Shown piece by piece: positions 1-64,000 of a DNA stretch of 64,000 nt (positions are counted from its first letter, which is position 1; every line of letters starts with the position of its first letter). The notes beneath the pieces were generated by a model. The model was not told where the DNA came from. It made no database searches and saw nothing but the letters and a program-made list of their open reading frames with translations. The stretch spans positions 124,001 through 188,000 of the forward strand of contig NZ_JAJLQY010000001.1 of NCBI RefSeq assembly GCF_020991275.1. The letters run 5' to 3'. Made by a program: the position numbers and the translations under genes. The stretch comes from Actinocorallia sp. API 0066 (GTDB lineage Bacteria > Actinomycetota > Actinomycetes > Streptosporangiales > Streptosporangiaceae).

Positions 1-624
1 CCCCAGGAGTCGGCCGCGATCCTAGGCGCCTACGCCGACGCCATCCAGACGGTCTTCCTGTACGCGGTGCCCGTCACGGCACTCGCGTTCGTCGCAAGCT
101 GGTTCCTCAAGGAAGTCCCCCTGAAGACCGCCACAAGGGAGGCGGGCATAGGCGAGAGCCTGGGCGCCCCCACCGAACGCTCGTCCCGCGCCGAGCTGGA
201 GACCTGCCTGGCCCGCCTCCTCCGCCGCGACCCCACCGCCCGAGTCCTCTACGGCCAGCTGGCCGCCCGAGCGGGCCTGGACCTCCCGGCCGGAAGCATC
301 TGGGCCCTCTGCCGCATCGCCCAGGCCGGCGTCATCACCGGCCGAGACCTAGCAGGCCAAGCCGAAACCACCCGAGAAAAAGGCCGCCACTACGTAGACG
401 AACTAGTCGCCGAGGGCCTGGTAAACCGAGACGGCGAAGCCCTAGTCATCACCAACACCGGCCGAGCCTACGCCGAACGCATCTGGCAAACCCGCCGCCG
501 CGCCCTAGACCACCTCCTAGACGGCTGGAACCCCACCCACCACCCCGAACTAACCACCCTCCTAGACCAAATGAGCCGAGACTCCCTAGGCACCCCCAAA
601 GACCTCACCACCCTCTCCCCCTAA
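1..624 (+). CDS. MFS drug exporter (DHA2/EmrB-QacA type), C-terminal part with a MarR-like tail (5' end outside window)
   Basis: The reading frame is open from base 1, so the gene starts upstream of the window. The first ~35 residues hold the last transmembrane helix and the tail that follows it (FLYAVPVTALAFVASWFLKEVPL), as in 14-TM DHA2 exporters. The rest (about residues 55-205) is soluble and resembles the winged-helix MarR-like extension that many actinobacterial DHA2 proteins carry; DLAGQAETTREKGRHYVDEL looks like a recognition-helix region. The role is inferred as drug or metabolite efflux with a cytoplasmic domain of unknown ligand. The last 250 bases use A-ending codons (CTA, GTA, CGA, GAA) far more than neighbouring genes do. 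Substrate cannot be told. Confidence 0.8.
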   Translation, partial: PQESAAILGAYADAIQTVFLYAVPVTALAFVASWFLKEVPLKTATREAGIGESLGAPTERSSRAELETCLARLLRRDPTARVLYGQLAARAGLDLPAGSIWALCRIAQAGVITGRDLAGQAETTREKGRHYVDELVAEGLVNRDGEALVITNTGRAYAERIWQTRRRALDHLLDGWNPTHHPELTTLLDQMSRDSLGTPKDLTTLSP

Positions 625-631
625 CCCCCCA

Positions 632-838
632 TCACAGCCGCTCCACCCTCTCCACCGTCCCACCCGTCGCTCCGCAGCACGCCCGCCCGTCCAGCAGGTG
701 CCACCACGCCGCGTCGACCCGGCACAGGTAGCCGTCCGCCGTGTGCCGGTCCGCCAGCGTCTCCGCCTTCAGCTGCGCCACCAACCGACACCCACGATGC
801 GTCGGAGCCTGGCCGGGGGTGGGCGTGTGGTGGGTCAC
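632..838 (-). CDS. Small cysteine-containing hypothetical protein, 68 aa
   Basis: This is a 68-codon frame on the minus strand, in the gap between the exporter and the thiolase. It has a GTG start. The peptide looks protein-like rather than a shadow, with HRGCRLVAQLKAETLADRH, then GYLCRVDAAWWHLLDGRACC and a charged tail. It has four cysteines and a WW pair. No strong ribosome-binding site is visible, and the start could lie further upstream in the same frame. I do not recognise the family. It runs tail to tail with the exporter, whose stop lies 8 bases away. Confidence 0.45.
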   Translation of the reverse strand: MTHHTPTPGQAPTHRGCRLVAQLKAETLADRHTADGYLCRVDAAWWHLLDGRACCGATGGTVERVERL

Positions 839-931
839 CTTCGACTTGGGGGGTACCGGCGGGTAAGGTGGTACTGACACCGAACATGATTCGGTTCCGG
901 GACGGAACCCACCCCTAGTTTTGGAGGCGCA

Positions 932-2080
932 GTGGCCGAGGCTTACATCGTCGGAGCGGTCCGTACCCCCGTCGGTACCAAGAAGGGCGCGCTTGCCGGA
1001 GTCCACTCGGCGGACCTTGGCGCGCACGTGCTCAAGTCGCTCGTCGAGCGTACGGGGATCGACCCGTCGGCCGTCGAGGACGTGATCATGGGCTGTGTCA
1101 TGCAGGTCGGCGCGCAGACCCTGGACGTCGCGCGGACCGCGTGGCTGTCGGCGGGACTGCCCGAGAGCGTGCCCGGCGTCACCATCGACCGGCAGTGCGG
1201 CTCGTCGCAGCAGGCCGTGCACTTCGCCGCGCAGGGCGTCCTGTCCGGCACCCAGGACCTCGTCGTCGCCGCGGGCGTGGAGAACATGGCGGCGGTGCCG
1301 ATGGGCGCCTCCGTGCCGTTCACCGCCGAGGGCCCCACCGCGGGCCTGCCCTGGGGCGGGGGCTGGGGCGAGCGCTACGGCAAGCAGGAGATCTCCCAGT
1401 TCCGCGGCGCCGAGCTGATGGCCGAGAAGTGGGGTCTCACCCGCGACCAGCTTGAGGAGTTCGCCCTCGAGTCCAACGTGCGCGCCGGCAAGGCCATCGC
1501 GGCCGGGTACTTCGACCGTGAGATCGCCCCGCTGGCGGGCGTCGAGCGCGACGAGTGCGCGCGCCCCGACACCACGCTGGAGAAGATGGCGGGCCTGAAG
1601 ACGCTGCGTGAGGGCGGCGTCATCACCGCCGCCGTCTCCTCCCAGATCGCGGTCGGCGCCTCCGCGCTGCTCATCGCCTCCGAGGAGGCGGTGAAGACCC
1701 ACAACCTGAAGCCGCGCGCGCGCATCCACACCCTCGCCCTCGCGGGCTCCGACCCGGTCTACATGCTGACCGGCCCGATCCCGGCGACCGAGAAGGCCCT
1801 CAAGAAGTCCGGCCTGACGATCGACGACATCGACGTCACCGAGATCAACGAGGCGTTCGCCCCGGTCGTCCTGGCCTGGCAGCAGGAGATCGGCGCCGAC
1901 CCGGCCAAGGTGAACCCGAACGGCGGCGCGATCGCCCTCGGCCACCCGCTGGGCGCCACCGGCGGCATCCTCATGGCCAAGCTCCTGCACGAGCTGGAGC
2001 GCACCGGCGGCCGCTACGGCCTCCAGACGATGTGTGAGGGCGGCGGCCAGGCCAACGCCACCATCATCGAGCGCCTCTGA
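932..2080 (+). CDS. Thiolase family protein (acetyl-CoA C-acyltransferase)
   Basis: At 382 residues this matches the usual length of degradative or biosynthetic thiolases, which cleave 3-ketoacyl-CoA or condense two acyl-CoAs in fatty-acid, steroid or acetoacetyl-CoA metabolism. All catalytic parts are visible: nucleophile Cys89 in DRQCGSS, the NEAFA motif, His338 in GGAIALGHPLGATG, and Cys368 in MCEGGG. The GTG start is supported by GGAGG a few bases upstream. A strong hairpin terminator follows, so it is probably transcribed alone. The N-terminal half resembles FadA5-type and other actinobacterial single-subunit thiolases. The sequence does not show which chain length or direction it serves. 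Confidence 0.93.
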   Translation: MAEAYIVGAVRTPVGTKKGALAGVHSADLGAHVLKSLVERTGIDPSAVEDVIMGCVMQVGAQTLDVARTAWLSAGLPESVPGVTIDRQCGSSQQAVHFAAQGVLSGTQDLVVAAGVENMAAVPMGASVPFTAEGPTAGLPWGGGWGERYGKQEISQFRGAELMAEKWGLTRDQLEEFALESNVRAGKAIAAGYFDREIAPLAGVERDECARPDTTLEKMAGLKTLREGGVITAAVSSQIAVGASALLIASEEAVKTHNLKPRARIHTLALAGSDPVYMLTGPIPATEKALKKSGLTIDDIDVTEINEAFAPVVLAWQQEIGADPAKVNPNGGAIALGHPLGATGGILMAKLLHELERTGGRYGLQTMCEGGGQANATIIERL

Positions 2081-2102
2081 CCCCTCAAGGGTGACGCGTC
2101 GT

Positions 2103-2133
2103 AGGCCGGGACGGGCCATCGCCGTCCCGGCCT
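2103..2133 (+). terminator. Intrinsic terminator after the thiolase gene
   Basis: A 12-bp perfect inverted repeat (AGGCCGGGACGG and its complement, loop about 7) is followed by CCGTCTTTT. It lies 22 bases after the thiolase stop codon. Confidence 0.8.
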
Positions 2134-2230
2134 CCGTCTTTTCCGCGTGCTGCTTCCCTGTGCTCTCTTTGTCGGTGGGGCACCGTCGTTTCACCGGGAC
2201 GAGGGGGACGCGCGGCTAGGGTCCTGACCC

Positions 2231-2446
2231 ATGGCGGATGAGACCACCCCTGCGACCCCTGTGACCAGCGCCTCGACCTCGCCGTCGGCGCCCGTCCCCG
2301 CTGCTCCCGCGCCCGCGACGGCGCCGGTGGCGGACGCGCCGAAGCGGCCCGCCAAGGCCAAACGCCGCAAGTCGGTGCCGTCGATCTTCCCGATGCCGGG
2401 CAAGGCACAGCCCGAGGCCGCCGACGGAGTCGACGGAACCGCTTGA
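2231..2446 (+). CDS. Small Ala/Pro/Thr-rich hypothetical protein, 71 aa
   Basis: The first 35 residues are low-complexity Ala/Pro/Thr/Ser. A basic patch follows (KRPAKAKRRK, about residues 38-47), then SVPSIFPMPGKAQPE and an acidic end. Third codon positions are GC-rich, as in real genes here, and the IclR gene starts 30 bases downstream, so the two may be cotranscribed. There is no signal peptide or membrane segment and no clear ribosome-binding site. I do not recognise the family. It is likely disordered and might bind nucleic acid through the basic patch, which is inference only. Confidence 0.45.
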   Translation: MADETTPATPVTSASTSPSAPVPAAPAPATAPVADAPKRPAKAKRRKSVPSIFPMPGKAQPEAADGVDGTA

Positions 2447-2476
2447 CCGGGCGGCGCCGAACGGTGTTCGCTTTCC

Positions 2477-3232
2477 GTGATGGACGAGACACGCAGACCC
2501 ACGCTGATCGCGTCGGTGCAACGTGCGCTCCGCCTCCTGGAGGCCGTCGCCGGGCATCCGTCCGGCGCCCCGGCCAAACTCCTGGCGCGTGAGGCGGGGC
2601 TGCCGCTGGCCACCTCCTACCATCTGCTGCGCACCCTCGCCCACGAGGGCTACGTCGTGAAGCTGCCCGACGGCGCGTGGCTGCTCGGCGCGCGTGTCGG
2701 CGAGCTGCACGGCAGGGCGGGCGGCCAGGTGCTGCTCGGCAGGGTCCGCCCGATCCTGGACGACCTGCGCAAGTCGCTCGGCGCGGCCGCCTACCTCGCG
2801 GTGCACCAGGACGACGAGATCCGGCTGATCGACGTCGCGGACTCGCCGCGCACCCCGCGCGTCGACCTCTGGGTCGGCTTCGACGAGGCGGCCCACGCCA
2901 CCGCGATAGGCAAGTGCCTGCTCGGCCAGCTCGACGACGAGAGCCGGCGCGACTACCTGTCCCGGCACCCGCTGGTGTCGCTGACCCGCAACACCATCAC
3001 CGAGCGGGAACGCCTGGAGCGGGCCCTCACGCCCGACGGCATCGCGATGGACCGCGAGGAGTACGCGCTCGGCACCGGATGCGCCGCGGTGCCCGTCACG
3101 GACGCCGAGGGCGCCGTGGTGGGCGCGCTTGCCGTCTCGTGCCGGCCGCAGCGCCTGGGCCGTCTCACGGCCGACCAGGCGCCGCTGCGGGCCGCCGCGG
3201 CCCGGATGGGCAGGGTGCTCGCGCTCGCTTGA
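2477..3232 (+). CDS. IclR family transcriptional regulator
   Basis: This is a 251-residue protein with the IclR layout. The N-terminal winged helix-turn-helix spans about residues 8-68 (SVQRALRLLEAVAG, then LAREAGLPLATSYHLLRTL), and the C-terminal effector domain spans about 75-250 (HATAIGKCLLGQL, GTGCAAVPVTDAEG). IclR proteins bind operators as dimers and sense small acids or their CoA-pathway intermediates. The start is GTG at 2477 or the adjacent ATG at 2480. It may control the upstream thiolase or itself, but no operator was identified. Confidence 0.9.
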   Translation: MMDETRRPTLIASVQRALRLLEAVAGHPSGAPAKLLAREAGLPLATSYHLLRTLAHEGYVVKLPDGAWLLGARVGELHGRAGGQVLLGRVRPILDDLRKSLGAAAYLAVHQDDEIRLIDVADSPRTPRVDLWVGFDEAAHATAIGKCLLGQLDDESRRDYLSRHPLVSLTRNTITERERLERALTPDGIAMDREEYALGTGCAAVPVTDAEGAVVGALAVSCRPQRLGRLTADQAPLRAAAARMGRVLALA

Positions 3233-3270
3233 TCCCCGCGGCGCGGGCCGCCACTGTAGGCTCGGATGCC

Positions 3271-4002
3271 GTGTCCGAGAAGAACCAGCCGGTCCAGCCC
3301 GCCGCAGGTGAAGGCGCCCTGGAGAACCACCTCGGTGGCGACGAGGCGCGCAACTACCGCAAGTACGAGTACGACATGGTCGCGCCGCACGTCGGGCGGT
3401 CGCTGCTGGAGATCGGGTCGGGACTCGGCCACTTCTCCGAGCAGTTCGCCGGACGGCTCGACTACCTCGCCGTGAGCGACAACGACCCCTACTGCGTCGA
3501 GCAGCTCGCCAAGCGCTACGCCGACGACTCCGGGGTCGAGGTGCTCTCGCTGGCGCTGCCCGCGAAGGTCGGCATCCGCCAGAAGGTCGACACGGTCGTC
3601 ATGATGAACGTCCTGGAGCACATCGCCGAGGACGTCCAGGCGCTGCGCGACCTCGCGGCCGTGGTGGAGCCCGGCGGCCGGATCGTCATCTGGGTGCCCG
3701 GCTACATGCAGCTTTATGGGGACTTCGACCGCAAGGTCGGGCACGTCACCCGGTACACGCCGAAGACGCTCGGGAAGACGATCGCCGAGGCCGGGCTCGA
3801 AGCCGAGGTGCTGAAGCCGATCAACTTCCTTGGCGGCATCGCCTGGTGGGCGGCGGTGCGCCGGGGCGGCGTCGGCTACCCGGACCCGCGCCTGGTCAAG
3901 ATCTACGACCGCACGGTGATCCCGACGACCAGGTTCCTGGAGCGGCTGTTCCGGCCGCCGTTCGGGCAGACGGTCTTCGCGGTCGCGAGAGTCCCGGGCT
4001 GA
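3271..4002 (+). CDS. Class I SAM-dependent methyltransferase
   Basis: A 243-residue Rossmann-type methyltransferase. The SAM-binding glycine motif is LLEIGSGLGHFSE (about residues 45-57), an acidic end of strand 2 follows in AVSDNDPYC, and MNVLEHI with LRDLAAVVEPGGRIVIWVPG gives the later motifs. The family is the Methyltransf_11/12 or UbiE-like group that often acts on lipids, sugars or small molecules. The substrate is not evident. The GTG at 3271 was chosen because it begins a compact N-terminus just after the IclR gene; the frame stays open upstream but overlaps that gene. The next gene starts 12 bases after the stop, which suggests cotranscription. Confidence 0.85.
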   Translation: MSEKNQPVQPAAGEGALENHLGGDEARNYRKYEYDMVAPHVGRSLLEIGSGLGHFSEQFAGRLDYLAVSDNDPYCVEQLAKRYADDSGVEVLSLALPAKVGIRQKVDTVVMMNVLEHIAEDVQALRDLAAVVEPGGRIVIWVPGYMQLYGDFDRKVGHVTRYTPKTLGKTIAEAGLEAEVLKPINFLGGIAWWAAVRRGGVGYPDPRLVKIYDRTVIPTTRFLERLFRPPFGQTVFAVARVPG

Positions 4003-4013
4003 CAAGGCCGAAC

Positions 4014-4553
4014 GTGTTCCAGCCGAGCCGCGGCGCCCGCCGGAAGGCCGGTCGCCGTTCGACCCGGTCGGCCTTCGGCGTCGTGGCGGCCGTCGGCGCG
4101 GGCGCCGTCCTGGTGCTCGTCATCGCCGCCGCCCTGCTCCACGACGAGCCGCCGCCGCCCGCCGCACCGCGGACCGACCCGGCGTCGGCGAGCGGGGGAG
4201 GGCCGCCGCGAGGCGTGTTCCCGCGCGCCTTCGCCGGGACGTGGCGGGGCGCCCTCGCCACCGACGACGGCGGCTGGGAGGTGCAGCTCGCGCTTCCGCT
4301 CGGGGAGGGCACCGGATCCGTCCGGTACTACCAGCACGGCGCGCTGGAGTGCCGCGGCACCGTACGCCACCTCGCCCAGCGCCGCACCGTGCTGCGCCTG
4401 GAGGAGCGGACCCCCAACTGCGACCCCAACAAGTCGGGGATCGTGCGGCTCACCGTCGAGGGCGACCGGCTGCGGCACGCCTGGTTCGCCGACGCCGACG
4501 ACCTCGCGCAGGACGCGCCCTCGTTCCACGGGGTCCTGGACCGGGTCGGCTGA
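4014..4553 (+). CDS. Hypothetical membrane-anchored extracellular protein
   Basis: A 179-residue protein. The cytoplasmic N-terminus is basic (SRGARRKAGRRSTRS). One membrane helix follows at about residues 21-44 (FGVVAAVGAGAVLVLVIAAALL), then a Pro/Ala/Ser linker and a ~110-residue domain with FAGTWRGALATDDGGWEVQL and two cysteines (ALECRG, TPNCDPN) that could form a disulfide outside the cell. Similar beta-rich domains sit behind membrane anchors or Ser/Thr kinases in actinomycetes, but I cannot name the family. It begins 12 bases after the methyltransferase gene with GTG and ends just before a convergent gene. Confidence 0.7.
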   Translation: MFQPSRGARRKAGRRSTRSAFGVVAAVGAGAVLVLVIAAALLHDEPPPPAAPRTDPASASGGGPPRGVFPRAFAGTWRGALATDDGGWEVQLALPLGEGTGSVRYYQHGALECRGTVRHLAQRRTVLRLEERTPNCDPNKSGIVRLTVEGDRLRHAWFADADDLAQDAPSFHGVLDRVG

Positions 4554-4571
4554 CCTGCCCCTGGACGGCCC

Positions 4572-5453
4572 TCAGACGTGCGCCAGGGCCGCGATGGAGT
4601 CGTCGTCGCAGGTGGCGAAGAACTCGCCGGCGACGTCCTCCAGATGGCCCAGGGACTCCGCGCGGAACAGGTCCGTCTGGTACTTCGTGATGTCGTAGGC
4701 GGTCGAGCCCATCGCGCGGACGTCCAGCGGGTGGATCGACATCGAGCGGAACTCCTCGATCTCCCCGTAGGACGACAGGATGCCCGCGCCGTACGCCTTG
4801 AGTTCGCCGTCCTCGTCGACGACGCCGAACTCCAGGGTGAACCAGAAGACCTTGGAGACGAACTCCAGCGCCTCTTCCGTCTCGATCCTGCGGGCGGCGT
4901 CTCCGGCGGCCCGGTAGAGGGCGGCGTACCTGTCGGACGCCAGGGCGTTGCCGTGCCCGAGCACCTCGTGCAGGACGTCGGGCTCCGGCGTGTAGAAGGG
5001 CGTGCTGTGGTGGCGGATGTACTGGGTGGCGTGGAAGAGGGAGTCGGCCAGGGAGCCGTAGAACTCCCGCAGGGGCACCAGGCCCGCCGCCGGTAGGTAG
5101 TTGAACCCGGTGAGGGCCCCGAGGCGGCCGGAGACCTCGCGGAGCTGCGGGATGCGGTCGGCGGGCAGGCGGAGCCGCGCCTTGGCGTCCAGGTACTCGG
5201 CGGCGGCGTAGCGCCGGTGCTTGGCGTCGAGCTCGGCCGACACCAGCCGCCACACCTCGTGCTCCTCGGGCGTGTAGGCGGCCTCCGGCAGCGGGTCGCC
5301 CCTGCGGTGCTCAAGGGCGAGCCGGGCGATGGCGTTGCGGCGCTCCCGGTACACGGGGTCGGCGAACCCGGGGTGCCCGCTCGCCAGCTCGACGGTCACG
5401 GCGCCGTGCTCGTCCCGGGTCACGGGCGCGAAGTACTGTGCCTCTTCGAACAT
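4572..5453 (-). CDS. phhA: Phenylalanine 4-monooxygenase (bacterial, pterin-dependent)
   Basis: This 293-residue protein is the catalytic domain of aromatic amino acid hydroxylases, without the animal regulatory domain. It would convert phenylalanine to tyrosine using O2, Fe(II) and tetrahydropterin. The iron ligands are visible: His162 and His167 in DVLHEVLGHGNA and Glu208 in VFWFTLEFG. HATQYIRHHSTPFYTPEPD is the typical pterin/Phe pocket region. The ATG at 5453 is preceded by GAGGAGG at good spacing; an upstream in-frame ATG gives an unlikely extension. No pterin dehydratase (phhB) is adjacent. It is divergent from deoC. Tryptophan hydroxylase specificity cannot be excluded. Confidence 0.9.
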   Translation of the reverse strand: MFEEAQYFAPVTRDEHGAVTVELASGHPGFADPVYRERRNAIARLALEHRRGDPLPEAAYTPEEHEVWRLVSAELDAKHRRYAAAEYLDAKARLRLPADRIPQLREVSGRLGALTGFNYLPAAGLVPLREFYGSLADSLFHATQYIRHHSTPFYTPEPDVLHEVLGHGNALASDRYAALYRAAGDAARRIETEEALEFVSKVFWFTLEFGVVDEDGELKAYGAGILSSYGEIEEFRSMSIHPLDVRAMGSTAYDITKYQTDLFRAESLGHLEDVAGEFFATCDDDSIAALAHV

Positions 5454-5659
5454 GTCGGCCTCCTCCTCGTCGCGGAGCCGATTACGCGTCCTGGTTCCAT
5501 CATGCGCCGTCTGTCCACAGGCCGGGATCACGGGGTGGATCGGCCGGGTTACGCTGGGTCTCCCGGTTTGGCGGATCCGCCAAAGAAGGCGGGCTCCCCC
5601 AGGGGGGCGTTGTCCGGATATCCGCAGTTCGCGGGCCGGGTTTGGTGGGAGGCGGGCGG

Positions 5660-6583
5660 ATGACGGATGCTGTGGCGGTGACGAGTACCAGAGAGCTCAG
5701 GGGCGTGCTGCACGGCCTGCCGGGCGTCGACGAGGTCGGCGCGAAGGCACGCGCGGCCCGTCTCGGCACCCGGTCGATCAAGAACGACACCAAGGCGGCG
5801 GCGATCGACCTGGCCATCTCCATGGTCGACCTGACCACCCTGGAGGGGGCCGACACGCCGGGCAAGGTCCGGGCCCTGTGCGTCAAGGCCGTCCGGACGG
5901 CGCCGGGCGCGCCGACGGTCGGGGCCGTGTGCGTCTACCCGGATCTGGTGAAGGTCGCCGTCGAGGCGCTGGCGGGCTCCGGCGTCGGGATCGCCTCGGT
6001 GGCCACCGCGTTCCCGGCGGGCCGCGCCCCGCTGGAGGTCAAGCTCGCCGACACCCGCCGCGCGGTCGCCGACGGCGCCACCGAGATCGACATGGTGATC
6101 GACCGCGGCGCGTTCCTGACCGGCGACTACGGCAGGGTCTTCGACGAGATCACGGCGGTGAAGGAGGCGTGCGGGGAGGCGCATCTCAAGGTCATCCTGG
6201 AGACGGGCGAACTCGCCACCTACGACAACGTGCGGCGCGCGTCCTGGCTGGCGATGCTGGCGGGCGCCGACTTCATCAAGACGTCCACGGGCAAGATCCA
6301 GCCCGCCGCCACCCCGCCGGTGGTGCTCGTCATGCTCCAGGCGGTCCGCGACTTCCAGGCCGAGCACGGCAGGGTCGTCGGGGTGAAGCCCGCGGGCGGC
6401 ATCCGCACCACCAAGGACGCGCTGAAGCTGCTCGTCCAGGTGAACGAGGTCGCCGGGCCGCGCTGGCTCGACCCGAGGCTGTTCCGCATCGGCGCCTCCA
6501 GCCTCCTCAACGACCTGCTCATGCAGCGGGAGAAGCTCGCCACCGGCGTCTACTCCGGCCCCGACTACTTCACGCTGGACTAG
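5660..6583 (+). CDS. deoC: Deoxyribose-phosphate aldolase
   Basis: A 307-residue DeoC of the longer actinobacterial type. It splits 2-deoxyribose-5-phosphate into acetaldehyde and glyceraldehyde-3-phosphate in deoxynucleoside breakdown. The Schiff-base lysine lies in FIKTSTGKIQP; other active-site parts are ATEIDMVIDRGAF and GVKPAGGIRTT. The ATG at 5660 has GGGAGG upstream. The aldehyde dehydrogenase gene starts 2 bases after the stop, so the acetaldehyde produced is likely oxidised by the next enzyme. The first of the three genes in this likely operon. Confidence 0.95.
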   Translation: MTDAVAVTSTRELRGVLHGLPGVDEVGAKARAARLGTRSIKNDTKAAAIDLAISMVDLTTLEGADTPGKVRALCVKAVRTAPGAPTVGAVCVYPDLVKVAVEALAGSGVGIASVATAFPAGRAPLEVKLADTRRAVADGATEIDMVIDRGAFLTGDYGRVFDEITAVKEACGEAHLKVILETGELATYDNVRRASWLAMLAGADFIKTSTGKIQPAATPPVVLVMLQAVRDFQAEHGRVVGVKPAGGIRTTKDALKLLVQVNEVAGPRWLDPRLFRIGASSLLNDLLMQREKLATGVYSGPDYFTLD

Positions 6584-6585
6584 CC

Positions 6586-8016
6586 ATGATCTTCGACACC
6601 GGGTACGCGCCCGCCCCCGAGTCCACCTCCGTGGTGGACCTCCGGGCGTCCTACGGGCTGTTCATCGACGGCGGGTTCGTCACGGGCAAGGAGACCTTCC
6701 CGACGATCAACCCGGCCACCGAGGAGACCCTCGCGGAGGTCGCCCTCGCCGGGGCCGGGGAGGTGGACGCGGCCGTCGCAGCCGCGCGGACCGCTTACGA
6801 GAACGTCTGGGGGCCGATGCCGGGCGCCGAGCGCGCCAAGTACCTGTACCGGATCGCCCGGATCATCCAGGAGCGGTCGCGCGAGCTGGCCGTGCTGGAG
6901 ACCCTCGACAACGGCAAGCCGATCCGGGAGACCCGCGACGTCGACCTCCCGCTGGTCGCCGCGCACTTCTTCCACTACGCGGGCTGGGCCGACAAGCTGG
7001 AGTACGCCGGGTACGGCACCACCCCGGTCGGGGTCGCGGGCCAGGTCATCCCGTGGAACTTCCCGCTGCTCATGCTGGCCTGGAAGATCGCGCCCGCGCT
7101 GGCCTGCGGCAACACCGTGGTCCTCAAACCCGCTGAGACGACTCCGCTGACGGCTCTTGCCTTCGCGGAGATCTGTCAGCAGGCCGAGCTGCCTGCGGGC
7201 GTCGTCAACATCGTCACGGGCGCGGGGGAGACGGGCCGTCTCCTGGTGGAGCACCCGGGGGTGGACAAGGTCGCCTTCACCGGGTCCACCGAGGTGGGCA
7301 GGCAGATAGCGCACGCGCTGGCGGGCACGTCCAAGCGGCTCAGCCTTGAGCTGGGCGGCAAGGGCGCCAACATCGTCTTCGACGACGCGCCCCTGGACCA
7401 GGCGGTCGAGGGCGTCGTCAACGCGATCTTCTTCAACCAGGGGCACGTGTGCTGCGCGGGCTCCCGGCTGCTCGTCCAGGAGTCCGTGGCCGAGGAGCTG
7501 CTGGCGAAGCTGCGGGCCCGGATGGAGACGCTCGTCGTGGGCGACCCGCTGGACAAGAACACCGACGTCGGGGCGGTCAACTCCGCAGCCCAGCTCGCCA
7601 GGATCCGGGAGCTCGTCGCATCGGGCGTCGAAGAGGGCGCCGAGCCGTGGTCGCCGCCGTGCGCGCTGCCCGAGCGCGGGTTCTGGTTCGCGCCGACGGT
7701 CTTCACTTGCGTCGCCGCCAGCCACCGCGTCGCCCGGGAGGAGATCTTCGGGCCCGTGCTGTCCGTCCTCACCTTCCGCACGCCCGAGGAGGCCGTGGAG
7801 AAGGCCAACAACACCCCCTACGGGCTGTCGGCCGGGATCTGGACGGAGAAGGGCTCCCGCATCCTCGCCGTCGCCGAGAAGCTGCGCGCGGGCGTGGTGT
7901 GGGCCAACACGTTCAACCAGTTCGACCCCGCGTCGCCCTTCGGCGGCTTCAAGGAGTCCGGCTACGGGCGCGAGGGCGGCAGGCACGGGCTGGAGGCGTA
8001 CCTTGCCCAAGGCTGA
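6586..8016 (+). CDS. Aldehyde dehydrogenase family protein
   Basis: A full-length NAD(P)-dependent aldehyde dehydrogenase of 476 residues. It has [10 protein letters not shown], the coenzyme-binding FTGSTEVG, the general base Glu in LELGGKGAN and the nucleophile in GHVCCAGSR (a Cys-Cys pair), plus the C-terminal [13 protein letters not shown] and [14 protein letters not shown] motifs. Its position directly after deoC suggests it oxidises acetaldehyde from deoxyribose phosphate; this is inference. The start codon lies 2 bases after the deoC stop. The next gene overlaps its end by 14 bases. Confidence 0.93.
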
Positions 8017-8902
8017 CAAGAAGAACAAGAAGCCGAAGAGGACGGAAGGCGGACCGGTGCGGCTCAGCGTGCGCAAGACCTACAAGCTGTTCATCGGCGG
8101 GGCCTTCCCGCGCTCGGAATCCGGCAGGTCCTACGTGGTGCACGACGCCGACGGCGCGTTCCTGGCCAACGCCTCCCTCGCCTCCCGCAAGGACGTCCGC
8201 GACGCCGTCGTGGCCGCCCGCAAGGCGTTCGGGCCGTGGGCGGCGCGCACCGCCTACAACCGTGGCCAGATCCTCTACCGGATCGCCGAGATGCTGGAGG
8301 GGCGGCGCGCCCAGTTCGTCGCCGAGCTGCGCGCCACCGGCCGGTCCGCCGAGGCGGCCGGGGCCGAGGTGGACGCCGCGGTGGACCGCTGGGTCTGGTA
8401 CGCGGGCTGGGCCGACAAGGTCGCCGCCGTCGCGGGCAACCCCAACGCGGTCGCGGGGCCGTTCCTGAACATCTCCACGCCGGTGCCCACCGGTGTGGTG
8501 GGCGTGCTCGCGCCGGAGGGGTCGCCGCTGCTCGGGCTCGCCTCGGTGCTGGCGCCCGCCATCGCGACGGGCAACACCGCCGTCGCCGTCGCGGACTCCC
8601 CGCTGGTCGCCGTCACGTTCGCGGAGGTGCTCGCGACGTCCGATTTGCCGGGCGGCGTCGTCAACATCCTCACCGGGCACCGCGCGGAGCTCGCGCCGTG
8701 GCTCGCCGGGCACATGGACGTCAACGCGCTCGACCTCGCGGGCGCGTCTGCGGAGCTCGCCGCCGAGTGCGAGCGGGCGGCGGCGAGCAACCTCAAGCGG
8801 GTGCTGCGCCCCGCTGACGAGGACTGGCACGCCGACCCCGGGCTGCGCCGTCTCACCGCGTTCCTGGAGACGCGCACGGTGTGGCATCCGGTCGGTGTCT
8901 GA
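8003..8902 (+). CDS. Truncated aldehyde dehydrogenase-like protein lacking the catalytic domain
   Basis: This 299-residue protein matches only the N-terminal (coenzyme-binding) half of aldehyde dehydrogenases, about 475-500 residues in full. Recognisable parts are YKLFIGGAFPRSESGR, DRWVWYAGWADK, PTGVVGVLAPEGSPLLG and LPGGVVNILTGHR. After that the sequence leaves the family: the FTGS loop, the ELGG glutamate, the catalytic cysteine and the EIFGP motif are all absent. The stop is followed by unrelated sequence, so this is a shortened paralogue rather than an obvious frameshift. The start is TTG at 8003 with GGAGG 6 bases before it; a GTG at 8057 would remove the lysine-rich leader ([11 protein letters not shown]). 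It may be a structural partner of the full enzyme. Confidence 0.8.
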   Translation: MPKADKKNKKPKRTEGGPVRLSVRKTYKLFIGGAFPRSESGRSYVVHDADGAFLANASLASRKDVRDAVVAARKAFGPWAARTAYNRGQILYRIAEMLEGRRAQFVAELRATGRSAEAAGAEVDAAVDRWVWYAGWADKVAAVAGNPNAVAGPFLNISTPVPTGVVGVLAPEGSPLLGLASVLAPAIATGNTAVAVADSPLVAVTFAEVLATSDLPGGVVNILTGHRAELAPWLAGHMDVNALDLAGASAELAAECERAAASNLKRVLRPADEDWHADPGLRRLTAFLETRTVWHPVGV

Positions 8903-8973
8903 CGTTCCGTCGCGGCGTGTCCGCGTCATGCCGGTTGCCGACATGATGGGAACGGCGTCGGTATTTCGGCGTT

Positions 8974-8992
8974 CTGCGGTTTAAAGCCGCAG
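8974..8992 (+). terminator. Short inverted repeat after the truncated aldehyde dehydrogenase gene
   Basis: CTGCGG and CCGCAG flank a 7-base A/T-rich loop. There is no T run after it, so it is a weak terminator candidate or merely a hairpin. Confidence 0.3.
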
Positions 8993-9040
8993 GTCACGGG
9001 CTATCTCCCCGTTACCTGATCACTACGGGGGGATGGATCA

Positions 9041-10129
9041 GTGGCTACCAACAACACGAGGCGTGCGACCACTCGCCGTAGTTCTACGACGAAGCGCACG
9101 TCGGCCGCCCGGAAGACGGCCGCAAGCAAACCCGCGTCCAAGCGCACGAGCGCCGCCGCGCGCACGACCGGCACCCGCGTCACCGCGCGTGCCGCGTCCT
9201 CGCGTGCGACGACACCGCGCTCGGCTTCGGCGCGTTCCACCGCGTCGCGCGGCACCGCGTCCCGCACCGGGACGTCCCGCTCGCGCACCACGACGGCCCG
9301 CAAGACCACGTCCGCGGCGGCGCGCAAGCCCGCCGCGAGCCGGGCCACCACCACCCGGGCGACCACGAGCCGCACGACGACGGCCCGCGGCACCGCGAGC
9401 CGGTCCACCGCGGGGCTCACGCCCGCCAGGGCGGCGACCAAGGTGAACTCCGCCGCCACCAAGATGACCTCGGCCACCACCAAGCTCACGGCGGCCGCGA
9501 CCAAGGCCGGCACCTCGGCCAAGTCGATGAACACCGCGATGACCGCGATGAAGTCGGCGACCCGTTCGATGGCGACGGCAGCCAAGGCGATGTCCGACGC
9601 GGCGAAGGCGCTCAAGACCGTCAAGGCGACGGCCGCCGCGCCCGCCCGCCGCACCACCACGACCCGCGCGACGGGCACCCGGACCACCGGCACCCGCGCG
9701 ACGGGCACCCGCGCGACGCCCACCAGGGCGGCGTCCACCCGCAAGACCACCACCCGCGCGTCGTCTGGAACGCGCACGGCGGCGGCCCGCAAGCCCGCCA
9801 CCCGCACCACCGCGAGCCGGACCGCCGGCACCCGCGCCACCGGCACCCGCACGACGGGAGTGACGCGCAAGGCGGCCGCAGGCGCCCGCAAGACGACCGC
9901 GACCCGGGCCAGCGCCGCGCGCAAGCCCGCCGCCACCCGGGCCCGCGCCACCGCGACGACGACGGCCGCGAGCCGCACCCCCGTGGTGCGGACCAAGGCC
10001 ACCCGCCGGACCGAGGCCCACGAGGTCGTGCCCGGCGACCCGGAGGTGATGAAGGAAGAAATGGCGGAGGGCGATGACGGAGAGTCGACGGTCCTGCGCG
10101 GTCTCTCCGGCCTGTTCAGCCGCACCTGA
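9041..10129 (+). CDS. Histone H1-tail-like Arg/Thr/Ala/Ser-rich protein, 362 aa
   Basis: The protein is built almost only of Ala, Thr, Arg, Ser and Lys. Residues 1-120 and 205-330 are strings of short motifs such as TTRATGTRTTGTRATGTR and ARKPAA, like the C-terminal tail of histone H1 or the basic tails of mycobacterial HupB. Between them (about 122-200) lies a different segment with few charges and regular TKM/SATTKLTAAATK spacing, probably amphipathic helix. The last ~40 residues are acidic and ordinary in composition (EVVPGDPEVMKEEMAEGDDGE), ending LRGLSGLFSRT. The role is probably nucleoid binding or compaction, which is inference from composition. GTG start with GGGGGG upstream; a terminator follows. 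No HU or H-NS fold is present. Confidence 0.8.
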   Translation: MATNNTRRATTRRSSTTKRTSAARKTAASKPASKRTSAAARTTGTRVTARAASSRATTPRSASARSTASRGTASRTGTSRSRTTTARKTTSAAARKPAASRATTTRATTSRTTTARGTASRSTAGLTPARAATKVNSAATKMTSATTKLTAAATKAGTSAKSMNTAMTAMKSATRSMATAAKAMSDAAKALKTVKATAAAPARRTTTTRATGTRTTGTRATGTRATPTRAASTRKTTTRASSGTRTAAARKPATRTTASRTAGTRATGTRTTGVTRKAAAGARKTTATRASAARKPAATRARATATTTAASRTPVVRTKATRRTEAHEVVPGDPEVMKEEMAEGDDGESTVLRGLSGLFSRT

Positions 10130-10144
10130 CACCACACCACCGCG

Positions 10145-10170
10145 GCCCCCGTCCCATCCCGGACGGGGGC
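10145..10170 (+). terminator. Intrinsic terminator after the histone-like gene
   Basis: A 10-bp perfect stem GCCCCCGTCC/GGACGGGGGC with a 6-base loop is followed by TGTGTCTATT, 16 bases after the stop codon. Confidence 0.7.
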
Positions 10171-10266
10171 TGTGTCTATTGGGCGACACGCGGGGGGTGG
10201 GTAAAGGGTTGGTGGGGTGGGTGTGGCGGGGTTGCGTGGGGGTGGGGGCGGCCTAGCGTCGTGATC

Positions 10267-10950
10267 ATGCGTCTGGGGATCGCCGCCGTCGGCTCGTTGA
10301 CCGTGCTGCTCACGCTGGTGCCGGGGGTGCCCGCGCGGGCCGAGACAGGGTTCCGTGACTCGGGACGCGACGTGCGCGTCCTCCAGACGCGGCTGAAGCG
10401 CCTCGGGTTCCCGCCGGGGCCCGTCAACGGCCGCTACGGCAAGGAGACCAGGTCGGCCGTCTGGGCGTTCCAGAAGGCCAACGGCCTCAAGGCGACGAAC
10501 CAGATCAACAGGCGCACCGCGCGCGCGCTGTGGCAGCCGCGCAAGCTCAGGCCGCTGGTACGCGGCGCGCACGGCCGCCGGATCGAGATCGACCTGCGGC
10601 GGCAGCTCCTCACCGTCTGGCAGGGCCGCAGGCCGCTGCTGGTCAGCCACATCTCCACCGGCGCGAACAAGTACTACTGCGACAACGGCGTGTGCGGCTT
10701 CGCCAGGACGCCGATCGGCGACTTCCGCGTCACCCGCAAGATCAAGGGCTGGCACACCGGACGGCTCGGCTCCATGTACTACCCGGCGTTCTTCGTCGGC
10801 GGGGTGGCGCTGCACGGCTCCACCGCCGTGCCGGGCAGGCCCGCCTCACACGGCTGCGTCCGGATCCCGCTGCACAACGCCAAGCGCGTGTACCGGCTGG
10901 TGCGGATCGGCACCCCCGTCCACGTGCGCAACCCCGACAGGCGGCGCTGA
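10267..10950 (+). CDS. Secreted L,D-transpeptidase with peptidoglycan-binding domain
   Basis: A 227-residue exported cell-wall enzyme. A signal peptide spans about residues 1-25 (hydrophobic GSLTVLLTLVPG, likely cut after VPARA). A PG_binding_1 repeat follows (DVRVLQTRLKRLGFPPGPVNGRYG), then a YkuD catalytic domain with the His-Gly and Ser-His-Gly-Cys-Val-Arg active-site motif (HGSTAVPGRPASHGCVRIP). Such enzymes form 3-3 cross-links in peptidoglycan or attach proteins to it. A GTG two codons upstream (10261) is an equally possible start. The 60 bases upstream are extremely G-rich. The gene is convergent with the sensor kinase, with 3 bases between stops. Confidence 0.92.
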   Translation: MRLGIAAVGSLTVLLTLVPGVPARAETGFRDSGRDVRVLQTRLKRLGFPPGPVNGRYGKETRSAVWAFQKANGLKATNQINRRTARALWQPRKLRPLVRGAHGRRIEIDLRRQLLTVWQGRRPLLVSHISTGANKYYCDNGVCGFARTPIGDFRVTRKIKGWHTGRLGSMYYPAFFVGGVALHGSTAVPGRPASHGCVRIPLHNAKRVYRLVRIGTPVHVRNPDRRR

Positions 10951-10953
10951 GGC

Positions 10954-12315
10954 TCAGCGTGGGGCCCTGGGAAGCCTGACGACGAGCCGGGCACCGGACG
11001 CGGAGTCCGCGACCGCCACGGAGCCGTTGTGGGCGTGCGCGATCTGGCGGCAGATGGCCAGGCCGAGCCCGCTGCCCCCGGTGTCCTTGCTGCGTGAGGC
11101 GTCGAGCCGGGTGAACCTGTCGAAGATGGCCTCGCGCATCTCCACCGGGATCGAGTCGCCGTCGTTGACGACCTCCAGCACGGCCATCGGCCCGTCGGGG
11201 TGCACCCTGACGATGATGGAGTCCTTGGCGTGCCGGGCGGCGTTGTCCAGCAGGTTGGTGAACAGCCGGGCCAGGTGGACGCGCACGCCCAGCACCCGCG
11301 TCGGCTGGACCACCACCTTGATCCTGGCGTCCTCCGGCCGCCGCGCGATCTCCTCGCGGACGAGCGCCGCGAGGTCCACCACCTCCCGTTCGACCGACGC
11401 GCCCGCGTCCAGCCGACTCAGCGCCAACAGGTCCTCCACCAGCTCGGACAGCCGGTCGAGGCTGCCCGTCAGCTTCTCGGCCGTCTCCGGCCAGTCCGCC
11501 TCTTCGGGGTAGAGCATCGCCTCGTCCAGCTCGGTGCGCATCGCGGTGATGGGGGAGCGCAGGTCGTGCGAGGCGTTGGAGGTGAACTCGCGCTCCCGCG
11601 CGATCGTGGCCTCCAGCCGGGCCAGGACCAGGTTCGCCGCCTTGGCCAGCGCGCGCAGCTCGTCGTCGTGCTCGGGCAGGGCGATCCGCTGCCCCTTGAT
11701 CCGGCCCTCGCCGATGTCGAACCCGATCTTGAGGGCCTGCTCCCGGATCCGGGCGACCGGCTCCAGCGCCCCCTTGACGGTGTGCGCGGTGCCCAGCGCC
11801 GTCAGCCCGACGAGGATCAGCGAGACGAGCCCGAGCTGGACGATGTAGGCGATGCTGATGTACCAGGGGACCTGCTCGTCGATGATGTAGAGGAACCAGT
11901 CGCCCTGCGTGTCGTAGATCCGCACGGCGATGACCGTCTGGCAGCCCTCGAACTCGGGCAGGTCGCACCTGACCTCGTACCCGCGCGGCTGCTCTCGCGC
12001 CGGCGTCAGCATCGACACCCGGGGCGCGTACCCCAGCTCGCCCGTCCCCCCGGCGACCTGGCCGACCGGGTCGACGATCTGGATGCCGCCGACCTCGGAG
12101 ATCCGGCCGGTGCTCGGGAGCACCCGCGGTACCTGGTCGTCCTGGATGAGGCCGATGACGGTGACGGCGGAGCGCATGACCGTCTCGTTGTGCAGGTCCG
12201 CGACCCTGCCGCGCAGCACGACGGTCAGCAGGATGCTCATGCCCAGGCAGAGCAGGGCGGTGACGCCAGCCGCGAGCACGGTCAGCCGGGTCCGGATGGA
12301 CCAGCGGTTCACCAC
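10954..12315 (-). CDS. Two-component sensor histidine kinase (no adjacent response regulator)
   Basis: A 453-residue membrane sensor kinase. The first TM helix is at about 13-35, an extracellular sensor loop spans about 36-150 with two cysteines, and the second TM is at about 152-175. A HAMP-like linker follows, then HisKA with phosphorylated His in SNASHDLRSPITAM, the HATPase N box FTNLLDNAARHA and the G boxes FDRFTRLD and GGSGLGLAI. Neither neighbour encodes a response regulator, so it is an orphan whose partner lies elsewhere. It follows argS on the same strand, but a hairpin between them suggests a separate transcript. Signal unknown. Confidence 0.9.
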   Translation of the reverse strand: MVNRWSIRTRLTVLAAGVTALLCLGMSILLTVVLRGRVADLHNETVMRSAVTVIGLIQDDQVPRVLPSTGRISEVGGIQIVDPVGQVAGGTGELGYAPRVSMLTPAREQPRGYEVRCDLPEFEGCQTVIAVRIYDTQGDWFLYIIDEQVPWYISIAYIVQLGLVSLILVGLTALGTAHTVKGALEPVARIREQALKIGFDIGEGRIKGQRIALPEHDDELRALAKAANLVLARLEATIAREREFTSNASHDLRSPITAMRTELDEAMLYPEEADWPETAEKLTGSLDRLSELVEDLLALSRLDAGASVEREVVDLAALVREEIARRPEDARIKVVVQPTRVLGVRVHLARLFTNLLDNAARHAKDSIIVRVHPDGPMAVLEVVNDGDSIPVEMREAIFDRFTRLDASRSKDTGGSGLGLAICRQIAHAHNGSVAVADSASGARLVVRLPRAPR

Positions 12316-12375
12316 GCACCCCCCGAGGTCGGCTGGGCAACACCATGTCCGGGGGATCTACCGTCAAGTAAAACA

Positions 12376-12413
12376 CGAGGGGGCCTCCGGGCGGGCGCCA
12401 GGGTGCCCCCTCG
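12376..12413 (-). terminator. Hairpin terminator after argS
   Basis: A 9-bp perfect stem (CGAGGGGGC/GCCCCCTCG) lies 6 bases after the argS stop, and in the minus direction is followed by TGTTTTAC. Confidence 0.6.
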
Positions 12414-12419
12414 CGATCT

Positions 12420-14180
12420 TCACATCCGTTCGGGCACCGTGATGCCGAGCAGGCCGAGGCCGGTGACGAGCGTGTTCAGCGCCAGCGCGCAGATCGCCAG
12501 CCGGGGCGTCCGCACCTCCTCGGGCACCGGGCCGTCCGGGCCCTTCACGACCGGGCAGTTCTCGTAGAAGCCGGTGAGCGCGTCGGCCACGCCGTACAGG
12601 TAGGAGGCGAGCTTGTGCGGGGCGACGTCCTCGACCATCGCGTCGATCGCCGCGCCGAACCCCAGCAGGTGCAGGACGAGGGCGCGTTCGGCCGGGTGGG
12701 TGATCGTGATCGGGGTGCTCACGACGGCCTCCGGGCTGCTGCCCGCGAGCCGGAAGATCGACCTGATCCTGGCGGACGCGTACTGCAGGTAGGGGCCGGT
12801 GTTGCCGGTGAGCGCGATCATCCGGTCGAAGTCGAAGACGTACTCGCTGTCGCGGGCCACCGACAGGTCGGCGTACTTGACCGCGCCGATCCCGACGGCC
12901 TGGGCGATCTCCGCCCGCGTCTCGGCGTCGTAGCCGCGGTCCTCGATGACCTTGGCGGCCCGCTCGACCGCCTCCGCCAGCAGTTGGGCGAGCCGGATCG
13001 GGGCGCCGGAGCGGGTCCGCAGGATCTTGCCGTCGGTGCCCAGCACGTTGCCGATCGCCGCGTGGAACGGCTCGGTGCGGCCCAGCCAGCCCGCCTTGCG
13101 CACCGTCTCGAACACCATCCGCAGGTGCAGGCCCTGGGGCGCGCCGATGACGTAGACGACGCGGTCGGCGTGCAGGTCCTGCGCCCGGTGGCGGAGCGCG
13201 GCGAGGTCGGTGGTGGCGTAGCCGTAGCCGCCGTCGCTCTTACGGATGATGAGAGGCACCGGCTTGCCCTCGCGGCCGGTGAACCCGTCGAGGAAGACGC
13301 ACAGGGCGCCGTCGTCGACGACGGCGATGCCCTGCTCGTACAGGTCGTCGCAGACGGCGCCGAGCATGTTGTTGTACCGGCTCTCGCCCGCGAGGTCGGC
13401 GTCGGACAGGGTGACGTCCAACTCGGCGTAGATCCTGTTGAAGTACACCTTGGACATGTCGACCATGCGCCGCCAGATCGTCAGCGTGGCCTCGTCGCCG
13501 GACTGGAGCAGCACCACCCGCTTGCGGGCGCGCTTGGCGAAGTCGCTGTCGTTCTCGCCCTTGTCGCTCGCGTCGAACTTGGCGCGGGCCGCCTGGTAGA
13601 ACCGGTTCGGGTCGCTCTGCAGCTCGGCGGCGGCCTCCTCCTCGCCGATGTCGAGGAGGTGCTCGATGAGCATGCCGAAGGGCGTGCCCCAGTCTCCGAT
13701 GTGGTTCTGCCGGATCACCTTGTGGCCGCGGAACTCCGCCGCCCGGCAGAACGCGTCGCCCACGACCGTGGTGCGCAGGTGCCCGACGTGCATCTCCTTG
13801 GCCACGTTGGGCGCGGAGTAGTCCACCGGGATGATCTCGGGCCGGTCGGTCAGCGGCACGCCCGCCCGCGCGCCGTCGGCGAGCAGCGGCGTGGCCTGCC
13901 GCGCGATCCACTCGTCGGCGAGGGTGAGGTTGATGAAGCCGGGCCCGGAGACCTCGACGGACGAGCAGACGCCCTCCACGTCAAGCCGCTTGACGATCTC
14001 GTCGGCGACGTCCCTGGGTCGCTCGCGCAGCCGCTTGGCCAGGGGCAGCGCCGCGTTGGCCTGGAGGTCGGCGAACTGGGACGGCCGGATCACCGGGTCG
14101 GTGTGCGCGAACTCGACGCCGAACGCGTCGACGATCGCTGCCTGCACCCGGGCGGCGAGGACGAGTTGTGGATCGGACAT
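12420..14180 (-). CDS. argS: Arginyl-tRNA synthetase
   Basis: A 586-residue class I aminoacyl-tRNA synthetase that charges tRNA-Arg. The N-terminal Arg-specific domain (about 1-110) is followed by the HIGH-type signature in EMHVGHLRTTVVGDA, the catalytic core with IRQNHIGDWGTPFGMLIEHL, and the C-terminal anticodon-binding DALR domain ending in GLLGITVPERM, which is characteristic of ArgS. The KMSKS loop is replaced by ILRTRSGAPI, normal for ArgS. ATG start. It is probably essential. Located 72 bases downstream of the ctpE-like gene on the same strand. Confidence 0.97.
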   Translation of the reverse strand: MSDPQLVLAARVQAAIVDAFGVEFAHTDPVIRPSQFADLQANAALPLAKRLRERPRDVADEIVKRLDVEGVCSSVEVSGPGFINLTLADEWIARQATPLLADGARAGVPLTDRPEIIPVDYSAPNVAKEMHVGHLRTTVVGDAFCRAAEFRGHKVIRQNHIGDWGTPFGMLIEHLLDIGEEEAAAELQSDPNRFYQAARAKFDASDKGENDSDFAKRARKRVVLLQSGDEATLTIWRRMVDMSKVYFNRIYAELDVTLSDADLAGESRYNNMLGAVCDDLYEQGIAVVDDGALCVFLDGFTGREGKPVPLIIRKSDGGYGYATTDLAALRHRAQDLHADRVVYVIGAPQGLHLRMVFETVRKAGWLGRTEPFHAAIGNVLGTDGKILRTRSGAPIRLAQLLAEAVERAAKVIEDRGYDAETRAEIAQAVGIGAVKYADLSVARDSEYVFDFDRMIALTGNTGPYLQYASARIRSIFRLAGSSPEAVVSTPITITHPAERALVLHLLGFGAAIDAMVEDVAPHKLASYLYGVADALTGFYENCPVVKGPDGPVPEEVRTPRLAICALALNTLVTGLGLLGITVPERM

Positions 14181-14252
14181 GTACCAAGGTTAGCGACCCC
14201 CGGGCCGGGCCTCGACGAGATATCCACAGGCTCCCGGCGATCTGGCCGGAGA

Positions 14253-16619
14253 TTACCGGCGCACCACCCGGCGCAGGGGTTCCAGCGCCTTGTCATACCA
14301 ATTCCGGCGCAGCGCATGGGACAGGAGGAACCCGGCGGCGACCGCGATGAGCAGCGCCACCGCGTCGTTGCGCGCGTCCTGGTGCTGGAGCGCGAAGAAC
14401 TCGCGCGTCGCGGGCACCGCCAGCACGAGGAGGAACAGGAGGCCCATCGCCACGACGAGGGAGACCCGCCACCACGTGTAGGGGCGCGCGATGAGCGCGA
14501 GCACCCACAGCGACAGCAGGAACAGCGCGAGTGTGGCCGTCGTGCTGTCCTGGAGGAACTCGGTGTGCGGGTCGTCCGCCGCGAACACGTACCCGGCGAA
14601 CGTCGCCGCGCCGCACGCCAGCCCGGCCGGGACGGCGAACCGCAGGACGCGCGGCACGAACCCCGGCCGCGACCGCTCCAGGTTGGGCGCGAGCGCCAGC
14701 ACGAACGCGGGGATGCCGATGGTCAGCGCGCTGATGAGCGTCAGGTGCCGGGGCAGGAACGGGAACCGCACCCCGACCACGCCCACGAGGATCGACAGCA
14801 GGATCGAGTAGACGGTCTTGGTCAGGAAGAGGTTCGCGACCCGCTCGATGTTGCCGAGGACCCGGCGGCCTTCGGCAACGACGTAGGGGAGTGTGGCGAA
14901 GCTGTCGTCCAGGAGCACCACCTTGGCGACCGCGCGGGTCGCCCCGCTGCCCGAGCCCATCGCGACGCCCAGGTCGGCGTCCTTCAGGGCGAGCACGTCG
15001 TTGACGCCGTCGCCCGTCATCGCCACGGTGTGGCCGCGCGCCTGGAGCGCCCGGACCATCGCCCGCTTCTGCTGCGGGGAGACCCGCCCGAACACCGTGT
15101 GCGTCTCCAGGACGTCGCCGATGTCGGCGTCGGTCAGCTTCCGCGCGTCGTAAGGACGGTCGGCGCCCTCGACGCCGAGAGCGGCCGCGATCGCTCCGAC
15201 GCTCTCGGGGTTGTCGCCCGAGAGCACCTTCACCGCGACGCCCTGCTCGGCGAAGTACGCGAGCGTCGCCTTCGCCTCGGGCCTGAGCCGCTGGCTGAGG
15301 ACAACGAGGGCAGCCCCCTCCAGCGGCACCCGCCCGCCCCGCGCGAGGTCCTCCAGGCCGTCCTCGCGGGCCCTGGCGAGGGCCAGCACCCGGCGTCCCG
15401 TCGCGCCCCGCCGCGCCGCCTCCTTCAGCTCGGCGGAACCGCCCTCCAGCAGCACCTCGGGCGCGCCCAGCACCCAGTCGCCGTGCCCGCCGAACGACGC
15501 GCCGCTCCACTTGCGGGCGCTGGAGAACGGCACGACCGCCCCGGACGGCCACCGCGTGCCCGTCCCGTCCAGCGCCGCCGCGACGGCGCGCATCGTCGGG
15601 TTGGGCGACGGGTCGGCCGCGACCAGCGAGCACAGCGCGTCGTCCACGGGCAGGCCGGGACGCAGCCTGACGATCTCCTCCAGGTCCATGCCGGGCTCGG
15701 TGAGCGTTCCCGTCTTGTCCAGGCACAGCACGTCCACCCGGGCCAGCCCCTCGATCGCCGGGAGCTCCTGGACGAGGCAGCGGCGCCGTCCCAGCCGCAC
15801 CACCCCGACGGCGAAAGCGATGCTCGTCAGCAGGACGAGCCCCTCCGGCACCATCGTGACGACGCCCGCGACGGCGCCCACGACCGCGTCGGAGAAGCTC
15901 CGGGTGGACAGGAACTGACTGATCGTCAACAGGATGCCCACGGGCACCAGAAGCCAGGTCACGTACTTGAGGAACGTGTTGATGCCCGTCATGAGCTCGG
16001 ACGTCGCCAGCTTGAACCGGCTCGCCTCCGCGACCAGCCGCGCCGCGTAGGCGTCCGCGCCGACCTTCGCTGCGACAAACCCGCCGCTCCCGGCCACCAC
16101 AAAGCTGCCCGACCTGACCTCGTCGCCCTCCCGCTTGGCCACCGGCTCGGCCTCCCCGGTCAGGAGGGACTCGTCCACCTCCAGCGACCGGGAGACGACG
16201 ACGGGCCCGTCCACGACTATCCGGTCGCCCGTGGCCACCAGGATGAGGTCGTCCTGGACCACCTCGTCTTGGGCGATCTCCTCTTCCCGCCCGTCCCTCG
16301 TCACCCGGACGCGCTGCTCGCCCACCACGGCCAGCCTGTCGAGGGTCCGTTTCGCCCGCAGCTCCTGGATGATCCCGATCAGGGTGTTCGCGAGGATGAT
16401 CCCGCCGAACAGGCCGTCCCGCCAGTCGCCGAACACGAGCACCAGCACGAACAGCGCGCCGATCAGCGCGTTGAACCGGGTGAACACGTTCGCCCTGACG
16501 ATCTCGCCGACGCTGCGGCTCGTGTGCCGCCGCACCCGGTTCGTCCGTCCGGCCGCGACCCGGTCGGCCACCTCCGTGCCGCTCAGCCCCGCGGGGGCCC
16601 GCTCGGCGAGGCCGGTCAC
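14253..16619 (-). CDS. ctpE: Cation-transporting P-type ATPase, CtpE (calcium) type
   Basis: A 788-residue integral membrane pump. It has LTGEAEPVAK (actuator domain), the phosphorylation site DKTGTLTEPG, the nucleotide-binding domain and the hinge GDGVNDVLALKDADLG, with membrane helices near 60-110, 250-300 and from about 590 to the end. The N-terminal region (VGEIVRANVFTRFNALIG) and MVPEGLVLLTSIAFAVGVVR closely resemble Mycobacterium CtpE, reported as a calcium transporter; no CPx heavy-metal motif is seen. GTG at 16619 overlaps the plsX stop by 4 bases (GTGA), so translation is coupled. A longer in-frame start further upstream overlaps plsX and is rejected. Confidence 0.88.
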   Translation of the reverse strand: MTGLAERAPAGLSGTEVADRVAAGRTNRVRRHTSRSVGEIVRANVFTRFNALIGALFVLVLVFGDWRDGLFGGIILANTLIGIIQELRAKRTLDRLAVVGEQRVRVTRDGREEEIAQDEVVQDDLILVATGDRIVVDGPVVVSRSLEVDESLLTGEAEPVAKREGDEVRSGSFVVAGSGGFVAAKVGADAYAARLVAEASRFKLATSELMTGINTFLKYVTWLLVPVGILLTISQFLSTRSFSDAVVGAVAGVVTMVPEGLVLLTSIAFAVGVVRLGRRRCLVQELPAIEGLARVDVLCLDKTGTLTEPGMDLEEIVRLRPGLPVDDALCSLVAADPSPNPTMRAVAAALDGTGTRWPSGAVVPFSSARKWSGASFGGHGDWVLGAPEVLLEGGSAELKEAARRGATGRRVLALARAREDGLEDLARGGRVPLEGAALVVLSQRLRPEAKATLAYFAEQGVAVKVLSGDNPESVGAIAAALGVEGADRPYDARKLTDADIGDVLETHTVFGRVSPQQKRAMVRALQARGHTVAMTGDGVNDVLALKDADLGVAMGSGSGATRAVAKVVLLDDSFATLPYVVAEGRRVLGNIERVANLFLTKTVYSILLSILVGVVGVRFPFLPRHLTLISALTIGIPAFVLALAPNLERSRPGFVPRVLRFAVPAGLACGAATFAGYVFAADDPHTEFLQDSTTATLALFLLSLWVLALIARPYTWWRVSLVVAMGLLFLLVLAVPATREFFALQHQDARNDAVALLIAVAAGFLLSHALRRNWYDKALEPLRRVVRR

Positions 16620-17692
16620 GCGCCGTCGCCGGGCTGCTCGCGCGGGTCCCTGGGCTCCTTCGGCTCCCGCTCGCCGAGCGGCACGAACCTGAACCGCGAC
16701 GGCCGCGCCGCGCTCCCGAGCTGCTCCCGCACCCGGTCGATCAGTTTGCCCTCGGACAGGTCGAAGGCGAGCTTGCACGCCGCGGCGATCGCGCGCGCGC
16801 GGGACGCCCCGTGCGCGATCACCACCGCGCCGTTCAGGCCGAGCAGCACGCCGCCGCCGTAGGTGTCGCTGTCGAAACGGTCCGTCAGCGTGGTCAGCTC
16901 ACGCCGCTGCAGGGCGGCGCCCAGCTTGGCCCGCCGACTCGACGTCAGCGCGTGCTTCAGCTCGTCCACCGCCACCCGCAAGGTGCCCTCCATCGTCTTC
17001 AGCGCGATGTTCCCGGTGAACCCGTCGGCGACGATCACGTCGACCGTGTTGCGGAGCAGATCGTGGCCCTCGATGTTGCCCGCGAACTCCAGGGGAGAGG
17101 CCGCAAGCAACTCGTGCGCCTTCTTCGTCAGCTTGTTGCCCTTGCCCGGCTCCGCCCCGATCGTCAGCAGCCCGACCCGCGGCCTGGCCACCCCCAGCCG
17201 GATCTGCGCGAACGCCGTCCCCAGCAGCGCGAACTGGACGAGCATCTCCGGCTTGGCGTCGGCCGTCGCGCCCGCGTCCAGCAGCACCGTCGGCCGCGGC
17301 CTGGTCGGCAGCGTCACCGCGATCGCCGGACGCAGGATGCCGTGCTGCGTCTTCAGCCGCACCGCCGAGGTGGCCACCACGCCCGCCGTGGAGCCCGCCG
17401 ACACCAGCGCCCCCGCCTTCCCGTGCTTCATCAGCTCGCAGGCGATCGCGATCGTCGAGCGCGGCTTGCGCCAGGACGCCAGCGCCCCCTCGCCCATCTC
17501 CAGCGACTCGTCCGTGTGCACGATCGACAGGTTCCCGACGGCGTCGTACTCGGCGAGCAGCGCGCGGATCCGCCGCGACGGGCCGACGAGGATCAGCGGC
17601 ACTTCGTGGTCGCGCGCCGCCATGACGGCGCCCGCCACCACCTCCCGGGGCGCGTGGTCTCCTCCCATGCAGTCCAGCACCACCGGCAGCAA
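16616..17692 (-). CDS. plsX: Phosphate acyltransferase PlsX
   Basis: A 358-residue enzyme that makes acyl-phosphate from acyl-ACP for phospholipid synthesis. Family signatures are VVLDCMGGDHAPREVV at the N-terminus, GALVSAGSTAGVVATS and VIVADGFTGNIALKTMEG. About 20 charged residues at the C-terminus (EREPKEPRDPREQPGD) extend past the usual end and reach into the ctpE start. In many bacteria plsX lies with rpmF and fab genes; here rpmF is absent upstream and a calcium-type ATPase is coupled downstream. Confidence 0.95.
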   Translation of the reverse strand: MLPVVLDCMGGDHAPREVVAGAVMAARDHEVPLILVGPSRRIRALLAEYDAVGNLSIVHTDESLEMGEGALASWRKPRSTIAIACELMKHGKAGALVSAGSTAGVVATSAVRLKTQHGILRPAIAVTLPTRPRPTVLLDAGATADAKPEMLVQFALLGTAFAQIRLGVARPRVGLLTIGAEPGKGNKLTKKAHELLAASPLEFAGNIEGHDLLRNTVDVIVADGFTGNIALKTMEGTLRVAVDELKHALTSSRRAKLGAALQRRELTTLTDRFDSDTYGGGVLLGLNGAVVIAHGASRARAIAAACKLAFDLSEGKLIDRVREQLGSAARPSRFRFVPLGEREPKEPRDPREQPGDGA

Positions 17693-17715
17693 CGGGCCTC
17701 TCCTTCACGTGACGG

Positions 17716-18099
17716 CTAGTCGTCCTCGCAGTCTGCCCCCAGACAGGGGGCGTTCTTCACCAGGGGCCGTCCGTCCACGAGGATCGTGTAGTACTCACGC
17801 CGTGCCGACGGCATCGCCGCACCGAACACATGGACGGGTTTCTTGGCCGCCGTCTGCCCCGTGCACCTGACCAGCAGCCTGTCCGCCGAAGCGCCTTCCA
17901 TGCTTTCGCAGGCCAGCGCGCCCTCCAGCGGCTGCCCCCGGCCGCCGAGTTCCGCTTTCGCCGCCGCGGGCACCGCCCTGAGCATCGCCGCCTGGTCGGC
18001 GTGGCGGGTGCCCTCCCCGCGCAGCGCCAGCGGGATCGCCACGGCGAGCCCCAGCACGAGGGCGGCGGAGAGCGCGCCGATGAGGATCTTCTTGTTCAC
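17716..18099 (-). CDS. Hypothetical single-pass membrane protein, 127 aa
   Basis: The short N-terminus (NKK) is followed by a hydrophobic helix at about residues 4-26 (ILIGALSAALVLGLAVAIPLAL), then a ~100-residue extracytoplasmic domain. It holds two cysteines in the middle (ALACESMEG, LLVRCTGQ) and two at the end (APCLGADCEDD), which may pair as disulfides. The layout recalls small actinobacterial anchored proteins with a DUF4333-like domain, but I cannot confirm that family. GTG start at 18099. It lies 23 bases upstream of plsX on the same strand and could share its transcript. Confidence 0.7.
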   Translation of the reverse strand: MNKKILIGALSAALVLGLAVAIPLALRGEGTRHADQAAMLRAVPAAAKAELGGRGQPLEGALACESMEGASADRLLVRCTGQTAAKKPVHVFGAAMPSARREYYTILVDGRPLVKNAPCLGADCEDD

Positions 18100-18323
18100 G
18101 CTCGATGATGTCGCCTGGTGGGCCGTCCGCCACACGCCGGGCGCGCCATCTTTTCCCGGCCCTTGCCCGGCCGATAGCCGATCGATAGCGGCCCGGTGCA
18201 TCGTGGGATCACCTGTTTCGTCACCTTGCAGCCGGGTCGGAGTAGGGACGCACACGGGCGGTCGTCTCGGGGCGATGAATTCGACCGCACCGGGCCGGGC
18301 CGACCGCCTGTGTGCGTTGGCCC

Positions 18324-18836
18324 TCAGACGCCGTAGGTGGCGACGATGTAGCCACGGGCCAGGGTGTGGGCGGTGATGTTGAAGCCCACCTGGGCGGCCG
18401 GGGCGTCCGCCGGGACGCCGAGGGACGGCACGTCGAGCGCGTGCACGGCGAAGACGTACCGGTGCGCCGGGCCGGGGGGCGGCCCTGCCCCGCCGAAGGC
18501 GTTGTCGCCGTAGTCGTTGCGGCCCTGGATCCCGACCGGGTCGTCGGCCCTGACGCCGGAGGGCAGCTCCGTCACGTGCGCCGGGACGTCCCACAGCAGC
18601 CAGTGCCAGAAGCCGGACCCGGTCGGCGCGTCCGGATCGTAGACGGTGACCGCGAAGCTCAGCGTGCCCTCGGGGGCGCCGGACCAGGCGAGCCGTGGGG
18701 AGACGTTGCCCCCGGAGTGGCCCCATCCGTCGAACACGTGGGCGCTGGCGAGGGTGCCGCCGTCGGTGACGTCCGTGCTCGTCACCGTGAGGGGCGGTAC
18801 CTCCGGGAGGAAGTCGAACGGGAGTGGTGCGGGCAT
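18324..18836 (-). CDS. YbhB/YbcL-type phosphatidylethanolamine-binding (PEBP) family protein
   Basis: A 170-residue PEBP-fold protein. Diagnostic parts are NVSPRLAWSGAPEGTLSFAV, VYDPDAPTGSGFWHWLLWDV (the ligand-pocket Asp-Pro-Asp-x-Pro and His-Trp), NDYGDNAFGGAGPPPGPAHRY and FAVHALDVPSLG. Bacterial members are cytosolic or periplasmic proteins that bind anions or phosphate esters; their function is poorly known. The ATG at 18836 is preferred over upstream in-frame ATGs because GGAGG stands about 8 bases before it. It is transcribed toward the 17716-18099 gene but separated from it by 224 bases. Confidence 0.88.
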   Translation of the reverse strand: MPAPLPFDFLPEVPPLTVTSTDVTDGGTLASAHVFDGWGHSGGNVSPRLAWSGAPEGTLSFAVTVYDPDAPTGSGFWHWLLWDVPAHVTELPSGVRADDPVGIQGRNDYGDNAFGGAGPPPGPAHRYVFAVHALDVPSLGVPADAPAAQVGFNITAHTLARGYIVATYGV

Positions 18837-18880
18837 GGGAATGGCCTCCATCAACCGGTGATGGAGGCCACTCTAGTGAG

Positions 18881-19705
18881 CTACTTGTTGATCGCCTCGG
18901 TGTACGCGGCGATCACCTCTTCGGGGCTGCCGTCCATGACGATCTGCCCCTCGTCGAGCCACAGCACCCGGTTGCAGGTCTCGGCCACCACGTCCAGCTG
19001 GTGGGCGACGAGGAACACCGCGCCCGCGTTCTTGCGCATCTGCTCGATCTTGCGCTTGCTGCGCCGCCGGAACTTGGCGTCGCCGGTGGCCAGCGCCTCG
19101 TCGATCAGCAGCACGTCGTGGGTGCGGGCCGAGGCGATCGCGAACCGCAGCCGCGCGCCCATGCCCGAGGAGTAGGTGCTCATCGGGTACTTGATGAACC
19201 CCTTGCGCAGCCCCGCGAACTGCACGATCTCCGGGTACTTCTCCTTGGTCTCCTCCGGCGTCAGCCCCATCGCCAGACAGCCCAGGATGATGTTGCGCTC
19301 GCCCGTCAGGTCCCGCATGAGGGCGGCCCCGACGCCCAGCAGGGACGGCTGCCCGTCGGTGTACACGCCGCCCGCCGCCGGGGGCAGCAGGCCCGCGACC
19401 GCCTTCAGCAGCGTCGACTTGCCCGAGCCGTTCGTGCCGATGACCCCGATCGCGTCGCCCTTGTACGCGACGAAGGACACGCCGCGCACCGCGTGGATCT
19501 CGGTCATCTGGGGGCGGCTGCGCCCGCGCAGGATCCGGCCGAGGGCGCTGGCCCCGGTGCCCTTCTCCCGGACCGTTCCGTACACCTTGTACTTGATGTG
19601 CAGGTCGTCTACGACAACGATCGGCTGCCGGGTGGTGTCGATGACCACCGGCGGCGGAACGTGGCGCGCCTGCTCTTTCTCTGCCACCTCAAGAGCTCTA
19701 CCCAC
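18881..19705 (-). CDS. ABC transporter ATP-binding protein (polysaccharide/teichoic acid export, TagH/Wzt type)
   Basis: A 274-residue ATPase with Walker A GTNGSGKST, signature YSSGMGARLRFAIA and Walker B DVLLIDEAL, plus the long IHAVRGVSF insertion region typical of the ABC-2 polysaccharide exporters (TagH, KpsT, Wzt, RfbE). There is no C-terminal carbohydrate-binding domain, so it resembles galactan or teichoic-acid exporters rather than O-antigen Wzt. Its start (GTG) overlaps the permease gene by 8 bases, which shows tight coupling. The two products form an inner-membrane pump that flips a lipid-linked glycan outward. No glycosyltransferase gene is nearby. Confidence 0.9.
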   Translation of the reverse strand: MGRALEVAEKEQARHVPPPVVIDTTRQPIVVVDDLHIKYKVYGTVREKGTGASALGRILRGRSRPQMTEIHAVRGVSFVAYKGDAIGVIGTNGSGKSTLLKAVAGLLPPAAGGVYTDGQPSLLGVGAALMRDLTGERNIILGCLAMGLTPEETKEKYPEIVQFAGLRKGFIKYPMSTYSSGMGARLRFAIASARTHDVLLIDEALATGDAKFRRRSKRKIEQMRKNAGAVFLVAHQLDVVAETCNRVLWLDEGQIVMDGSPEEVIAAYTEAINK

Positions 19706-20672
19706 GTCCGTACCTCTCCTCGGCCCGGTAGAACCAGTAGAAGCCGCCGACCAGCACGACGACGGCCCAGACGACCGCGTAGGCCCAGAGCGTCCCCGGG
19801 TTGGTCGCCGCGACCTGCGGGTCGGTCTGCGCGACGTAGGGGGGGAGCAGGGCCTGACGGGCCAGCTCGATGTAGACGTAGCCCGGGTTGATCTCCAGGA
19901 CGTCGCTGATCCAGGGGTTCTCCTTGATGAAGTCCGAGCGGTCGTGCAGGCTCGCGACGGAGAAGATCACGCCTGAGGCGTACAGCCAGGTCCGGGTGAT
20001 GAACGGGATGAGCTGGGAGATGTCCCGCGTGAACGCGCCGAGCCTGGCGACGATCAGGCCGATCCCCATGTTGAACAGGAGTTGCAGCGCCACGATCGGG
20101 ATGATCAGCAGCCACGTCAGCGCGGGCATGACGCCGAACGCCATGACGATGGCGAAGAGCACCGCGAGCGCGACCATCGCCTGCTGGAACTCCACCACCG
20201 TGTAGGCGAGCGGGAGGGTGGCGCGCGGGAAGTGCAGCGCCCGGATGAGCGAGAGGTTCGTCCCGACGGACTTGGCCCCGGAGGTGACCGACCGCTGGGT
20301 GAACGAGAACAGGAAGACGCCCGTGACGAGCCACGGCACGTAGTCCGGGATGCCCTCTTTCGCGCCGAGGAGCAGCCCGAAGATGAGGAAGTAGACGCCC
20401 GCGTTGAGGATGGGGGTCAGTACCTGCCAGAGCTGCCCGAGCCTCGACGAGGTGTACATCGCCTTGCTCTTGGACGAGGCGAACATCCAGATGAAATGCC
20501 GCCGTCCCCATAGTCTGGTCAGATAGAGACCGAGGGAGGGGCGGGCGGCGCTCTGGGTCAGGCCGTGGCGAGCGGCGAACGCGGTCAGTGACTCGCCGGA
20601 CTTCCCTTGGGATGCGGGGGGTGCGGTGAGACTGCCGGTGGGGCCGCTTGCGGGCCGTTCCGGGTGACTCAT
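19698..20672 (-). CDS. ABC-2 type permease (polysaccharide/teichoic acid export, TagG/Wzm type)
   Basis: A 324-residue permease of the ABC-2 family and partner of the ATPase above. The Pro/Ser/Ala-rich cytoplasmic N-terminus reaches to about residue 48, followed by the interface motif RLGQLWQVLTPIL and about six membrane helices, among them VYFLIFGLLLG, PWLVTGVFLFSF, MVALAVLFAIVMAFG, LIIPIVALQLLFNMGIGL and WAYAVVWAVVVLVGGFYWF. The ATG at 20672 (MSHPERPASG) is preferred; an 11-codon longer frame exists. It is divergent from proS across a 228-base gap holding a DnaA-box-like site. Confidence 0.9.
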   Translation of the reverse strand: MSHPERPASGPTGSLTAPPASQGKSGESLTAFAARHGLTQSAARPSLGLYLTRLWGRRHFIWMFASSKSKAMYTSSRLGQLWQVLTPILNAGVYFLIFGLLLGAKEGIPDYVPWLVTGVFLFSFTQRSVTSGAKSVGTNLSLIRALHFPRATLPLAYTVVEFQQAMVALAVLFAIVMAFGVMPALTWLLIIPIVALQLLFNMGIGLIVARLGAFTRDISQLIPFITRTWLYASGVIFSVASLHDRSDFIKENPWISDVLEINPGYVYIELARQALLPPYVAQTDPQVAATNPGTLWAYAVVWAVVVLVGGFYWFYRAEERYGRG

Positions 20673-20726
20673 GGCGCAGAGCCTATTGCAGCCGAAGCCG
20701 CGCATGGGACATTAGCCGCCATGTGA

Positions 20727-22349
<1,623 letters not shown>

Positions 22350-22365
22350 CGGCCCAAGACCAAAC

Positions 22366-22397
22366 GGAGGGGCGGGCCCTATAGGGCCCGCCCCTCC
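22366..22397. terminator. Bidirectional terminator between proS and the peptidase gene
   Basis: A perfect 32-base palindrome with a 14-bp stem (GGAGGGGCGGGCCC) and a TATA loop sits between two convergent genes, 16 bases after the proS stop and 9 bases after the other gene's stop. Confidence 0.85.
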
Positions 22398-22406
22398 TGG
22401 CTTCGC

Positions 22407-24041
22407 CTAACCGAGCTTGAGCGTCCCGGCCAGCTCCCGTGCCCGCAGCAGCGGGTTGTCCGGGACGCCCGCGAGCCGTCCGTTCGCGGGGGCGGGGATC
22501 GGCACGCCGGGGCACGTCCGGTCCTTCTTCGGGTAGACGCCGTCGATCAGGTAGGCGTCCACGACCTTGTCCACACAGGCGTTGCCCGAGGCGTACAGGG
22601 CGTGGTCGCCCTCGTTGTTCACCGTGACCAGCCTTGAGTTCTTGTACTTGCGGTGGGCGATGACCGCGCCTTCGTACGGCGTGGCCGCGTCCGTCCGCGA
22701 CTGGATCATGAGCACGCGAGGCAGGCCCTTGCCTGTCGGCCGCTTCAGCTTGACGCCCTGGGGACGCTTCCAGTGCGCGCAGGGGTCGGACGTGAGCGAG
22801 TAGCCGACGAGCGGGTACTTGCGCCCGATCTCGGTGGACTTGGCGGCGTGCTGGGCCGGGGTGCCCTGGAACGGCGTGTCATTGCAGAGGATCTTGATAA
22901 ACGTCGGGTTTTCGCCCGCGTAGGGGTCGGGCGCGCGCAGCCGGACGGGCAGCGCGCGGGCGGCGGCGTCCGCGATGACGGGGGAGAGGGCGCGCAGGTC
23001 GGCGGCGAGGCCGGGGAACTGGATCTTGGAGTACAGCGACATCGCCACCAGGTAGTCCAGATCGGCCGCGTAGAGGATGTCCGTGGTGCCGTCGACGTAC
23101 TCCACCTCGACGCCGCTCAGGCCCGCGATGGCGGCTCTGACGGCCTCGTAGCGGGCGACGACGCCGGGCGCGGTCGTGCCCAGGCCGTACAGCCCGTCGT
23201 ACCTTGCCGCCCACTGGGCGAAGTCGCGGGCGAAGCGGCGCTGGAAACCGAGCGGCTGGCGGTGGTTGTCCTGCTGCCAGGTGCCGGTGAACTGGGTGTT
23301 GGAGTCCAGCACGAACCGTCCCGCGCGCTTGGGGAAGGCCGCCGCGTAGTGGGCGCCCAGCCACGTCCCGGCCGAGTAGCCGAGCCAGTTGACCTTGGTG
23401 ACGGCCTTGCCGTTCGACGTCTTCAGGTTGCGCCTGATCCACTCCAGGTCCCGCACGGTCTGCGCGGTGGTGACGTACCGGGAGGGCAGGCCGCCGCCCG
23501 TCTGGCAGGCACCGGCCGTCGAGGCGCCCTCCTCCAGTTGGCGCCTGATGCTCGGCGCGCTCCGGTCGCGCGGGTCGAGGCCCGGGTAGTAGTAGGCGTC
23601 CTTGCATCGGGTCTGGGTGCTGTAACCGGTGCCTCTGACGTCGATGCCTATGACGTCCTGGGTCTGGAGGAGGCGGGTGCGTCCGGCGTCCATGAGTATC
23701 AGCGGAAGGAACAGCCCCACCTGTCCTGGCCCGCCGGGGTTGGTGAACAGCACGCCCTTGGGCTTGCCGCTCTTGGCCTTGAGTCGGCTGATCGCCAGGG
23801 TGATCTTCGGGCCGTTCGGCTTGGCCCAGTCGCGCGGGGCCTTGAGGGTGGCGCACTGGAGCCGCGCGTACCGCGCGGGCACGCCGGGCTCCAGGCAGCG
23901 CTGCCACTTGAGCTTCTGGAGGGGGAGCCGGGAGACGGCCTCCGTCGCCGGATCGGAGGGTGGGGCGGCAAGGGCGGGGGCCGTAGGCAGGATGAGGGTG
24001 CTCGTCAGGCAGACAGCCGCCACGAGGGCACGACGGCGCAT
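22407..24041 (-). CDS. Secreted alpha/beta-hydrolase, tripeptidyl aminopeptidase (Tap/S33) type
   Basis: A 544-residue exported hydrolase. The signal peptide is at residues 1-25 (VAAVCLTSTLILPTAPALA). The alpha/beta-hydrolase core has oxyanion motif FTNPGGPGQ, a nucleophile elbow GYSAGTW, an acid in QSRTDAATPYEG and the catalytic His in EGDHALY near the C-terminus (TAP_C domain). The layout matches Streptomyces-type tripeptidyl aminopeptidases and SlpD/SlpE-like proteases, which release short peptides outside the cell. Several cysteines (C50, C64, CKDA, ACQTG, CND, CAHW, ACVDK, TCPG) probably form disulfides. It lies downstream of the sigma-factor gene on the same strand after a 183-base gap. 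Confidence 0.88.
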   Translation of the reverse strand: MRRRALVAAVCLTSTLILPTAPALAAPPSDPATEAVSRLPLQKLKWQRCLEPGVPARYARLQCATLKAPRDWAKPNGPKITLAISRLKAKSGKPKGVLFTNPGGPGQVGLFLPLILMDAGRTRLLQTQDVIGIDVRGTGYSTQTRCKDAYYYPGLDPRDRSAPSIRRQLEEGASTAGACQTGGGLPSRYVTTAQTVRDLEWIRRNLKTSNGKAVTKVNWLGYSAGTWLGAHYAAAFPKRAGRFVLDSNTQFTGTWQQDNHRQPLGFQRRFARDFAQWAARYDGLYGLGTTAPGVVARYEAVRAAIAGLSGVEVEYVDGTTDILYAADLDYLVAMSLYSKIQFPGLAADLRALSPVIADAAARALPVRLRAPDPYAGENPTFIKILCNDTPFQGTPAQHAAKSTEIGRKYPLVGYSLTSDPCAHWKRPQGVKLKRPTGKGLPRVLMIQSRTDAATPYEGAVIAHRKYKNSRLVTVNNEGDHALYASGNACVDKVVDAYLIDGVYPKKDRTCPGVPIPAPANGRLAGVPDNPLLRARELAGTLKLG

Positions 24042-24224
24042 GGTCGGGGGGTCCTCCTCGGATGGCGCGCGACGCCGTTATGGGCGGTTCGCACGGAAGA
24101 TCCAAGGAGCGTATTGCTGGAGAGGTTAAGAAATGTCCGTCTTGGTCGTCTCCGTTGCCTAACGGAAACGCCGGACACGTCAAACGGGGCCGCGGTTGGG
24201 CGGCCCTGTCGGTGGTCGGCGGCG

Positions 24225-24803
24225 TCAGGCGGCGCGTGCGCGGGGCACGTTCGGACTGTGCTCGGCGAGCGCCTCGCGGAGCTGCTTGCGGCCGCGGTGC
24301 AGGCGGGACATCACCGTGCCGATGGGGGTGCCCATCATCTCGGCGATCTCCTTGTAGGCGTAGCCTTCGACGTCCGCAAGGTAGACGGCGTTACGGAAGT
24401 CCGTAGGCAGGTCGCGCATGGCGGCGACGATGTCGGAGTCGGGGATACGGTCGAGCGCCTCGCGTTCGGCCGAGCGCAGCCCCGAGATGGACGACTCGGT
24501 CTGCGCGAGCTGCCATTCCTCCAGCTCGTCGGAGCCGGTCCGCTGCGGTTCGCGCTGCTTCTTCCGGTAGGAGTTGATGAAGTTGTTCGTCAGAATCCGG
24601 TGCAGCCAGGCTTTGAGGTTCGTCCCCTCCTGGAACTGGTGGAAGTTCACGTAGGCTTTGGCGAGGGTCTCCTGGACGAGGTCCTCGGCGTCGGCGCTGT
24701 TGCGCGTCATGCGCACCGCGCTGGCGTAAAGGGGATCGGCCAGAGGGAGCACGTCGCGTTCGTAGCGCTCGGTCTTCTTCTCGGCCGTGGTCGTTGTCGT
24801 CAT
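24225..24803 (-). CDS. ECF RNA polymerase sigma factor, SigR/SigH-like
   Basis: A 192-residue sigma factor. Region 2 has [20 protein letters not shown] and [15 protein letters not shown] followed by [10 protein letters not shown]; region 4 has [20 protein letters not shown] and [16 protein letters not shown]. These stretches closely match Streptomyces SigR and mycobacterial SigH, which drive the thiol-oxidative and heat stress regulon. In those species the next gene encodes the zinc anti-sigma RsrA/RshA, but none is present here within the 183 bases downstream or beyond. The ATG at 24803 has GAGGAGGG before it. An upstream in-frame extension of 48 residues is low-complexity and rejected. Confidence 0.9.
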
Positions 24804-25030
24804 CAACCCTCCTCTTCGCCACCGGGGCCGGTGCGGCGCGTACTTCATATCCAGTCCACCACCGGAGCCGCCCGCACCCCACAAAGAGTGGGTAAAACCC
24901 TCCAAACTATGATTCACCAGACAAAAGCCCTTGGAAGGTGCGACGCGCACCGTGCGGATAGAGCGTTCCGTGGACTCCGGGCGCGCGGCTTCGGTAAGCT
25001 TTCGGCCGTCCGTGCATATGCACGTGCAGG

Positions 25031-25044
25031 AGGCCGGGGCGACG
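25031..25044. promoter_or_regulatory. 14-bp perfect palindrome upstream of the Scr1-type regulator
   Basis: CGTGCATATGCACG stands 52 bases before the ATG at 25097 in a 293-base divergent gap. Its size and symmetry fit a dimeric regulator site. The binding protein is unknown; the downstream HTH protein itself is one candidate. Confidence 0.35.
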
Positions 25045-25096
25045 CACCGGAACGGTGTCGGCGGGATGCCGCTGTGGTGGTGGAGGGCGGTCGGCG

Positions 25097-25930
25097 ATGA
25101 GTTCCGGTTCGATGACCCGCCGGATCCAGCTCGGCGGGCAGCTCCGGCGGCTCCGCGAGGCGCGCGGCATCACCCGCGCCGACGCCGGGTACGCGATCCG
25201 CTCCTCCGAATCCAAGATCAGCCGGATGGAGCTCGGCCGGGTCGGTTTTAAGGAACGTGACGTCGCCGACCTCCTCACCCTCTACGGCGTTACCGAAGCC
25301 GACGAACGTCAGCCGATCCTCGACCTGGCGGCGGCGGCCAACCGGCCGGGCTGGTGGCAGGAGTACTCCGATGTCATCCCGGCGTGGATGACGACGTACC
25401 TGGGTCTGGAGGAGGCGGCGTCCCTCATCCGGACGTACGCGCCCCAGTTCGTCCCCGACCTGCTCCAGACCGAGGACTACGCCCGCGCTCTCCTGCGCAC
25501 CGCCCACCCCAAGGCGCACCCGGACGAGCTGGAGACGCGCGTGACGATCGTCAAACGCCGCCAGCACGCTTTCTTCCGCCCCGACGGCCCCCGCCTCTGG
25601 GCCGTCCTGGACGAGGCCGTCCTCCGCCGCCCCGTAGGCGACGAGAAGATCCACCAAGCCCAACTCGCCCACCTCCTAAGCCTCAAAGGCGTAATCCTCC
25701 AGATCCTCCCCTTCAAGTCCGGCGCCCACCCCGCCACCGCCGGCCCTTTCACCCTCCTCCGCTTCCCCCAGCCCGACCTCCCCGACACCGTCTTCACCCA
25801 CTCCCTCACCGGCTCCACCCACCACGACCACCCCACCGCCGTAGACACCCACCTCCGCACCATGGAACACCTCTGCGTCCTAGCCAACCCCCCCGCCACC
25901 ACCCCCACCCACCTAACCCCCACCCCCTAA
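25097..25930 (+). CDS. XRE-family regulator with DUF5753 (Scr1 type)
   Basis: A 277-residue protein. The helix-turn-helix is at about residues 10-65 ([36 protein letters not shown]). The long C-terminal DUF5753 domain follows ([54 protein letters not shown]). This family is abundant in actinomycetes and is usually paired with a small DUF397 protein; no DUF397 gene is adjacent here. The ATG at 25097 has GGAGGG 9 bases upstream. The 3' third is very C-rich and G-poor and ends [10 protein letters not shown]. It probably regulates local genes; target unknown. Confidence 0.88.
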
Positions 25931-25988
25931 CCCCCAACAACGCCCCCAAACCCGCCGCCGCACAACCCGCCCACAGAGCGAGCCAAAC

Positions 25989-26294
25989 ATGGCCCACCCG
26001 GCGCACCACCCCCCACCTCCCCAGCCCGCCAAGCACCGGCTCAGCCCCAAGCAGGTCGGCTGCCTCACCATCCTCGCCATCATGCTCGTCGCCGGAGGGA
26101 TCGGAGCCCTCGCGGAGCGCGTCGGCCGGACGGGTTCCACGCGCTGTGGGCGCTGTTGCAGAGTTGGAGCGTCCGTGCGGACGCCTACGGTCAGCCTGGC
26201 TTCTGGGAGGCCAGGGAAGCAGCCCTCGACCCGACAGGGGCAGACCTACAGCCTTGAGGAGATCGGCGCTCTGAGGCGGTCCGCCAGCGCATGA
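25989..26294 (+). pseudogene. Small membrane protein start joined to unrelated sequence, probable frame break
   Basis: The first ~43 codons look real: a Pro/His-rich leader and a membrane helix (VGCLTILAIMLVAGGIGALAE). From about base 26120 this frame becomes Arg/Cys/Ser-rich nonsense. A protein-like peptide instead appears in the next frame at about 26134-26257 (GFHALWALLQSWSVRADAYG, then QPGFWEAREAALDPTGADLQ) and stops at 26257. This indicates a deletion joint or frameshift near 26120-26135. Neither half is recognised. The frame's stop overlaps the next ATG (ATGA). Confidence 0.4.
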
Positions 26295-26548
26295 CCTGGC
26301 GTGTCGAGTTCGCCGCCGCCGGCGCGCACCAGACCATCGGACTCCCCGAATCCGCCTACCTGGCCCTCAACAAGACCCTCGCCCTGATCTCCCGCACCCC
26401 CTGGGAACTCAGCCTCCTCGACGACCCAGATGACCCCGCCTTCCGCTGGGCACCCTTCGACAACGGCCTAGGCGCCGTCTTCTTCCGCCTGGACGAACCC
26501 CGCCAACTCATTGATCGGGCTCAGGATTCAGGACTGCCTCCTACCTGA
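26291..26548 (+). pseudogene. Truncated small protein, RelE/ParE toxin-like N-terminus
   Basis: MTWRVEFAAAGAHQTIGLPE and the following helix-strand pattern to about codon 74 (FFRLDEPRQLI) recall RelE/ParE-superfamily toxins or other small actinobacterial proteins. After that the sequence runs into the integrase fragment in another frame, giving a foreign 11-residue end. The joint at about 26505-26517 is the same point where the integrase homology begins. The assignment to a toxin family is weak. Probably inactive. Confidence 0.4.
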
Positions 26549-27056
26549 TGAGGGATGGGGAGAACTCATCCTGGAGAAGGCGAACCCGTCGCCAGGTAAG
26601 AGCTGGACCGACAGCGGACGCGTCCATGAGGAGCGAGGACTGAAGCACCGGCCGCGCAAGGCGGTACGACCGGTACCGATCCCACCTGAACTTGTGGCCA
26701 TGCTGCGCGCGCACATCGACCTGTTCGGCGTCGGTCCGGACGGTCGGATTTTCCGGAGTGTCCATGGGAATCCGATCAGCCCATCGACCTACGACCGGGT
26801 GTGGCATCGCGCCCGCGAACTGGGGTTGCCGCCGAACCTGCTGCCCTCGGTGCTGTTGGCGCGGCCGTACGACCTTCGGCATTCGGGGATCACGGTCCGG
26901 CTCTATGCCGGGGTTCCGGAGCGTCAGGTGGCGGAGTGGGCGGGGCAGAGCGTGGAAGTTCTGAACCGGATCTACTCGAAGATCCTCGCTGGGTTCGATC
27001 GGATCTGGCACTCACGGATCGACCAGGTCCTCGGCGGCCAAGCCCCTGGTTCTTGA
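26511..27056 (+). pseudogene. Tyrosine recombinase (integrase) C-terminal fragment
   Basis: About 180 residues match the C-terminal part of actinomycete phage/ICE integrases (normally around 400-480 residues): GLRIQDCLLPDEGWGELIL, LKHRPRKAVRPVPIPPELVA, RPYDLRHSGITVRLYAGVP and WAGQSVEVLNRIYSKIL. The box II Arg-His pair and the nucleophile Tyr are present, but the usual GH of box II is GQ. The N-terminal DNA-binding domain and the first catalytic Arg region are missing because the homology starts at a joint near 26510. It ends 130 bases from the tRNA 3' end. It would not be active. Confidence 0.75.
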
Positions 27057-27186
27057 TCGCGTGCCCGTGCTGTGCCCGTAGCGCGCTGCTTCCAGCGGCT
27101 CACCGTGACAATCAGTAGCACAAGCCGAATCCCCGGCTGGCTAGCGTTCTGCCTGGTCAGGCGGGGGTTTTGGCTGGTCTGGGAAG

Positions 27187-27259
27187 CGGCCCCGAGAGGA
27201 TTCGAACCTCCGACACACGGTTTAGGAAACCGTTGCTCTATCCCCTGAGCTACGGGGCC
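27187..27259 (-). tRNA. tRNA-Arg (anticodon CCU)
   Basis: The minus strand folds as a complete 73-nt tRNA without CCA. The acceptor stem pairs GGCCCCG with CGGGGCC, the D arm begins TAGCTCAGGGGATAGAGC, the anticodon stem-loop is ACGGTTTCCTAAACCGT with anticodon CCT, and the T arm has GGTTCGAATCC. It decodes the rare AGG codon. Its 3' end faces the integrase remnant, so it probably served as an attachment site and was rebuilt intact. Confidence 0.97.
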
Positions 27260-27486
27260 TTGGTGCGGGGCAAGCTTACAGGTTTTGGGGCTGGGGCGTG
27301 TCCTGGCTTTCATTGGTGGGGGACGAGGAGGGGCGGCGGGTGGTTGGGCGGGTGGGCGTTGGATGGTGGGGGGTGGCGGATTGGGGGGTGGCTGGGGTGG
27401 GGTTTGTGGGGGTGGTCGGGGAGGGGTGGGGGTGTAGTAGCGTTCGAGCGCTGGTTGTTGGAACTTGGTCGTGCGGAGGACCTGCG

Positions 27487-28533
27487 GTGCTGACCTCACG
27501 GTTTGCGAGGCTGGTCTGGGCGTTTGTGGTTGTGGGGTTGCTCCTTGTGGTGGAGGGGTCGCCGGGGGTGGCGGCGGTGAAGCCTTCGGTGGACCAGGTG
27601 GAGGAGTTGCGGCGGCAGGCGACGAAGGCTCGGAACGAGTTGCAGGGGCTGGACAAGGATCTGAAGGAGCTGCGTAAGACGGTCAAGCAGTCGAAGAAGC
27701 GGCTGCGGGACACGTTGGCGCAGTTGGCGGCGGCGGACGCGCAGTTCGAGGAGATCCGGGAACCGCTCGCGCAGCTCGCGAACTCCGCGTACCAGGCGCC
27801 CGCGGCGTCGGGACCACTGTCGATCTTCGGGCCCGGCGGGCCGATCGAGGCGCTGCGGGCCTCGGCGGACGTCAACTTCCTCGCCGGGAGTGACGAGGCG
27901 CTGATCAACACGGCGAAGGAGCTGCGGGAGCGGCGGGAGACGCTCGCCAACGACGCCCAGGACCTGCAGTCGCAGACGAACCTGGACCAGGCGAAGATCA
28001 AGAAGCAGCAGAAGGCGCTGTTCAAACGGATCGCCGAACTCAACGGCCAGTTGACCAAGATGCTCAAACGGCTCGATCTGGACCGGGACACCAAGCTCAC
28101 CCTCCTGTGTGACACGAGCCTCGTCCAGGACTCGCTGAAGTTCCCGAACGGCCTGATCCCCAGCAAGTACCTGTGCCAGATCCCGCAGAAGGGGTTCCTG
28201 CTGCGGGCCGACGCGGCCCTGGCCTTCCTGAAGCTCAACGCCGCCTACAAGAAGCGGTTCGGCGTGGACATGTGCGTCAACGACGCCTACCGGGACCTCG
28301 CCGAGCAGCAGCGGCTCTACTACGCCAGGCCGGGCTTCGCGGCCATCCCGGGCCGCAGCAACCACGGCCTCGGCCAGGCGCTCGACCTGTGCGGCGGCGT
28401 CGAGAGATCCGGTTCGCTGCAGTTCACCTGGCTGGAGGCGAACGCGAAGAGCTACGGCTGGTTCCACCCGGCGTGGGCCTACAGCAGCCCGTTCGAGCCG
28501 TGGCACTGGGAGTACGGCACCGAGGACCGGTGA
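27487..28533 (+). CDS. Secreted M15-family D-alanyl-D-alanine carboxypeptidase with coiled-coil N-terminus
   Basis: A 348-residue exported cell-wall hydrolase. The signal peptide is at about 1-30 (LVWAFVVVGLLLVVEGSPGVAA). A coiled coil at about 35-95 (EELRRQATKARNELQGLDKD, then KQSKKRLRDTLAQLAAAD) and a second helical stretch at about 140-200 follow. The VanY-type peptidase domain is at about 235-348 with metal-binding SNHGLGQALDLC and WHWEYG. The GTG at 27487 has GGAGG 7 bases upstream; a longer open frame exists over the G-rich leader. The coiled coil may bind a divisome or FtsEX-type partner, by analogy with other cell-wall hydrolases. Bases 27260-27486 upstream are strongly G-rich without a gene. 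Confidence 0.88.
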   Translation: MLTSRFARLVWAFVVVGLLLVVEGSPGVAAVKPSVDQVEELRRQATKARNELQGLDKDLKELRKTVKQSKKRLRDTLAQLAAADAQFEEIREPLAQLANSAYQAPAASGPLSIFGPGGPIEALRASADVNFLAGSDEALINTAKELRERRETLANDAQDLQSQTNLDQAKIKKQQKALFKRIAELNGQLTKMLKRLDLDRDTKLTLLCDTSLVQDSLKFPNGLIPSKYLCQIPQKGFLLRADAALAFLKLNAAYKKRFGVDMCVNDAYRDLAEQQRLYYARPGFAAIPGRSNHGLGQALDLCGGVERSGSLQFTWLEANAKSYGWFHPAWAYSSPFEPWHWEYGTEDR

Positions 28534-28668
28534 GCCCGGCGCGCCACGCGACGGGGTTTCCACGGGTGTGCTGACCGCGGGTCATTGATCCTCCCGAAAT
28601 CGCCGGCCACGCCCGTCGCGGCCGTCCCCGGCACGTTAACCCGCCGCTGAGAATTCTGCTCAGACGCC

Positions 28669-28677
28669 TGTGGATAA
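28669..28677 (-). promoter_or_regulatory. Perfect DnaA-box consensus TTATCCACA (minus strand)
   Basis: This is a second exact 9-mer match, again followed by GG in its own direction. It lies in the 258-base gap between two convergent genes, which otherwise shows no gene. Confidence 0.35.
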
Positions 28678-28791
28678 CCGCGGAAACGCCGTGCGCCAGG
28701 GGCTTTCGGGGGTTCGGGGAAACGCCGGAACGCGCCCGCCGACCGGCGTGCGCGTTCCGCTTGGATCTCCCGAACCGGGGCGAACCCGGCG

Positions 28792-29121
28792 TCAGGTCGA
28801 GGACGTGGAACCCGTGCTCGACGACGTCGAGGGCGACGAGGACGTCGAGGAAGACGACGACTCGGTCTTCGCGGGAGCCGAGTCGGACTTCGTCTCGGCC
28901 TTCTTCTCGGAGGTCGTCGTCACCGGGGTCGAGGACTTGCCGGAACCGCGACTGTCGTTGCGGTAGAAGCCGGATCCCTTGAACACGATGCCGACGGCGG
29001 AGAAGACCTTGCGAAGGTTGCCGCCGCAGTTCGGGCACTCGGTCAGGGCGTCGTCGGTGAACTTCTGGACGACTTCCAGCCCTTCGCCGCAATCAGCGCA
29101 CGCGTACTGGTACGTGGGCAC
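28792..29121 (-). CDS. FmdB/zinc-ribbon family small protein with Ser/Thr-rich tail
   Basis: The first ~45 residues form a CxxC-CxxC zinc ribbon (YACADCGEG, ECPNCGGNLRKV) with PTYQYACADCGEGLEVVQKF, the FmdB regulatory-protein signature, followed by GIVFKGSGFYRNDSRG. The last ~45 residues are Ser/Thr with some Lys/Glu and end in runs of SSSSSTSSS. Such proteins are common next to mechanosensitive channel or folate genes in actinobacteria, but their role is unclear. GTG at 29121 (109 aa) starts the zinc ribbon; an upstream start is possible but poorly supported. Confidence 0.85.
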   Translation of the reverse strand: MPTYQYACADCGEGLEVVQKFTDDALTECPNCGGNLRKVFSAVGIVFKGSGFYRNDSRGSGKSSTPVTTTSEKKAETKSDSAPAKTESSSSSTSSSPSTSSSTGSTSST

Positions 29122-29177
29122 GGTCACTCCTTCGCAACGCTGTTGGCACTCGGCATCGCCGACTGCCAATAGTACGT

Positions 29178-30692
29178 CTAGTCTCCGTGCTCTCCGAACC
29201 AGCCCGCCAGCTTGCCCTGTCTACTGACCGCGCGCAGGCGTTTCTCGGCCTCGTCGCGGTCGGCCGCCGTGGTGACGACCAGCAGCGAGTCGCCGCCCTG
29301 GAGCACCGTGTGGTCACCGGGGACAAAGCTGTGTTTCTCCGGCATGCCCCCAGTTCCGACGATCTCGCGGAGCACCATGGTGATCTGCGCGCCCTTGGGC
29401 AGCCGCAGTTCGAAGATCTCGACCCCGGCGAGCCGCGACCCGTGCGGGATGCTGATCTGGAGCAGGTCGGCTTTCAACGCCTCCAGTGGCGCCGCTTCGA
29501 CGCCGAGGTCCGCGGGCTGTCCCTCCTCGGTGATCCTGAGCCGTTTGGCGAGGAACGGAAGGGTGGGCCCCTGCACGAGCGTGAAGATCACCACGATGAT
29601 GAAGACGGCGGAGAACATCGCGTCCGACCCGGGGATGTCGTGCGTCATGGGGACGGTCGCGAAGATGATCGGGACGGCGCCGCGTAGGCCGGCCCAGGAC
29701 AGGAACGCCTTCTCCCGCCAGCTCACCTTGAAGCCGAAGGTGGCGATGAGGACGGACACGGGTCGGGCGACGAACGACAGGATGAGCCCGGCCACGACGC
29801 CGAAGACGAGCTGTCCGGGGAGTTCGGAAGGCGACGCGAGCAGGCCGAGCATGATGAACAGCCCGATCTGCGCCAGCCAGGCGACGCCCTCGGCGAATCC
29901 CAGGGTGGCGGGCCGGTGCGGGAGCCCGGAGTTGCCCAGGACGAGGGCCGCCAGGTAGCAGGCGAGGAAGCCTGACGCGTGCAGCATGGCCGCGCTGCCG
30001 TAGGCGCCGAACCCGAGCGACATGACAGCCAGCGGGTACAGGCCGGACGCCGGTAGCGCGACCTTCCGCAGTACCCAGGCTCCGCCCCATCCGATGAGCA
30101 GCCCGACGACCCCGCCCACGGCCAGCTCGTACCCGAGGACGGCCAGCAGCGACCCCACCCCGGACCCGCCGTGCGACGTGGTGCTCAGCATGACGACGAG
30201 GATGACGACGGGCGCGTCGTTGAACCCCGACTCGGCTTCGAGCATGCCCGCCAGCCGGGGCGGTAGCGGGAGCCTGCGGAGTACGGAGAAGACGGCGGCC
30301 GAGTCTGTCGGGGCCAGGACGGCGCCCAGGAGCAGCGCGATCCGCCAGTCGGCGCCGAGCAGGTAGTGGGCGGAGGCGGCGACGATGCCGATGCTGACCG
30401 TGGTGCCGACGACGGCGAGGGACATCGCGGCGGGCACGCCGCCGCGCATGTGCCGCCAGTCGGTGGTGAGGCCGCCTTCGATGAGGATGATGACGAGCGC
30501 GGTGAGCCCGAGCGTCTGCGCGAGCTGGGCGTCGTCGAAGTGGATCCCGACGGGTCCGGCCTCGCCGAGCAGGAGCCCGAGGCCGAGGTAGGCGAGCAGG
30601 CTCGGAAGCCCCAGCCGGTAAGAGAGCCGGACGGCCACGATCGCCACAAGCACCATCGCCGCGCCGAACGCGAGCCACTCGTCAAGCCCCAC
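29178..30692 (-). CDS. CPA1-family cation:proton antiporter with RCK C-terminal domain
   Basis: A 504-residue antiporter of the NhaP2/CvrA K+/H+ type. About 12-13 membrane helices span residues 5-390, including the ion site in GAVLAPTDSAAVFSVLR and ESGFNDAPVVILVVML. A cytoplasmic TrkA-C/RCK_C domain spans about 400-490 (LRLPKGAQITMVLREIVG and DHTVLQGGDSLLVVTTAAD), which senses ligand or nucleotide. The role is K+ or Na+ extrusion against protons at the inner membrane. GTG start; it is separated from the next upstream gene by 60 bases. Confidence 0.92.
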   Translation of the reverse strand: MGLDEWLAFGAAMVLVAIVAVRLSYRLGLPSLLAYLGLGLLLGEAGPVGIHFDDAQLAQTLGLTALVIILIEGGLTTDWRHMRGGVPAAMSLAVVGTTVSIGIVAASAHYLLGADWRIALLLGAVLAPTDSAAVFSVLRRLPLPPRLAGMLEAESGFNDAPVVILVVMLSTTSHGGSGVGSLLAVLGYELAVGGVVGLLIGWGGAWVLRKVALPASGLYPLAVMSLGFGAYGSAAMLHASGFLACYLAALVLGNSGLPHRPATLGFAEGVAWLAQIGLFIMLGLLASPSELPGQLVFGVVAGLILSFVARPVSVLIATFGFKVSWREKAFLSWAGLRGAVPIIFATVPMTHDIPGSDAMFSAVFIIVVIFTLVQGPTLPFLAKRLRITEEGQPADLGVEAAPLEALKADLLQISIPHGSRLAGVEIFELRLPKGAQITMVLREIVGTGGMPEKHSFVPGDHTVLQGGDSLLVVTTAADRDEAEKRLRAVSRQGKLAGWFGEHGD

Positions 30693-30752
30693 CGATCACC
30701 TCCGCCCGGCAATTATCCCGAACGGAACAGTCTGGTAGGGACCGTACGAATG

Positions 30753-31736
30753 TTACGAAACTGACGAACGGCGCTCGATGTGCGGGCCGAGACCGTTGAC
30801 GACGTGCCGCACCGGCTCGCCGGAGACCAGCCGTGTGACGTTCGCGACGACCTCGCCGATGATGGCGAGCTGCGCCTGGCCGCTCGCGCCCGCCGCGTGC
30901 GGCGACAGCAGCGCGTTCTCGTGCGTGCGCAGCGGATGCCCGGCAGGGAGCGGCTCGGCCTCGAAGACGTCGAGGGCGGCGCCGCCGAGCGCGCCGGACT
31001 CCAGCGCGGCGAGCACCGCGGCGTCCGGCACGATGCCGCCGCGCGCGACGTTCACCAGCAGCGCCCCCGACGGCAGGAGGGCGAGCTCCCGCTCACCGAT
31101 GAGCCCGTGCGTCTCCGGCGTCAGCGGTAGCGCGACGACGAGGACGCTGGCGGTGGACAGCAGCTCCTCCAGCGACAGATAGGCGGCGACGGCGTCGGGC
31201 TTCGGGGTACGGCTCCAGTAGGAGACCCGGCAGCCCAGCGCGGAGAACAGCCGGGCCGTCTCGGCGCCGATCGCGCCGTACCCGACGACGCCGACGTGCT
31301 GGGCGTGCAGCTCGCGGCCGCCGATCTCCAGCTGCGGCCAGCTGTCTTCGCGCACCCGCCTGTCCGCCCAGGCCAGCCGGCGGCAGAGCGCGAACGCCGC
31401 GCCGACCGCCCACTCGGCGACGGCCCTGGTGTTGGCGCCCGGCGTGTTGGCGACGGCGACGCCCGCCGCCGTCAGCGCGTCGAGGTCGCAGCTGTCGACG
31501 CCGACCTGGGGCATCTGCACGAACGTGAGTCGCGGCGCGGCCAGGACGGCGGCGGCGTCGAGCGCGAGCGCCCCGGTGAAGTCGCCCACGACGGCGTCGG
31601 CGTCAGCGAGGACGGCGTGCAGCCCCGCGGTGTCGCGGGTGGCCGGCACGGCGAACTCGGCACGGTCGCGCACGTCGGCGAAGAGGCCGTCGATGAGTTC
31701 CACGGGCAGCGGCGGCAGCGCCGCGATCTTCCACAT
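30753..31736 (-). CDS. D-isomer-specific 2-hydroxyacid dehydrogenase
   Basis: A 327-residue NAD-dependent reductase. The nucleotide fold has GVVGYGAIGAETARLF. The catalytic Arg is in LLVNVARGGIVPDAAV, the Glu in DVFEAEPLPAGHPL and the His in ALLSPHAAGASG. These residues identify the glyoxylate/hydroxypyruvate reductase, phosphoglycerate dehydrogenase and formate dehydrogenase superfamily; length and absence of an ACT domain argue against SerA. Substrate unknown. Its start lies 9 bases after the stop of the cyclo-ligase gene, so the two are likely cotranscribed. Confidence 0.9.
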   Translation of the reverse strand: MWKIAALPPLPVELIDGLFADVRDRAEFAVPATRDTAGLHAVLADADAVVGDFTGALALDAAAVLAAPRLTFVQMPQVGVDSCDLDALTAAGVAVANTPGANTRAVAEWAVGAAFALCRRLAWADRRVREDSWPQLEIGGRELHAQHVGVVGYGAIGAETARLFSALGCRVSYWSRTPKPDAVAAYLSLEELLSTASVLVVALPLTPETHGLIGERELALLPSGALLVNVARGGIVPDAAVLAALESGALGGAALDVFEAEPLPAGHPLRTHENALLSPHAAGASGQAQLAIIGEVVANVTRLVSGEPVRHVVNGLGPHIERRSSVS

Positions 31737-31745
31737 GACCGCACC

Positions 31746-32351
31746 CTAGGGGACGGCGGCGGCGTCACGGGAGGCTGTCCCCAGCCTGTGGAAACCCGAG
31801 GGCGTCACCACCGCGCGCACCGGCACGTCGTGCGGCTCGGCCGGGATCTCGTCGAGGAACTCGCCGTCGTAGACGACGCCGACCGTGAGGATCGCGGGGC
31901 CGACCCGCGCCAGCGCCCGGTCGTAGAACCCGCCGCCGCGCCCCAGCCGGTTGCCGCGCCTGTCGACGGCCAGGGCGGGCACCAGGACGACGTCGGCGGC
32001 CTTGACCGCGTCCGCCCCGCGCAGGGGCTCGGTGGGCTCCAGAAGGCCGTACGGGCCCGCCTGGAGCGACTCGGGGCCCTCATAGGACGCCCAGTCCAGT
32101 TCGCCGTCTTTTCGGACGACCGGCAACAGAACGTAAGAACCCCGCTTCCACAGGGCGAAGAGGAGACTTTTCGTGCCCGGTTCGTTACCCACCGAGACAT
32201 AAGCTGCGATGGAAGACGCCATCTCAAGCTCGGGGACGGTCAGGAGGGTGTCGCGTATGGCAGAGCTCGCCCGGTCCTGTTCGGAACTGGGTAGAACACT
32301 CCTAGCTTGACGTATATGGGTTCGCAACGAGGGCTTAACGTCTTCCTGCAC
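31746..32351 (-). CDS. 5-formyltetrahydrofolate cyclo-ligase
   Basis: A 201-residue enzyme that converts 5-formyl-THF to 5,10-methenyl-THF with ATP. Signatures are a basic N-terminal stretch (SLRTHIRQARSVLP), substrate region WASYEGPESLQAGPYGLLEP, and the loop ALAVDRRGNRLGRGGGFYDR. The GTG at 32351 has GGGAG 6 bases upstream. The gene is divergent from galU with only 34 bases between starts, an arrangement (cyclo-ligase - galU - moeA) frequent in actinobacteria. Confidence 0.92.
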   Translation of the reverse strand: MQEDVKPSLRTHIRQARSVLPSSEQDRASSAIRDTLLTVPELEMASSIAAYVSVGNEPGTKSLLFALWKRGSYVLLPVVRKDGELDWASYEGPESLQAGPYGLLEPTEPLRGADAVKAADVVLVPALAVDRRGNRLGRGGGFYDRALARVGPAILTVGVVYDGEFLDEIPAEPHDVPVRAVVTPSGFHRLGTASRDAAAVP

Positions 32352-32385
32352 CCGACACTCCCTTCAGTTGACTAGGGTTTTTCCT

Positions 32386-33291
<906 letters not shown>

Positions 33292-33304
33292 AATACATGG
33301 GGGC

Positions 33305-34504
33305 ATGAGAACAGTCCCGGAGCACCTCGCCGCGATCGTCGCGCGGCTCAGCCCGCTGCCGCCCGTCCGGCTTCCGCTGCTGGAGGCGGCCGGGACCGTG
33401 CTCGCCGAAGATGTCTCCTCACCCGTCGACCTCCCCCCGTTCGACAACTCGGCGATGGACGGATACGCGGTGTGCGCGTCCGACCTCGCCACGCCACCGG
33501 TGACGCTACCCGTCGCCACCGACATTCCGGCGGGCGACGCCGCGGCGCACGGGATCCGGCCGGGGCAGGCGGCGCGCATCATGACCGGCGCGCCGCTGCC
33601 CCCGGGCGCCGACACCGTCGTCCCCGTCGAGTGGACCGACGGCGGCGCCCACGAGGTCCGGATCGACCGCGGGGCCCCGGTCGGCAACTACATCCGCCGC
33701 GCGGGCGAGGACGTGCGGCGCGGCGCGACGGTGCTGGCGGCCGGGACGCCGCTGGGCGCCGCCCAGCTCGGCATCGCGGCCTCGGCGGGCAGGCCGGACC
33801 TGCTCGTCAGGCCGCGGCCGCGCGTCACCGTGCTGTCCACCGGCGACGAGCTGCGCCCGCCGGGCGTCCCGCTGGAGCACGGCCAGATCTGGGACTCCAA
33901 CAGCTTCATGCTGGCCGCCGCCGTCGCTGAGGCGGGCGGGGCGGCGACGCGGCGGTCGTTCGTGGGCGACGACCCGGCGAAGGTCCGCGCGGCCCTGGAC
34001 GCCGAACTGGAGGGCGCCGACGCCGTCATCACCACCGGCGGCGTCTCGATGGGCGCCTACGACGTGGTGAAGGCCGTCCTTTCGGGCGGGGGAGAGGTCG
34101 AGTTCGAGAAGGTCGCGATGCGGCCCGGCAAGCCGCAGGGGTTCGGACTCCTGGACGGACGCGTCCCGATCTTCACCCTTCCCGGCAACCCGGTGAGCGC
34201 GTACGTGTCGTTCCAGGTGTTCGTCCGCCCTGCGCTGCGCTACCTCCAGGGCCTGCCCGCCGAAGGGCTGCCCACCGTGACGGCCGTGTGCGAATCCGCC
34301 CTGACGTCGCCCGAAGGCGTCCAGCAGTACCTACGCGGCGTCCTCGCCTTCACCGGAGGCGGCTACCGGGTCCGTCCCGCGACGGCGCAGGGATCCCACC
34401 AGATGGCGGCGCTCGCCGCGGCGTCCGGCCTCATCGTCGTCCCGGCCGAGGTGACGGAGCTGCCGGCGGGCGCCGAGGTCGAGGTCCTTAGGCTGCCCTC
34501 GTGA
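33305..34504 (+). CDS. MoeA/gephyrin-like protein (Glp candidate)
   Basis: A 399-residue MoeA fold. Domains include the N-terminal arm with PPFDNSAMDGYAV, the MTGAPLPPGADTVVPVEW stretch, the MPT-binding fold (VLSTGDELRPPG, ITTGGVSMGAYDVV, MRPGKPQGFG, TLPGNPVSAYVS) and a C-terminal beta domain. Classic MoeA inserts molybdate into adenylyl-molybdopterin. However, the neighbourhood galU - moeA - rimJ-like - GlpR/SepX is the one where corynebacteria encode Glp, a MoeA paralogue that acts in cell division with receptor GlpR. Here moaC and a mog gene follow with 4-base overlaps, so a Moco role is also supported. Both roles remain open. Confidence 0.88.
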   Translation: MRTVPEHLAAIVARLSPLPPVRLPLLEAAGTVLAEDVSSPVDLPPFDNSAMDGYAVCASDLATPPVTLPVATDIPAGDAAAHGIRPGQAARIMTGAPLPPGADTVVPVEWTDGGAHEVRIDRGAPVGNYIRRAGEDVRRGATVLAAGTPLGAAQLGIAASAGRPDLLVRPRPRVTVLSTGDELRPPGVPLEHGQIWDSNSFMLAAAVAEAGGAATRRSFVGDDPAKVRAALDAELEGADAVITTGGVSMGAYDVVKAVLSGGGEVEFEKVAMRPGKPQGFGLLDGRVPIFTLPGNPVSAYVSFQVFVRPALRYLQGLPAEGLPTVTAVCESALTSPEGVQQYLRGVLAFTGGGYRVRPATAQGSHQMAALAAASGLIVVPAEVTELPAGAEVEVLRLPS

Positions 34505-34977
34505 AGTTCTCCCATCTCGACGAGTCGGGCGCGGCCCGCATGGTCGATGTCTCGGCCAAGGACGTCACCGTGCGCACCGCGACGGCACGGGGCTTCGTCC
34601 GCCTCTCCGCCTCCTGTGTCGCCGCGCTGCGCGAGGGCGGCGTGCCGAAGGGCGACGCCCTCGCCGTCGCCCGTATCGCGGGCATCATGGGCGCGAAGAA
34701 GACACCCGACCTCGTGCCTATGTGCCATCCGATCCCGATCCACGGCGTGCAGGTGGATCTGCGCGTCACCGACGAAGGGGTCTTCGTCGAGGCGCGTGCC
34801 AAGACGGCCGACAGGACGGGCATAGAGATGGAGGCCCTCACCGCCGTCTCCGTCGCGGCGCTCGCGTTGGTCGATATGGTCAAGGCCGTCGATCCCGGCG
34901 CCGTCATCACCGACGTGCGCGTCGTGGAGAAGACCGGGGGCAAGACAGGTACCTGGAACCGTCCGGAGGAGCCATGA
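34501..34977 (+). CDS. moaC: Cyclic pyranopterin monophosphate synthase MoaC
   Basis: A 158-residue MoaC, second step of molybdenum cofactor synthesis. It has SHLDESGAARMVDVS at the N-terminus, the catalytic KKTPDLVPMCHPIPIHGVQV and DRTGIEMEALTAVSVAALAL. The GTG start overlaps the moeA stop by 4 bases (GTGA), and its own stop overlaps the next ATG, so the three are translationally coupled. No moaA, moaD or moaE is in the window. Confidence 0.96.
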   Translation: MKFSHLDESGAARMVDVSAKDVTVRTATARGFVRLSASCVAALREGGVPKGDALAVARIAGIMGAKKTPDLVPMCHPIPIHGVQVDLRVTDEGVFVEARAKTADRTGIEMEALTAVSVAALALVDMVKAVDPGAVITDVRVVEKTGGKTGTWNRPEEP

Positions 34978-35462
34978 CCGTGCGCGCGCTAGCGGTGACC
35001 GTCTCGACCCGGGCTGCGGGCGGCGTCTACGAGGACCGCTCGGGGCCGCTGCTGGCCGAACTCCTGCGCGAGTGGGGCTGCCAGGTGGACGGCCCCCGTG
35101 TGGTGCCGGACGGGGAGCCCGTCCTGAGCGTGCTCAAGGAGGCCGTCGAGGAGGGCTACCAGGTGGTGGTCACCTCCGGCGGCACAGGGCTCACCCCGAC
35201 CGACCGCACCCCGGAGATGACCCGCCAGGTGATCGAACGGGACGTTCCGGGCATCGCCGAGGCGATCCGGCAGCGCGGCTCGGTCGCCACCGCGATCCTC
35301 TCGCGCGGTCTGGCCGGGACGGCGGGCGGCACCCTGATCGTCAACCTCCCCGGCTCGACGGGTGGCGTCCGCGAGGGTATGGCCGTCCTTGGGCCGGTGC
35401 TCGCCCACGCCGTCTCCCAGATCGGCGGAGGCGACCATCCGCGACCGGGCGATGGCGGATGA
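34974..35462 (+). CDS. Molybdopterin adenylyltransferase-like (MogA/MoaB family)
   Basis: A 162-residue protein with the MogA/MoaB fold: VTSGGTGLTPTDRTPEMTRQ, AIRQRGSVATAILSRGLAG and VNLPGSTGGVREGM, the substrate-binding loops that adenylate molybdopterin. The ATG overlaps the moaC stop. The C-terminus is a short Gly/Asp/Pro-rich tail. Sequence alone does not split MogA from MoaB. It completes a coupled moeA-moaC-mog set. Confidence 0.93.
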   Translation: MTVRALAVTVSTRAAGGVYEDRSGPLLAELLREWGCQVDGPRVVPDGEPVLSVLKEAVEEGYQVVVTSGGTGLTPTDRTPEMTRQVIERDVPGIAEAIRQRGSVATAILSRGLAGTAGGTLIVNLPGSTGGVREGMAVLGPVLAHAVSQIGGGDHPRPGDGG

Positions 35463-35480
35463 CGCCCCGGCCGCGCAATC

Positions 35481-36104
35481 ATGGTGGGTGTGGAACGGAT
35501 GCGAGGGTGGCCGGTCACCCTGACCGACGGGCCTGTCGGCCTGCGGCCCCTGCGGCTGCGGGACGCCGCGACCTGGCGCGACGTGCGCGTGCGCAACGCC
35601 GACTGGCTGCGGCCGTGGGAGCCCACCAACCCTGAGACGCCGCTCTTCCGCAGCGGCCTCGGCCCGTACTACAGCATGATCCACACCATGCGCAGGGAGG
35701 CCCGCACAGGGCTGTCGCTGCCCTGGGTCGTCACCTACGAGGGTGTCTTCGCGGGCCAGCTGACGATCGGCGCGATCGTGTGGGGATCGGCGCGTAGCGC
35801 GCAGGTCGGCTACTGGATCGACCGGGCGTACGCGGGGCGCGGCATCACCCCGACGGCCGTCGCGCTCGCCGTCGACCACTGTTTCCTCACCGTCGGGCTG
35901 CACCGCGTCGAGGCGGCGATCCGGCCGGAGAACGCGGCGTCGCGCCGGGTCGTGGAGAAGCTCGGCTTCCGCGACGAGGGCGTGCGCCGCCGTCAGCTGC
36001 ACATCGACGGGGCGTGGCGCGACCACATCTGCTACGCCCTGACGGCAGAGGACGTTCCGGACGGACTGGCCACCCGGTGGCGGGCGCAGCGGGCCCGGCA
36101 CTAA
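35481..36104 (+). CDS. GNAT acetyltransferase, RimJ/RimL type
   Basis: A ~200-residue N-acetyltransferase. It has LRPLRLRDAATWRDVRVRNADWLRPWEP, the acetyl-CoA motif QVGYWIDRAYAGRGITP, then VGLHRVEAAIRPENAASRRV and VEKLGFRDEGVRRRQLHIDG, standard for RimJ/RimL ribosomal-protein or small-molecule acetyltransferases. The same family member stands between moeA and glpR in mycobacteria and corynebacteria. The start may be ATG 35481, GTG 35490 or ATG 35499. It begins 18 bases after the mog stop, so it is probably in the same operon. Confidence 0.9.
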   Translation: MVGVERMRGWPVTLTDGPVGLRPLRLRDAATWRDVRVRNADWLRPWEPTNPETPLFRSGLGPYYSMIHTMRREARTGLSLPWVVTYEGVFAGQLTIGAIVWGSARSAQVGYWIDRAYAGRGITPTAVALAVDHCFLTVGLHRVEAAIRPENAASRRVVEKLGFRDEGVRRRQLHIDGAWRDHICYALTAEDVPDGLATRWRAQRARH

Positions 36105-36306
36105 CGGCAAACCCCGGATGATCCTCACGATCGAGAAAACTTCGCTCAAGAACGGGTCATCACTGGAGAGATCTCACGACACACCGTCCCCTATGCTCGT
36201 CAAGACTAGGCACCGGTCCTACCGTGCGGAACGTGAGCATGCCAACGTCCCGGAGCCGCATCGCTCCCGGGTGTGCTCGCCGTGAGCCGGTCCCGGGGGG
36301 ATGTCG

Positions 36307-36945
36307 ATGAGCAGCACCCTCCTCTACCTGGCCATCGTCGCGGTGTGGGCCGTCGTTCTTGTACCCATGTGGCTGCACCGTGATTCAGACACCCCCTCCG
36401 GCTTCACCCGCCTTCTGGCCCGCCGCCCCGCCGCCGAGTACGACGACTACACCTTCGATGACGCGGAGACTGTCGCCGCCCCCACCGAGGAGATCGAGGA
36501 TGAGGTCGAGGTCGAGGACGACGACCTCGACGTGCCGGAGCCCGTCCGCGCGCCGGTCAGGCAGCCGCTCACTGCGGGGCACCGCAGGGCGCGCCGCTCG
36601 GCTGTGATGGCCCGGCGGCGCCGCAACACGACGACGCTCACGCTGGTCGCCGCCGTGTCCGCCTTCGCCTCCGCGTTCACCGCCGCGCCCTGGTGGATCA
36701 CGGTGCCGCCGGTGCTGCTGCTGCTCGCGCACTTCGCGCTGCTGCGCGCCGCGAGCCGGATCGACGCCTCCCGCACCGCGGCCCGCCGTGCCGCCGAGGC
36801 GGCCGCCCGCCGCGCCGCCGTCCCGCCCCCGGCCCCCGCTCCCATCGCCGAGATCCTCCCCTTCACCACCCGCCCCGAGCCCGTCGTCGCCCGCGACGAG
36901 GTCTTCGACCAGTACGCCGACCAACCGCGCGCCGTCAACGACTGA
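36307..36945 (+). CDS. SepX/GlpR-family membrane divisome protein
   Basis: A 212-residue membrane protein. The first TM is at about 3-22, with the family motif VAVWAVVLVPMWLHRDSD. A cytoplasmic acidic stretch follows at about 50-80 (EEIEDEVEVEDDDLDV), then a basic segment RRARRSAVMARRRRN and two close TM helices at about 107-145. An Ala/Arg-rich amphipathic region and a Pro-rich tail end the protein. The layout and position after galU-moeA-rimJ match GlpR of corynebacteria and SepX of Streptomyces, membrane proteins of the actinobacterial divisome. The start at 36307 has GGGGGG 6 bases upstream; an ATG 2 codons earlier is possible. A 196-base gap upstream suggests its own promoter. Confidence 0.8.
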   Translation: MSSTLLYLAIVAVWAVVLVPMWLHRDSDTPSGFTRLLARRPAAEYDDYTFDDAETVAAPTEEIEDEVEVEDDDLDVPEPVRAPVRQPLTAGHRRARRSAVMARRRRNTTTLTLVAAVSAFASAFTAAPWWITVPPVLLLLAHFALLRAASRIDASRTAARRAAEAAARRAAVPPPAPAPIAEILPFTTRPEPVVARDEVFDQYADQPRAVND

Positions 36946-37221
36946 CCCCGACCCACCCCGCTTCGCCACCAAACCGCTTTTCCCGGCTGATCTCGCGCAC
37001 CGTCGGCCGAAGGCGGGTCCGTCGGGCGATGACGCGGTGCCGCTGCGGGCCCTGTGCGCCGCCACGGCGGGCTTGGCGGCGGCGGTGCGGTTGGGTGTGG
37101 CTGTGGCGCCGCGCGGGGCTGTGGCGCCGGGTCAGGACGTCGCGGGGCGGGGCGTGCCGGAGGGTGGAGTTCGGTGGTGTTGAGGTCCGCGCCGGAGCCG
37201 CCGGAAGTCCTATCATCGGGC

Positions 37222-37527
37222 ATGGCTCAACTCCCCGAAGACCTTCGTGCCAGTCTGCGCTTCTTCGCCCTCTACCTGGCCAACGGCACGCTCGACCCCG
37301 ACCTCCTCGACGGTGTCGACTACCTGCCCGTCCTGACGAAGTCCCCGGCGGCGCTGGAAACCGCCTTCACCATCTTCACCAACGTCCTCGACATCGACGA
37401 GGACGGCCAGGTGGACGACGGCGACGCCTACTACCGGACCGCCCAATGGATTCGCTACTACTGCGACCCCGCCTACGTCGTCACCCCGCCCTTCGAGGAC
37501 TGGGAGACCCGCCCGGCCGGCACCTGA
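37222..37527 (+). CDS. Conserved hypothetical protein, 101 aa
   Basis: A short acidic soluble protein, LRASLRFFALYLANGTLDPD followed by GVDYLPVLTKSPAALETAFT, DIDEDGQVDDGDAYYRTAQW, then RYYCDPAYVVTPPFEDWE. Similar small proteins of unknown function occur in many actinomycetes (I believe a DUF7677-like family, not verified). The DIDEDGQVDDGD loop looks like an EF-hand-type acidic turn, but a full EF hand is not evident. The ATG at 37222 was chosen because the frame upstream is Gly/Arg-rich shadow. The 276 bases upstream of the start show nothing else I can support. Confidence 0.75.
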   Translation: MAQLPEDLRASLRFFALYLANGTLDPDLLDGVDYLPVLTKSPAALETAFTIFTNVLDIDEDGQVDDGDAYYRTAQWIRYYCDPAYVVTPPFEDWETRPAGT

Positions 37528-37595
37528 CGCCGAAGTGCGGACACCCGCTACCGGGGGCGGCCTGCTGGCGTCCCCGGTAGCCGAGGCCGCGCGGG

Positions 37596-38246
37596 TCAGG
37601 TGGGGTGGGCGGGGTGGGGTGTGGTCCGGGCGTGGGCGAGGAGGGCCGGGTAGTCGGTGGCGGCGCCGCGGAGGAGGGTTTCGACGGTGTTGGTGGCTTC
37701 GGCCGGGGTGAGGTGGTGGCCGAACTGGGCGCGGTAGTGGACGAGGGAGGCCAGGAGGTCGAGCAGGTGGGCGGGGTCGGTGTCGGGGCGGAGGTCGCCC
37801 CGCGCGCGGGCGCGGTCGAGGGTGCGGGCCACGGCGTGGCGGGAGGGCTCGACCACGGTTTCCAGATAGCGCGCGCGCAGGTCGGGGTCCGTGGCGCACT
37901 CGGCGTACAGGGCGGTGAGGACGTCCGGGCGGATCGTGCGGTAGGCGGCGAGGAAGACCGAGAGGCTCTCATCGAGGTCGCACAGGGTGCAGCCCGTGTC
38001 GGGGGGCGTGGGGACGTCCAGCCGGGTCGCGATGGCGGCGAGCGCCAGGGGGGCGCGTCCGGGCCAGCGCCGGTAGATCGCGGGCCTTGACGTGCCCGCG
38101 CGCCGGGCGACCTCTTCGAGGCTGAGGGCCGCGTAGCCCCCCTGGTCGAGGACGGTGAGCGCGGCGGCGAGCACGGCGTCGTCGATCTGCGGGTCGCGCG
38201 GCCGACCGGCCCCGCTGCCCGTGGCGGCGCCGCGCGATGGGGACAT
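37596..38246 (-). CDS. TetR family transcriptional regulator
   Basis: A 216-residue repressor-type protein. The N-terminal helix-turn-helix is at about 18-65 (VLDQGGYAALSLEEVARRAG, TSRPAIYRRWPGRAPLALAA). The C-terminal ligand domain is at about 75-200 with two cysteines (GCTLCDL), and the tail is Pro/His/Thr-rich. It is divergent from an MFS exporter across 88 bases that hold a 23-base palindrome. It most likely represses that exporter and itself until a drug or metabolite binds. Confidence 0.92.
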   Translation of the reverse strand: MSPSRGAATGSGAGRPRDPQIDDAVLAAALTVLDQGGYAALSLEEVARRAGTSRPAIYRRWPGRAPLALAAIATRLDVPTPPDTGCTLCDLDESLSVFLAAYRTIRPDVLTALYAECATDPDLRARYLETVVEPSRHAVARTLDRARARGDLRPDTDPAHLLDLLASLVHYRAQFGHHLTPAEATNTVETLLRGAATDYPALLAHARTTPHPAHPT

Positions 38247-38288
38247 GACGCCAGCGTACCGGGGCTGGCGCCGCCGGGGCCAATTCTG

Positions 38289-38311
38289 TTACGTTCCGGC
38301 ATGTAACGTAA
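38289..38311. promoter_or_regulatory. Probable TetR operator between regulator and MFS exporter
   Basis: TTACGTT and its exact complement AACGTAA are separated by 9 bases; an inner GTTAC/GTAAC symmetry overlaps it. It sits in the divergent promoter region, 24 bases before the MFS start. Confidence 0.6.
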
Positions 38312-38334
38312 TTGGCGCCCGGAGGGGGACGATC

Positions 38335-39774
38335 ATGGGACGACCGACCACGGAACCGGAAGCGCGTGCCACCGCACGGGAATGGCTGGGCCTCGCCCTC
38401 CTCGTGCTCCCGATGCTCGTGCTTGCGATGGACCTGACGGTGCTCTTCTTCGCGCTCCCGTCACTGACCACGGACCTCGACGCCACCCCCGGCCAGGCGC
38501 TCTGGATCGCGCACGTGTACGGCTTCCTCATCGCGGGCTTCCTCATCACCATGGGAAGGCTCAGCGACCGCTTCGGCGCGCGGCGCCTGCTGCTGTACGG
38601 GTCCGCCGCCTTCGCCGTGCTGTCCTGCGCCGCCGCCTTCGCGCCGACCGCCGGGGCGCTCATCGCCGCCCGCGCGCTGCTCGGCGTCGCGGGCGCGACC
38701 CTGATGCCGTCGCTGTTCTCGCTGCTGCGCACGATGTTCGCCGACGACGGGCAGCGCCGGTTCGCCGTCGCCGTCGTGTTCAGCGCCTTCTCGGCAGGCG
38801 GGGCGGTCGGGCCGCTCGTCGGCGGCGCGCTCCTCGAACACTTCTGGTGGGGGTCGGTGTTCCTGGTCGGCGTGCCGCCCGTCGTCGCGCTGCTGCTCGC
38901 CGGGCCCTACCTGCTCCCCGAACGGCGCGAGGCGACGGCGGCCCGCATCGACGTGCCGAGCGTCGGCCTGTCCGTCGTGGGGATGCTCGCGGTGGTGTAC
39001 GGGCTCCAGGAGATCGCCGCAGGGGTCGAGACGGGCGGTTTGCCTTGGCGCGATCTGGCGGCCGTCGCGGCGGGTGTGGCGGCGCTCGTCCTGTTCCTGC
39101 GCAGGCAGCGCCGGGTGGCGGACCCGCTCTTCGACCCCCGCCTTCTGGCCGACCGGCGGCTCTCCGCCTCTCTCGGGAGCCTTCTCCTCGTCGGCATCGG
39201 CATCGTCGGGGTCTTCTACCTCTTCACGCAGTACCTCCAGGGCGCTCGGGGGCTGAGCCCTCTGACGGCCGGTCTGTGGACGCTGCCATGGGTCGCCGTC
39301 AACATCATCGGTGCCCTGGCCGCCCCCGCTCTCGCCGCGCGCTTCCGCACCGCCTCCGTCGTCACGTGCGGCCTTGCCGTGGCCGCCTCGGGCGCCCTGC
39401 TCACGGCCTTCCTGGCGGACGCCTCCCTGCCCGCCCTCACCGCCGCCCTCTCCATCATCGGCCTGGGCCAGGGCGTCGCGTTCGCCCTCCTCAGCGACCT
39501 CATCATCGCCTCCGCCCCACCCGCCCACACCGGCTCGGCCGCCGCCGCCCAGGAGGTCGGCGGCGAACTCGGCGCCGCCCTCGGCATCGCCGCCGCCGGA
39601 ACCACCCACATCCTCCTCACCCATCCCACCACCCCCACCACATCTCTCACCCACTCCCTCCAGACCTACGCCGCCCTCACCACCGCCCTGATCCTCACCG
39701 CCACCCTCCTCACCCTCACCCTCCGCGACACCGCCCACCCCGAGGCCACCCCCGACAAAGCCGGACTCGCCTGA
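38335..39774 (+). CDS. MFS drug exporter (DHA2/QacA type, 14 TM)
   Basis: A 479-residue transporter. Motif D1 is seen in MDLTVLFFALPSLTTDLDA, motif A in MGRLSDRFGARRLLLYG and motif C in FSAFSAGGAVGPLVGGALLE, which identify proton-driven drug antiporters of the SmvA/QacA group. Membrane helices run from about residue 17 to 465. The ATG has GGAGGGGG upstream. It is controlled in all likelihood by the divergent TetR gene. The last ~200 bases are very C-rich with hardly any G, and the protein ends in a short Thr/Pro-rich tail. Confidence 0.93.
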   Translation: MGRPTTEPEARATAREWLGLALLVLPMLVLAMDLTVLFFALPSLTTDLDATPGQALWIAHVYGFLIAGFLITMGRLSDRFGARRLLLYGSAAFAVLSCAAAFAPTAGALIAARALLGVAGATLMPSLFSLLRTMFADDGQRRFAVAVVFSAFSAGGAVGPLVGGALLEHFWWGSVFLVGVPPVVALLLAGPYLLPERREATAARIDVPSVGLSVVGMLAVVYGLQEIAAGVETGGLPWRDLAAVAAGVAALVLFLRRQRRVADPLFDPRLLADRRLSASLGSLLLVGIGIVGVFYLFTQYLQGARGLSPLTAGLWTLPWVAVNIIGALAAPALAARFRTASVVTCGLAVAASGALLTAFLADASLPALTAALSIIGLGQGVAFALLSDLIIASAPPAHTGSAAAAQEVGGELGAALGIAAAGTTHILLTHPTTPTTSLTHSLQTYAALTTALILTATLLTLTLRDTAHPEATPDKAGLA

Positions 39775-39972
39775 ACACCCACAGCCCCGGATGAACACCG
39801 CCGAAGCGGGCATAGACCCCGCTCTGACCAGGATCCCCCTTCTTCCTGGACCTGGCGGAACAGGACCTCCCCCAGAACACCCTCTGGTTCACCGCCGCCG
39901 CCTCCTGACCCGGTGCGGGCGCGGTCACGGGCGCCCCGGAAAATGTCGGTGGCGGGTGGCAGAGTTCGGCGG

Positions 39973-40500
39973 GTGGAGATCGACGGGTTCTGGAAGTTGG
40001 TGGAGGAAGCTCGGCGGGGGGCCTCGGAAGGGGGCGCTGAGGGGGTGGCCGAGGCGACGGTCGCGTTGTTGGCTCGGCGGAGCGGAGCGGAGATCGTCGG
40101 GGCGGCTCAGCCGTTCTGGGACCTCATGGCGGTCTCGTATCGGGGGGAGCTGTGGGGGGCCGCGTACCTGATCAACGGCGGGGCCTCGGACGACGGGTTC
40201 GACTACTTTCGCGGGTGGCTGATCAGCCAGGGGCGGGAGGTGTTCGAGCGGGCGGTGGCCGATCCGGACTCGCTCGCGGAGGTTCCGGCGGTGCGGGCGG
40301 CGGCAGCCGCCGGGGAGGACCTGGAAGGGGAGGACATGCTGGGCGTCGCCTGGAACGCCCACCGGATCAGGACCGGGCGACGGCTTCCCGAGGGGGCCTT
40401 CACGATCCGGTATCCGGCGATCGAGTTCGGCTGGGACTTCGACGACGATGACGCGATACGACGGCGCCTGCCGCGCCTGTCACGGCTCTTCCTCGACTGA
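39973..40500 (+). CDS. DUF4240 domain protein
   Basis: A 175-residue protein. The start EIDGFWKLVEEAR, then ELWGAAYLINGGASDDGFDY, FRGWLISQGREVFERAVADP and GWDFDDDDAIRRRLPRL match the DUF4240 family, found alone or beside phage-resistance, toxin or regulatory genes in many bacteria; its function is unknown. It is soluble with no signal peptide. The GTG at 39973 begins the conserved domain; the frame is open upstream but Arg-rich. It stands alone between the MFS gene and the P450 gene. The 198 bases before it show nothing I can support. Confidence 0.85.
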   Translation: MEIDGFWKLVEEARRGASEGGAEGVAEATVALLARRSGAEIVGAAQPFWDLMAVSYRGELWGAAYLINGGASDDGFDYFRGWLISQGREVFERAVADPDSLAEVPAVRAAAAAGEDLEGEDMLGVAWNAHRIRTGRRLPEGAFTIRYPAIEFGWDFDDDDAIRRRLPRLSRLFLD

Positions 40501-40567
40501 GCCACCGGGTGGTGACGGCCGGGCTCGGGGTGAGCCCGGCGTCGGGTGACGGCCGGGCGGGTTGTGG

Positions 40568-41794
40568 TCAGGGGGTGGGGGTGAAGGCTACGGGGAGGTG
40601 GTCGAGGCGGTGGACGAGGAAGGTTTCCTTCCAGGTGAGGGTGGAGGGGGGGACGGTGAGGGTGAGGTCGGGGAGGCGGTCAAGGACGGCGGCGAAGACG
40701 ACCTCGCCTTCCAGGCGGGCGAGGGGGGCGCCGATGCAGAAGTGGATGCCGTGGCCGAAGCTGAGGTGGCCGTTGGTCTTGCGGCGCAGGTCGAGACGTT
40801 CGGGGGAGGGGAACTTCGACGTGTCGTAGTTGGCCGAGGGAGGGGAGAGGGCCACGTGCTCGCCGGCGGAGATCTCCACCCCGGCGAGGACGGTGTCGGC
40901 GGCGGCGAAGCGGTAGGTGATGCCGGAGACGGGGCTGTCCCAGCGGAGCAGCTCCTCGACGGCGTTCGACATGAGCGACCGGTCGGCGCGCAGGTCGGCG
41001 AGCTGGTCGGGGTGGCGCAGCAGCGCGAGGATCCCGTTCGCGATGAGGTTGACGCTCGTCTCGAAGCCCGCCGCGAGCAGCAGGAACGAGTTCGAGCGGA
41101 CTTCGAGGTCGGTGAGCCTGTCGTCCTTCTCCTGCGCGGCGATCATCGCGCTGATCATGTCGTCGCCCGGCTCGGCCCGGCGGCGCGCGACGAGCTCGGT
41201 CAGATACCGGTCGAACCACTGGCCCGCCGCGACGATGTCCCCGAAGTCGGACGAGGAGTTCGCGCCGGTGAGGATCTCGGCGTACTGCTCGAACTGGTCG
41301 CGGTCCTCGACCGGGACGCCGAGCAGCTCGCAGATGACCGCGATGGGCAGCGGCAGCGCGAGCGCCTCGACGAGGTCGATCTCGCCCTTGCCCACAAAGC
41401 CGTCGAGGAGCTCGTGGGTGATCTCGGCGACGCGCGGCCTGAGCCGTTCGATGCGGCGCGCGGTGAACGCCTGCGAGACGAGCTTGCGCAGCCGCGTGTG
41501 GTCCGGCGGGTCGGCGAACAGCATGTGCCGGGTCAGCACGAAGTCGTCGCTGGCCAGCCCGAGGTACTGGTGCAGTTCGGGCGCGGCGGCCGAGACCCCC
41601 CGGACGAGTTTGGGGTCGGCGAGCGCCTGCTTGACGGCGTCGTTCCCGGTGACGAGCCAGGACGGCATGCCGTCGGGCAGGATCACCCGGTGGACGGGGT
41701 CGTCCGAGCCGAGGACGGCGCGGAGCGCGACCGGGTCGGCGAAGTGCGCGGTCTCCAGCGCCACGGGTGCTGATCGTTCCAGGCTCTCGGTCAT
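40568..41794 (-). CDS. Cytochrome P450 (CYP105/107-like class I)
   Basis: A 408-residue soluble P450. The I-helix is LLLAAGFETSVNLIANG (oxygen-binding A-G-x-E-T), the ExxR motif is VEELLRWDSP, and the heme-binding loop is FGHGIHFCIGAPLARLEG with the Cys thiolate ligand. It would hydroxylate or otherwise oxidise a small molecule using electrons from ferredoxin; no ferredoxin gene is adjacent. It lies 5' to the WYL-regulator gene on the same strand and may be the left edge of the NRPS cluster or unrelated to it. The last 60 codons are C-rich. Confidence 0.93.
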   Translation of the reverse strand: MTESLERSAPVALETAHFADPVALRAVLGSDDPVHRVILPDGMPSWLVTGNDAVKQALADPKLVRGVSAAAPELHQYLGLASDDFVLTRHMLFADPPDHTRLRKLVSQAFTARRIERLRPRVAEITHELLDGFVGKGEIDLVEALALPLPIAVICELLGVPVEDRDQFEQYAEILTGANSSSDFGDIVAAGQWFDRYLTELVARRRAEPGDDMISAMIAAQEKDDRLTDLEVRSNSFLLLAAGFETSVNLIANGILALLRHPDQLADLRADRSLMSNAVEELLRWDSPVSGITYRFAAADTVLAGVEISAGEHVALSPPSANYDTSKFPSPERLDLRRKTNGHLSFGHGIHFCIGAPLARLEGEVVFAAVLDRLPDLTLTVPPSTLTWKETFLVHRLDHLPVAFTPTP

Positions 41795-41844
41795 GGCCCG
41801 TCCTCTCCTGCGGTGGGTTCGGACGGCAGTCTCGCCGCGGCGGG

Positions 41845-42813
41845 TTATGCCTGGGTTGTGCGGCTCGCCCGGGTGAACCGGTCGGCGATGCGGCGTACCT
41901 CCTCGCGCAGTTCGGGCGGGTCGAGCACGGCGAAGTCGGCGCCGACCATGCCGATGTGCAGGGCGAGCCCGTCCAGGGAGTTGGCGCCGGAGTGCAGGAT
42001 GCAGGACGTCGCGGAGACGACCTCGATGCGTCCGGCGGTCGGCGGGATGCGTTCGGCGACGCGGTCGGCGGGCGCGTGCATGAGGACGCGCGCCTGGTAG
42101 CGGTAGGGCGCGGACGCCACCTTCTGTGAGACGTAGGCGGTGAGGTCCTCGGCGGGCGGGGTCCGTGGCCGGAAGCGGGTGCCGGGTGTCAGCGGGAGGG
42201 AGATCCGGTCGGCGCGGAAGGTGCGCCAGTCGTCCTTCGCGACGTCGTAGCCGAGCAGGTACCAGCGGCGGCCCGTGTGCACGAGCCGGTAAGGCTCGAC
42301 GGTGCGGGTGGTGACCTCTCCCGCGTGCGTCCGGTAGGAGAACTTGACCTTCTCGTGCGCGCGGCAGGACGCGGCGAGGGCCGTCAGGAGGTCGGGGCCG
42401 ACGGTGGGCGCGCCGGGCCCGGTCAGCGGCAGCGTGACGGCGCTGAGCGCCTCGATGGACTCGCGCAGCCGCGCCGGGACGATCTGCTCCAGCTTCGCCA
42501 GGACCCGGATCGCGGTCTCCTCAAGCCCGGCGACGGTGCCGCCCGCCGCCGTCCGCAGGCCGACGGCGATGGCGACGGCCTCCTCGTCGTCCAGGAGCAG
42601 CGGCGGCATGACGGCGCCGGAGCCGAGCCGGTAGCCGCCCGCGACGCCCGGCACGGCGTGCACGGGGTAGCCGAGGGTCCGCAGCCTGTCGACGTAGCGG
42701 CGGATGGTCCGTGGGGTCACGCCGAGCCGCTCGGCGAGCTCGCCGCCGGTCCAGTCGCGGTGGACCTGGAGCAGCCGGAGCAGTCGCAGAAGTTGCGCCG
42801 CGGTTTCTGACAT
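41845..42813 (-). CDS. WYL-domain transcriptional regulator (YafY/DeoR-like)
   Basis: A 322-residue protein. The winged helix is at about 5-60 (RDWTGGELAERLGVTPRTIR then RYVDRLRTLGYPV), with VPGVAGGYRLGSGAVMPPLLL following. The WYL effector domain is at about 140-215 with YRLVHTGRRWYLLGYDVAKD, and a C-terminal WCX-type extension ends the protein. WYL regulators sense nucleic acids or small ligands. ATG 42813 is preferred since GGAGAG stands 10 bases before it; ATG 42822 is too close to that site. A perfect palindrome precedes it in the divergent gap to the MFS gene, fitting autoregulation and exporter control. Confidence 0.88.
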   Translation of the reverse strand: MSETAAQLLRLLRLLQVHRDWTGGELAERLGVTPRTIRRYVDRLRTLGYPVHAVPGVAGGYRLGSGAVMPPLLLDDEEAVAIAVGLRTAAGGTVAGLEETAIRVLAKLEQIVPARLRESIEALSAVTLPLTGPGAPTVGPDLLTALAASCRAHEKVKFSYRTHAGEVTTRTVEPYRLVHTGRRWYLLGYDVAKDDWRTFRADRISLPLTPGTRFRPRTPPAEDLTAYVSQKVASAPYRYQARVLMHAPADRVAERIPPTAGRIEVVSATSCILHSGANSLDGLALHIGMVGADFAVLDPPELREEVRRIADRFTRASRTTQA

Positions 42814-42835
42814 GTTCGCCATTCTCTCCGCGATA

Positions 42836-42854
42836 GCGGACAGGCGGTGTCCGC
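42836..42854. promoter_or_regulatory. Probable operator of the WYL regulator
   Basis: GCGGACA-GGCGG-TGTCCGC is a perfect 7-bp inverted repeat with a 5-base spacer, 23 bases upstream of the regulator's start and in the divergent gap to the MFS exporter. Confidence 0.6.
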
Positions 42855-42945
42855 GATTTCTCCTAGCGTTGCGGCCGCGCCACCTGAGTCCCCATCCGAT
42901 GTCCCCGTCCCGACGGAATCCCGTCTCACCGTGGGAGAGAATCCA

Positions 42946-44379
42946 ATGACCGAAGCACGACCGAATCCGCGCAGGTGGAAGGCGCTCGCCGTCCTCGCGC
43001 TCGTCCAGTTCCTCGTGTTCACCGACGGCACGATCGTCAACGTGGCGCTGCCGTCGATCCAGCAGGACCTCGATCTCGGGCAGAGCGCGCTGACCTGGGT
43101 CGTCAACGGCTACCTGTTGGCCGCAGGTGGCCTCCTGCTGCTCGGCGGCAGGCTCGCCGACCTGGTCGGCCGCCGCGCGATCTTCATGGCGGGCGCGACG
43201 CTGTTCGCGCTGGCGTCGCTGGCCGCCGCCCTGGCCGGGTCGGCCGAGATGCTGGTGGCCGCCCGGTTCGCGCAGGGTGTCGGCGAGGCGCTCGCGGTGC
43301 CGTCCGCGATGTCGCTCGTCGCCCTGCTGTTCACCGACGATGGCGAGCGCGCCAAGGCGTTCGGCGTCTGGGGCGGTCTGGCCGGTCTCGGCTCGACCGC
43401 GGGCGTGCTGCTCGGCGGTGTGCTCACCGACCTCATCAGCTGGCACTGGATCTTCTATGTGAACGTGCCGCTCGCGTTGGGCGCGGTGCTGCTCGTGCCC
43501 CGCCTGATCGAGGAGAGCCGGGCGCCCGGTGGGGCCCGGCCTGACTGGACGGGCGCCGTCCTCATCACCGGCGGCCTCATCGCCGTCATCCAGGGCATCC
43601 TCTCGCTCGCCGAGCACCCGTTCGCCAGTGTGAACGTGCTCGCGCCGCTGCTGGGCGGGCTCGCCGCCGTGACGCTGTTCGTGTTCCTCCAGTCGCGGGT
43701 CGCGAACCCGCTGGTGCCGTTGCGGTTCTTCCGGCACCGGGTCCGGGTGACGGGCAACGTCGCCATGGTCTTCCTGTCCAGCTCGACCGCCGCGATGTTC
43801 TTCCTGACGGTCGTGTACGTGCAGCAGATCCTGGGGTTCACCCCGTTGCAGAGCGGCCTGGCCTGGCTGCCGTTCATCGCGACGTTCATGATCGGCCTGA
43901 CCGTCACGATGAACCTGCTTCCGAAGATCGGGCCGCGCTGGCTGATCTCGGGCGCGCTGCTGCTGGCCGGTGTCGGCATGCTGCTGCTCGCCCGGATCCC
44001 GGTGGACGGCAGCTACCCGGCCGACCTGCTCTTCCCGCTCCTGCTCATCGGGCTGGGCGGCGGCGCGGCGACCCCGGCCACGCAGGTGGCGGCGCTGACG
44101 GACGTGTCCGGCGAGGACGCGGGCCTGGGCTCCGGCGTGATCACGACGGTCCTCCAGTTGGGCCAGGCGCTGGGTCTCGCCACGATCGTCACCGTCGCGA
44201 CGGCTTACGCCGCTGACAACGGAGGCACCGTCCAGGCGATCACCGAGGGCGACCAGCTCGCGTTCCTCGTGGCGGGCGCGGTGCTCGTCACCGGGTCGCT
44301 GGTGGTGGCGCTGCTGCTGCGCGCGAAGAAGTCCCCGGCCGCGGCGCCGGCCGGGGACGTCGCGGGGATCGGCGCCTAG
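42946..44379 (+). CDS. MFS exporter (DHA2/EmrB type)
   Basis: A 477-residue transporter with TDGTIVNVALPSIQQDLDLG, LTWVVNGYLLAAGGLLLLGG and RLADLVGRRAIFMAG (motif A), and GLGSTAGVLLGGVLTDL (motif C), 14 predicted membrane helices and a short Ala/Pro tail. It probably exports the product of the neighbouring NRPS cluster or a toxic compound sensed by the WYL regulator. The ATG at 42946 has GGGAGAG upstream; a longer frame upstream overlaps the operator. Its stop shares the CTAG tetranucleotide with the convergent methyltransferase stop. Confidence 0.93.
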   Translation: MTEARPNPRRWKALAVLALVQFLVFTDGTIVNVALPSIQQDLDLGQSALTWVVNGYLLAAGGLLLLGGRLADLVGRRAIFMAGATLFALASLAAALAGSAEMLVAARFAQGVGEALAVPSAMSLVALLFTDDGERAKAFGVWGGLAGLGSTAGVLLGGVLTDLISWHWIFYVNVPLALGAVLLVPRLIEESRAPGGARPDWTGAVLITGGLIAVIQGILSLAEHPFASVNVLAPLLGGLAAVTLFVFLQSRVANPLVPLRFFRHRVRVTGNVAMVFLSSSTAAMFFLTVVYVQQILGFTPLQSGLAWLPFIATFMIGLTVTMNLLPKIGPRWLISGALLLAGVGMLLLARIPVDGSYPADLLFPLLLIGLGGGAATPATQVAALTDVSGEDAGLGSGVITTVLQLGQALGLATIVTVATAYAADNGGTVQAITEGDQLAFLVAGAVLVTGSLVVALLLRAKKSPAAAPAGDVAGIGA

Positions 44380-45029
44380 ACGTCGATCTCGAAGAAGGCC
44401 ATCGAGCCCTTCATCCAGACCCTGTACGCCGAGAAGCGCTTGCCGAGCTCGGCGTCCAGGGTCTCCACCCGGTCGTGCAGGTTCTGGAACGACCCGGCCT
44501 TGTTGTAGGAGCGCATCATCCACCGGGTGAGCGGAGGCTGGTCGCGCTGGTCGCCGATGACCGTCGTGCCGAAGATCCGCGCGCCGGGCTCGGCGTAGGG
44601 CAGCAGGTGGTCGAAGACGACGGCCTTGTCCGCCATCGAGCCCGGCAGGCAGTGCAGCACGTTCTGCACGGCGAGCGAGGTGAAGCGCCGGTCGCCGAGG
44701 TCGAGCGGGTGCAGCACGTCGCGGACGAGGGTCTCGGGGGAGTACCGGGCGATCCGCTTCGCGACGGTGGAGAGCACGAGCTCGTTGAGGTCGGCGACGA
44801 CGATGGACGGCCGGGGCGTCGGGAAGGCGCAGCGGTCGAGGAAGTAGCCGCTGCCGGGCCCGAGGTCGAGGTGCCGGTCGCGCACGTTGCGGTCGTAGTG
44901 GTTCAGCATGACCCGCCGGGAGCAGCGCCACGCGACGGGGCACACGATGCCGAGCGCGATCGGGTCGTAGATGGCGAGGACGGGTCGGGTGTACATCTCG
45001 GCGTCGCCGCTGAGCGCGGGCTGGGTCAT
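44376..45029 (-). CDS. Class I SAM-dependent methyltransferase (NRPS cluster)
   Basis: A 217-residue methyltransferase with SAM-binding motif HLDLGPGSGYFLDR and acidic IVVADLNELVL, then LAVQNVLHCLPGS and PYAEPGARIFGTTVIGD. Members of this group are seen in actinomycete natural-product clusters. It lies 21 bases after the FAD monooxygenase gene, so both are one operon facing away from the NRPS genes. It could N- or O-methylate the aryl unit or the finished peptide; the target cannot be told from sequence. Confidence 0.88.
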   Translation of the reverse strand: MTQPALSGDAEMYTRPVLAIYDPIALGIVCPVAWRCSRRVMLNHYDRNVRDRHLDLGPGSGYFLDRCAFPTPRPSIVVADLNELVLSTVAKRIARYSPETLVRDVLHPLDLGDRRFTSLAVQNVLHCLPGSMADKAVVFDHLLPYAEPGARIFGTTVIGDQRDQPPLTRWMMRSYNKAGSFQNLHDRVETLDAELGKRFSAYRVWMKGSMAFFEIDV

Positions 45030-45050
45030 CGCGGGTCCTTCCTTGGCGTC

Positions 45051-46190
45051 TTAGGCGAAGTTGGCGAGCAGGTCGGTGGCGGCGACGCTGCCGGCCGCCG
45101 CCGCGAAGTACTTCTCGGTGAGCTCGGGCGCCGCCTGGACGGTCCGGAGCAGCGCGAGCCGCTCGGGTTCGACGGCGAGGCGGGCGACGGCGAGGGTCGA
45201 GCGGTAGTTGGCGAGGAGGATCCCGTCGCGCTGGTCGGCGAAGCGGCGGGCGGCGGCGTCCGGGTCGTCCGGGGCTTCGGGCCCGGCGAGCAGTTCGGCC
45301 TGGAGGAACGCGTCGGTGATGCCGCGCGCGGTGAGGGAGTCCTTGTGGTGTCCGGCGTCGCCGACGAGGACCCAGCCGGGCCCGGTGGCGGTGCGCAGGA
45401 AGTTGCGCTGGTCGCCGGTGCCGTAGAGCTGGGCGGCCCGGGACGCGCCGCGTAGCCGCTCGTGCAGGGACGGCGCGGTCAGCCGGATGTTCTCGGTGTA
45501 GGCGGTCTCGGCGTCGGCCCTGATCCGTTCGAACTCGGCCTGCCGGAAATAGGCGGCGACGAGCGTCTGGCCGTCGTTGGTGGGGATCGCCCCGATCCAG
45601 TGCCCTTCCCGCTGGTACTGCTCGAAGCCCGTCTCGACGCCGTCCCAGTAGCTGTAGTAGGCGCAGCTGAGCTTCGGGTGCTCCTGGTACTCGGCGGCCC
45701 CGACGAGCCGCGCGACGGTCGAGCGCATCCCGTCGGCGCCGACGACGAGCCGGGACCGCGCCTCCTCGACCGCCCCGCGCGGTGTCCGGTAGCGGACGCC
45801 GGTGACGCGTCCGTCGTCCTCCAGCAGGCCGAGCACGGTGCAGCGGTGCCGCACGTCGGCGCCCGCCTTGGCGGCTGCTTCGGCCAGGAGGGCGTCCAGG
45901 ACCGTCCGGCGCGGGGCGTAGGCGACGCCCGGGATGGGGCCTTCGAGCCGGATGTCGGCGACCTCGTAGCTCTGCCGGGTCAGCGCGGGCGCGCCGGTGC
46001 CCGCGACGTCGTCCAGGACGCCCCAGGCGCCCAGCCGCTCGGTGCCCGGCGGATGGATGTAGAGCGTCGAGAGCTTGTCGGCGCCGGGCCTCGCCCGGTC
46101 GAGGACGAGCACTTTCCGGCCGGAAGCGGCAAGCAGGAGGGCGGTGCCCGCTCCCGCGCACCGGGCGCCCACCACGATCACGTCGTACAT
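45051..46190 (-). CDS. FAD-dependent monooxygenase (group A, PHBH fold)
   Basis: A 379-residue flavoprotein. The N-terminal dinucleotide fold is VIVVGARCAGAGTALLLA with VLVLDRARPG. The middle DG motif is LVVGADGMRSTVARLVG, and the second FAD motif is GWVLVGDAGHHKDSLTARGI. These mark aromatic hydroxylase-type monooxygenases (with geranylgeranyl-reductase-like members). It is divergent from the first NRPS gene across 123 bases with a perfect palindrome. It likely hydroxylates or oxidises the aryl or heterocycle unit of the product; inference only. Confidence 0.9.
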   Translation of the reverse strand: MYDVIVVGARCAGAGTALLLAASGRKVLVLDRARPGADKLSTLYIHPPGTERLGAWGVLDDVAGTGAPALTRQSYEVADIRLEGPIPGVAYAPRRTVLDALLAEAAAKAGADVRHRCTVLGLLEDDGRVTGVRYRTPRGAVEEARSRLVVGADGMRSTVARLVGAAEYQEHPKLSCAYYSYWDGVETGFEQYQREGHWIGAIPTNDGQTLVAAYFRQAEFERIRADAETAYTENIRLTAPSLHERLRGASRAAQLYGTGDQRNFLRTATGPGWVLVGDAGHHKDSLTARGITDAFLQAELLAGPEAPDDPDAAARRFADQRDGILLANYRSTLAVARLAVEPERLALLRTVQAAPELTEKYFAAAAGSVAATDLLANFA

Positions 46191-46221
46191 GACCGAGACC
46201 TTCAGGGCCCGCAGTTAGCGC

Positions 46222-46245
46222 GGGGTTACGCCCCGGCGTAACCCC
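46222..46245. promoter_or_regulatory. Perfect palindrome in the divergent NRPS/monooxygenase promoter
   Basis: GGGGTTACGCC and its exact complement GGCGTAACCCC are separated by CC (22 of 24 bases paired by symmetry). It lies 32 bases from the monooxygenase start and 69 from the NRPS start, where a pathway regulator would act on both transcripts. Confidence 0.6.
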
Positions 46246-46313
46246 CGGATGACCTCGCGGACCTACGTTCCCGGCGGGTCGGCAGGGCGCCGCCCCTTCG
46301 AACGAGGTGGCCG

Positions 46314-49300
46314 ATGTCAGAAGTGAAAGTGGAGCGCATCGCCAGGCTCTCGCCCGAACGTCAGGCGCTGCTGGCGCGGCTGCGCAGGGACGGCAGGCGC
46401 GTCGCGCGCAGGGCGGACGGCGGCCCGCAGCCGCTGTCGCACGCCCAGCGCAGGCTGTGGTTCGTCAACGAGATGGGCGAGGGCGGGACGGCGTTCAGCG
46501 CGCCCGTCACCTACCGGGTGCGCGGCCGGATCGACGCCGACGTGCTGGACCGCGCGCTGCGGTTCCTCATCGGGCGGCATCCGTCGCTGCGCACCGTGTT
46601 CCCCGAGCACGACGGCGAGCCCGTCCAGGTGACGGGGGAGGTGCCAGAGCAGGCCGTCCGCCGGGTGCGGCTCGGCCATCTGCCGCCCGAGGCGCGGGAG
46701 GCGGCCGCGTGGGCGGAGCTGCGGGCGGAGGTGGCCACCCCGTTCGACCTCGGGCAGGGGCCGCCGCTGCGCACGGTCCTGGTGACGCTGGCGGACGACG
46801 ACCACTTCCTCCTCCTGAACATCCACCACATCACGTCGGACCAGTGGTCGATGGGGATCCTGGCGCGTGAGCTGGAGGCGGTCTACACGGCGTTGGGCGA
46901 GGGCCGCGCGCCGGAGCTGCCGCCGCTGCCCATCGACTACGCCGACTACGCCCTCTGGCAGCGCGACCGCCTCACCGGCGCGGCCGAGCGGGAGCTGCTG
47001 GCCTACTGGGAGCGGCGCCTGGACGGCATGGTCGAGCTGGACCTGCCCGCCGACCGGCAGCGGCCGCCCGTCCCGTCCTACCGGGGCGCCGAGGACGTGG
47101 TGTGGCTGCCGCCGGAGCTGGTGACGGGCCTGCGCCGGGTCGCCGCCGAGACGAAGGCGTCGCCGTTCCTGGTGCTGCTCGCTGCTTTCGCGGCGCTGCT
47201 GTCGCGGTACACGGGTGAGGACGACATCGCGGTCGGCACGACGGCGGCGGGCCGGGACGCGCCCGAGGCGGACGGGCTGATCGGCTTCTTCGTGAACACG
47301 CTGGTGCTGCGCACGGACACCGGCGGCGATCCGACGTTTCGTGAGCTGGTCGGCCGGGTAGGCAAGGGGGTGCTTGCCGATCAGGCGCACGCCGAGCTGC
47401 CGTTCGACAGGCTGGTGGAACACCTGCGGCCGAGCCGCGATCCGGGCCGCCCCCCGCTCGCGTCGATCCTGTTCCAGCAGGACAACACGCCCGCCGCCGC
47501 GCTCTCCCTGCCGGGCCTGGATGTCGCGCTCGTCGACGACTTCGACACCGGCACCGCCAAGTACGACTTGCTCGCGAGCGTCCGGGTGCGGGACGAGGGC
47601 GTCAGGCTGCACGTCCAGTACAGCCTCGACCTGTTCGAGCCCGCGACGATCCGGCGCTTCCTCACCGCGTTCGAGGCGCTCGCCGAGGCGGCGGTCGCCG
47701 ACCCGGACACGCCGGTGCGGGCGCTGCCCGTGCTGCCGCCGGACGAGGCCGCGCTGATCCTCGACCACTGGAACGACACAGCCGTCGAGTTCCCCGATGT
47801 GTGCCTGCACGAGCTGTTTGACCGGCAGCCGCGGGACGCCGTCGCGCTCGTCGCGGGCGGGGAGCGGTTCACGTTCGGGGAGCTGGACGAGCGGTCCGAC
47901 CGGCTGGCCGCGCATCTGGGGGCCGCGCCCGGCACGCTGGTCGCGCTGACGCTGCCGCCGGGCCCGGACTACCTGGTCGCGGTCCTCGCGGTGCTCAAGT
48001 CGGGTGCGGCTTTTGTGCCGATCGACCCGGCTTATCCGGAGTCGCGGATCGAGTACATCCTGGCCGACTCGGGGGTCGCCGTTGTGGTGACGGCCGAGGA
48101 CGTCGCGGCGTCGGCCTCGGTGCCGCCCTCGCGGCCGTCCGTCGCGGTGAGCCCTGAGGACCGCTGCTACGTCATCTACACCTCCGGCTCCACGGGCGCG
48201 CCGAAGGGTGTGGTGCTGCGGCACCGGGGCGTGGTGAACAACCTGTTCGACCTGAACGTCGGCTTCGGCGTCGGGCCCGGCGACAGTGTGCTCGCGCTTT
48301 CGTCGCCCAGCTTCGACATGTCCGTCTACGAGTTCCTCGGTGTGCCGGGGGCGGGCGGCACCGTGGTGCTGCCGGAGCCGGAGCTGGCCAGGGACCCCGC
48401 GCACTGGGCCGAACTCGTCACCGAGCACGGGATCACCGTGTGGAACTCCGCGCCCGCGCTGCTCAAACTGTTCCTCGACCAGGTGGAGGGCGCGGTGGAG
48501 GACCCGCCCGCCTCGCTCCGGCTGGCGATCCTCGGCGGCGACTGGGTGCCGGTGACGCTGCCCGACCGGCTCCGCGCCCTCGCCCCCGGCCTGGAGTTTG
48601 TGGTGCTCGGCGGGGCTACCGAGGCGTCGATTCATTCGATCGTCTACCCGGTGGGCGAGGTCGATCCGGCTTGGGCGTCCATTCCCTACGGGCGTCCGAT
48701 GGCCAACCAGACCGCTTACATCCTGGACGCGCACGGCGAGCCCGTACCCGTCGGGGTGCCCGGCGAGCTGCACCTGGGAGGGATCGGCGTCGGGCTCGGC
48801 TACCTCGGACGGCCCGAGCTGACCGCCGAGAAGTTCGTGAAGTGGCGCGGGAAGCGCCTCTACCGGACGGGCGACCGGGCCCGCTGGCGCCCCGACGGGG
48901 TCATCGAGCTGCTCGGCCGGATCGACTTTATGGTCAAGGTGAACGGCGTCCGGATCGAGCCGGGAGAGGTCGAGGCCGTCCTACGGTCGCATCCGGCCGT
49001 CGCGGAGGCCGTCGTCGTGGCCAAGAACGACGCGGCGGGGGACAGGCAGCTCGTCGGCTATCTCGTCGCGGACTCGGCCGTCGATCCCGAGGAGGTGCGG
49101 GCGCACGCGCGCGGCGTGCTGCCGCAGGGCATGGTGCCGTCCCGGCTCGTCGTGCTGGACGCGCTGCCGCTCAGCCCGAACGGCAAGGTGGACCGCAGGG
49201 CGCTCACCGACCGGGTGGACGACCGGGCGCGCGCCGTGCACAGCCCCCCGGACGGCCCCACCGAGACGCGGGTGGCCCGCGCCTGGGGCAGCGTCCTCGG

Positions 49301-50216
49301 CCTTGAGGTGATCGACCGGAACGGCGACTTCTTCGCGCTCGGCGGCGACTCGTTCAAGGCCGTCAGGGCGGCCCGGCTGCTGGACGACGGGCTCTCGGTC
49401 GTGTCGATCTTCAAGCATCCGACCGTCGCCGCGCTGGCCGCCCACCTGGACGAGGGCGGAGCGCGCGATGACCGCTTCCTACACCTGCTCTCTCCGACCG
49501 CCGACGCGCCGCTCACCCTGGTGTGCGTCCCTTACGGCGGAGGCAACGCCGTCGCCTACCAGCCGCTCGCCGACGCGCTGGGCACGTCCGCCGCGTTGTG
49601 GGCGGTGGACCTGCCGGGCCACGACCTCTCCGACGCCCGGCCGCTCGCCGGGATCGAGGAGGCCATGCCCGCCTGCGCCGCCGAGGTCAGGGAGCGGATC
49701 ACCGGGCCCGTCGCGCTCTACGGCCAGTGCGCGGGCACCGCGGCGACCCTGCTGCTCGGCCGGGCGCTGGAGGACCTCGGGGTCGAGGTCACCGCGACGT
49801 TCATGGGCGCGGCGATCCCCGACCCCGACCCGGAGGCGGCCTGGAGGCTGCTGACCGAAAGCGACCAGGACGACCTGCACGCCCACATGCGCCGGCTCGG
49901 CGGCTTCGACGGCGCGCTCGCCGACGACGACGTCACCGCGATCCTCCGGGTCGTCAGGCACGACCTCACCGAGATGGTCGCGCTCTACCGCAAGGAGGCC
50001 GGGACGCCGCCCGTGACGCTCACAGGGCCCGTCCACTGCCTTGTCGGCGACGACGACCCGGCGACCGAGGGCTACCCGGAGAGGTACGCCGACTGGGGCC
50101 GGTACGGGGCGGGCGCCAGCCTCTCGGTGATCGCCGGGGGCGGCCACTACTTCTGCAAGCACCGGCCGGGCGAGGTCGCCGAGGTCGTCACCCGGCTGTT
50201 GGGGGGAGCACGATGA
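46314..50216 (+). CDS. NRPS, one module with release domain: C-A-PCP-TE
   Basis: A 1300-residue synthetase. The C domain (about 38-470) has HHITSDQWSMG at 171. The A domain (about 500-965) has YVIYTSGSTGAPKG (near 620), SFDMSVYEFLG, GGDWVPVTL, and NGKVDRRAL. The PCP (about 985-1050) carries its phosphopantetheine Ser in LGGDSFKAV. The TE (about 1065-1300) has GQCAG at the nucleophile elbow, so Cys replaces the usual Ser, and a late His in GGGHYF. My hand alignment to GrsA gives pocket residues near D-M-Y-N-I-G-L-I-H-K, related to the Cys-type DLYN group but not identical. It is the terminal module by its TE. ATG start, 4-base overlap with the next gene. Confidence 0.93.
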   Translation: MSEVKVERIARLSPERQALLARLRRDGRRVARRADGGPQPLSHAQRRLWFVNEMGEGGTAFSAPVTYRVRGRIDADVLDRALRFLIGRHPSLRTVFPEHDGEPVQVTGEVPEQAVRRVRLGHLPPEAREAAAWAELRAEVATPFDLGQGPPLRTVLVTLADDDHFLLLNIHHITSDQWSMGILARELEAVYTALGEGRAPELPPLPIDYADYALWQRDRLTGAAERELLAYWERRLDGMVELDLPADRQRPPVPSYRGAEDVVWLPPELVTGLRRVAAETKASPFLVLLAAFAALLSRYTGEDDIAVGTTAAGRDAPEADGLIGFFVNTLVLRTDTGGDPTFRELVGRVGKGVLADQAHAELPFDRLVEHLRPSRDPGRPPLASILFQQDNTPAAALSLPGLDVALVDDFDTGTAKYDLLASVRVRDEGVRLHVQYSLDLFEPATIRRFLTAFEALAEAAVADPDTPVRALPVLPPDEAALILDHWNDTAVEFPDVCLHELFDRQPRDAVALVAGGERFTFGELDERSDRLAAHLGAAPGTLVALTLPPGPDYLVAVLAVLKSGAAFVPIDPAYPESRIEYILADSGVAVVVTAEDVAASASVPPSRPSVAVSPEDRCYVIYTSGSTGAPKGVVLRHRGVVNNLFDLNVGFGVGPGDSVLALSSPSFDMSVYEFLGVPGAGGTVVLPEPELARDPAHWAELVTEHGITVWNSAPALLKLFLDQVEGAVEDPPASLRLAILGGDWVPVTLPDRLRALAPGLEFVVLGGATEASIHSIVYPVGEVDPAWASIPYGRPMANQTAYILDAHGEPVPVGVPGELHLGGIGVGLGYLGRPELTAEKFVKWRGKRLYRTGDRARWRPDGVIELLGRIDFMVKVNGVRIEPGEVEAVLRSHPAVAEAVVVAKNDAAGDRQLVGYLVADSAVDPEEVRAHARGVLPQGMVPSRLVVLDALPLSPNGKVDRRALTDRVDDRARAVHSPPDGPTETRVARAWGSVLGLEVIDRNGDFFALGGDSFKAVRAARLLDDGLSVVSIFKHPTVAALAAHLDEGGARDDRFLHLLSPTADAPLTLVCVPYGGGNAVAYQPLADALGTSAALWAVDLPGHDLSDARPLAGIEEAMPACAAEVRERITGPVALYGQCAGTAATLLLGRALEDLGVEVTATFMGAAIPDPDPEAAWRLLTESDQDDLHAHMRRLGGFDGALADDDVTAILRVVRHDLTEMVALYRKEAGTPPVTLTGPVHCLVGDDDPATEGYPERYADWGRYGAGASLSVIAGGGHYFCKHRPGEVAEVVTRLLGGAR

Positions 50217-53200
50217 AACAGGCGTTGGCGCGGTGGCAGAGCATGTCGCCGCAGGAGCGGGCGGCGCTCCAGGCGGCGGCGGGCGCGGGCGTCGATCCCG
50301 GCCCGGTGCCCGGCGGCGGCTCGGGTGAGGCGTCGGCGACGCAGGGGCAGATCTGGTTCCTTGACAGGCTTTCGGATGATGCCGCTTACGTCGTTCCGTT
50401 CGCGTTCCGGCTGCGGGGGCCGCTTGACGTCGCGGCCTTGGACGCGGCGTTGGCGGCCGTCGTTGAGCGGCATGAGGTGCTGCGGTCCCGGCTCGTGCAC
50501 GGTGACGGCGGGCTGCGGCAGGAGCCGGGGCCCGGCCCCGGACCGCTGGTAGCCGAAGACGTGGCTGACGAGGAGGAAGCCTGGCGCCGGGCCCGCGCGC
50601 TCGCCGCCGAGCGGTTCGACCTGGCGTCCGGGCCCGTGGTGCGGACCCGGCTGCTCCGGCTCGCCCCTGACGACAGCGTGCTCGTGTGGATCGCCCACCA
50701 CGCCGTCGCGGACGGCTGGTCGGCCGGGATCCTCCTGGCCGAACTCGCCGCGCTCTCCTCGGGACGGGCCCTGGAGCCGCTCCAGCTCCAGTACGCGGAC
50801 TTCGGGGCCTGGCAGCGGACCCGGCCCACCGACAAGGCCCTCGCGTTCTGGAGGGAGCACCTGGGGGACGCGCCGCCCGCCGCCGTCCCGTCCCGGCGGG
50901 CCCGTCCGGCGACGCAGAGCTTCCGTGGCGACTGCGTGGAGTTCGCCGTCCCGGCCGGGCTCGCCGAGTTCGCGGCGGCGCGCGGCACCACGCCCTTTGT
51001 GGTGCTGCTGGCCGCGCTGCACGTGCTCGTCGCCCGGTACGGCGGCGAGGACGACGCGGTGCTCGGCATGAGCCTGTCGGGCCGGACGAGGCCGGAGGCG
51101 GAACCGCTCATCGGCCCGCTCGCCACGACGCTGCCGCTGCGCATCGACGGCTCGGGCGACCCGACCGTCGCGGAGCTGCTCGCCGCCGTCTCGGCCCGGG
51201 TGCTGGACGGGCTCGCGCACCAGGAGATCCCGTTCGGCGAGCTGGTGCGCGGGCTCGGCAGGTCCCGCGATCCGGGCCGCAACCCGCTCTACCAGGTGCT
51301 CTTTGTGATGGGCGGGCTCGGCGACCCGCCGCGCGAGCTCGCGCCAGGGCTCGCGGTGGAGGTGCGCGGCCTGCCCAACGGCACGGCCCGGCTCGACCTC
51401 CAGCTGAACGTGGACGCGACACCGGGCGGGTTCGAGGCACGGCTCGACTACGCGACCGAGCTGTTCGACAGGGCCTTCGCCGAAAGGCTCGTCGCGGGCT
51501 ACACCGCGCTGCTGCGCGGCTTCCTGGCCGATCCGGACGCGCCCGTCAGCGCGCTCAGCCTCCTCGGGCCGGACGAACGCGACGCCGTCCTCACCCGCTG
51601 GACGGACCTTCCCGATATCCCCGCGCCTGACGGGTTCCTTCCGCTGTTCGCCGCGAGCGTCGCCTCCTGGCCCGGCCGGATCGCGCTCTCAGACGACGAC
51701 GGCGGCGACCTCACCTATCGGGAGCTGGACGAGCGATCGGACGCCGTCGCAAGGGCGATCCTGGCGCGGCACGCCGGGGGCGGTGTCGTCGCCGTCGCGG
51801 CCCCGCACACCGCCGACCAGCTCGCCGGGCTCCTCGGGGTGCTCAAGGCCGGGTCGGTCTACCTGCCGCTCGACCCCGAGCTCCCAGGCGAACGCCGTGA
51901 CTTCGTGCTCGCCGACAGCGGCGCGGAACTCGTGCTGCACGCCGGCGCCCTGCCCGGCGGGCTGCGCTTCGCCGACCTCGCCGACCTCGGTGATCCCGAA
52001 GCACCACTGCCCCCTACGCCCGGCCCGCATGATCCGGCCTATCTGATGTACACCTCGGGCTCCACCGGACGTCCCAAGGGCGTGCTCGTCAGGCACGGCG
52101 CGCTCGGCAACTTCCTCGCCGCGATGTCCGGCCTGCTCCGCCCGGACGACGCGGTGCCCGCCCTCACCAGCCCGACCTTCGACATCTCCCTGGACGAGCT
52201 GCTGCTACCGCTCGTCGTGGGCGCCAGAACCGTCGTGGTGCCCAGGGCCGTCGCACGGGACGGGGCCGCGCTGCTCCGGCTCGTCGAGAAGGAGGGCGTC
52301 ACCGTGCTGCACGGCACGCCCGCGACGTTCCGGCTCCTCGTGGACGCCGGATGGGACGGGGGCGGCGTCCGGGCGGCGCTGTGCGGCGGCGAGGCGCTGC
52401 CCGCGCGGCTGGCGGCCGAACTGACGGCCAGGGCCGGGGAGGTGTGGAACCTGTTCGGCCCGACCGAGGCGACGGTGTGGGCGCTCACCGCGAGGGTGGA
52501 CGGCTCCGGCGCACCGCCTATCGGCACACCCCTGCCCAACATGACGGCGCTCGCCCTGGACGCCGCCCTACGCCCGGTGCCTCCGGACGCGTTGGGCGAG
52601 CTCTACCTGGCGGGCGCAGGGCTCGCCGACGGCTACCACGGCCGTCCCGAGCTGACGGCCGAACGCTTCATCACCGGCCCCGGCGGGCTCCGCCTGTACC
52701 GGACGGGCGACCTCGTCAGGTACGACGACCAGGGCGTGTTCTGGTACCACGGCCGGGTAGACGACCAGGTCAAACTGCGCGGCTTCCGGATCGAACTGGG
52801 CGAGATCGAGGCGACCCTGCTGCGCCACCCTGACGTCGTGGAGTGCGCCGTCGTCGTCCACGAGCGGAACGAGGACGACCGCAGGCTCGTCGCCTACTTC
52901 CGGGGCGCGGCCGACCCCCGGGACCTCACCGTGGCCCTACGCGCCGCGCTGCCCCCGCACATGGTGCCCGCGCTGCTCGTCGCGGTGGACGCGCTGCCAC
53001 GTACCACCGCGGGCAAAACGGACCGGCGGGCGCTCGCCGCGCGGGCGCTGCCCGACGTCGCGGACGGCGCCGACCACACGCCGCCGCGCACTCCGGTCGA
53101 GAAGTGGCTGGCCGCGCAGTGGGCGGACCTGCTGGGCCGTGGCCCGATCGGCGCGCACGACGACTTCTTCGCGCTCGGCGGCCACTCGCTGCTGGCCGTC

Positions 53201-53398
53201 CGGGTGCTCGGGCAGATCGCCGACCTCTACGGCGTCGAGCTGTCCCTTGAGGTCTTCTTCGCGCGGCCTACCGTCGCCGCGCTCGCCGCCCGCGTCGCCG
53301 CCGCCGAGCCCGCCGCCGCCGACGACCTCCTCGCCCGCGTCGAGGAGCTGACCGACGAGGAAGTCGCCCGCCTGCTGGGCGGAGAGGAGACACCATGA
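50213..53398 (+). CDS. NRPS, one module: C-A-PCP
   Basis: A 1061-residue synthetase. The C domain (about 40-460) has HHAVADGWSAG near 162. The A domain (about 480-960) has YLMYTSGSTGRPKG (near 610), TFDISLDELLLPL, LFGPTEATVWAL and TAGKTDRRAL. The PCP has LGGHSLLAVR (Ser near 990), and a C-terminal helix (about 1035-1061) may be a docking end. By hand the A-pocket reads about D-I-D-H-L-G-L-V-W-K, with no assignment I trust; Asp235 is present, so an alpha-amino acid is expected. It overlaps the genes on both sides by ATGA. Confidence 0.92.
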   Translation: MKQALARWQSMSPQERAALQAAAGAGVDPGPVPGGGSGEASATQGQIWFLDRLSDDAAYVVPFAFRLRGPLDVAALDAALAAVVERHEVLRSRLVHGDGGLRQEPGPGPGPLVAEDVADEEEAWRRARALAAERFDLASGPVVRTRLLRLAPDDSVLVWIAHHAVADGWSAGILLAELAALSSGRALEPLQLQYADFGAWQRTRPTDKALAFWREHLGDAPPAAVPSRRARPATQSFRGDCVEFAVPAGLAEFAAARGTTPFVVLLAALHVLVARYGGEDDAVLGMSLSGRTRPEAEPLIGPLATTLPLRIDGSGDPTVAELLAAVSARVLDGLAHQEIPFGELVRGLGRSRDPGRNPLYQVLFVMGGLGDPPRELAPGLAVEVRGLPNGTARLDLQLNVDATPGGFEARLDYATELFDRAFAERLVAGYTALLRGFLADPDAPVSALSLLGPDERDAVLTRWTDLPDIPAPDGFLPLFAASVASWPGRIALSDDDGGDLTYRELDERSDAVARAILARHAGGGVVAVAAPHTADQLAGLLGVLKAGSVYLPLDPELPGERRDFVLADSGAELVLHAGALPGGLRFADLADLGDPEAPLPPTPGPHDPAYLMYTSGSTGRPKGVLVRHGALGNFLAAMSGLLRPDDAVPALTSPTFDISLDELLLPLVVGARTVVVPRAVARDGAALLRLVEKEGVTVLHGTPATFRLLVDAGWDGGGVRAALCGGEALPARLAAELTARAGEVWNLFGPTEATVWALTARVDGSGAPPIGTPLPNMTALALDAALRPVPPDALGELYLAGAGLADGYHGRPELTAERFITGPGGLRLYRTGDLVRYDDQGVFWYHGRVDDQVKLRGFRIELGEIEATLLRHPDVVECAVVVHERNEDDRRLVAYFRGAADPRDLTVALRAALPPHMVPALLVAVDALPRTTAGKTDRRALAARALPDVADGADHTPPRTPVEKWLAAQWADLLGRGPIGAHDDFFALGGHSLLAVRVLGQIADLYGVELSLEVFFARPTVAALAARVAAAEPAAADDLLARVEELTDEEVARLLGGEETP

Positions 53399-56300
53399 CG
53401 GAGCTGCGGACCACACCCGGCGTCCCCGACACCGGCCGCCCGGCCGTGGTCAGCCGGACCGAGACCCTCACCCACGCCGAACTCGACGCGCGGGTGGACA
53501 AGCTCGCCCACGACCTCGCAAGGCGGATCACCCCGGGGCAGTGGATAGCCGTCGACGGTACGCCGAGCGTGGCGGCCGTCGTCGCGACGCTCGCGGTGCT
53601 GCGGCTCGGCGCGATCCCGGTGCCGCGCGACCTCGACCGCGTCGCCGAGTTCACGCCCCTGCCCGAGGAGGCGGCGGCCGGAGAAGGCTGGGACGACCTC
53701 GCCGCCCGGATCCCGCCGGACGCGCGCGGCGCGTGGGCGGCCCGCTCCGCGCCGCCCGCCTGGACCGCCTTCCTGACGGCGGGCGCCGAGCTGCACGTCG
53801 CCGACTCCGCCGCGCTCGCCACGCCCGCCCGGCTGCGCGACTGGCTGCTCGGCAGGCGGATCACGCACGCCGTCGTGGACGGCCCCCTGGACGGCGTGCA
53901 CTGGCCCGCGCACGTCACCGCGCCCGAGCTGATCGTGCCGCGCACCGAGGACCCCGACCGGTTCGAGCCGTTCCCGCTCACCGACACCCAGCAGGCGTAC
54001 TGGATCGGCCGTGGCGACGCGGTGGAGCTGGGTGGCGTCGGCTGTCACGGCTACTGGGAGTGGGAGGGCGACGGGCTTGACGTCCCAAGGTTCACCGCCG
54101 CCTGGCGTGACGTCGTGGACAGGCACGACGCGCTCCGTACCGTCATCCTCCCGGACGGCACCCAACGCGTTCTGAAGGATCCGCCCGCATACGAGATCCC
54201 TGTCTTGGATCTGCGGGAATTGCCCGATGAGGAGGCCGCCGCCCGTGCGGAGGCGCTGCGGGAGGAGCTGGCGCACCGGATCATCCCGGCCGACCGGTTC
54301 CCGCTGTGGGACGTCCGCGTCACCCTGCTCCCGCACGGCAGGGTCAGGCTGCACCTCGGCCTCGACCTGCTGATCATCGACGCGTGGAGCTACTTCCAGA
54401 TCCTCGTGCCCGACCTCGTCGCCAGGTACGCCGACCCCGGACGGGAGCTGCCGCCGCTCAGCCTGCGCTTCCGCACCTACGCGCTGGAGATGGAGGAGTG
54501 GCGGCGGACCTCGGCGGAGTACGCTGCGGCCCGCGCCTACTGGCTCGACCGGATCGACGACCTTCCGCCCGCCCCGCAACTGCCCAGGGCGGCCGGGCCG
54601 CTTCCGGAGCAGCCCCGGTTCACCCGCCGCGAGTTCACGCAGCCGCCCGACCGCTGGTCGGTGTTCAAGGCGCGCGCCGCCGCGCTGTCGGTGACGCCGT
54701 CCGGGCTGCTGCTCGCCGCTTTCGCCGAGGTGCTGCGGACGTGGAGCGCCGACGAGGCGCTGACGATCAACGTGCCGCTGTTCGACAGGGCGCCGGTGCA
54801 CCCCGACGTCGAGCGGGTGATCGGCGACTTCACCACAACGTCGCTGCTCGCCGTCACCGAGACCGGCGGCGCCTTCGCCGACCGGGCCAGGGCGGTGCAG
54901 CGGCGGCTGTGGGCCGACCTGGAGCACCGGCACTTCAGCGGCGTCCAGGTGATGCGTGAGCTCGCGACCCGGCAGGGCGTCGCGTCGCGCGCCGCGTTCC
55001 CGATCGTCGCGACGATCCTGCTGGGCCAGCCGCCTAGGCACTTCCACACGGCGCTCGGCGAGGCCATCCACACCAGCACCCAGACGCCGCAGGTGACGCT
55101 CGACATGCAGGTCGCCGAGGTGGACGGGGCGCTGCGGCTGTCGTGGGACTCGGTGGACGAGGTGTTCCCGCCCGGCCTGCTCGCCGACATGTTCGGCGCC
55201 TTCACCGGGCTCCTCGACCTTCTGGTGGACGACGGGTCGGCACTGGCTCGGGAGGTTTTTGATCTTGTGCCTTCGGCGCAGGTGGCGCTCGTGCGTGAGG
55301 TGAACTCGACGGCGGGCCCGCATCCTGACTGGCTGCTGCACGCGCCCGTCGCCGCGTATGCCGCCGCTCAGCCTGACGCCGTCGCGGTGGTCAGCGGGGA
55401 CGTCAGGCTCTCCTACGCGGAGCTGGACGGGCGCGTCAACCGGGTCGGGCGGGTGCTGCGGGAGACGGGCGCCGAACCGGGGCGGCTCGTGGCGGTCGTC
55501 ATGCGCAAGGGCTGGGAGCAGATCGTCGCCGCGCACGGGGTGCTCGCGTCCGGCGCCGCCTACCTGCCGATCGACCCGGCGGTGCCCGCCGAGCGGCTGC
55601 GGCACCTGCTGGCGGACGGGGAGGTGTCGGTCGTGCTTACGCAGTCCGTCCTGTACGACGGGCTCGCCTGGCCGCCCGGCGTGCGGGTGCTGTGCGTGGA
55701 CGTGGACTTCGAGGACGTTGACCCGTCGCCGCTTACGCCTGTGCAGGGCCCGTCCGACCTTGCGTACGTCATCTACACGTCCGGCTCCACCGGTGTGCCC
55801 AAAGGCGTGATGGTGGAGCACCGGGGGGCGGCCAACACGATCGCCGACGTGAACGCCAGGTTCGGCATCGGGCCTGGCGACTCCTGCCTCGCCGTCTCCG
55901 ACCTGCACTTCGACCTGTCCGTCTACGACGTGTTCGGCATGATCGCGGCGGGCGGCACCGTCGTCGTCCCGGAGCACTCCGCCAACCCCGACCCCGAGCG
56001 CTGGGCCGAGCTGCTGACGGCCGAGCGCGTGACGTTCTGGAACTCCGTCCCGGCGCTGCTCGAACTCCTCGTCGGCCAGCTGGAGGGCACCCCGGACGGG
56101 CTGCCCGCGCTGCGCACGGTGATCCTCGCGGGCGACTGGATCCCGGTGGACCTGCCCGGACGCCTGCGCGCGCTGGCCCCCGACGTCAGGGTGATCGCCT
56201 CAGGCGGCCCCACCGAGACCTGCGTCTGGTCCGTCATCAACCCTCTCGACGCCCCGGTCGACCCGTCCCTACCGAGCATCCCCTACGGCCGCCCCATGAC

Positions 56301-57123
56301 GAACCAGCGCTACCACGTCGTGGACTCGCGCGGCCGAACCCGCCCCGTCTGGGTCCCCGGCGAGATGCACGTGGCCAGCGAGGTCGGCCTCGCCCGAGGC
56401 TACTGGCGCGACCCCGAACGAACCGCCGCGAAGTTCGTCCCCCTCCCCGGCCTCGAACCCCGCGCCTACGCCACCGGCGACCTGGGCCGCCTCCTCCCCG
56501 ACGGCTCCCTCGAAATCCTCGGCCGAACCGACTTCCAGGTGAAGCTCCAGGGCCACCGCATCGAACTGGGCGAAATCGAGTCCGCCCTCACCACCCACCC
56601 CTCGGTCGCCCGAGCCGTCGTTCTCGCTGCCGGTCAGCGCCTCATCGCCTTCGTCACCGGCGAGAACCCCGACCCCGAGGCGCTGCGCACCCACCTGTCC
56701 GACCACCTACCCGCCCACATGATCCCGGCGACCATCGGTGTGCTCGACGCGCTGCCGTTGACCCGCAACGGCAAGGTGGACCGTCTCGCCCTCGCCGACC
56801 TGGCCGCCGCCGCCGGGCCCGCGCGGGACCCGGGCGGGCCGCCCCAGGGGCCGGTCGAGGAGGTCGTCGCGCTGCTGTGGGGCGAGTTCCTCGGGATCGA
56901 CGGGATCGGCAGGACCGACCACTTCTTCGGGCTCGGCGGGAACTCGCTCGTCGCGACCCGCACCGTCACCCGGCTGCGCGAGCTGTTCGGCGTTGAACTC
57001 CCGCTCCGTGTGGTGTTCGCGCGGCCGACCGTCGCGGACGTCGCCGCCGCGCTGGTCGCCGACCCCGCCGACGCGGCCCGCGTGCACGCGATGTGCGAGG
57101 TCCTGCGTGGTCTGGAGGACTGA
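53395..57123 (+). CDS. NRPS with heterocyclisation: remnant A - Cy - A - PCP
   Basis: A 1242-residue synthetase. Residues 1-185 look like the N-terminal part of an A domain (TLTHAELDARVDKLAHDLAR and VAAVVATLAVLRLGAIPVPR) cut off before its core motifs. A Cy domain follows (about 190-640), beginning PLTDTQQAYWIGRG, with the diagnostic DxxxxDxxS in DLLIIDAWSYF. A complete A domain (about 650-1120) has YVIYTSGSTGVPKG, LHFDLSVYDVFG, AGDWIPVDL and GGPTETCVWS. The PCP Ser is in LGGNSLVAT (about 1182). The pocket reads about D-L-Y-N-I-A-S-V-W-K, close to Cys-activating A domains; Ser or Thr are possible. It would form a thiazoline or oxazoline. Followed by two terminators. Confidence 0.93.
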   Translation: MTELRTTPGVPDTGRPAVVSRTETLTHAELDARVDKLAHDLARRITPGQWIAVDGTPSVAAVVATLAVLRLGAIPVPRDLDRVAEFTPLPEEAAAGEGWDDLAARIPPDARGAWAARSAPPAWTAFLTAGAELHVADSAALATPARLRDWLLGRRITHAVVDGPLDGVHWPAHVTAPELIVPRTEDPDRFEPFPLTDTQQAYWIGRGDAVELGGVGCHGYWEWEGDGLDVPRFTAAWRDVVDRHDALRTVILPDGTQRVLKDPPAYEIPVLDLRELPDEEAAARAEALREELAHRIIPADRFPLWDVRVTLLPHGRVRLHLGLDLLIIDAWSYFQILVPDLVARYADPGRELPPLSLRFRTYALEMEEWRRTSAEYAAARAYWLDRIDDLPPAPQLPRAAGPLPEQPRFTRREFTQPPDRWSVFKARAAALSVTPSGLLLAAFAEVLRTWSADEALTINVPLFDRAPVHPDVERVIGDFTTTSLLAVTETGGAFADRARAVQRRLWADLEHRHFSGVQVMRELATRQGVASRAAFPIVATILLGQPPRHFHTALGEAIHTSTQTPQVTLDMQVAEVDGALRLSWDSVDEVFPPGLLADMFGAFTGLLDLLVDDGSALAREVFDLVPSAQVALVREVNSTAGPHPDWLLHAPVAAYAAAQPDAVAVVSGDVRLSYAELDGRVNRVGRVLRETGAEPGRLVAVVMRKGWEQIVAAHGVLASGAAYLPIDPAVPAERLRHLLADGEVSVVLTQSVLYDGLAWPPGVRVLCVDVDFEDVDPSPLTPVQGPSDLAYVIYTSGSTGVPKGVMVEHRGAANTIADVNARFGIGPGDSCLAVSDLHFDLSVYDVFGMIAAGGTVVVPEHSANPDPERWAELLTAERVTFWNSVPALLELLVGQLEGTPDGLPALRTVILAGDWIPVDLPGRLRALAPDVRVIASGGPTETCVWSVINPLDAPVDPSLPSIPYGRPMTNQRYHVVDSRGRTRPVWVPGEMHVASEVGLARGYWRDPERTAAKFVPLPGLEPRAYATGDLGRLLPDGSLEILGRTDFQVKLQGHRIELGEIESALTTHPSVARAVVLAAGQRLIAFVTGENPDPEALRTHLSDHLPAHMIPATIGVLDALPLTRNGKVDRLALADLAAAAGPARDPGGPPQGPVEEVVALLWGEFLGIDGIGRTDHFFGLGGNSLVATRTVTRLRELFGVELPLRVVFARPTVADVAAALVADPADAARVHAMCEVLRGLED

Positions 57124-57135
57124 CCGGGCACCGCC

Positions 57136-57167
57136 AAGGGGCCGACGGATGCGCCGTCGGCCCCTTT
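57136..57167 (+). terminator. First terminator after the NRPS operon
   Basis: A 13-bp stem (AAGGGGCCGACGG and its complement) with a 5-base loop, ending in TTT, starts 12 bases after the NRPS stop. Confidence 0.8.
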
Positions 57168-57197
57168 GTCGTGCTTGTGGTGGCTTGGGAAAAGGGA

Positions 57198-57225
57198 ACG
57201 GCCCGGCGGACCGGGCCGTTTTTTT
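57198..57225. terminator. Second terminator between convergent NRPS operons
   Basis: A 9-bp stem ACGGCCCGG/CCGGGCCGT with loop CGGA is followed by seven T on +. It also lies 10 bases beyond the minus-strand NRPS stop, so it may serve both operons. Confidence 0.85.
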
Positions 57226-57234
57226 GGGGTGGGT

Positions 57235-60200
57235 TTAAAGATCGCGGAGGTGGGTGAGGAAGGAGGTGGCGAGAGTTTGGGCCTGGGGTGGGTTGTTGTT
57301 GGTGGTGAGGTGGAGGCGGAGATGGTCGGGGTCCAGGACGGCGCGGATGTCCAGGGTGGCGTAGGGGCTGGTGGAGATGACGGCGGAGGGGGCGGTCGGG
57401 GCGTCGGCGGGGGTGGTCTGGAGGGTGAGGAGGAGGGTTTCGGGGCCGCCTCGGAAGAGCTCGGTGATGTGGGCGAAGTTGCCGGTGACGTCGGCCAGGT
57501 GCGGGGGGCGGGAGGAGCGGCGCAGCAGGATCGTGGCGCGGGGGGCGGCCGTGTGCAGGGCGGCGGCCAGGTGTTCGGGGAGGCGGGGGCCTGCGGCGGC
57601 GCGTAGGCGGGTGAACGAGGGGAGGTCGAGGTCGGCGGTCAGGTGGGTGAGGCCGTTGTAGTGGCCGGGTTCCGGGCCGCGCGAGGTGCGCGGTGAGGGC
57701 TCGGGACGGGAGGAGGCGACGTGCTCGCGGAAGGTGAACGACGGTGGGGGCCTCAGCGTGTCGGGGTCCTCGTAGTAGGCGGCAAGATCGGGGAGGACGA
57801 CGTGATGCATGCTTTCGGGATCGATGACGAGGGGCTGGACGGCGAGCTGGACGTGCGCGCCGCCGTCCGGGAGAAGGCTGAGGGTGAACCGGTGCGGCCG
57901 GGCGCCGGAGCGGGAGGCCGCCCGGATCGCGGCGAGCTCACGGGCGGCGGCCTCGGCGTCCGCGTCCCGCAGGTCGCGGAGGGTGAAGTGGGCGCCCTCC
58001 GGCGCGACGGCCTGGGTGCCGTCCGGGTGGACGGCGGTGCGCAGCGCGTCGTGCCGGGCCACGACAGCCCGCCAGGCGGCGGCGAGGCGGTGCTCGTCCA
58101 CCCAGTCGAGCGGCCACTCGTAGACGTCGCGCGCCGGCTGCTGGAAGCCGCTCGCCGCCCACATCTCGCGCTGCGCGGCGGTCAGCGGGAACGGGGCGTG
58201 CCGGAGCGCCGGGTCACCGGACGGCCGGGCCGGGTCGGCGGCCAGGAGCGCGGCGAGCCCGGCGACGGTCGGCCTGGCGAACAGGTCGGGCATGCCGATC
58301 TCGCCGGGGAACCGGGCGCGGACGGCGGCGAGCAGCCGGGTCGCGCGCAGCGAGTCGCCGCCGAGGTGGTGGAAGTCGTCGTCCAGGCCGACGCCCTCGA
58401 CCTCCAGGACGTCCTCCCAGATCCGCACGAGCGCACGTTCCGAGGGCGTCTGCGGCGCGCGATAAGGCACCTCGAGTTCTGGCCGTCCGGCCGACGGCGC
58501 GGGCAGCGCCGCCCTGTCGATCTTGCCGTTGGCGGTGGTGGGCAGCGCCAGCACCACGTAGGCGGCGGGCAGCATGTAGGGCGGCAGCACCCGGGCGAGC
58601 GCCGCGCGCAGGTCGGGCACCCGGGCGGGCCGGGCGGGGTCGGGCTCCACGTAGGCGACGAGCCGTGGTTCGCCCTCGCGGTCCTCGCGCGCGAGCACCG
58701 CGCACTGCCGGACCCCGTCCTGCCCGGCCAGCACGCTCTCGATCTCGCCGAGGTGCACCCGGTAGCCGCGGATCTTGGTCTCGCTGTCGGCCCGCCCGAC
58801 GACCTCGATCAGCCCCTCGGGGGTGTGCCGGGCCAGGTCGCCCGTCCGGTAGAGCACGGGGTACGGGTCGTCCGGCAGCGGGTTCGGCAGGAAGCGCGCG
58901 GCGTTCTCGTCGGGCCGGTTCAGGTAGCCGAGCGAGAGGCTCCGGCCGGAGACGTGCAGCTCGCCGATCTCGCCGGGCGGCACCGGCCGCAGCTCGTCGT
59001 CCAGGATGTAGGTGCGCACGTTCGGGACGGGCCCGCCGATCGGGGGGCGGCGGCGCGCCCGCTCCGCGTCGGAGAGCCCGGCCGCCGTCGCGGTCAGGTC
59101 GCAGGTGGCCACGACGTTGGCCTCGGACGACCCGTACACGTTGAGCACGGTGAACGGAAGCCGGGCGGGCGGCCACGAACGCACCCGCTCGCCCGCTATC
59201 CGCATCGAACGGAGCGCCGTGCCTTCGGGCCACTCCAGCGTCCACAGGCGCTCGGCCATGGCCGTCATCTGGAGGGTGTGCGTGACGCGCTCGGCCACCA
59301 GCCAGTCCCGCAGCAGCTCGGGGGAGGCGGCCGTCTCCTCGTCCGGGATGACGACGCAGCCGCCCGCCGCGAGCACGGGGAAGAAGTCGACCTCGACCAG
59401 GCCCGCGCCGGGCGAGCACAGCCAGGTGCCGCGCGCGTCGGGGCCGATGCCGCACTGGGCGCGCAGCGCGTGCACCGTGTTGCGGAACGGCCCGTGCCGC
59501 AGCGCGACCGCCTTCGGCTTCCCGGTCGAGCCGGACGTGTAGGCGATGTGGCTGACGGACTCGTCGGTGATCTCCCCGCGCGGGTCGACCGGGGCGCGGC
59601 CGCGCCACCCGGCGTCGGGCTCGGCCGGGACGAGCGGGACGCCGTCCGGCAGGAGGGGGGCGAGGCCGGAGGTGGTCACGACGGCCGTCGCCGCCGAGTC
59701 CGCGACCATAAAGGCGAGCCGCTCGGCCGGGTAGCGCGGGTCGAGGAGCACCACGGCGGCGCCCGCCTTGAACACCGCGAGTTGGGCGACGACGCTGGCC
59801 GCGCTCCGCTCCAGCAGCACCCCCACCTTCGCGCCGGGCCCGGCGCCCAGCCCGGCCAGGTGCGCGGCGAGCCGGTCGGCGTCGGCGTCCAGCGCGCCGA
59901 AGGTCGTCGGGACGCCCTGGTCCAGCACGGCGACGGCGTCCGGGCGCTCCCGCGCGATCCGCCCGATCAGCTCGTGCGCGTGCCCGTCCGGGACGGGCAG
60001 GTCCGCGAAGGCCACGGCGGCGCGGCCGGGCGGGGCGGCGGCCCGCGCGTCGGCGGCCCGCGCCACGAAGTTCTTGATCATCAGGTATCCGTTCTCGGTG
60101 CCGATACTCTCCGGGTGGAACTGGACCGACTCGACCGGCAGCGCACGGTGCCGCAGGCCCATCACATAGCCGTCGTCGCGCGACCTCGCGGTGATCTGGA

Positions 60201-60621
60201 GCTCGGCCGGGACGGTCTTGTCGGGGACGATGAGCGAGTGGTAGCGGGTCGCGCGGAAATCGGCGTCGAGCCCGGCGAGCAGGCCCGTGCCGTCGTGGCT
60301 GATCCGGCTGGACTTGCCGTGCACGAGGTGCGTGGCGGGCACGACCTCGCCGCCGAACGCGAGGCCGACGGCCTGGTGGCCGAGGCAGACGCCGAGGACG
60401 GGGAGCCGTCCGGCGAACTCCCGGATCAGTGGCACGTACCCCGCCTCCGCCGGATGGCCCGGGCCGGGCCCGAGCAGCAGCGCGTCCGGCCGCAGCGACC
60501 CTACGAGGCCCGGCTCCGCCACGTCGCTGCGCACCACGACGGGTTCCGCCCCGGCCGAGGACAGGTAGTGGCACAGCGTGTGCACAAAACTGTCGAAGGC
60601 GTCGACGACGACGACCCGCAT
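57235..60621 (-). CDS. Glutamine amidotransferase (TrpG/PabA type) fused to NRPS A-PCP and degenerate Cy-like domain
   Basis: A 1128-residue fusion. Residues 1-195 are a class I glutaminase: nucleophile Cys79 in LGVCLGHQAVG, His169 and Glu171 in VQFHPES, and GPGPGHP. An A domain (about 220-720) follows with IAYTSGSTGKPKA, LNVYGSSEANVV and NGKIDRAALP. By hand its position 235 is Gly, not Asp (about G-L-V-L-R-A-V-V-V-K), as expected for a substrate without an alpha-amino group and reminiscent of anthranilate-activating A domains. The PCP Ser is in HLGGDSLRATR (near 757). The last ~320 residues resemble a shortened Cy domain with QPLVIDPES where DxxxxDxxS is expected. ATG 60621 overlaps the TrpE-like stop (TGATG). 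It likely makes and loads anthranilate. Confidence 0.9.
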   Translation of the reverse strand: MRVVVVDAFDSFVHTLCHYLSSAGAEPVVVRSDVAEPGLVGSLRPDALLLGPGPGHPAEAGYVPLIREFAGRLPVLGVCLGHQAVGLAFGGEVVPATHLVHGKSSRISHDGTGLLAGLDADFRATRYHSLIVPDKTVPAELQITARSRDDGYVMGLRHRALPVESVQFHPESIGTENGYLMIKNFVARAADARAAAPPGRAAVAFADLPVPDGHAHELIGRIARERPDAVAVLDQGVPTTFGALDADADRLAAHLAGLGAGPGAKVGVLLERSAASVVAQLAVFKAGAAVVLLDPRYPAERLAFMVADSAATAVVTTSGLAPLLPDGVPLVPAEPDAGWRGRAPVDPRGEITDESVSHIAYTSGSTGKPKAVALRHGPFRNTVHALRAQCGIGPDARGTWLCSPGAGLVEVDFFPVLAAGGCVVIPDEETAASPELLRDWLVAERVTHTLQMTAMAERLWTLEWPEGTALRSMRIAGERVRSWPPARLPFTVLNVYGSSEANVVATCDLTATAAGLSDAERARRRPPIGGPVPNVRTYILDDELRPVPPGEIGELHVSGRSLSLGYLNRPDENAARFLPNPLPDDPYPVLYRTGDLARHTPEGLIEVVGRADSETKIRGYRVHLGEIESVLAGQDGVRQCAVLAREDREGEPRLVAYVEPDPARPARVPDLRAALARVLPPYMLPAAYVVLALPTTANGKIDRAALPAPSAGRPELEVPYRAPQTPSERALVRIWEDVLEVEGVGLDDDFHHLGGDSLRATRLLAAVRARFPGEIGMPDLFARPTVAGLAALLAADPARPSGDPALRHAPFPLTAAQREMWAASGFQQPARDVYEWPLDWVDEHRLAAAWRAVVARHDALRTAVHPDGTQAVAPEGAHFTLRDLRDADAEAAARELAAIRAASRSGARPHRFTLSLLPDGGAHVQLAVQPLVIDPESMHHVVLPDLAAYYEDPDTLRPPPSFTFREHVASSRPEPSPRTSRGPEPGHYNGLTHLTADLDLPSFTRLRAAAGPRLPEHLAAALHTAAPRATILLRRSSRPPHLADVTGNFAHITELFRGGPETLLLTLQTTPADAPTAPSAVISTSPYATLDIRAVLDPDHLRLHLTTNNNPPQAQTLATSFLTHLRDL

Positions 60622-62651
60622 CACGGCTCCACCCCCGTGACGGCCCAGTGCGCGGCGCCCGCCTTGGCCAGCGTCTCCGCCCACTCACGGGCCGGGTCGG
60701 AGTCGGCGACGATCCCGGCCGCCGCGCGGGTCCGGTACACGCCGTCGCGGTACACCAGGGCCCGGATGCACAGCGCCAGGTTGAGGTACCCGCCGAACCC
60801 GACGAGCCCGAGCGCCCCCGCGTACATGCCGCGTCGGCTCTCCTCGACCTCCTCGATGATCTCCATCGCGCGGATCTTCGGCGCGCCCGTCATGGTGCCC
60901 GCGGGAAAGAGGGCCGCGATGACGTCATAGGAGTCGGCTTCAGGGCGGACGTCGCCGACGACCGTCGAGACCAGGTGCAGGACCTTCCCGAACCGTTCGA
61001 CCGCGAGCAGTTCGGGCACGTCGAGCGTGTCGGTGACGCAGATCCGGCTGATGTCGTTGCGGCACAGGTCCACGAGCATCACGTGCTCGGCGATCTCCTT
61101 CTCGTCGGTGCTGAGCCGGGTGACGGAGGCCGCCATGTCGTCGCCCACGGGCAGTGTCCCGGCGAGCGGCCGCATCGTCGCGCGCCCGTCCACGACCCTG
61201 ACGAACAGCTCGGGGCTGGCGCCGACCAGGGTGCTCCCGGCCGAGGGGGCGAGGAACATGTACGGCGCCGCCGTCCGCTCCCGCAGCCGCGCGTAGACCG
61301 CGACCGGTTCGGCGTCACTCCGGAACGCCGTCTCGTGGCCGACGACCACCTGGTAGATGTCCCCGACCGCGATATGCCCCAGACACTTGGCCACCTTGGC
61401 CACATACGCCTCCCGTGGCGTATCACCCTCCCCCTCCACACCGCCCTGCGCGCCGGACCCGGCCGACGGCACGAACCCCGCGCCCGCAAGACTCGCGATC
61501 AGCCCGAGCACACCCCCCGCCCACCCCTCCCCACCCTCATCATGGGTGTTGGGTGTGGTGTGGGTGTTGGGCCAGGTGTTGGAGGTGTGGAGTAGGAGGT
61601 CGGCTTCGTCGCCGGTGATGGGGATGCGTAGCACGCCTTGGTAGAGCACGAGGTGTACGTCGGGCACGTTGGGATCGCCGTTGATGAGGTAGGGGAGGCG
61701 CTCGATGTACCGGGCGGTGTCATAACCGAAGTGCGCGACAAAACCGAAGTCGAACGCGGACGGCCCCGCGTCTACCTCAAAATGTGCCTCCAGCGCCCGT
61801 AGCAGCTCCCAGAGAGCGGGCCCCTCCACCGGCGTGAAACGGGCGACGAGCGCCCGAACTTGCCCGCACAGCGGCTCCGCCCCCGCGACGTCCACCCGCC
61901 CCGCCGTCACCGAAACGGTCAGCACAGGCCCGAACGCCACAACATGCTGTCCCCGATCCGCCCCCGGCCCCCCGGCCGACTCCAGCAGGCACACCCCCTC
62001 CGCCCCGTACCTCCCGACAAGCACCCGATAAGCCGCAAGCGGCTCCGGCACCAACACCCGATACCGCTCCGTCCGCACCCTCACCACCCCACCCCCCGCC
62101 CCGCGCCTGCCCTGTACACCGCTTACACCGCTCACGTCGCTCACGCTGTGCGCGTCGCTCACGTCGCTCACGTCGCTCACGCTGCTCGCGCTGTGCGCGC
62201 CGCTCACGCTGCTCGCGCTGTGCGCGCCGCTCATGCTGCTCGCGCTGTGCGCGCCGCTCACGTCGCTCACGCTGTGTGCGTCGCTCACGCTGTGCGCGCT
62301 GCTCGTGATGGGCATGCCGCTCGTGCCGGTCCCGCCGTGGGTGTCACTCGCGCGTTCGGTGTCACTCGCGCCGTGGGTGTCACGTGTACTGTTCGTGCCG
62401 TTTGCGCCGTGTGCGTTGTCTGTGCCGTGTGCGCCGTTCATGCCACTCACGCCGCTTCCGTCCTGGGTGCCGTAGGCGCCGCTCGTGCTGACGCTGCTCG
62501 TGCTGACGCCGCTCGTGCCGGTTCCGCCGTGGGTGTCGTTCGCGCCGGGCATGTTGCTTGTGCCGGGTGTGCCGGGTGTGCTGGATGCACCGGGTATGTC
62601 GGGTGTGCTAGGTGTGTTGGGTGTGGTGTGGGGGTTGTTTTTGTTGGTCAT
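60621..62651 (-). CDS. TrpE/PabB-type chorismate-utilising enzyme (anthranilate synthase component I-like) with repetitive N-terminal extension
   Basis: A 676-residue protein. Residues from about 190 to the end form the chorismate-binding fold, with EKEIAEHVMLVDLCRNDISR, FGKVLHLVSTVVGDV, FPAGTMTGAPKIRAMEIIEE and AAAGIVADSDPAREWAETLA. The TMTGAPK form (Thr, as in TrpE) favours anthranilate or aminodeoxyisochorismate over PabB-type aminodeoxychorismate. Its glutaminase partner is the N-terminal domain of the next gene. Residues 1-187 are low-complexity Ser/Gly/Thr/His/Asn with tandem repeats and have no counterpart in TrpE. The ATG at 62651 overlaps the upstream stop by 4 bases, which supports this start. 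A smaller Asn/Thr/His-rich insertion lies near residues 345-365. Confidence 0.88.
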   Translation of the reverse strand: MTNKNNPHTTPNTPSTPDIPGASSTPGTPGTSNMPGANDTHGGTGTSGVSTSSVSTSGAYGTQDGSGVSGMNGAHGTDNAHGANGTNSTRDTHGASDTERASDTHGGTGTSGMPITSSAHSVSDAHSVSDVSGAHSASSMSGAHSASSVSGAHSASSVSDVSDVSDAHSVSDVSGVSGVQGRRGAGGGVVRVRTERYRVLVPEPLAAYRVLVGRYGAEGVCLLESAGGPGADRGQHVVAFGPVLTVSVTAGRVDVAGAEPLCGQVRALVARFTPVEGPALWELLRALEAHFEVDAGPSAFDFGFVAHFGYDTARYIERLPYLINGDPNVPDVHLVLYQGVLRIPITGDEADLLLHTSNTWPNTHTTPNTHDEGGEGWAGGVLGLIASLAGAGFVPSAGSGAQGGVEGEGDTPREAYVAKVAKCLGHIAVGDIYQVVVGHETAFRSDAEPVAVYARLRERTAAPYMFLAPSAGSTLVGASPELFVRVVDGRATMRPLAGTLPVGDDMAASVTRLSTDEKEIAEHVMLVDLCRNDISRICVTDTLDVPELLAVERFGKVLHLVSTVVGDVRPEADSYDVIAALFPAGTMTGAPKIRAMEIIEEVEESRRGMYAGALGLVGFGGYLNLALCIRALVYRDGVYRTRAAAGIVADSDPAREWAETLAKAGAAHWAVTGVEP
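62127..62285 (-). repeat. In-frame tandem repeats encoding Ser/Ala/His/Asp units
   Basis: Three 27-bp tandem copies (62178-62258) encode SGAHSASS(M/V). They are flanked by two copies of a 33-bp unit encoding SDAHSVSDVSG (residues 123-133 and 165-175). A further pair encodes DTHGGTGTSG at residues 39-48 and 103-112, outside these bounds. All keep the reading frame. Confidence 0.85.
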
Positions 62652-64000
62652 GAGGTCACCGTTTGGCGGGGGGCGGCGGCTCGGGCGGCTAGGTCGGCGG
62701 GGTCGGGGGCTACGCGGGTGTCGAGGACTCGGGCGGCTTTCCAGCTGACGAAGGCGCCGGTGGACGTCACCGGGTCCAGTTCGGGTTCGACCTCCAGGTG
62801 GACGGGGGTGGCGGGGCCGACCAGGGTGCGGAGGCGGTCCAGGGTGCCTGGGGTGGGGAGCTTTGTCAGGTCCAGGCGGACTGTGACCTTGGTGGGGCTG
62901 ATTTCGACCTGGTAGCCGTAGCAGCCTTGGACGTTGTGGAGGATGGCGGCCTCCAGTTCGGTGGGGTGGAGCGTGGCGGCGCCGATCCGGAGGCGGTCGG
63001 CGGCCCGGCCGATGACGGTGGCGACGCGGCCGGGTGGGCCCGAGCCGGGGTCGGGGTCGATGCGGACCAGGTCGCCGGTGCGGTAGCGGATCAGGGGTTT
63101 GATGCCGTCTCCGAGCATCGTGAGGACGAGTTCGCCTTCGGCGCCCGAGCCGTCCTCGTCCTGGATAAGGGCGCCCGTCGACGGGTCCACGAGTTCGAAG
63201 ACGTAGTTCGGTTCGGCGAGGCGGAGGCGGCCGTCAGGGGCGCCGGTGGCGATGCACAGGGCCTCCTGCGAGCCGTACAGGATGGGCGCGACGGTCGCGT
63301 CCGGCCACAGTGAGGAGACGTTGGCCGCGAACTCCGGCGTGCAGATCTCGCCGAGCACGAGGAACAGCTTGAGCGGCAGCTCCGCAAGCGAGAACCCGTG
63401 GTAGCGGGCCGCCTTGGCCAGGCTGAGGCACAGCGCGGGCGCACAGACCACGACCTCGACCCCGAGGTCCCGGATGAGCCGCAGCGCCTTGGCGAACCCG
63501 ACGCGCGGCGACTCCGGCCAGAGCTTCACGTGGCACAGGTCGAGTTCCTCGGTGACGGCGGTGAACACGTCGCCGAACGCGTACAGCTCGGACGGCCCCA
63601 TCAGCGCGACGACGGGCCGCCGAGCACCGAACCGGGCCTCGACCTGCCGCCGGAACGCGGCGGCGACCGACCGGTTGCTGGACACGATGTCGGCGTGCCC
63701 GCGCGGGCAGGGCGTCGGCGGCCCGGTCGTGCCGGTCGTCTCGTAGAAGATCCGCGCGTCGGACGGCGGCCCGGAGAGGATGCCGTAGCCCGCGTCCCGC
63801 AGGTCGGCCTTGGTGGTGAACGGCAGTTCCGCCAGCGGCACCGAGGCGAGGTCGAGCCCGCGCAGCCGCTCCCGGTAGAACGGCGACCCGTCAACCACCC
63901 TGGCCAGGACGGCGCGCAGCCGCGTCTCCCGCCAGGCGGCCAACTCGCCGTCGGTGAGCGTACGGGCCTCGTAAGCGGCGTGCAGCGCCGCGTGCGCGTC
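62648..64000 (-). CDS. PaaK-like adenylating enzyme (phenylacetate-CoA ligase/AMP-ligase family), 5' end outside window
   Basis: 451 codons are in the window and the frame is open to the right edge, so the start lies beyond. The family layout is clear: an N-terminal half with SPFYRERLRGLDLASVPLAE, P-loop YETTGTTGPPTP, ILYGSQEAL, and GIKPLIRYRTGDLVRIDPD, and a C-terminal ACT-like subdomain. These enzymes make acyl-CoA or acyl-thioesters from aryl or arylacetic acids by adenylation. Here it heads the operon with the TrpE-like enzyme and the glutaminase-NRPS fusion (ATGA overlap with the next gene). It might activate a second aryl acid or transfer to a carrier protein; substrate unknown. Confidence 0.88.
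   Translation of the reverse strand, partial: DAHAALHAAYEARTLTDGELAAWRETRLRAVLARVVDGSPFYRERLRGLDLASVPLAELPFTTKADLRDAGYGILSGPPSDARIFYETTGTTGPPTPCPRGHADIVSSNRSVAAAFRRQVEARFGARRPVVALMGPSELYAFGDVFTAVTEELDLCHVKLWPESPRVGFAKALRLIRDLGVEVVVCAPALCLSLAKAARYHGFSLAELPLKLFLVLGEICTPEFAANVSSLWPDATVAPILYGSQEALCIATGAPDGRLRLAEPNYVFELVDPSTGALIQDEDGSGAEGELVLTMLGDGIKPLIRYRTGDLVRIDPDPGSGPPGRVATVIGRAADRLRIGAATLHPTELEAAILHNVQGCYGYQVEISPTKVTVRLDLTKLPTPGTLDRLRTLVGPATPVHLEVEPELDPVTSTGAFVSWKAARVLDTRVAPDPADLAARAAAPRQTVTS

What the first reader, a model, noticed from the sequence alone, without database searches (positions are those of the whole stretch)
57235..60621. Glutaminase-NRPS fusion: TrpG-type amidotransferase joined to A-PCP
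One protein carries a complete class I glutaminase triad (Cys79, His169, Glu171) followed by an A domain, a PCP and a degenerate Cy-like region. Its start overlaps the stop of a TrpE-like chorismate enzyme. The A domain has Gly where alpha-amino-acid domains have Asp235. Together this suggests that ammonia supply for aminobenzoate synthesis and capture of that aminobenzoate on a carrier protein are built into one polypeptide. I know stand-alone TrpE/TrpG pairs in anthranilate-using clusters, but I do not recognise a TrpG-A-PCP fusion as a described architecture.
Basis: partly seen in the sequence, partly recalled or inferred. Interest (0 to 1): 0.9.

Follow-up and report, generated by a model that had tools for sequence, protein, structure and literature searches.

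The report
Glutaminase fused to NRPS loading module
In one actinobacterium the ammonia-supplying half of a chorismate aminase is fused to the protein that loads the finished aromatic acid onto a peptide assembly line; close relatives make the same parts as two separate proteins, and the acid is more likely benzoxazolinate, known from the antitumour antibiotic C-1027, than a plain aminobenzoate.

Summary
In detail: window 57235-60621 (minus strand) is one 1128-codon frame with a TrpG-type glutaminase (Cys79, His169, Glu171), an A domain with Gly at position 235, a carrier domain and a degenerate Cy domain. Its ATG overlaps the TGA of a TrpE-like gene. The aminobenzoate reading is only partly right. 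FMN enzyme, acyl-AMP ligase, TrpE and glutaminase match sgcG, ligase, sgcD and AS II of the real C-1027 cluster, in the same order (60, 59, 53 and 67% identity): the benzoxazolinate cassette, whose SgcD makes ADIC, not anthranilate. The SHMT has the TAEG..RYH signature of benzobactin-type enzymes and the next NRPS is closest in the PDB to FmoA3. So the A domain most likely loads benzoxazolinate. Three related clusters share the A pocket (GLVLRAVVV) but encode glutaminase and A-PCP separately; 0 of 14 other cassette glutaminases tested is fused. The fusion looks young and lineage-specific. The joint lies in the window's only pure-GC run of 30 nt or more, so an assembly indel is not excluded, and the FMN enzyme here has lost one of four conserved cysteines. 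New variant of a known kind.

The parts
57235..60621 (-). GATase-A-PCP-Cy* fusion protein, 1128 aa (P0001)
60061..60621 (-). TrpG-type class I glutaminase domain (residues 1-187; Cys79-His169-Glu171)
59971..60060 (-). linker, residues 188-217; holds the fusion joint and the 35-nt pure-GC run at 60015-60049
58501..59970 (-). A domain, residues 218-707; pocket GLVLRAVVV (positions 235-331), no Asp235
58237..58449 (-). peptidyl carrier domain with GGDSL
57238..58224 (-). degenerate Cy domain (Cy*), first Asp of DxxxxD lost, shortened
60621..62651 (-). TrpE-like, SgcD-type chorismate aminase (P0002); core about 60621-62096, N-terminal ~185 codons repetitive
62648..64000 (-). acyl-AMP ligase (PaaK-like, C-1027 type), start at about 64015 outside the window; beyond it FMN enzyme of SgcG type (64012-64719), TEII, P450, SHMT, methyltransferase, BTAD regulator
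53395..57123 (+). P0003: vestigial A domain (53395-53952), Cy, A (DLYNIASVW), PCP; FmoA3-like
50213..53398 (+). P0004: C-A-PCP (start inferred), A pocket DIDHLGLVW
46314..50216 (+). P0005: C-A-PCP-TE, A pocket DMYNIGLIH
45051..46190 (-). FAD-dependent monooxygenase-like gene, kept in relative G1230 (68%)
44376..45029 (-). methyltransferase-like gene, kept in G1230 (65%)
57199..57220 (.). two terminator-like hairpins (0.3 expected) between the convergent genes P0003 and P0001

Best explanation
P0001 is a real but lineage-specific fusion of two adjacent genes of one operon. Its N-terminus is the glutaminase subunit of an SgcD-type (ADIC-forming) chorismate aminase: it hydrolyses glutamine and passes ammonia to the TrpE-like protein made just before it. 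The FMN enzyme then aromatises the aminated product and the acyl-AMP ligase closes the ring, giving benzoxazolinate. The A domain of the same fusion protein adenylates this free acid and loads it on the adjoining PCP. The Cy domain of P0003 condenses it with an alpha-substituted serine made by the dedicated SHMT and cyclises it to an oxazoline; P0004 and P0005 add two residues and P0005's TE releases the product. The C-terminal Cy* of P0001 is a vestige of an older A-PCP-Cy starter. Shown by sequence: domains, motifs, gene order, match to the C-1027 genes, separate genes in relatives. Inferred: every reaction in this organism, the acid loaded, and the product.
For: Domains and motifs. Authentic C-1027 record NZ_CP013739.1: sgcG, ligase, sgcD and AS II in the same order as here, 60, 59, 53 and 67% identical; SgcD scores 440 bits against ours and at most 176 against five TrpE-TrpG fusions of the family. 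Same order at similar identity in six unnamed Streptomyces loci, three of three tested with a neocarzinostatin-family apoprotein. Fused GATase inside the cassette clade (support 100/99). Cassette, PbzD's non-amino-acid A1 and the SHMT class as described in PMC10098953. SHMT motif TAEG..RYH; the genome's other SHMT YAEG..RYY. P0003's best PDB match 6LTA = FmoA3 (994 bits). Same cluster in G1230 with GAT and A-PCP separate; A pocket identical in 4 of 4. 0 of 14 other cassette GATs fused. By eye, no Shine-Dalgarno-like motif before the A part here, unlike G1230 and G1162.
Against: The FMN enzyme here has Thr for the first of four cysteines kept in 18 of 18 relatives and in SgcG, so its [Fe-S] step may be impaired. 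The ligase lacks the Zn tetrad described for XsbC, though C-1027's own ligase lacks it too. XsbC, the benzobactin genes and the ashimide cluster were not compared. P0003's pocket is Cys-like and differs from FmoA3 at two of its three key residues. The joint lies in a GC run where an indel could hide.
Confidence: 0.71

Rival explanations
1. The loaded acid is anthranilate (or a hydroxyanthranilate): TrpE plus the fused glutaminase make anthranilate, and the A domain captures it directly.
For: The TrpE-like partner keeps HLVS and has PLAGT without Lys (the meaning of these motifs is recalled); the FMN enzyme here has lost one of four conserved cysteines, which could leave an earlier product as the end point.
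Against: The partner is closest to SgcD, which makes ADIC and does not release pyruvate (PMC10098953), and SgcD has the same HLVS motif; ligase and FMN enzyme are kept; the A pocket is identical to that of G1230, G1162 and G1167, whose FMN enzymes have all four cysteines.
Confidence: 0.09
2. Glutaminase and A-PCP are two proteins in the living cell; the single frame is an assembly indel in the GC run at the joint.
For: The joint contains the only pure-GC run of 30 nt or more in the window; in 14 of 14 other cassette loci the glutaminase stops 7-18 residues after its matched end; a GTG stands in frame just after the run.
Against: The stretch between conserved ends is 87 nt here and 41 nt in G1230 (counted by hand), so it is remodelled, not a one-base copy of the relatives' layout; A/T bases on both sides of the run avoid third codon positions of the one frame; no Shine-Dalgarno-like motif is seen before the A part.
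Confidence: 0.12
3. The A domain loads the ring-open enolpyruvoyl-anthranilate (or ADIC), and ring closure happens on the carrier.
For: Arg at pocket position 299 in 4 of 4 A domains could bind a second carboxylate.
Against: In X. szentirmaii xsbC was needed for ring closure and deletion of the A-T gene xsbB had no effect (PMC10098953); a C-1027-type ligase is present here.
Confidence: 0.06

Closest known systems
Benzoxazolinate cassette of C-1027 (sgc, plasmid SGLP1)
   Same: sgcG, ligase, sgcD and AS II in the same order, 60, 59, 53 and 67% identical
   Different: there AS II is a free protein and the acid goes to an enediyne; here it is fused to an NRPS loading module; FMN enzyme lacks one of four cysteines
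Benzobactin clusters (pbz, xvb; from PMC10098953 and PMC9177418)
   Same: benzoxazolinate starter, A1 domain without the amino-acid Asp, Cy-type condensation domain, PbzB-type SHMT
   Different: there PbzG (AS II) is a separate gene whose deletion changed nothing; here it is part of the loading protein, and two more C-A-PCP modules and a TE follow (sequences not compared)
JBIR-34/35 and tambromycin type clusters (FmoA3, FmoH)
   Same: FmoA3-like Cy-A-PCP, FmoH-type SHMT, AlkZ-like gene; relative G698 has an A-PCP-Cy-methyltransferase starter homologous to P0001
   Different: starter is a chorismate-derived acid; Cy* of P0001 and A* of P0003 are decayed
Ashimide cluster (asm) of Streptomyces sp. 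NA03103
   Same: benzoxazolinate and an SHMT (AsmD), as cited in PMC10098953
   Different: not compared: paper not held, sequence not fetched; whether it has the fusion is unknown

Membership tests
TrpG/PabA class I glutaminase | Cys-His-Glu triad and TrpG family match | tested here: met
   C79, H169, E171; PF00117 and PDB TrpG/PabA matches
TrpG/PabA class I glutaminase | chorismate-enzyme partner next to it | tested here: met
   TrpE-like gene overlaps by TGATG
Benzoxazolinate cassette | SgcD, SgcG and acyl-AMP ligase homologues together | tested here: met
   53, 60 and 59% identical to the C-1027 genes, same order
Benzoxazolinate cassette | full cysteine set of the FMN enzyme ([Fe-S] binding by these is inferred) | tested here: not met
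   three of four; all four in 18 of 18 relatives and in SgcG
Benzoxazolinate cassette | Zn tetrad Cys-His-Cys-Cys in the ligase (XsbC, NatL2) | tested here: not met
   absent here; incomplete also in C-1027's own ligase; complete in G676, G688, G744 and G1162, so not general
Benzoxazolinate cassette | makes benzoxazolinate | not testable with these tools
   needs enzymology or metabolite data
NRPS loading module for a non-amino acid | no Asp235; A3, A10 and PCP Ser motifs present | tested here: met
Functional Cy domain (Cy* of P0001) | DxxxxD motif | tested here: not met
   QPLVID here, HRAVAD in G1162
PbzB/FmoH/AsmD-type SHMT | TAEG..RYH in place of YAEG..RYY | tested here: met
   TAEGYPGKRYH; other SHMT of the genome YAEGYPGRRYY
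FmoA3-type alpha-methylserine A domain | A688, N730, S760 of FmoA3 (PMC11253843) | tested here: inconclusive
   N kept, A to L and S to A, by hand alignment
Ashimide cluster | gene-by-gene match to asm | not tested
   paper not held, sequence not fetched

The most novel reading that the evidence does not exclude
The fusion makes P0001 the hub of a metabolon: the glutaminase holds the SgcD-type aminase, and through it the FMN enzyme and ligase, against the loading module, so that the aromatic acid is built and captured beside one carrier protein and little free acid escapes. It would be the first NRPS loading protein known to me that also carries the nitrogen-supply step of its own starter.
Probability: 0.13. 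Interest if true: 0.72.

Novelty: new variant of a known kind. Interest (0 to 1): 0.45.

Why it matters
It gives a testable loading code (GLVLRAVVV) for an aryl acid that is probably benzoxazolinate, a rare DNA- and protein-binding group, and four actinobacterial clusters to mine (this one, G1230, G1167, G1162). It also catches a gene fusion early: one lineage has joined an ammonia-supply enzyme to an assembly-line loader while its relatives keep both as neighbouring genes, so the benefit of tethering can be measured against a natural control.

Tried and rejected
Anthranilate as load: kept as a rival; its odds went down and those of the best explanation up a little, which found the authentic C-1027 genes. 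Cys-thiazoline reading from P0003's pocket alone: set aside because benzobactin's A2 also falls in the cysteine clade while using 2-hydroxymethylserine (PMC10098953). PhzE-type enzyme: rejected, the PhzE match in the PDB is weak (62 bits; that 3r74 is PhzE is recalled) and the glutaminase is joined to A-PCP, not to TrpE. Long-frame glutaminase hits in the family as further NRPS fusions: 5 of the long frames listed were fetched, all 5 are TrpG+TrpE fusions; the other long frames were not looked at. Plasmid records with the whole protein: 126 matched at 1e-60, 0 with one place covering 80% of the query, 15 of 126 listed; glutaminase part 76 records, 25 listed; A domain 79 records, 25 listed, none of the 79 at 60% identity or more. 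Genome-contig scan: 13 loci, none spans both halves (six peptide patterns only). AlphaFold model of the whole protein on 9 sequences: glutaminase mostly confident, linker 196-215 and most of 797-993 below 50, mean pLDDT 58; not used for Cy* or interfaces. Rfam: no match in 40000-64000.
Full report
OBSERVATION. The minus strand of 57235-60621 reads as one protein of 1128 residues. Pfam finds GATase (4-187), AMP-binding (223-567), its C-terminal part (626-700) and a carrier domain (730-793). The glutaminase triad Cys79, His169, Glu171, the A3 and A10 motifs and the carrier motif are present. The TrpE-like gene upstream ends in TGA and its last base starts the ATG of P0001, TGATG. Position 235 is Gly where the A domains of P0003, P0004 and P0005 have Asp. 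The C-terminal 328 residues match the Cy domain of P0003 (38% over 223 residues), but the first Asp of DxxxxD is Gln and the domain is shortened.

SURROUNDINGS. On the plus strand lie P0005 (C-A-PCP-TE), P0004 (C-A-PCP) and P0003 (Cy-A-PCP with an N-terminal remnant). Upstream of TrpE on the minus strand lie a PaaK-like acyl-AMP ligase (P0007, overlapping TrpE's start) and, beyond the window, an FMN-reductase-like gene, then thioesterase, P450, SHMT, methyltransferase and a BTAD-type regulator. P0003's best PDB match is 6LTA at 994 bits, next best BmdB at 697; 6LTA is FmoA3, which activates alpha-methyl-L-serine for JBIR-34/35 (PMC11253843, passages read).

WHICH ACID. PMC10098953 (parts 1-4 of 5 of the text read) defines a three-gene benzoxazolinate cassette: an anthranilate synthase component I homologue such as SgcD, which makes ADIC, an FMN- and [Fe-S]-dependent dehydrogenase such as SgcG, and an acyl-AMP ligase such as XsbC. 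The authentic C-1027 plasmid record (NZ_CP013739.1) holds sgcG, ligase, sgcD and AS II in our gene order. Our FMN enzyme, ligase, TrpE and glutaminase are 60, 59, 53 and 67% identical to them; SgcD gives 440 bits with ours and 130-176 bits with five TrpE-TrpG fusions from the own family. The paper also describes an SHMT class with TAEG..RYH in place of YAEG..RYY. The cluster SHMT here has TAEGYPGKRYH, as do those of G1230, G698 and G854 (4 of 4 looked at), while the genome's second SHMT has YAEGYPGRRYY.

SURVEY. With the ligase as probe, 14 of 394 genomes of the class match at 1e-25 (13 besides this one; 8 of the 13 fetched); four (G676, G688, G744, G811) have TrpE, a separate TrpG, the FMN gene and the ligase within the fetched stretch. 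Of 295 Streptomyces genomes 20 match at 1e-60; nine loci were fetched anew. Six of these, at 61-64% identity, have FMN gene, ligase, TrpE and glutaminase in our order; three of the six were tested for, and have, a neocarzinostatin-family apoprotein. Of the other three, G981 and G1054 show FMN gene and TrpE, G1031 the ligase only; glutaminases were not sought there by tblastn. Of 341 genomes of the own family 12 match at 1e-60 (11 besides this one; 8 fetched). The fused glutaminase falls in one clade with 14 cassette glutaminases, against 15 ordinary TrpG or TrpG-TrpE sequences, support 100/99 (rows chosen by me; its end branch is long).

RESULTS AGAINST. The FMN enzyme here keeps three of the four cysteines that 18 of 18 relatives have and that SgcG has. 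The ligase lacks the Zn tetrad of XsbC and NatL2; C-1027's own ligase lacks it too, while G676, G688, G744 and G1162 have it. P0003's pocket DLYNIASVW is cysteine-like and differs from FmoA3 at two of the three residues named in PMC11253843; the same pocket occurs in G1230 and G1162, and PbzD's A2 is likewise in the cysteine clade (PMC10098953).

RELATIVES AND ORIGIN. G1230 carries the same cluster: exporter 72-77%, SHMT 70%, P450s 67 and 68%, FAD gene 68%, P0003-, P0004- and P0005-like proteins at 56-72% by domain, cassette, and then a free glutaminase followed by a free A-PCP of 579 residues that overlaps it by ATGA. G1167 (short contig, A domain cut) and G1162 (more distant; FMN gene 7 kb off) also have them separate. 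In 14 of 14 other cassette loci the glutaminase frame stops 7-18 residues after its matched end. Nine pocket residues GLVLRAVVV are identical in P0001, G1230, G1162 and G1167, and differ from the A-PCP-Cy starter of locus G698 (AVMMVTTNV). So the fusion is private to this genome among those examined and the load is probably shared. The full protein found no second fusion in 395 other genomes of the phylum (only 2 candidates scored per genome), in 2 others of the genus or in a genome-contig scan; these searches are samples.

VESTIGES. P0003 starts with 186 residues of broken A domain. Among the loci held its best outside match is the G698 starter A (61 bits over residues 5-171); P0001's A gives the clearest other match to residues 106-160 (41 bits), weaker ones exist. 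G1162 has the same part as a nearly full but degenerate A in front of Cy (A3 region FTAGSTAEP, A10 Lys replaced), 42% identical to ours; G1230 has none. Cy* of P0001 has a counterpart in G1162, also without the first Asp, and none in G1230. P0003's Cy is closer to the Cy of the G698 starter (53%) than to the Cy of two Cy-A-PCP proteins (49%, 47%). I infer that an A-PCP-Cy starter was duplicated, one copy kept A-PCP, the other kept Cy, and both lost parts are fading.

IS THE FUSION REAL. The stretch between the conserved glutaminase end and the conserved A start is 87 nt here and 41 nt in G1230 (counted by hand), so it has been rebuilt rather than shifted by one base. Third positions of the linker are all G or C in the one frame, and by eye no Shine-Dalgarno-like motif stands before the A part, in contrast to G1230 and G1162. 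But 35 nt of pure GC at the joint, the only such run of 30 nt or more in the window, could hide an indel. I put the artefact at about one in eight.

VERDICT. Real (most likely), young, and a new variant of a known kind: a benzoxazolinate-type starter pathway whose ammonia subunit has been fused to the loader. Literature searches whose listings show no description: (open-licence PMC only). The ashimide paper is not held.

Noticed in passing
window 62097-62651: The first ~185 codons of the TrpE-like gene are low-complexity, with 9-, 18-, 27- and 36-bp tandem repeats (62119-62625); its ATG overlaps the ligase stop, so the repeat may be translated. SgcD (493 aa) lacks it.
   Followed up: partly
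L017:2012-2719 (-): FMN enzyme has Thr in place of the first of four cysteines kept in 18 of 18 relatives and in SgcG: possible decay or a changed cluster.
   Followed up: partly
L162:2476-7158 (-) and window 53395-53952: Vestigial A domain in front of Cy, nearly full in G1162, 186 residues here, absent in G1230.
   Followed up: yes
L078-L085 (G676, G688, G744, G811): TrpE-TrpG-FMN enzyme-ligase sets without a matching NRPS in the fetched stretch, some beside TrpB-like and amidohydrolase-like genes (my reading by eye): perhaps an undescribed ADIC-type pathway.
   Followed up: no
L152-L159 (G1166, G1234, G1206, G1165): FMN enzyme and ligase side by side but no TrpE or TrpG match within the 38 kb fetched; amination may be supplied from elsewhere.
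   Followed up: no
L017:8427-9512 (-); L163:11636-13336 (-): AlkZ-like DNA glycosylase next to the cluster here and in G1230 (60% identical); PMC9040887 (passages read) reports such genes in tambromycin and JBIR-34 clusters and suggests genotoxic products.
   Followed up: partly
plasmid records: 24 Pseudomonas plasmid records carry a homologue of the ligase; those listed are at about 40% identity. Not looked into.
   Followed up: no
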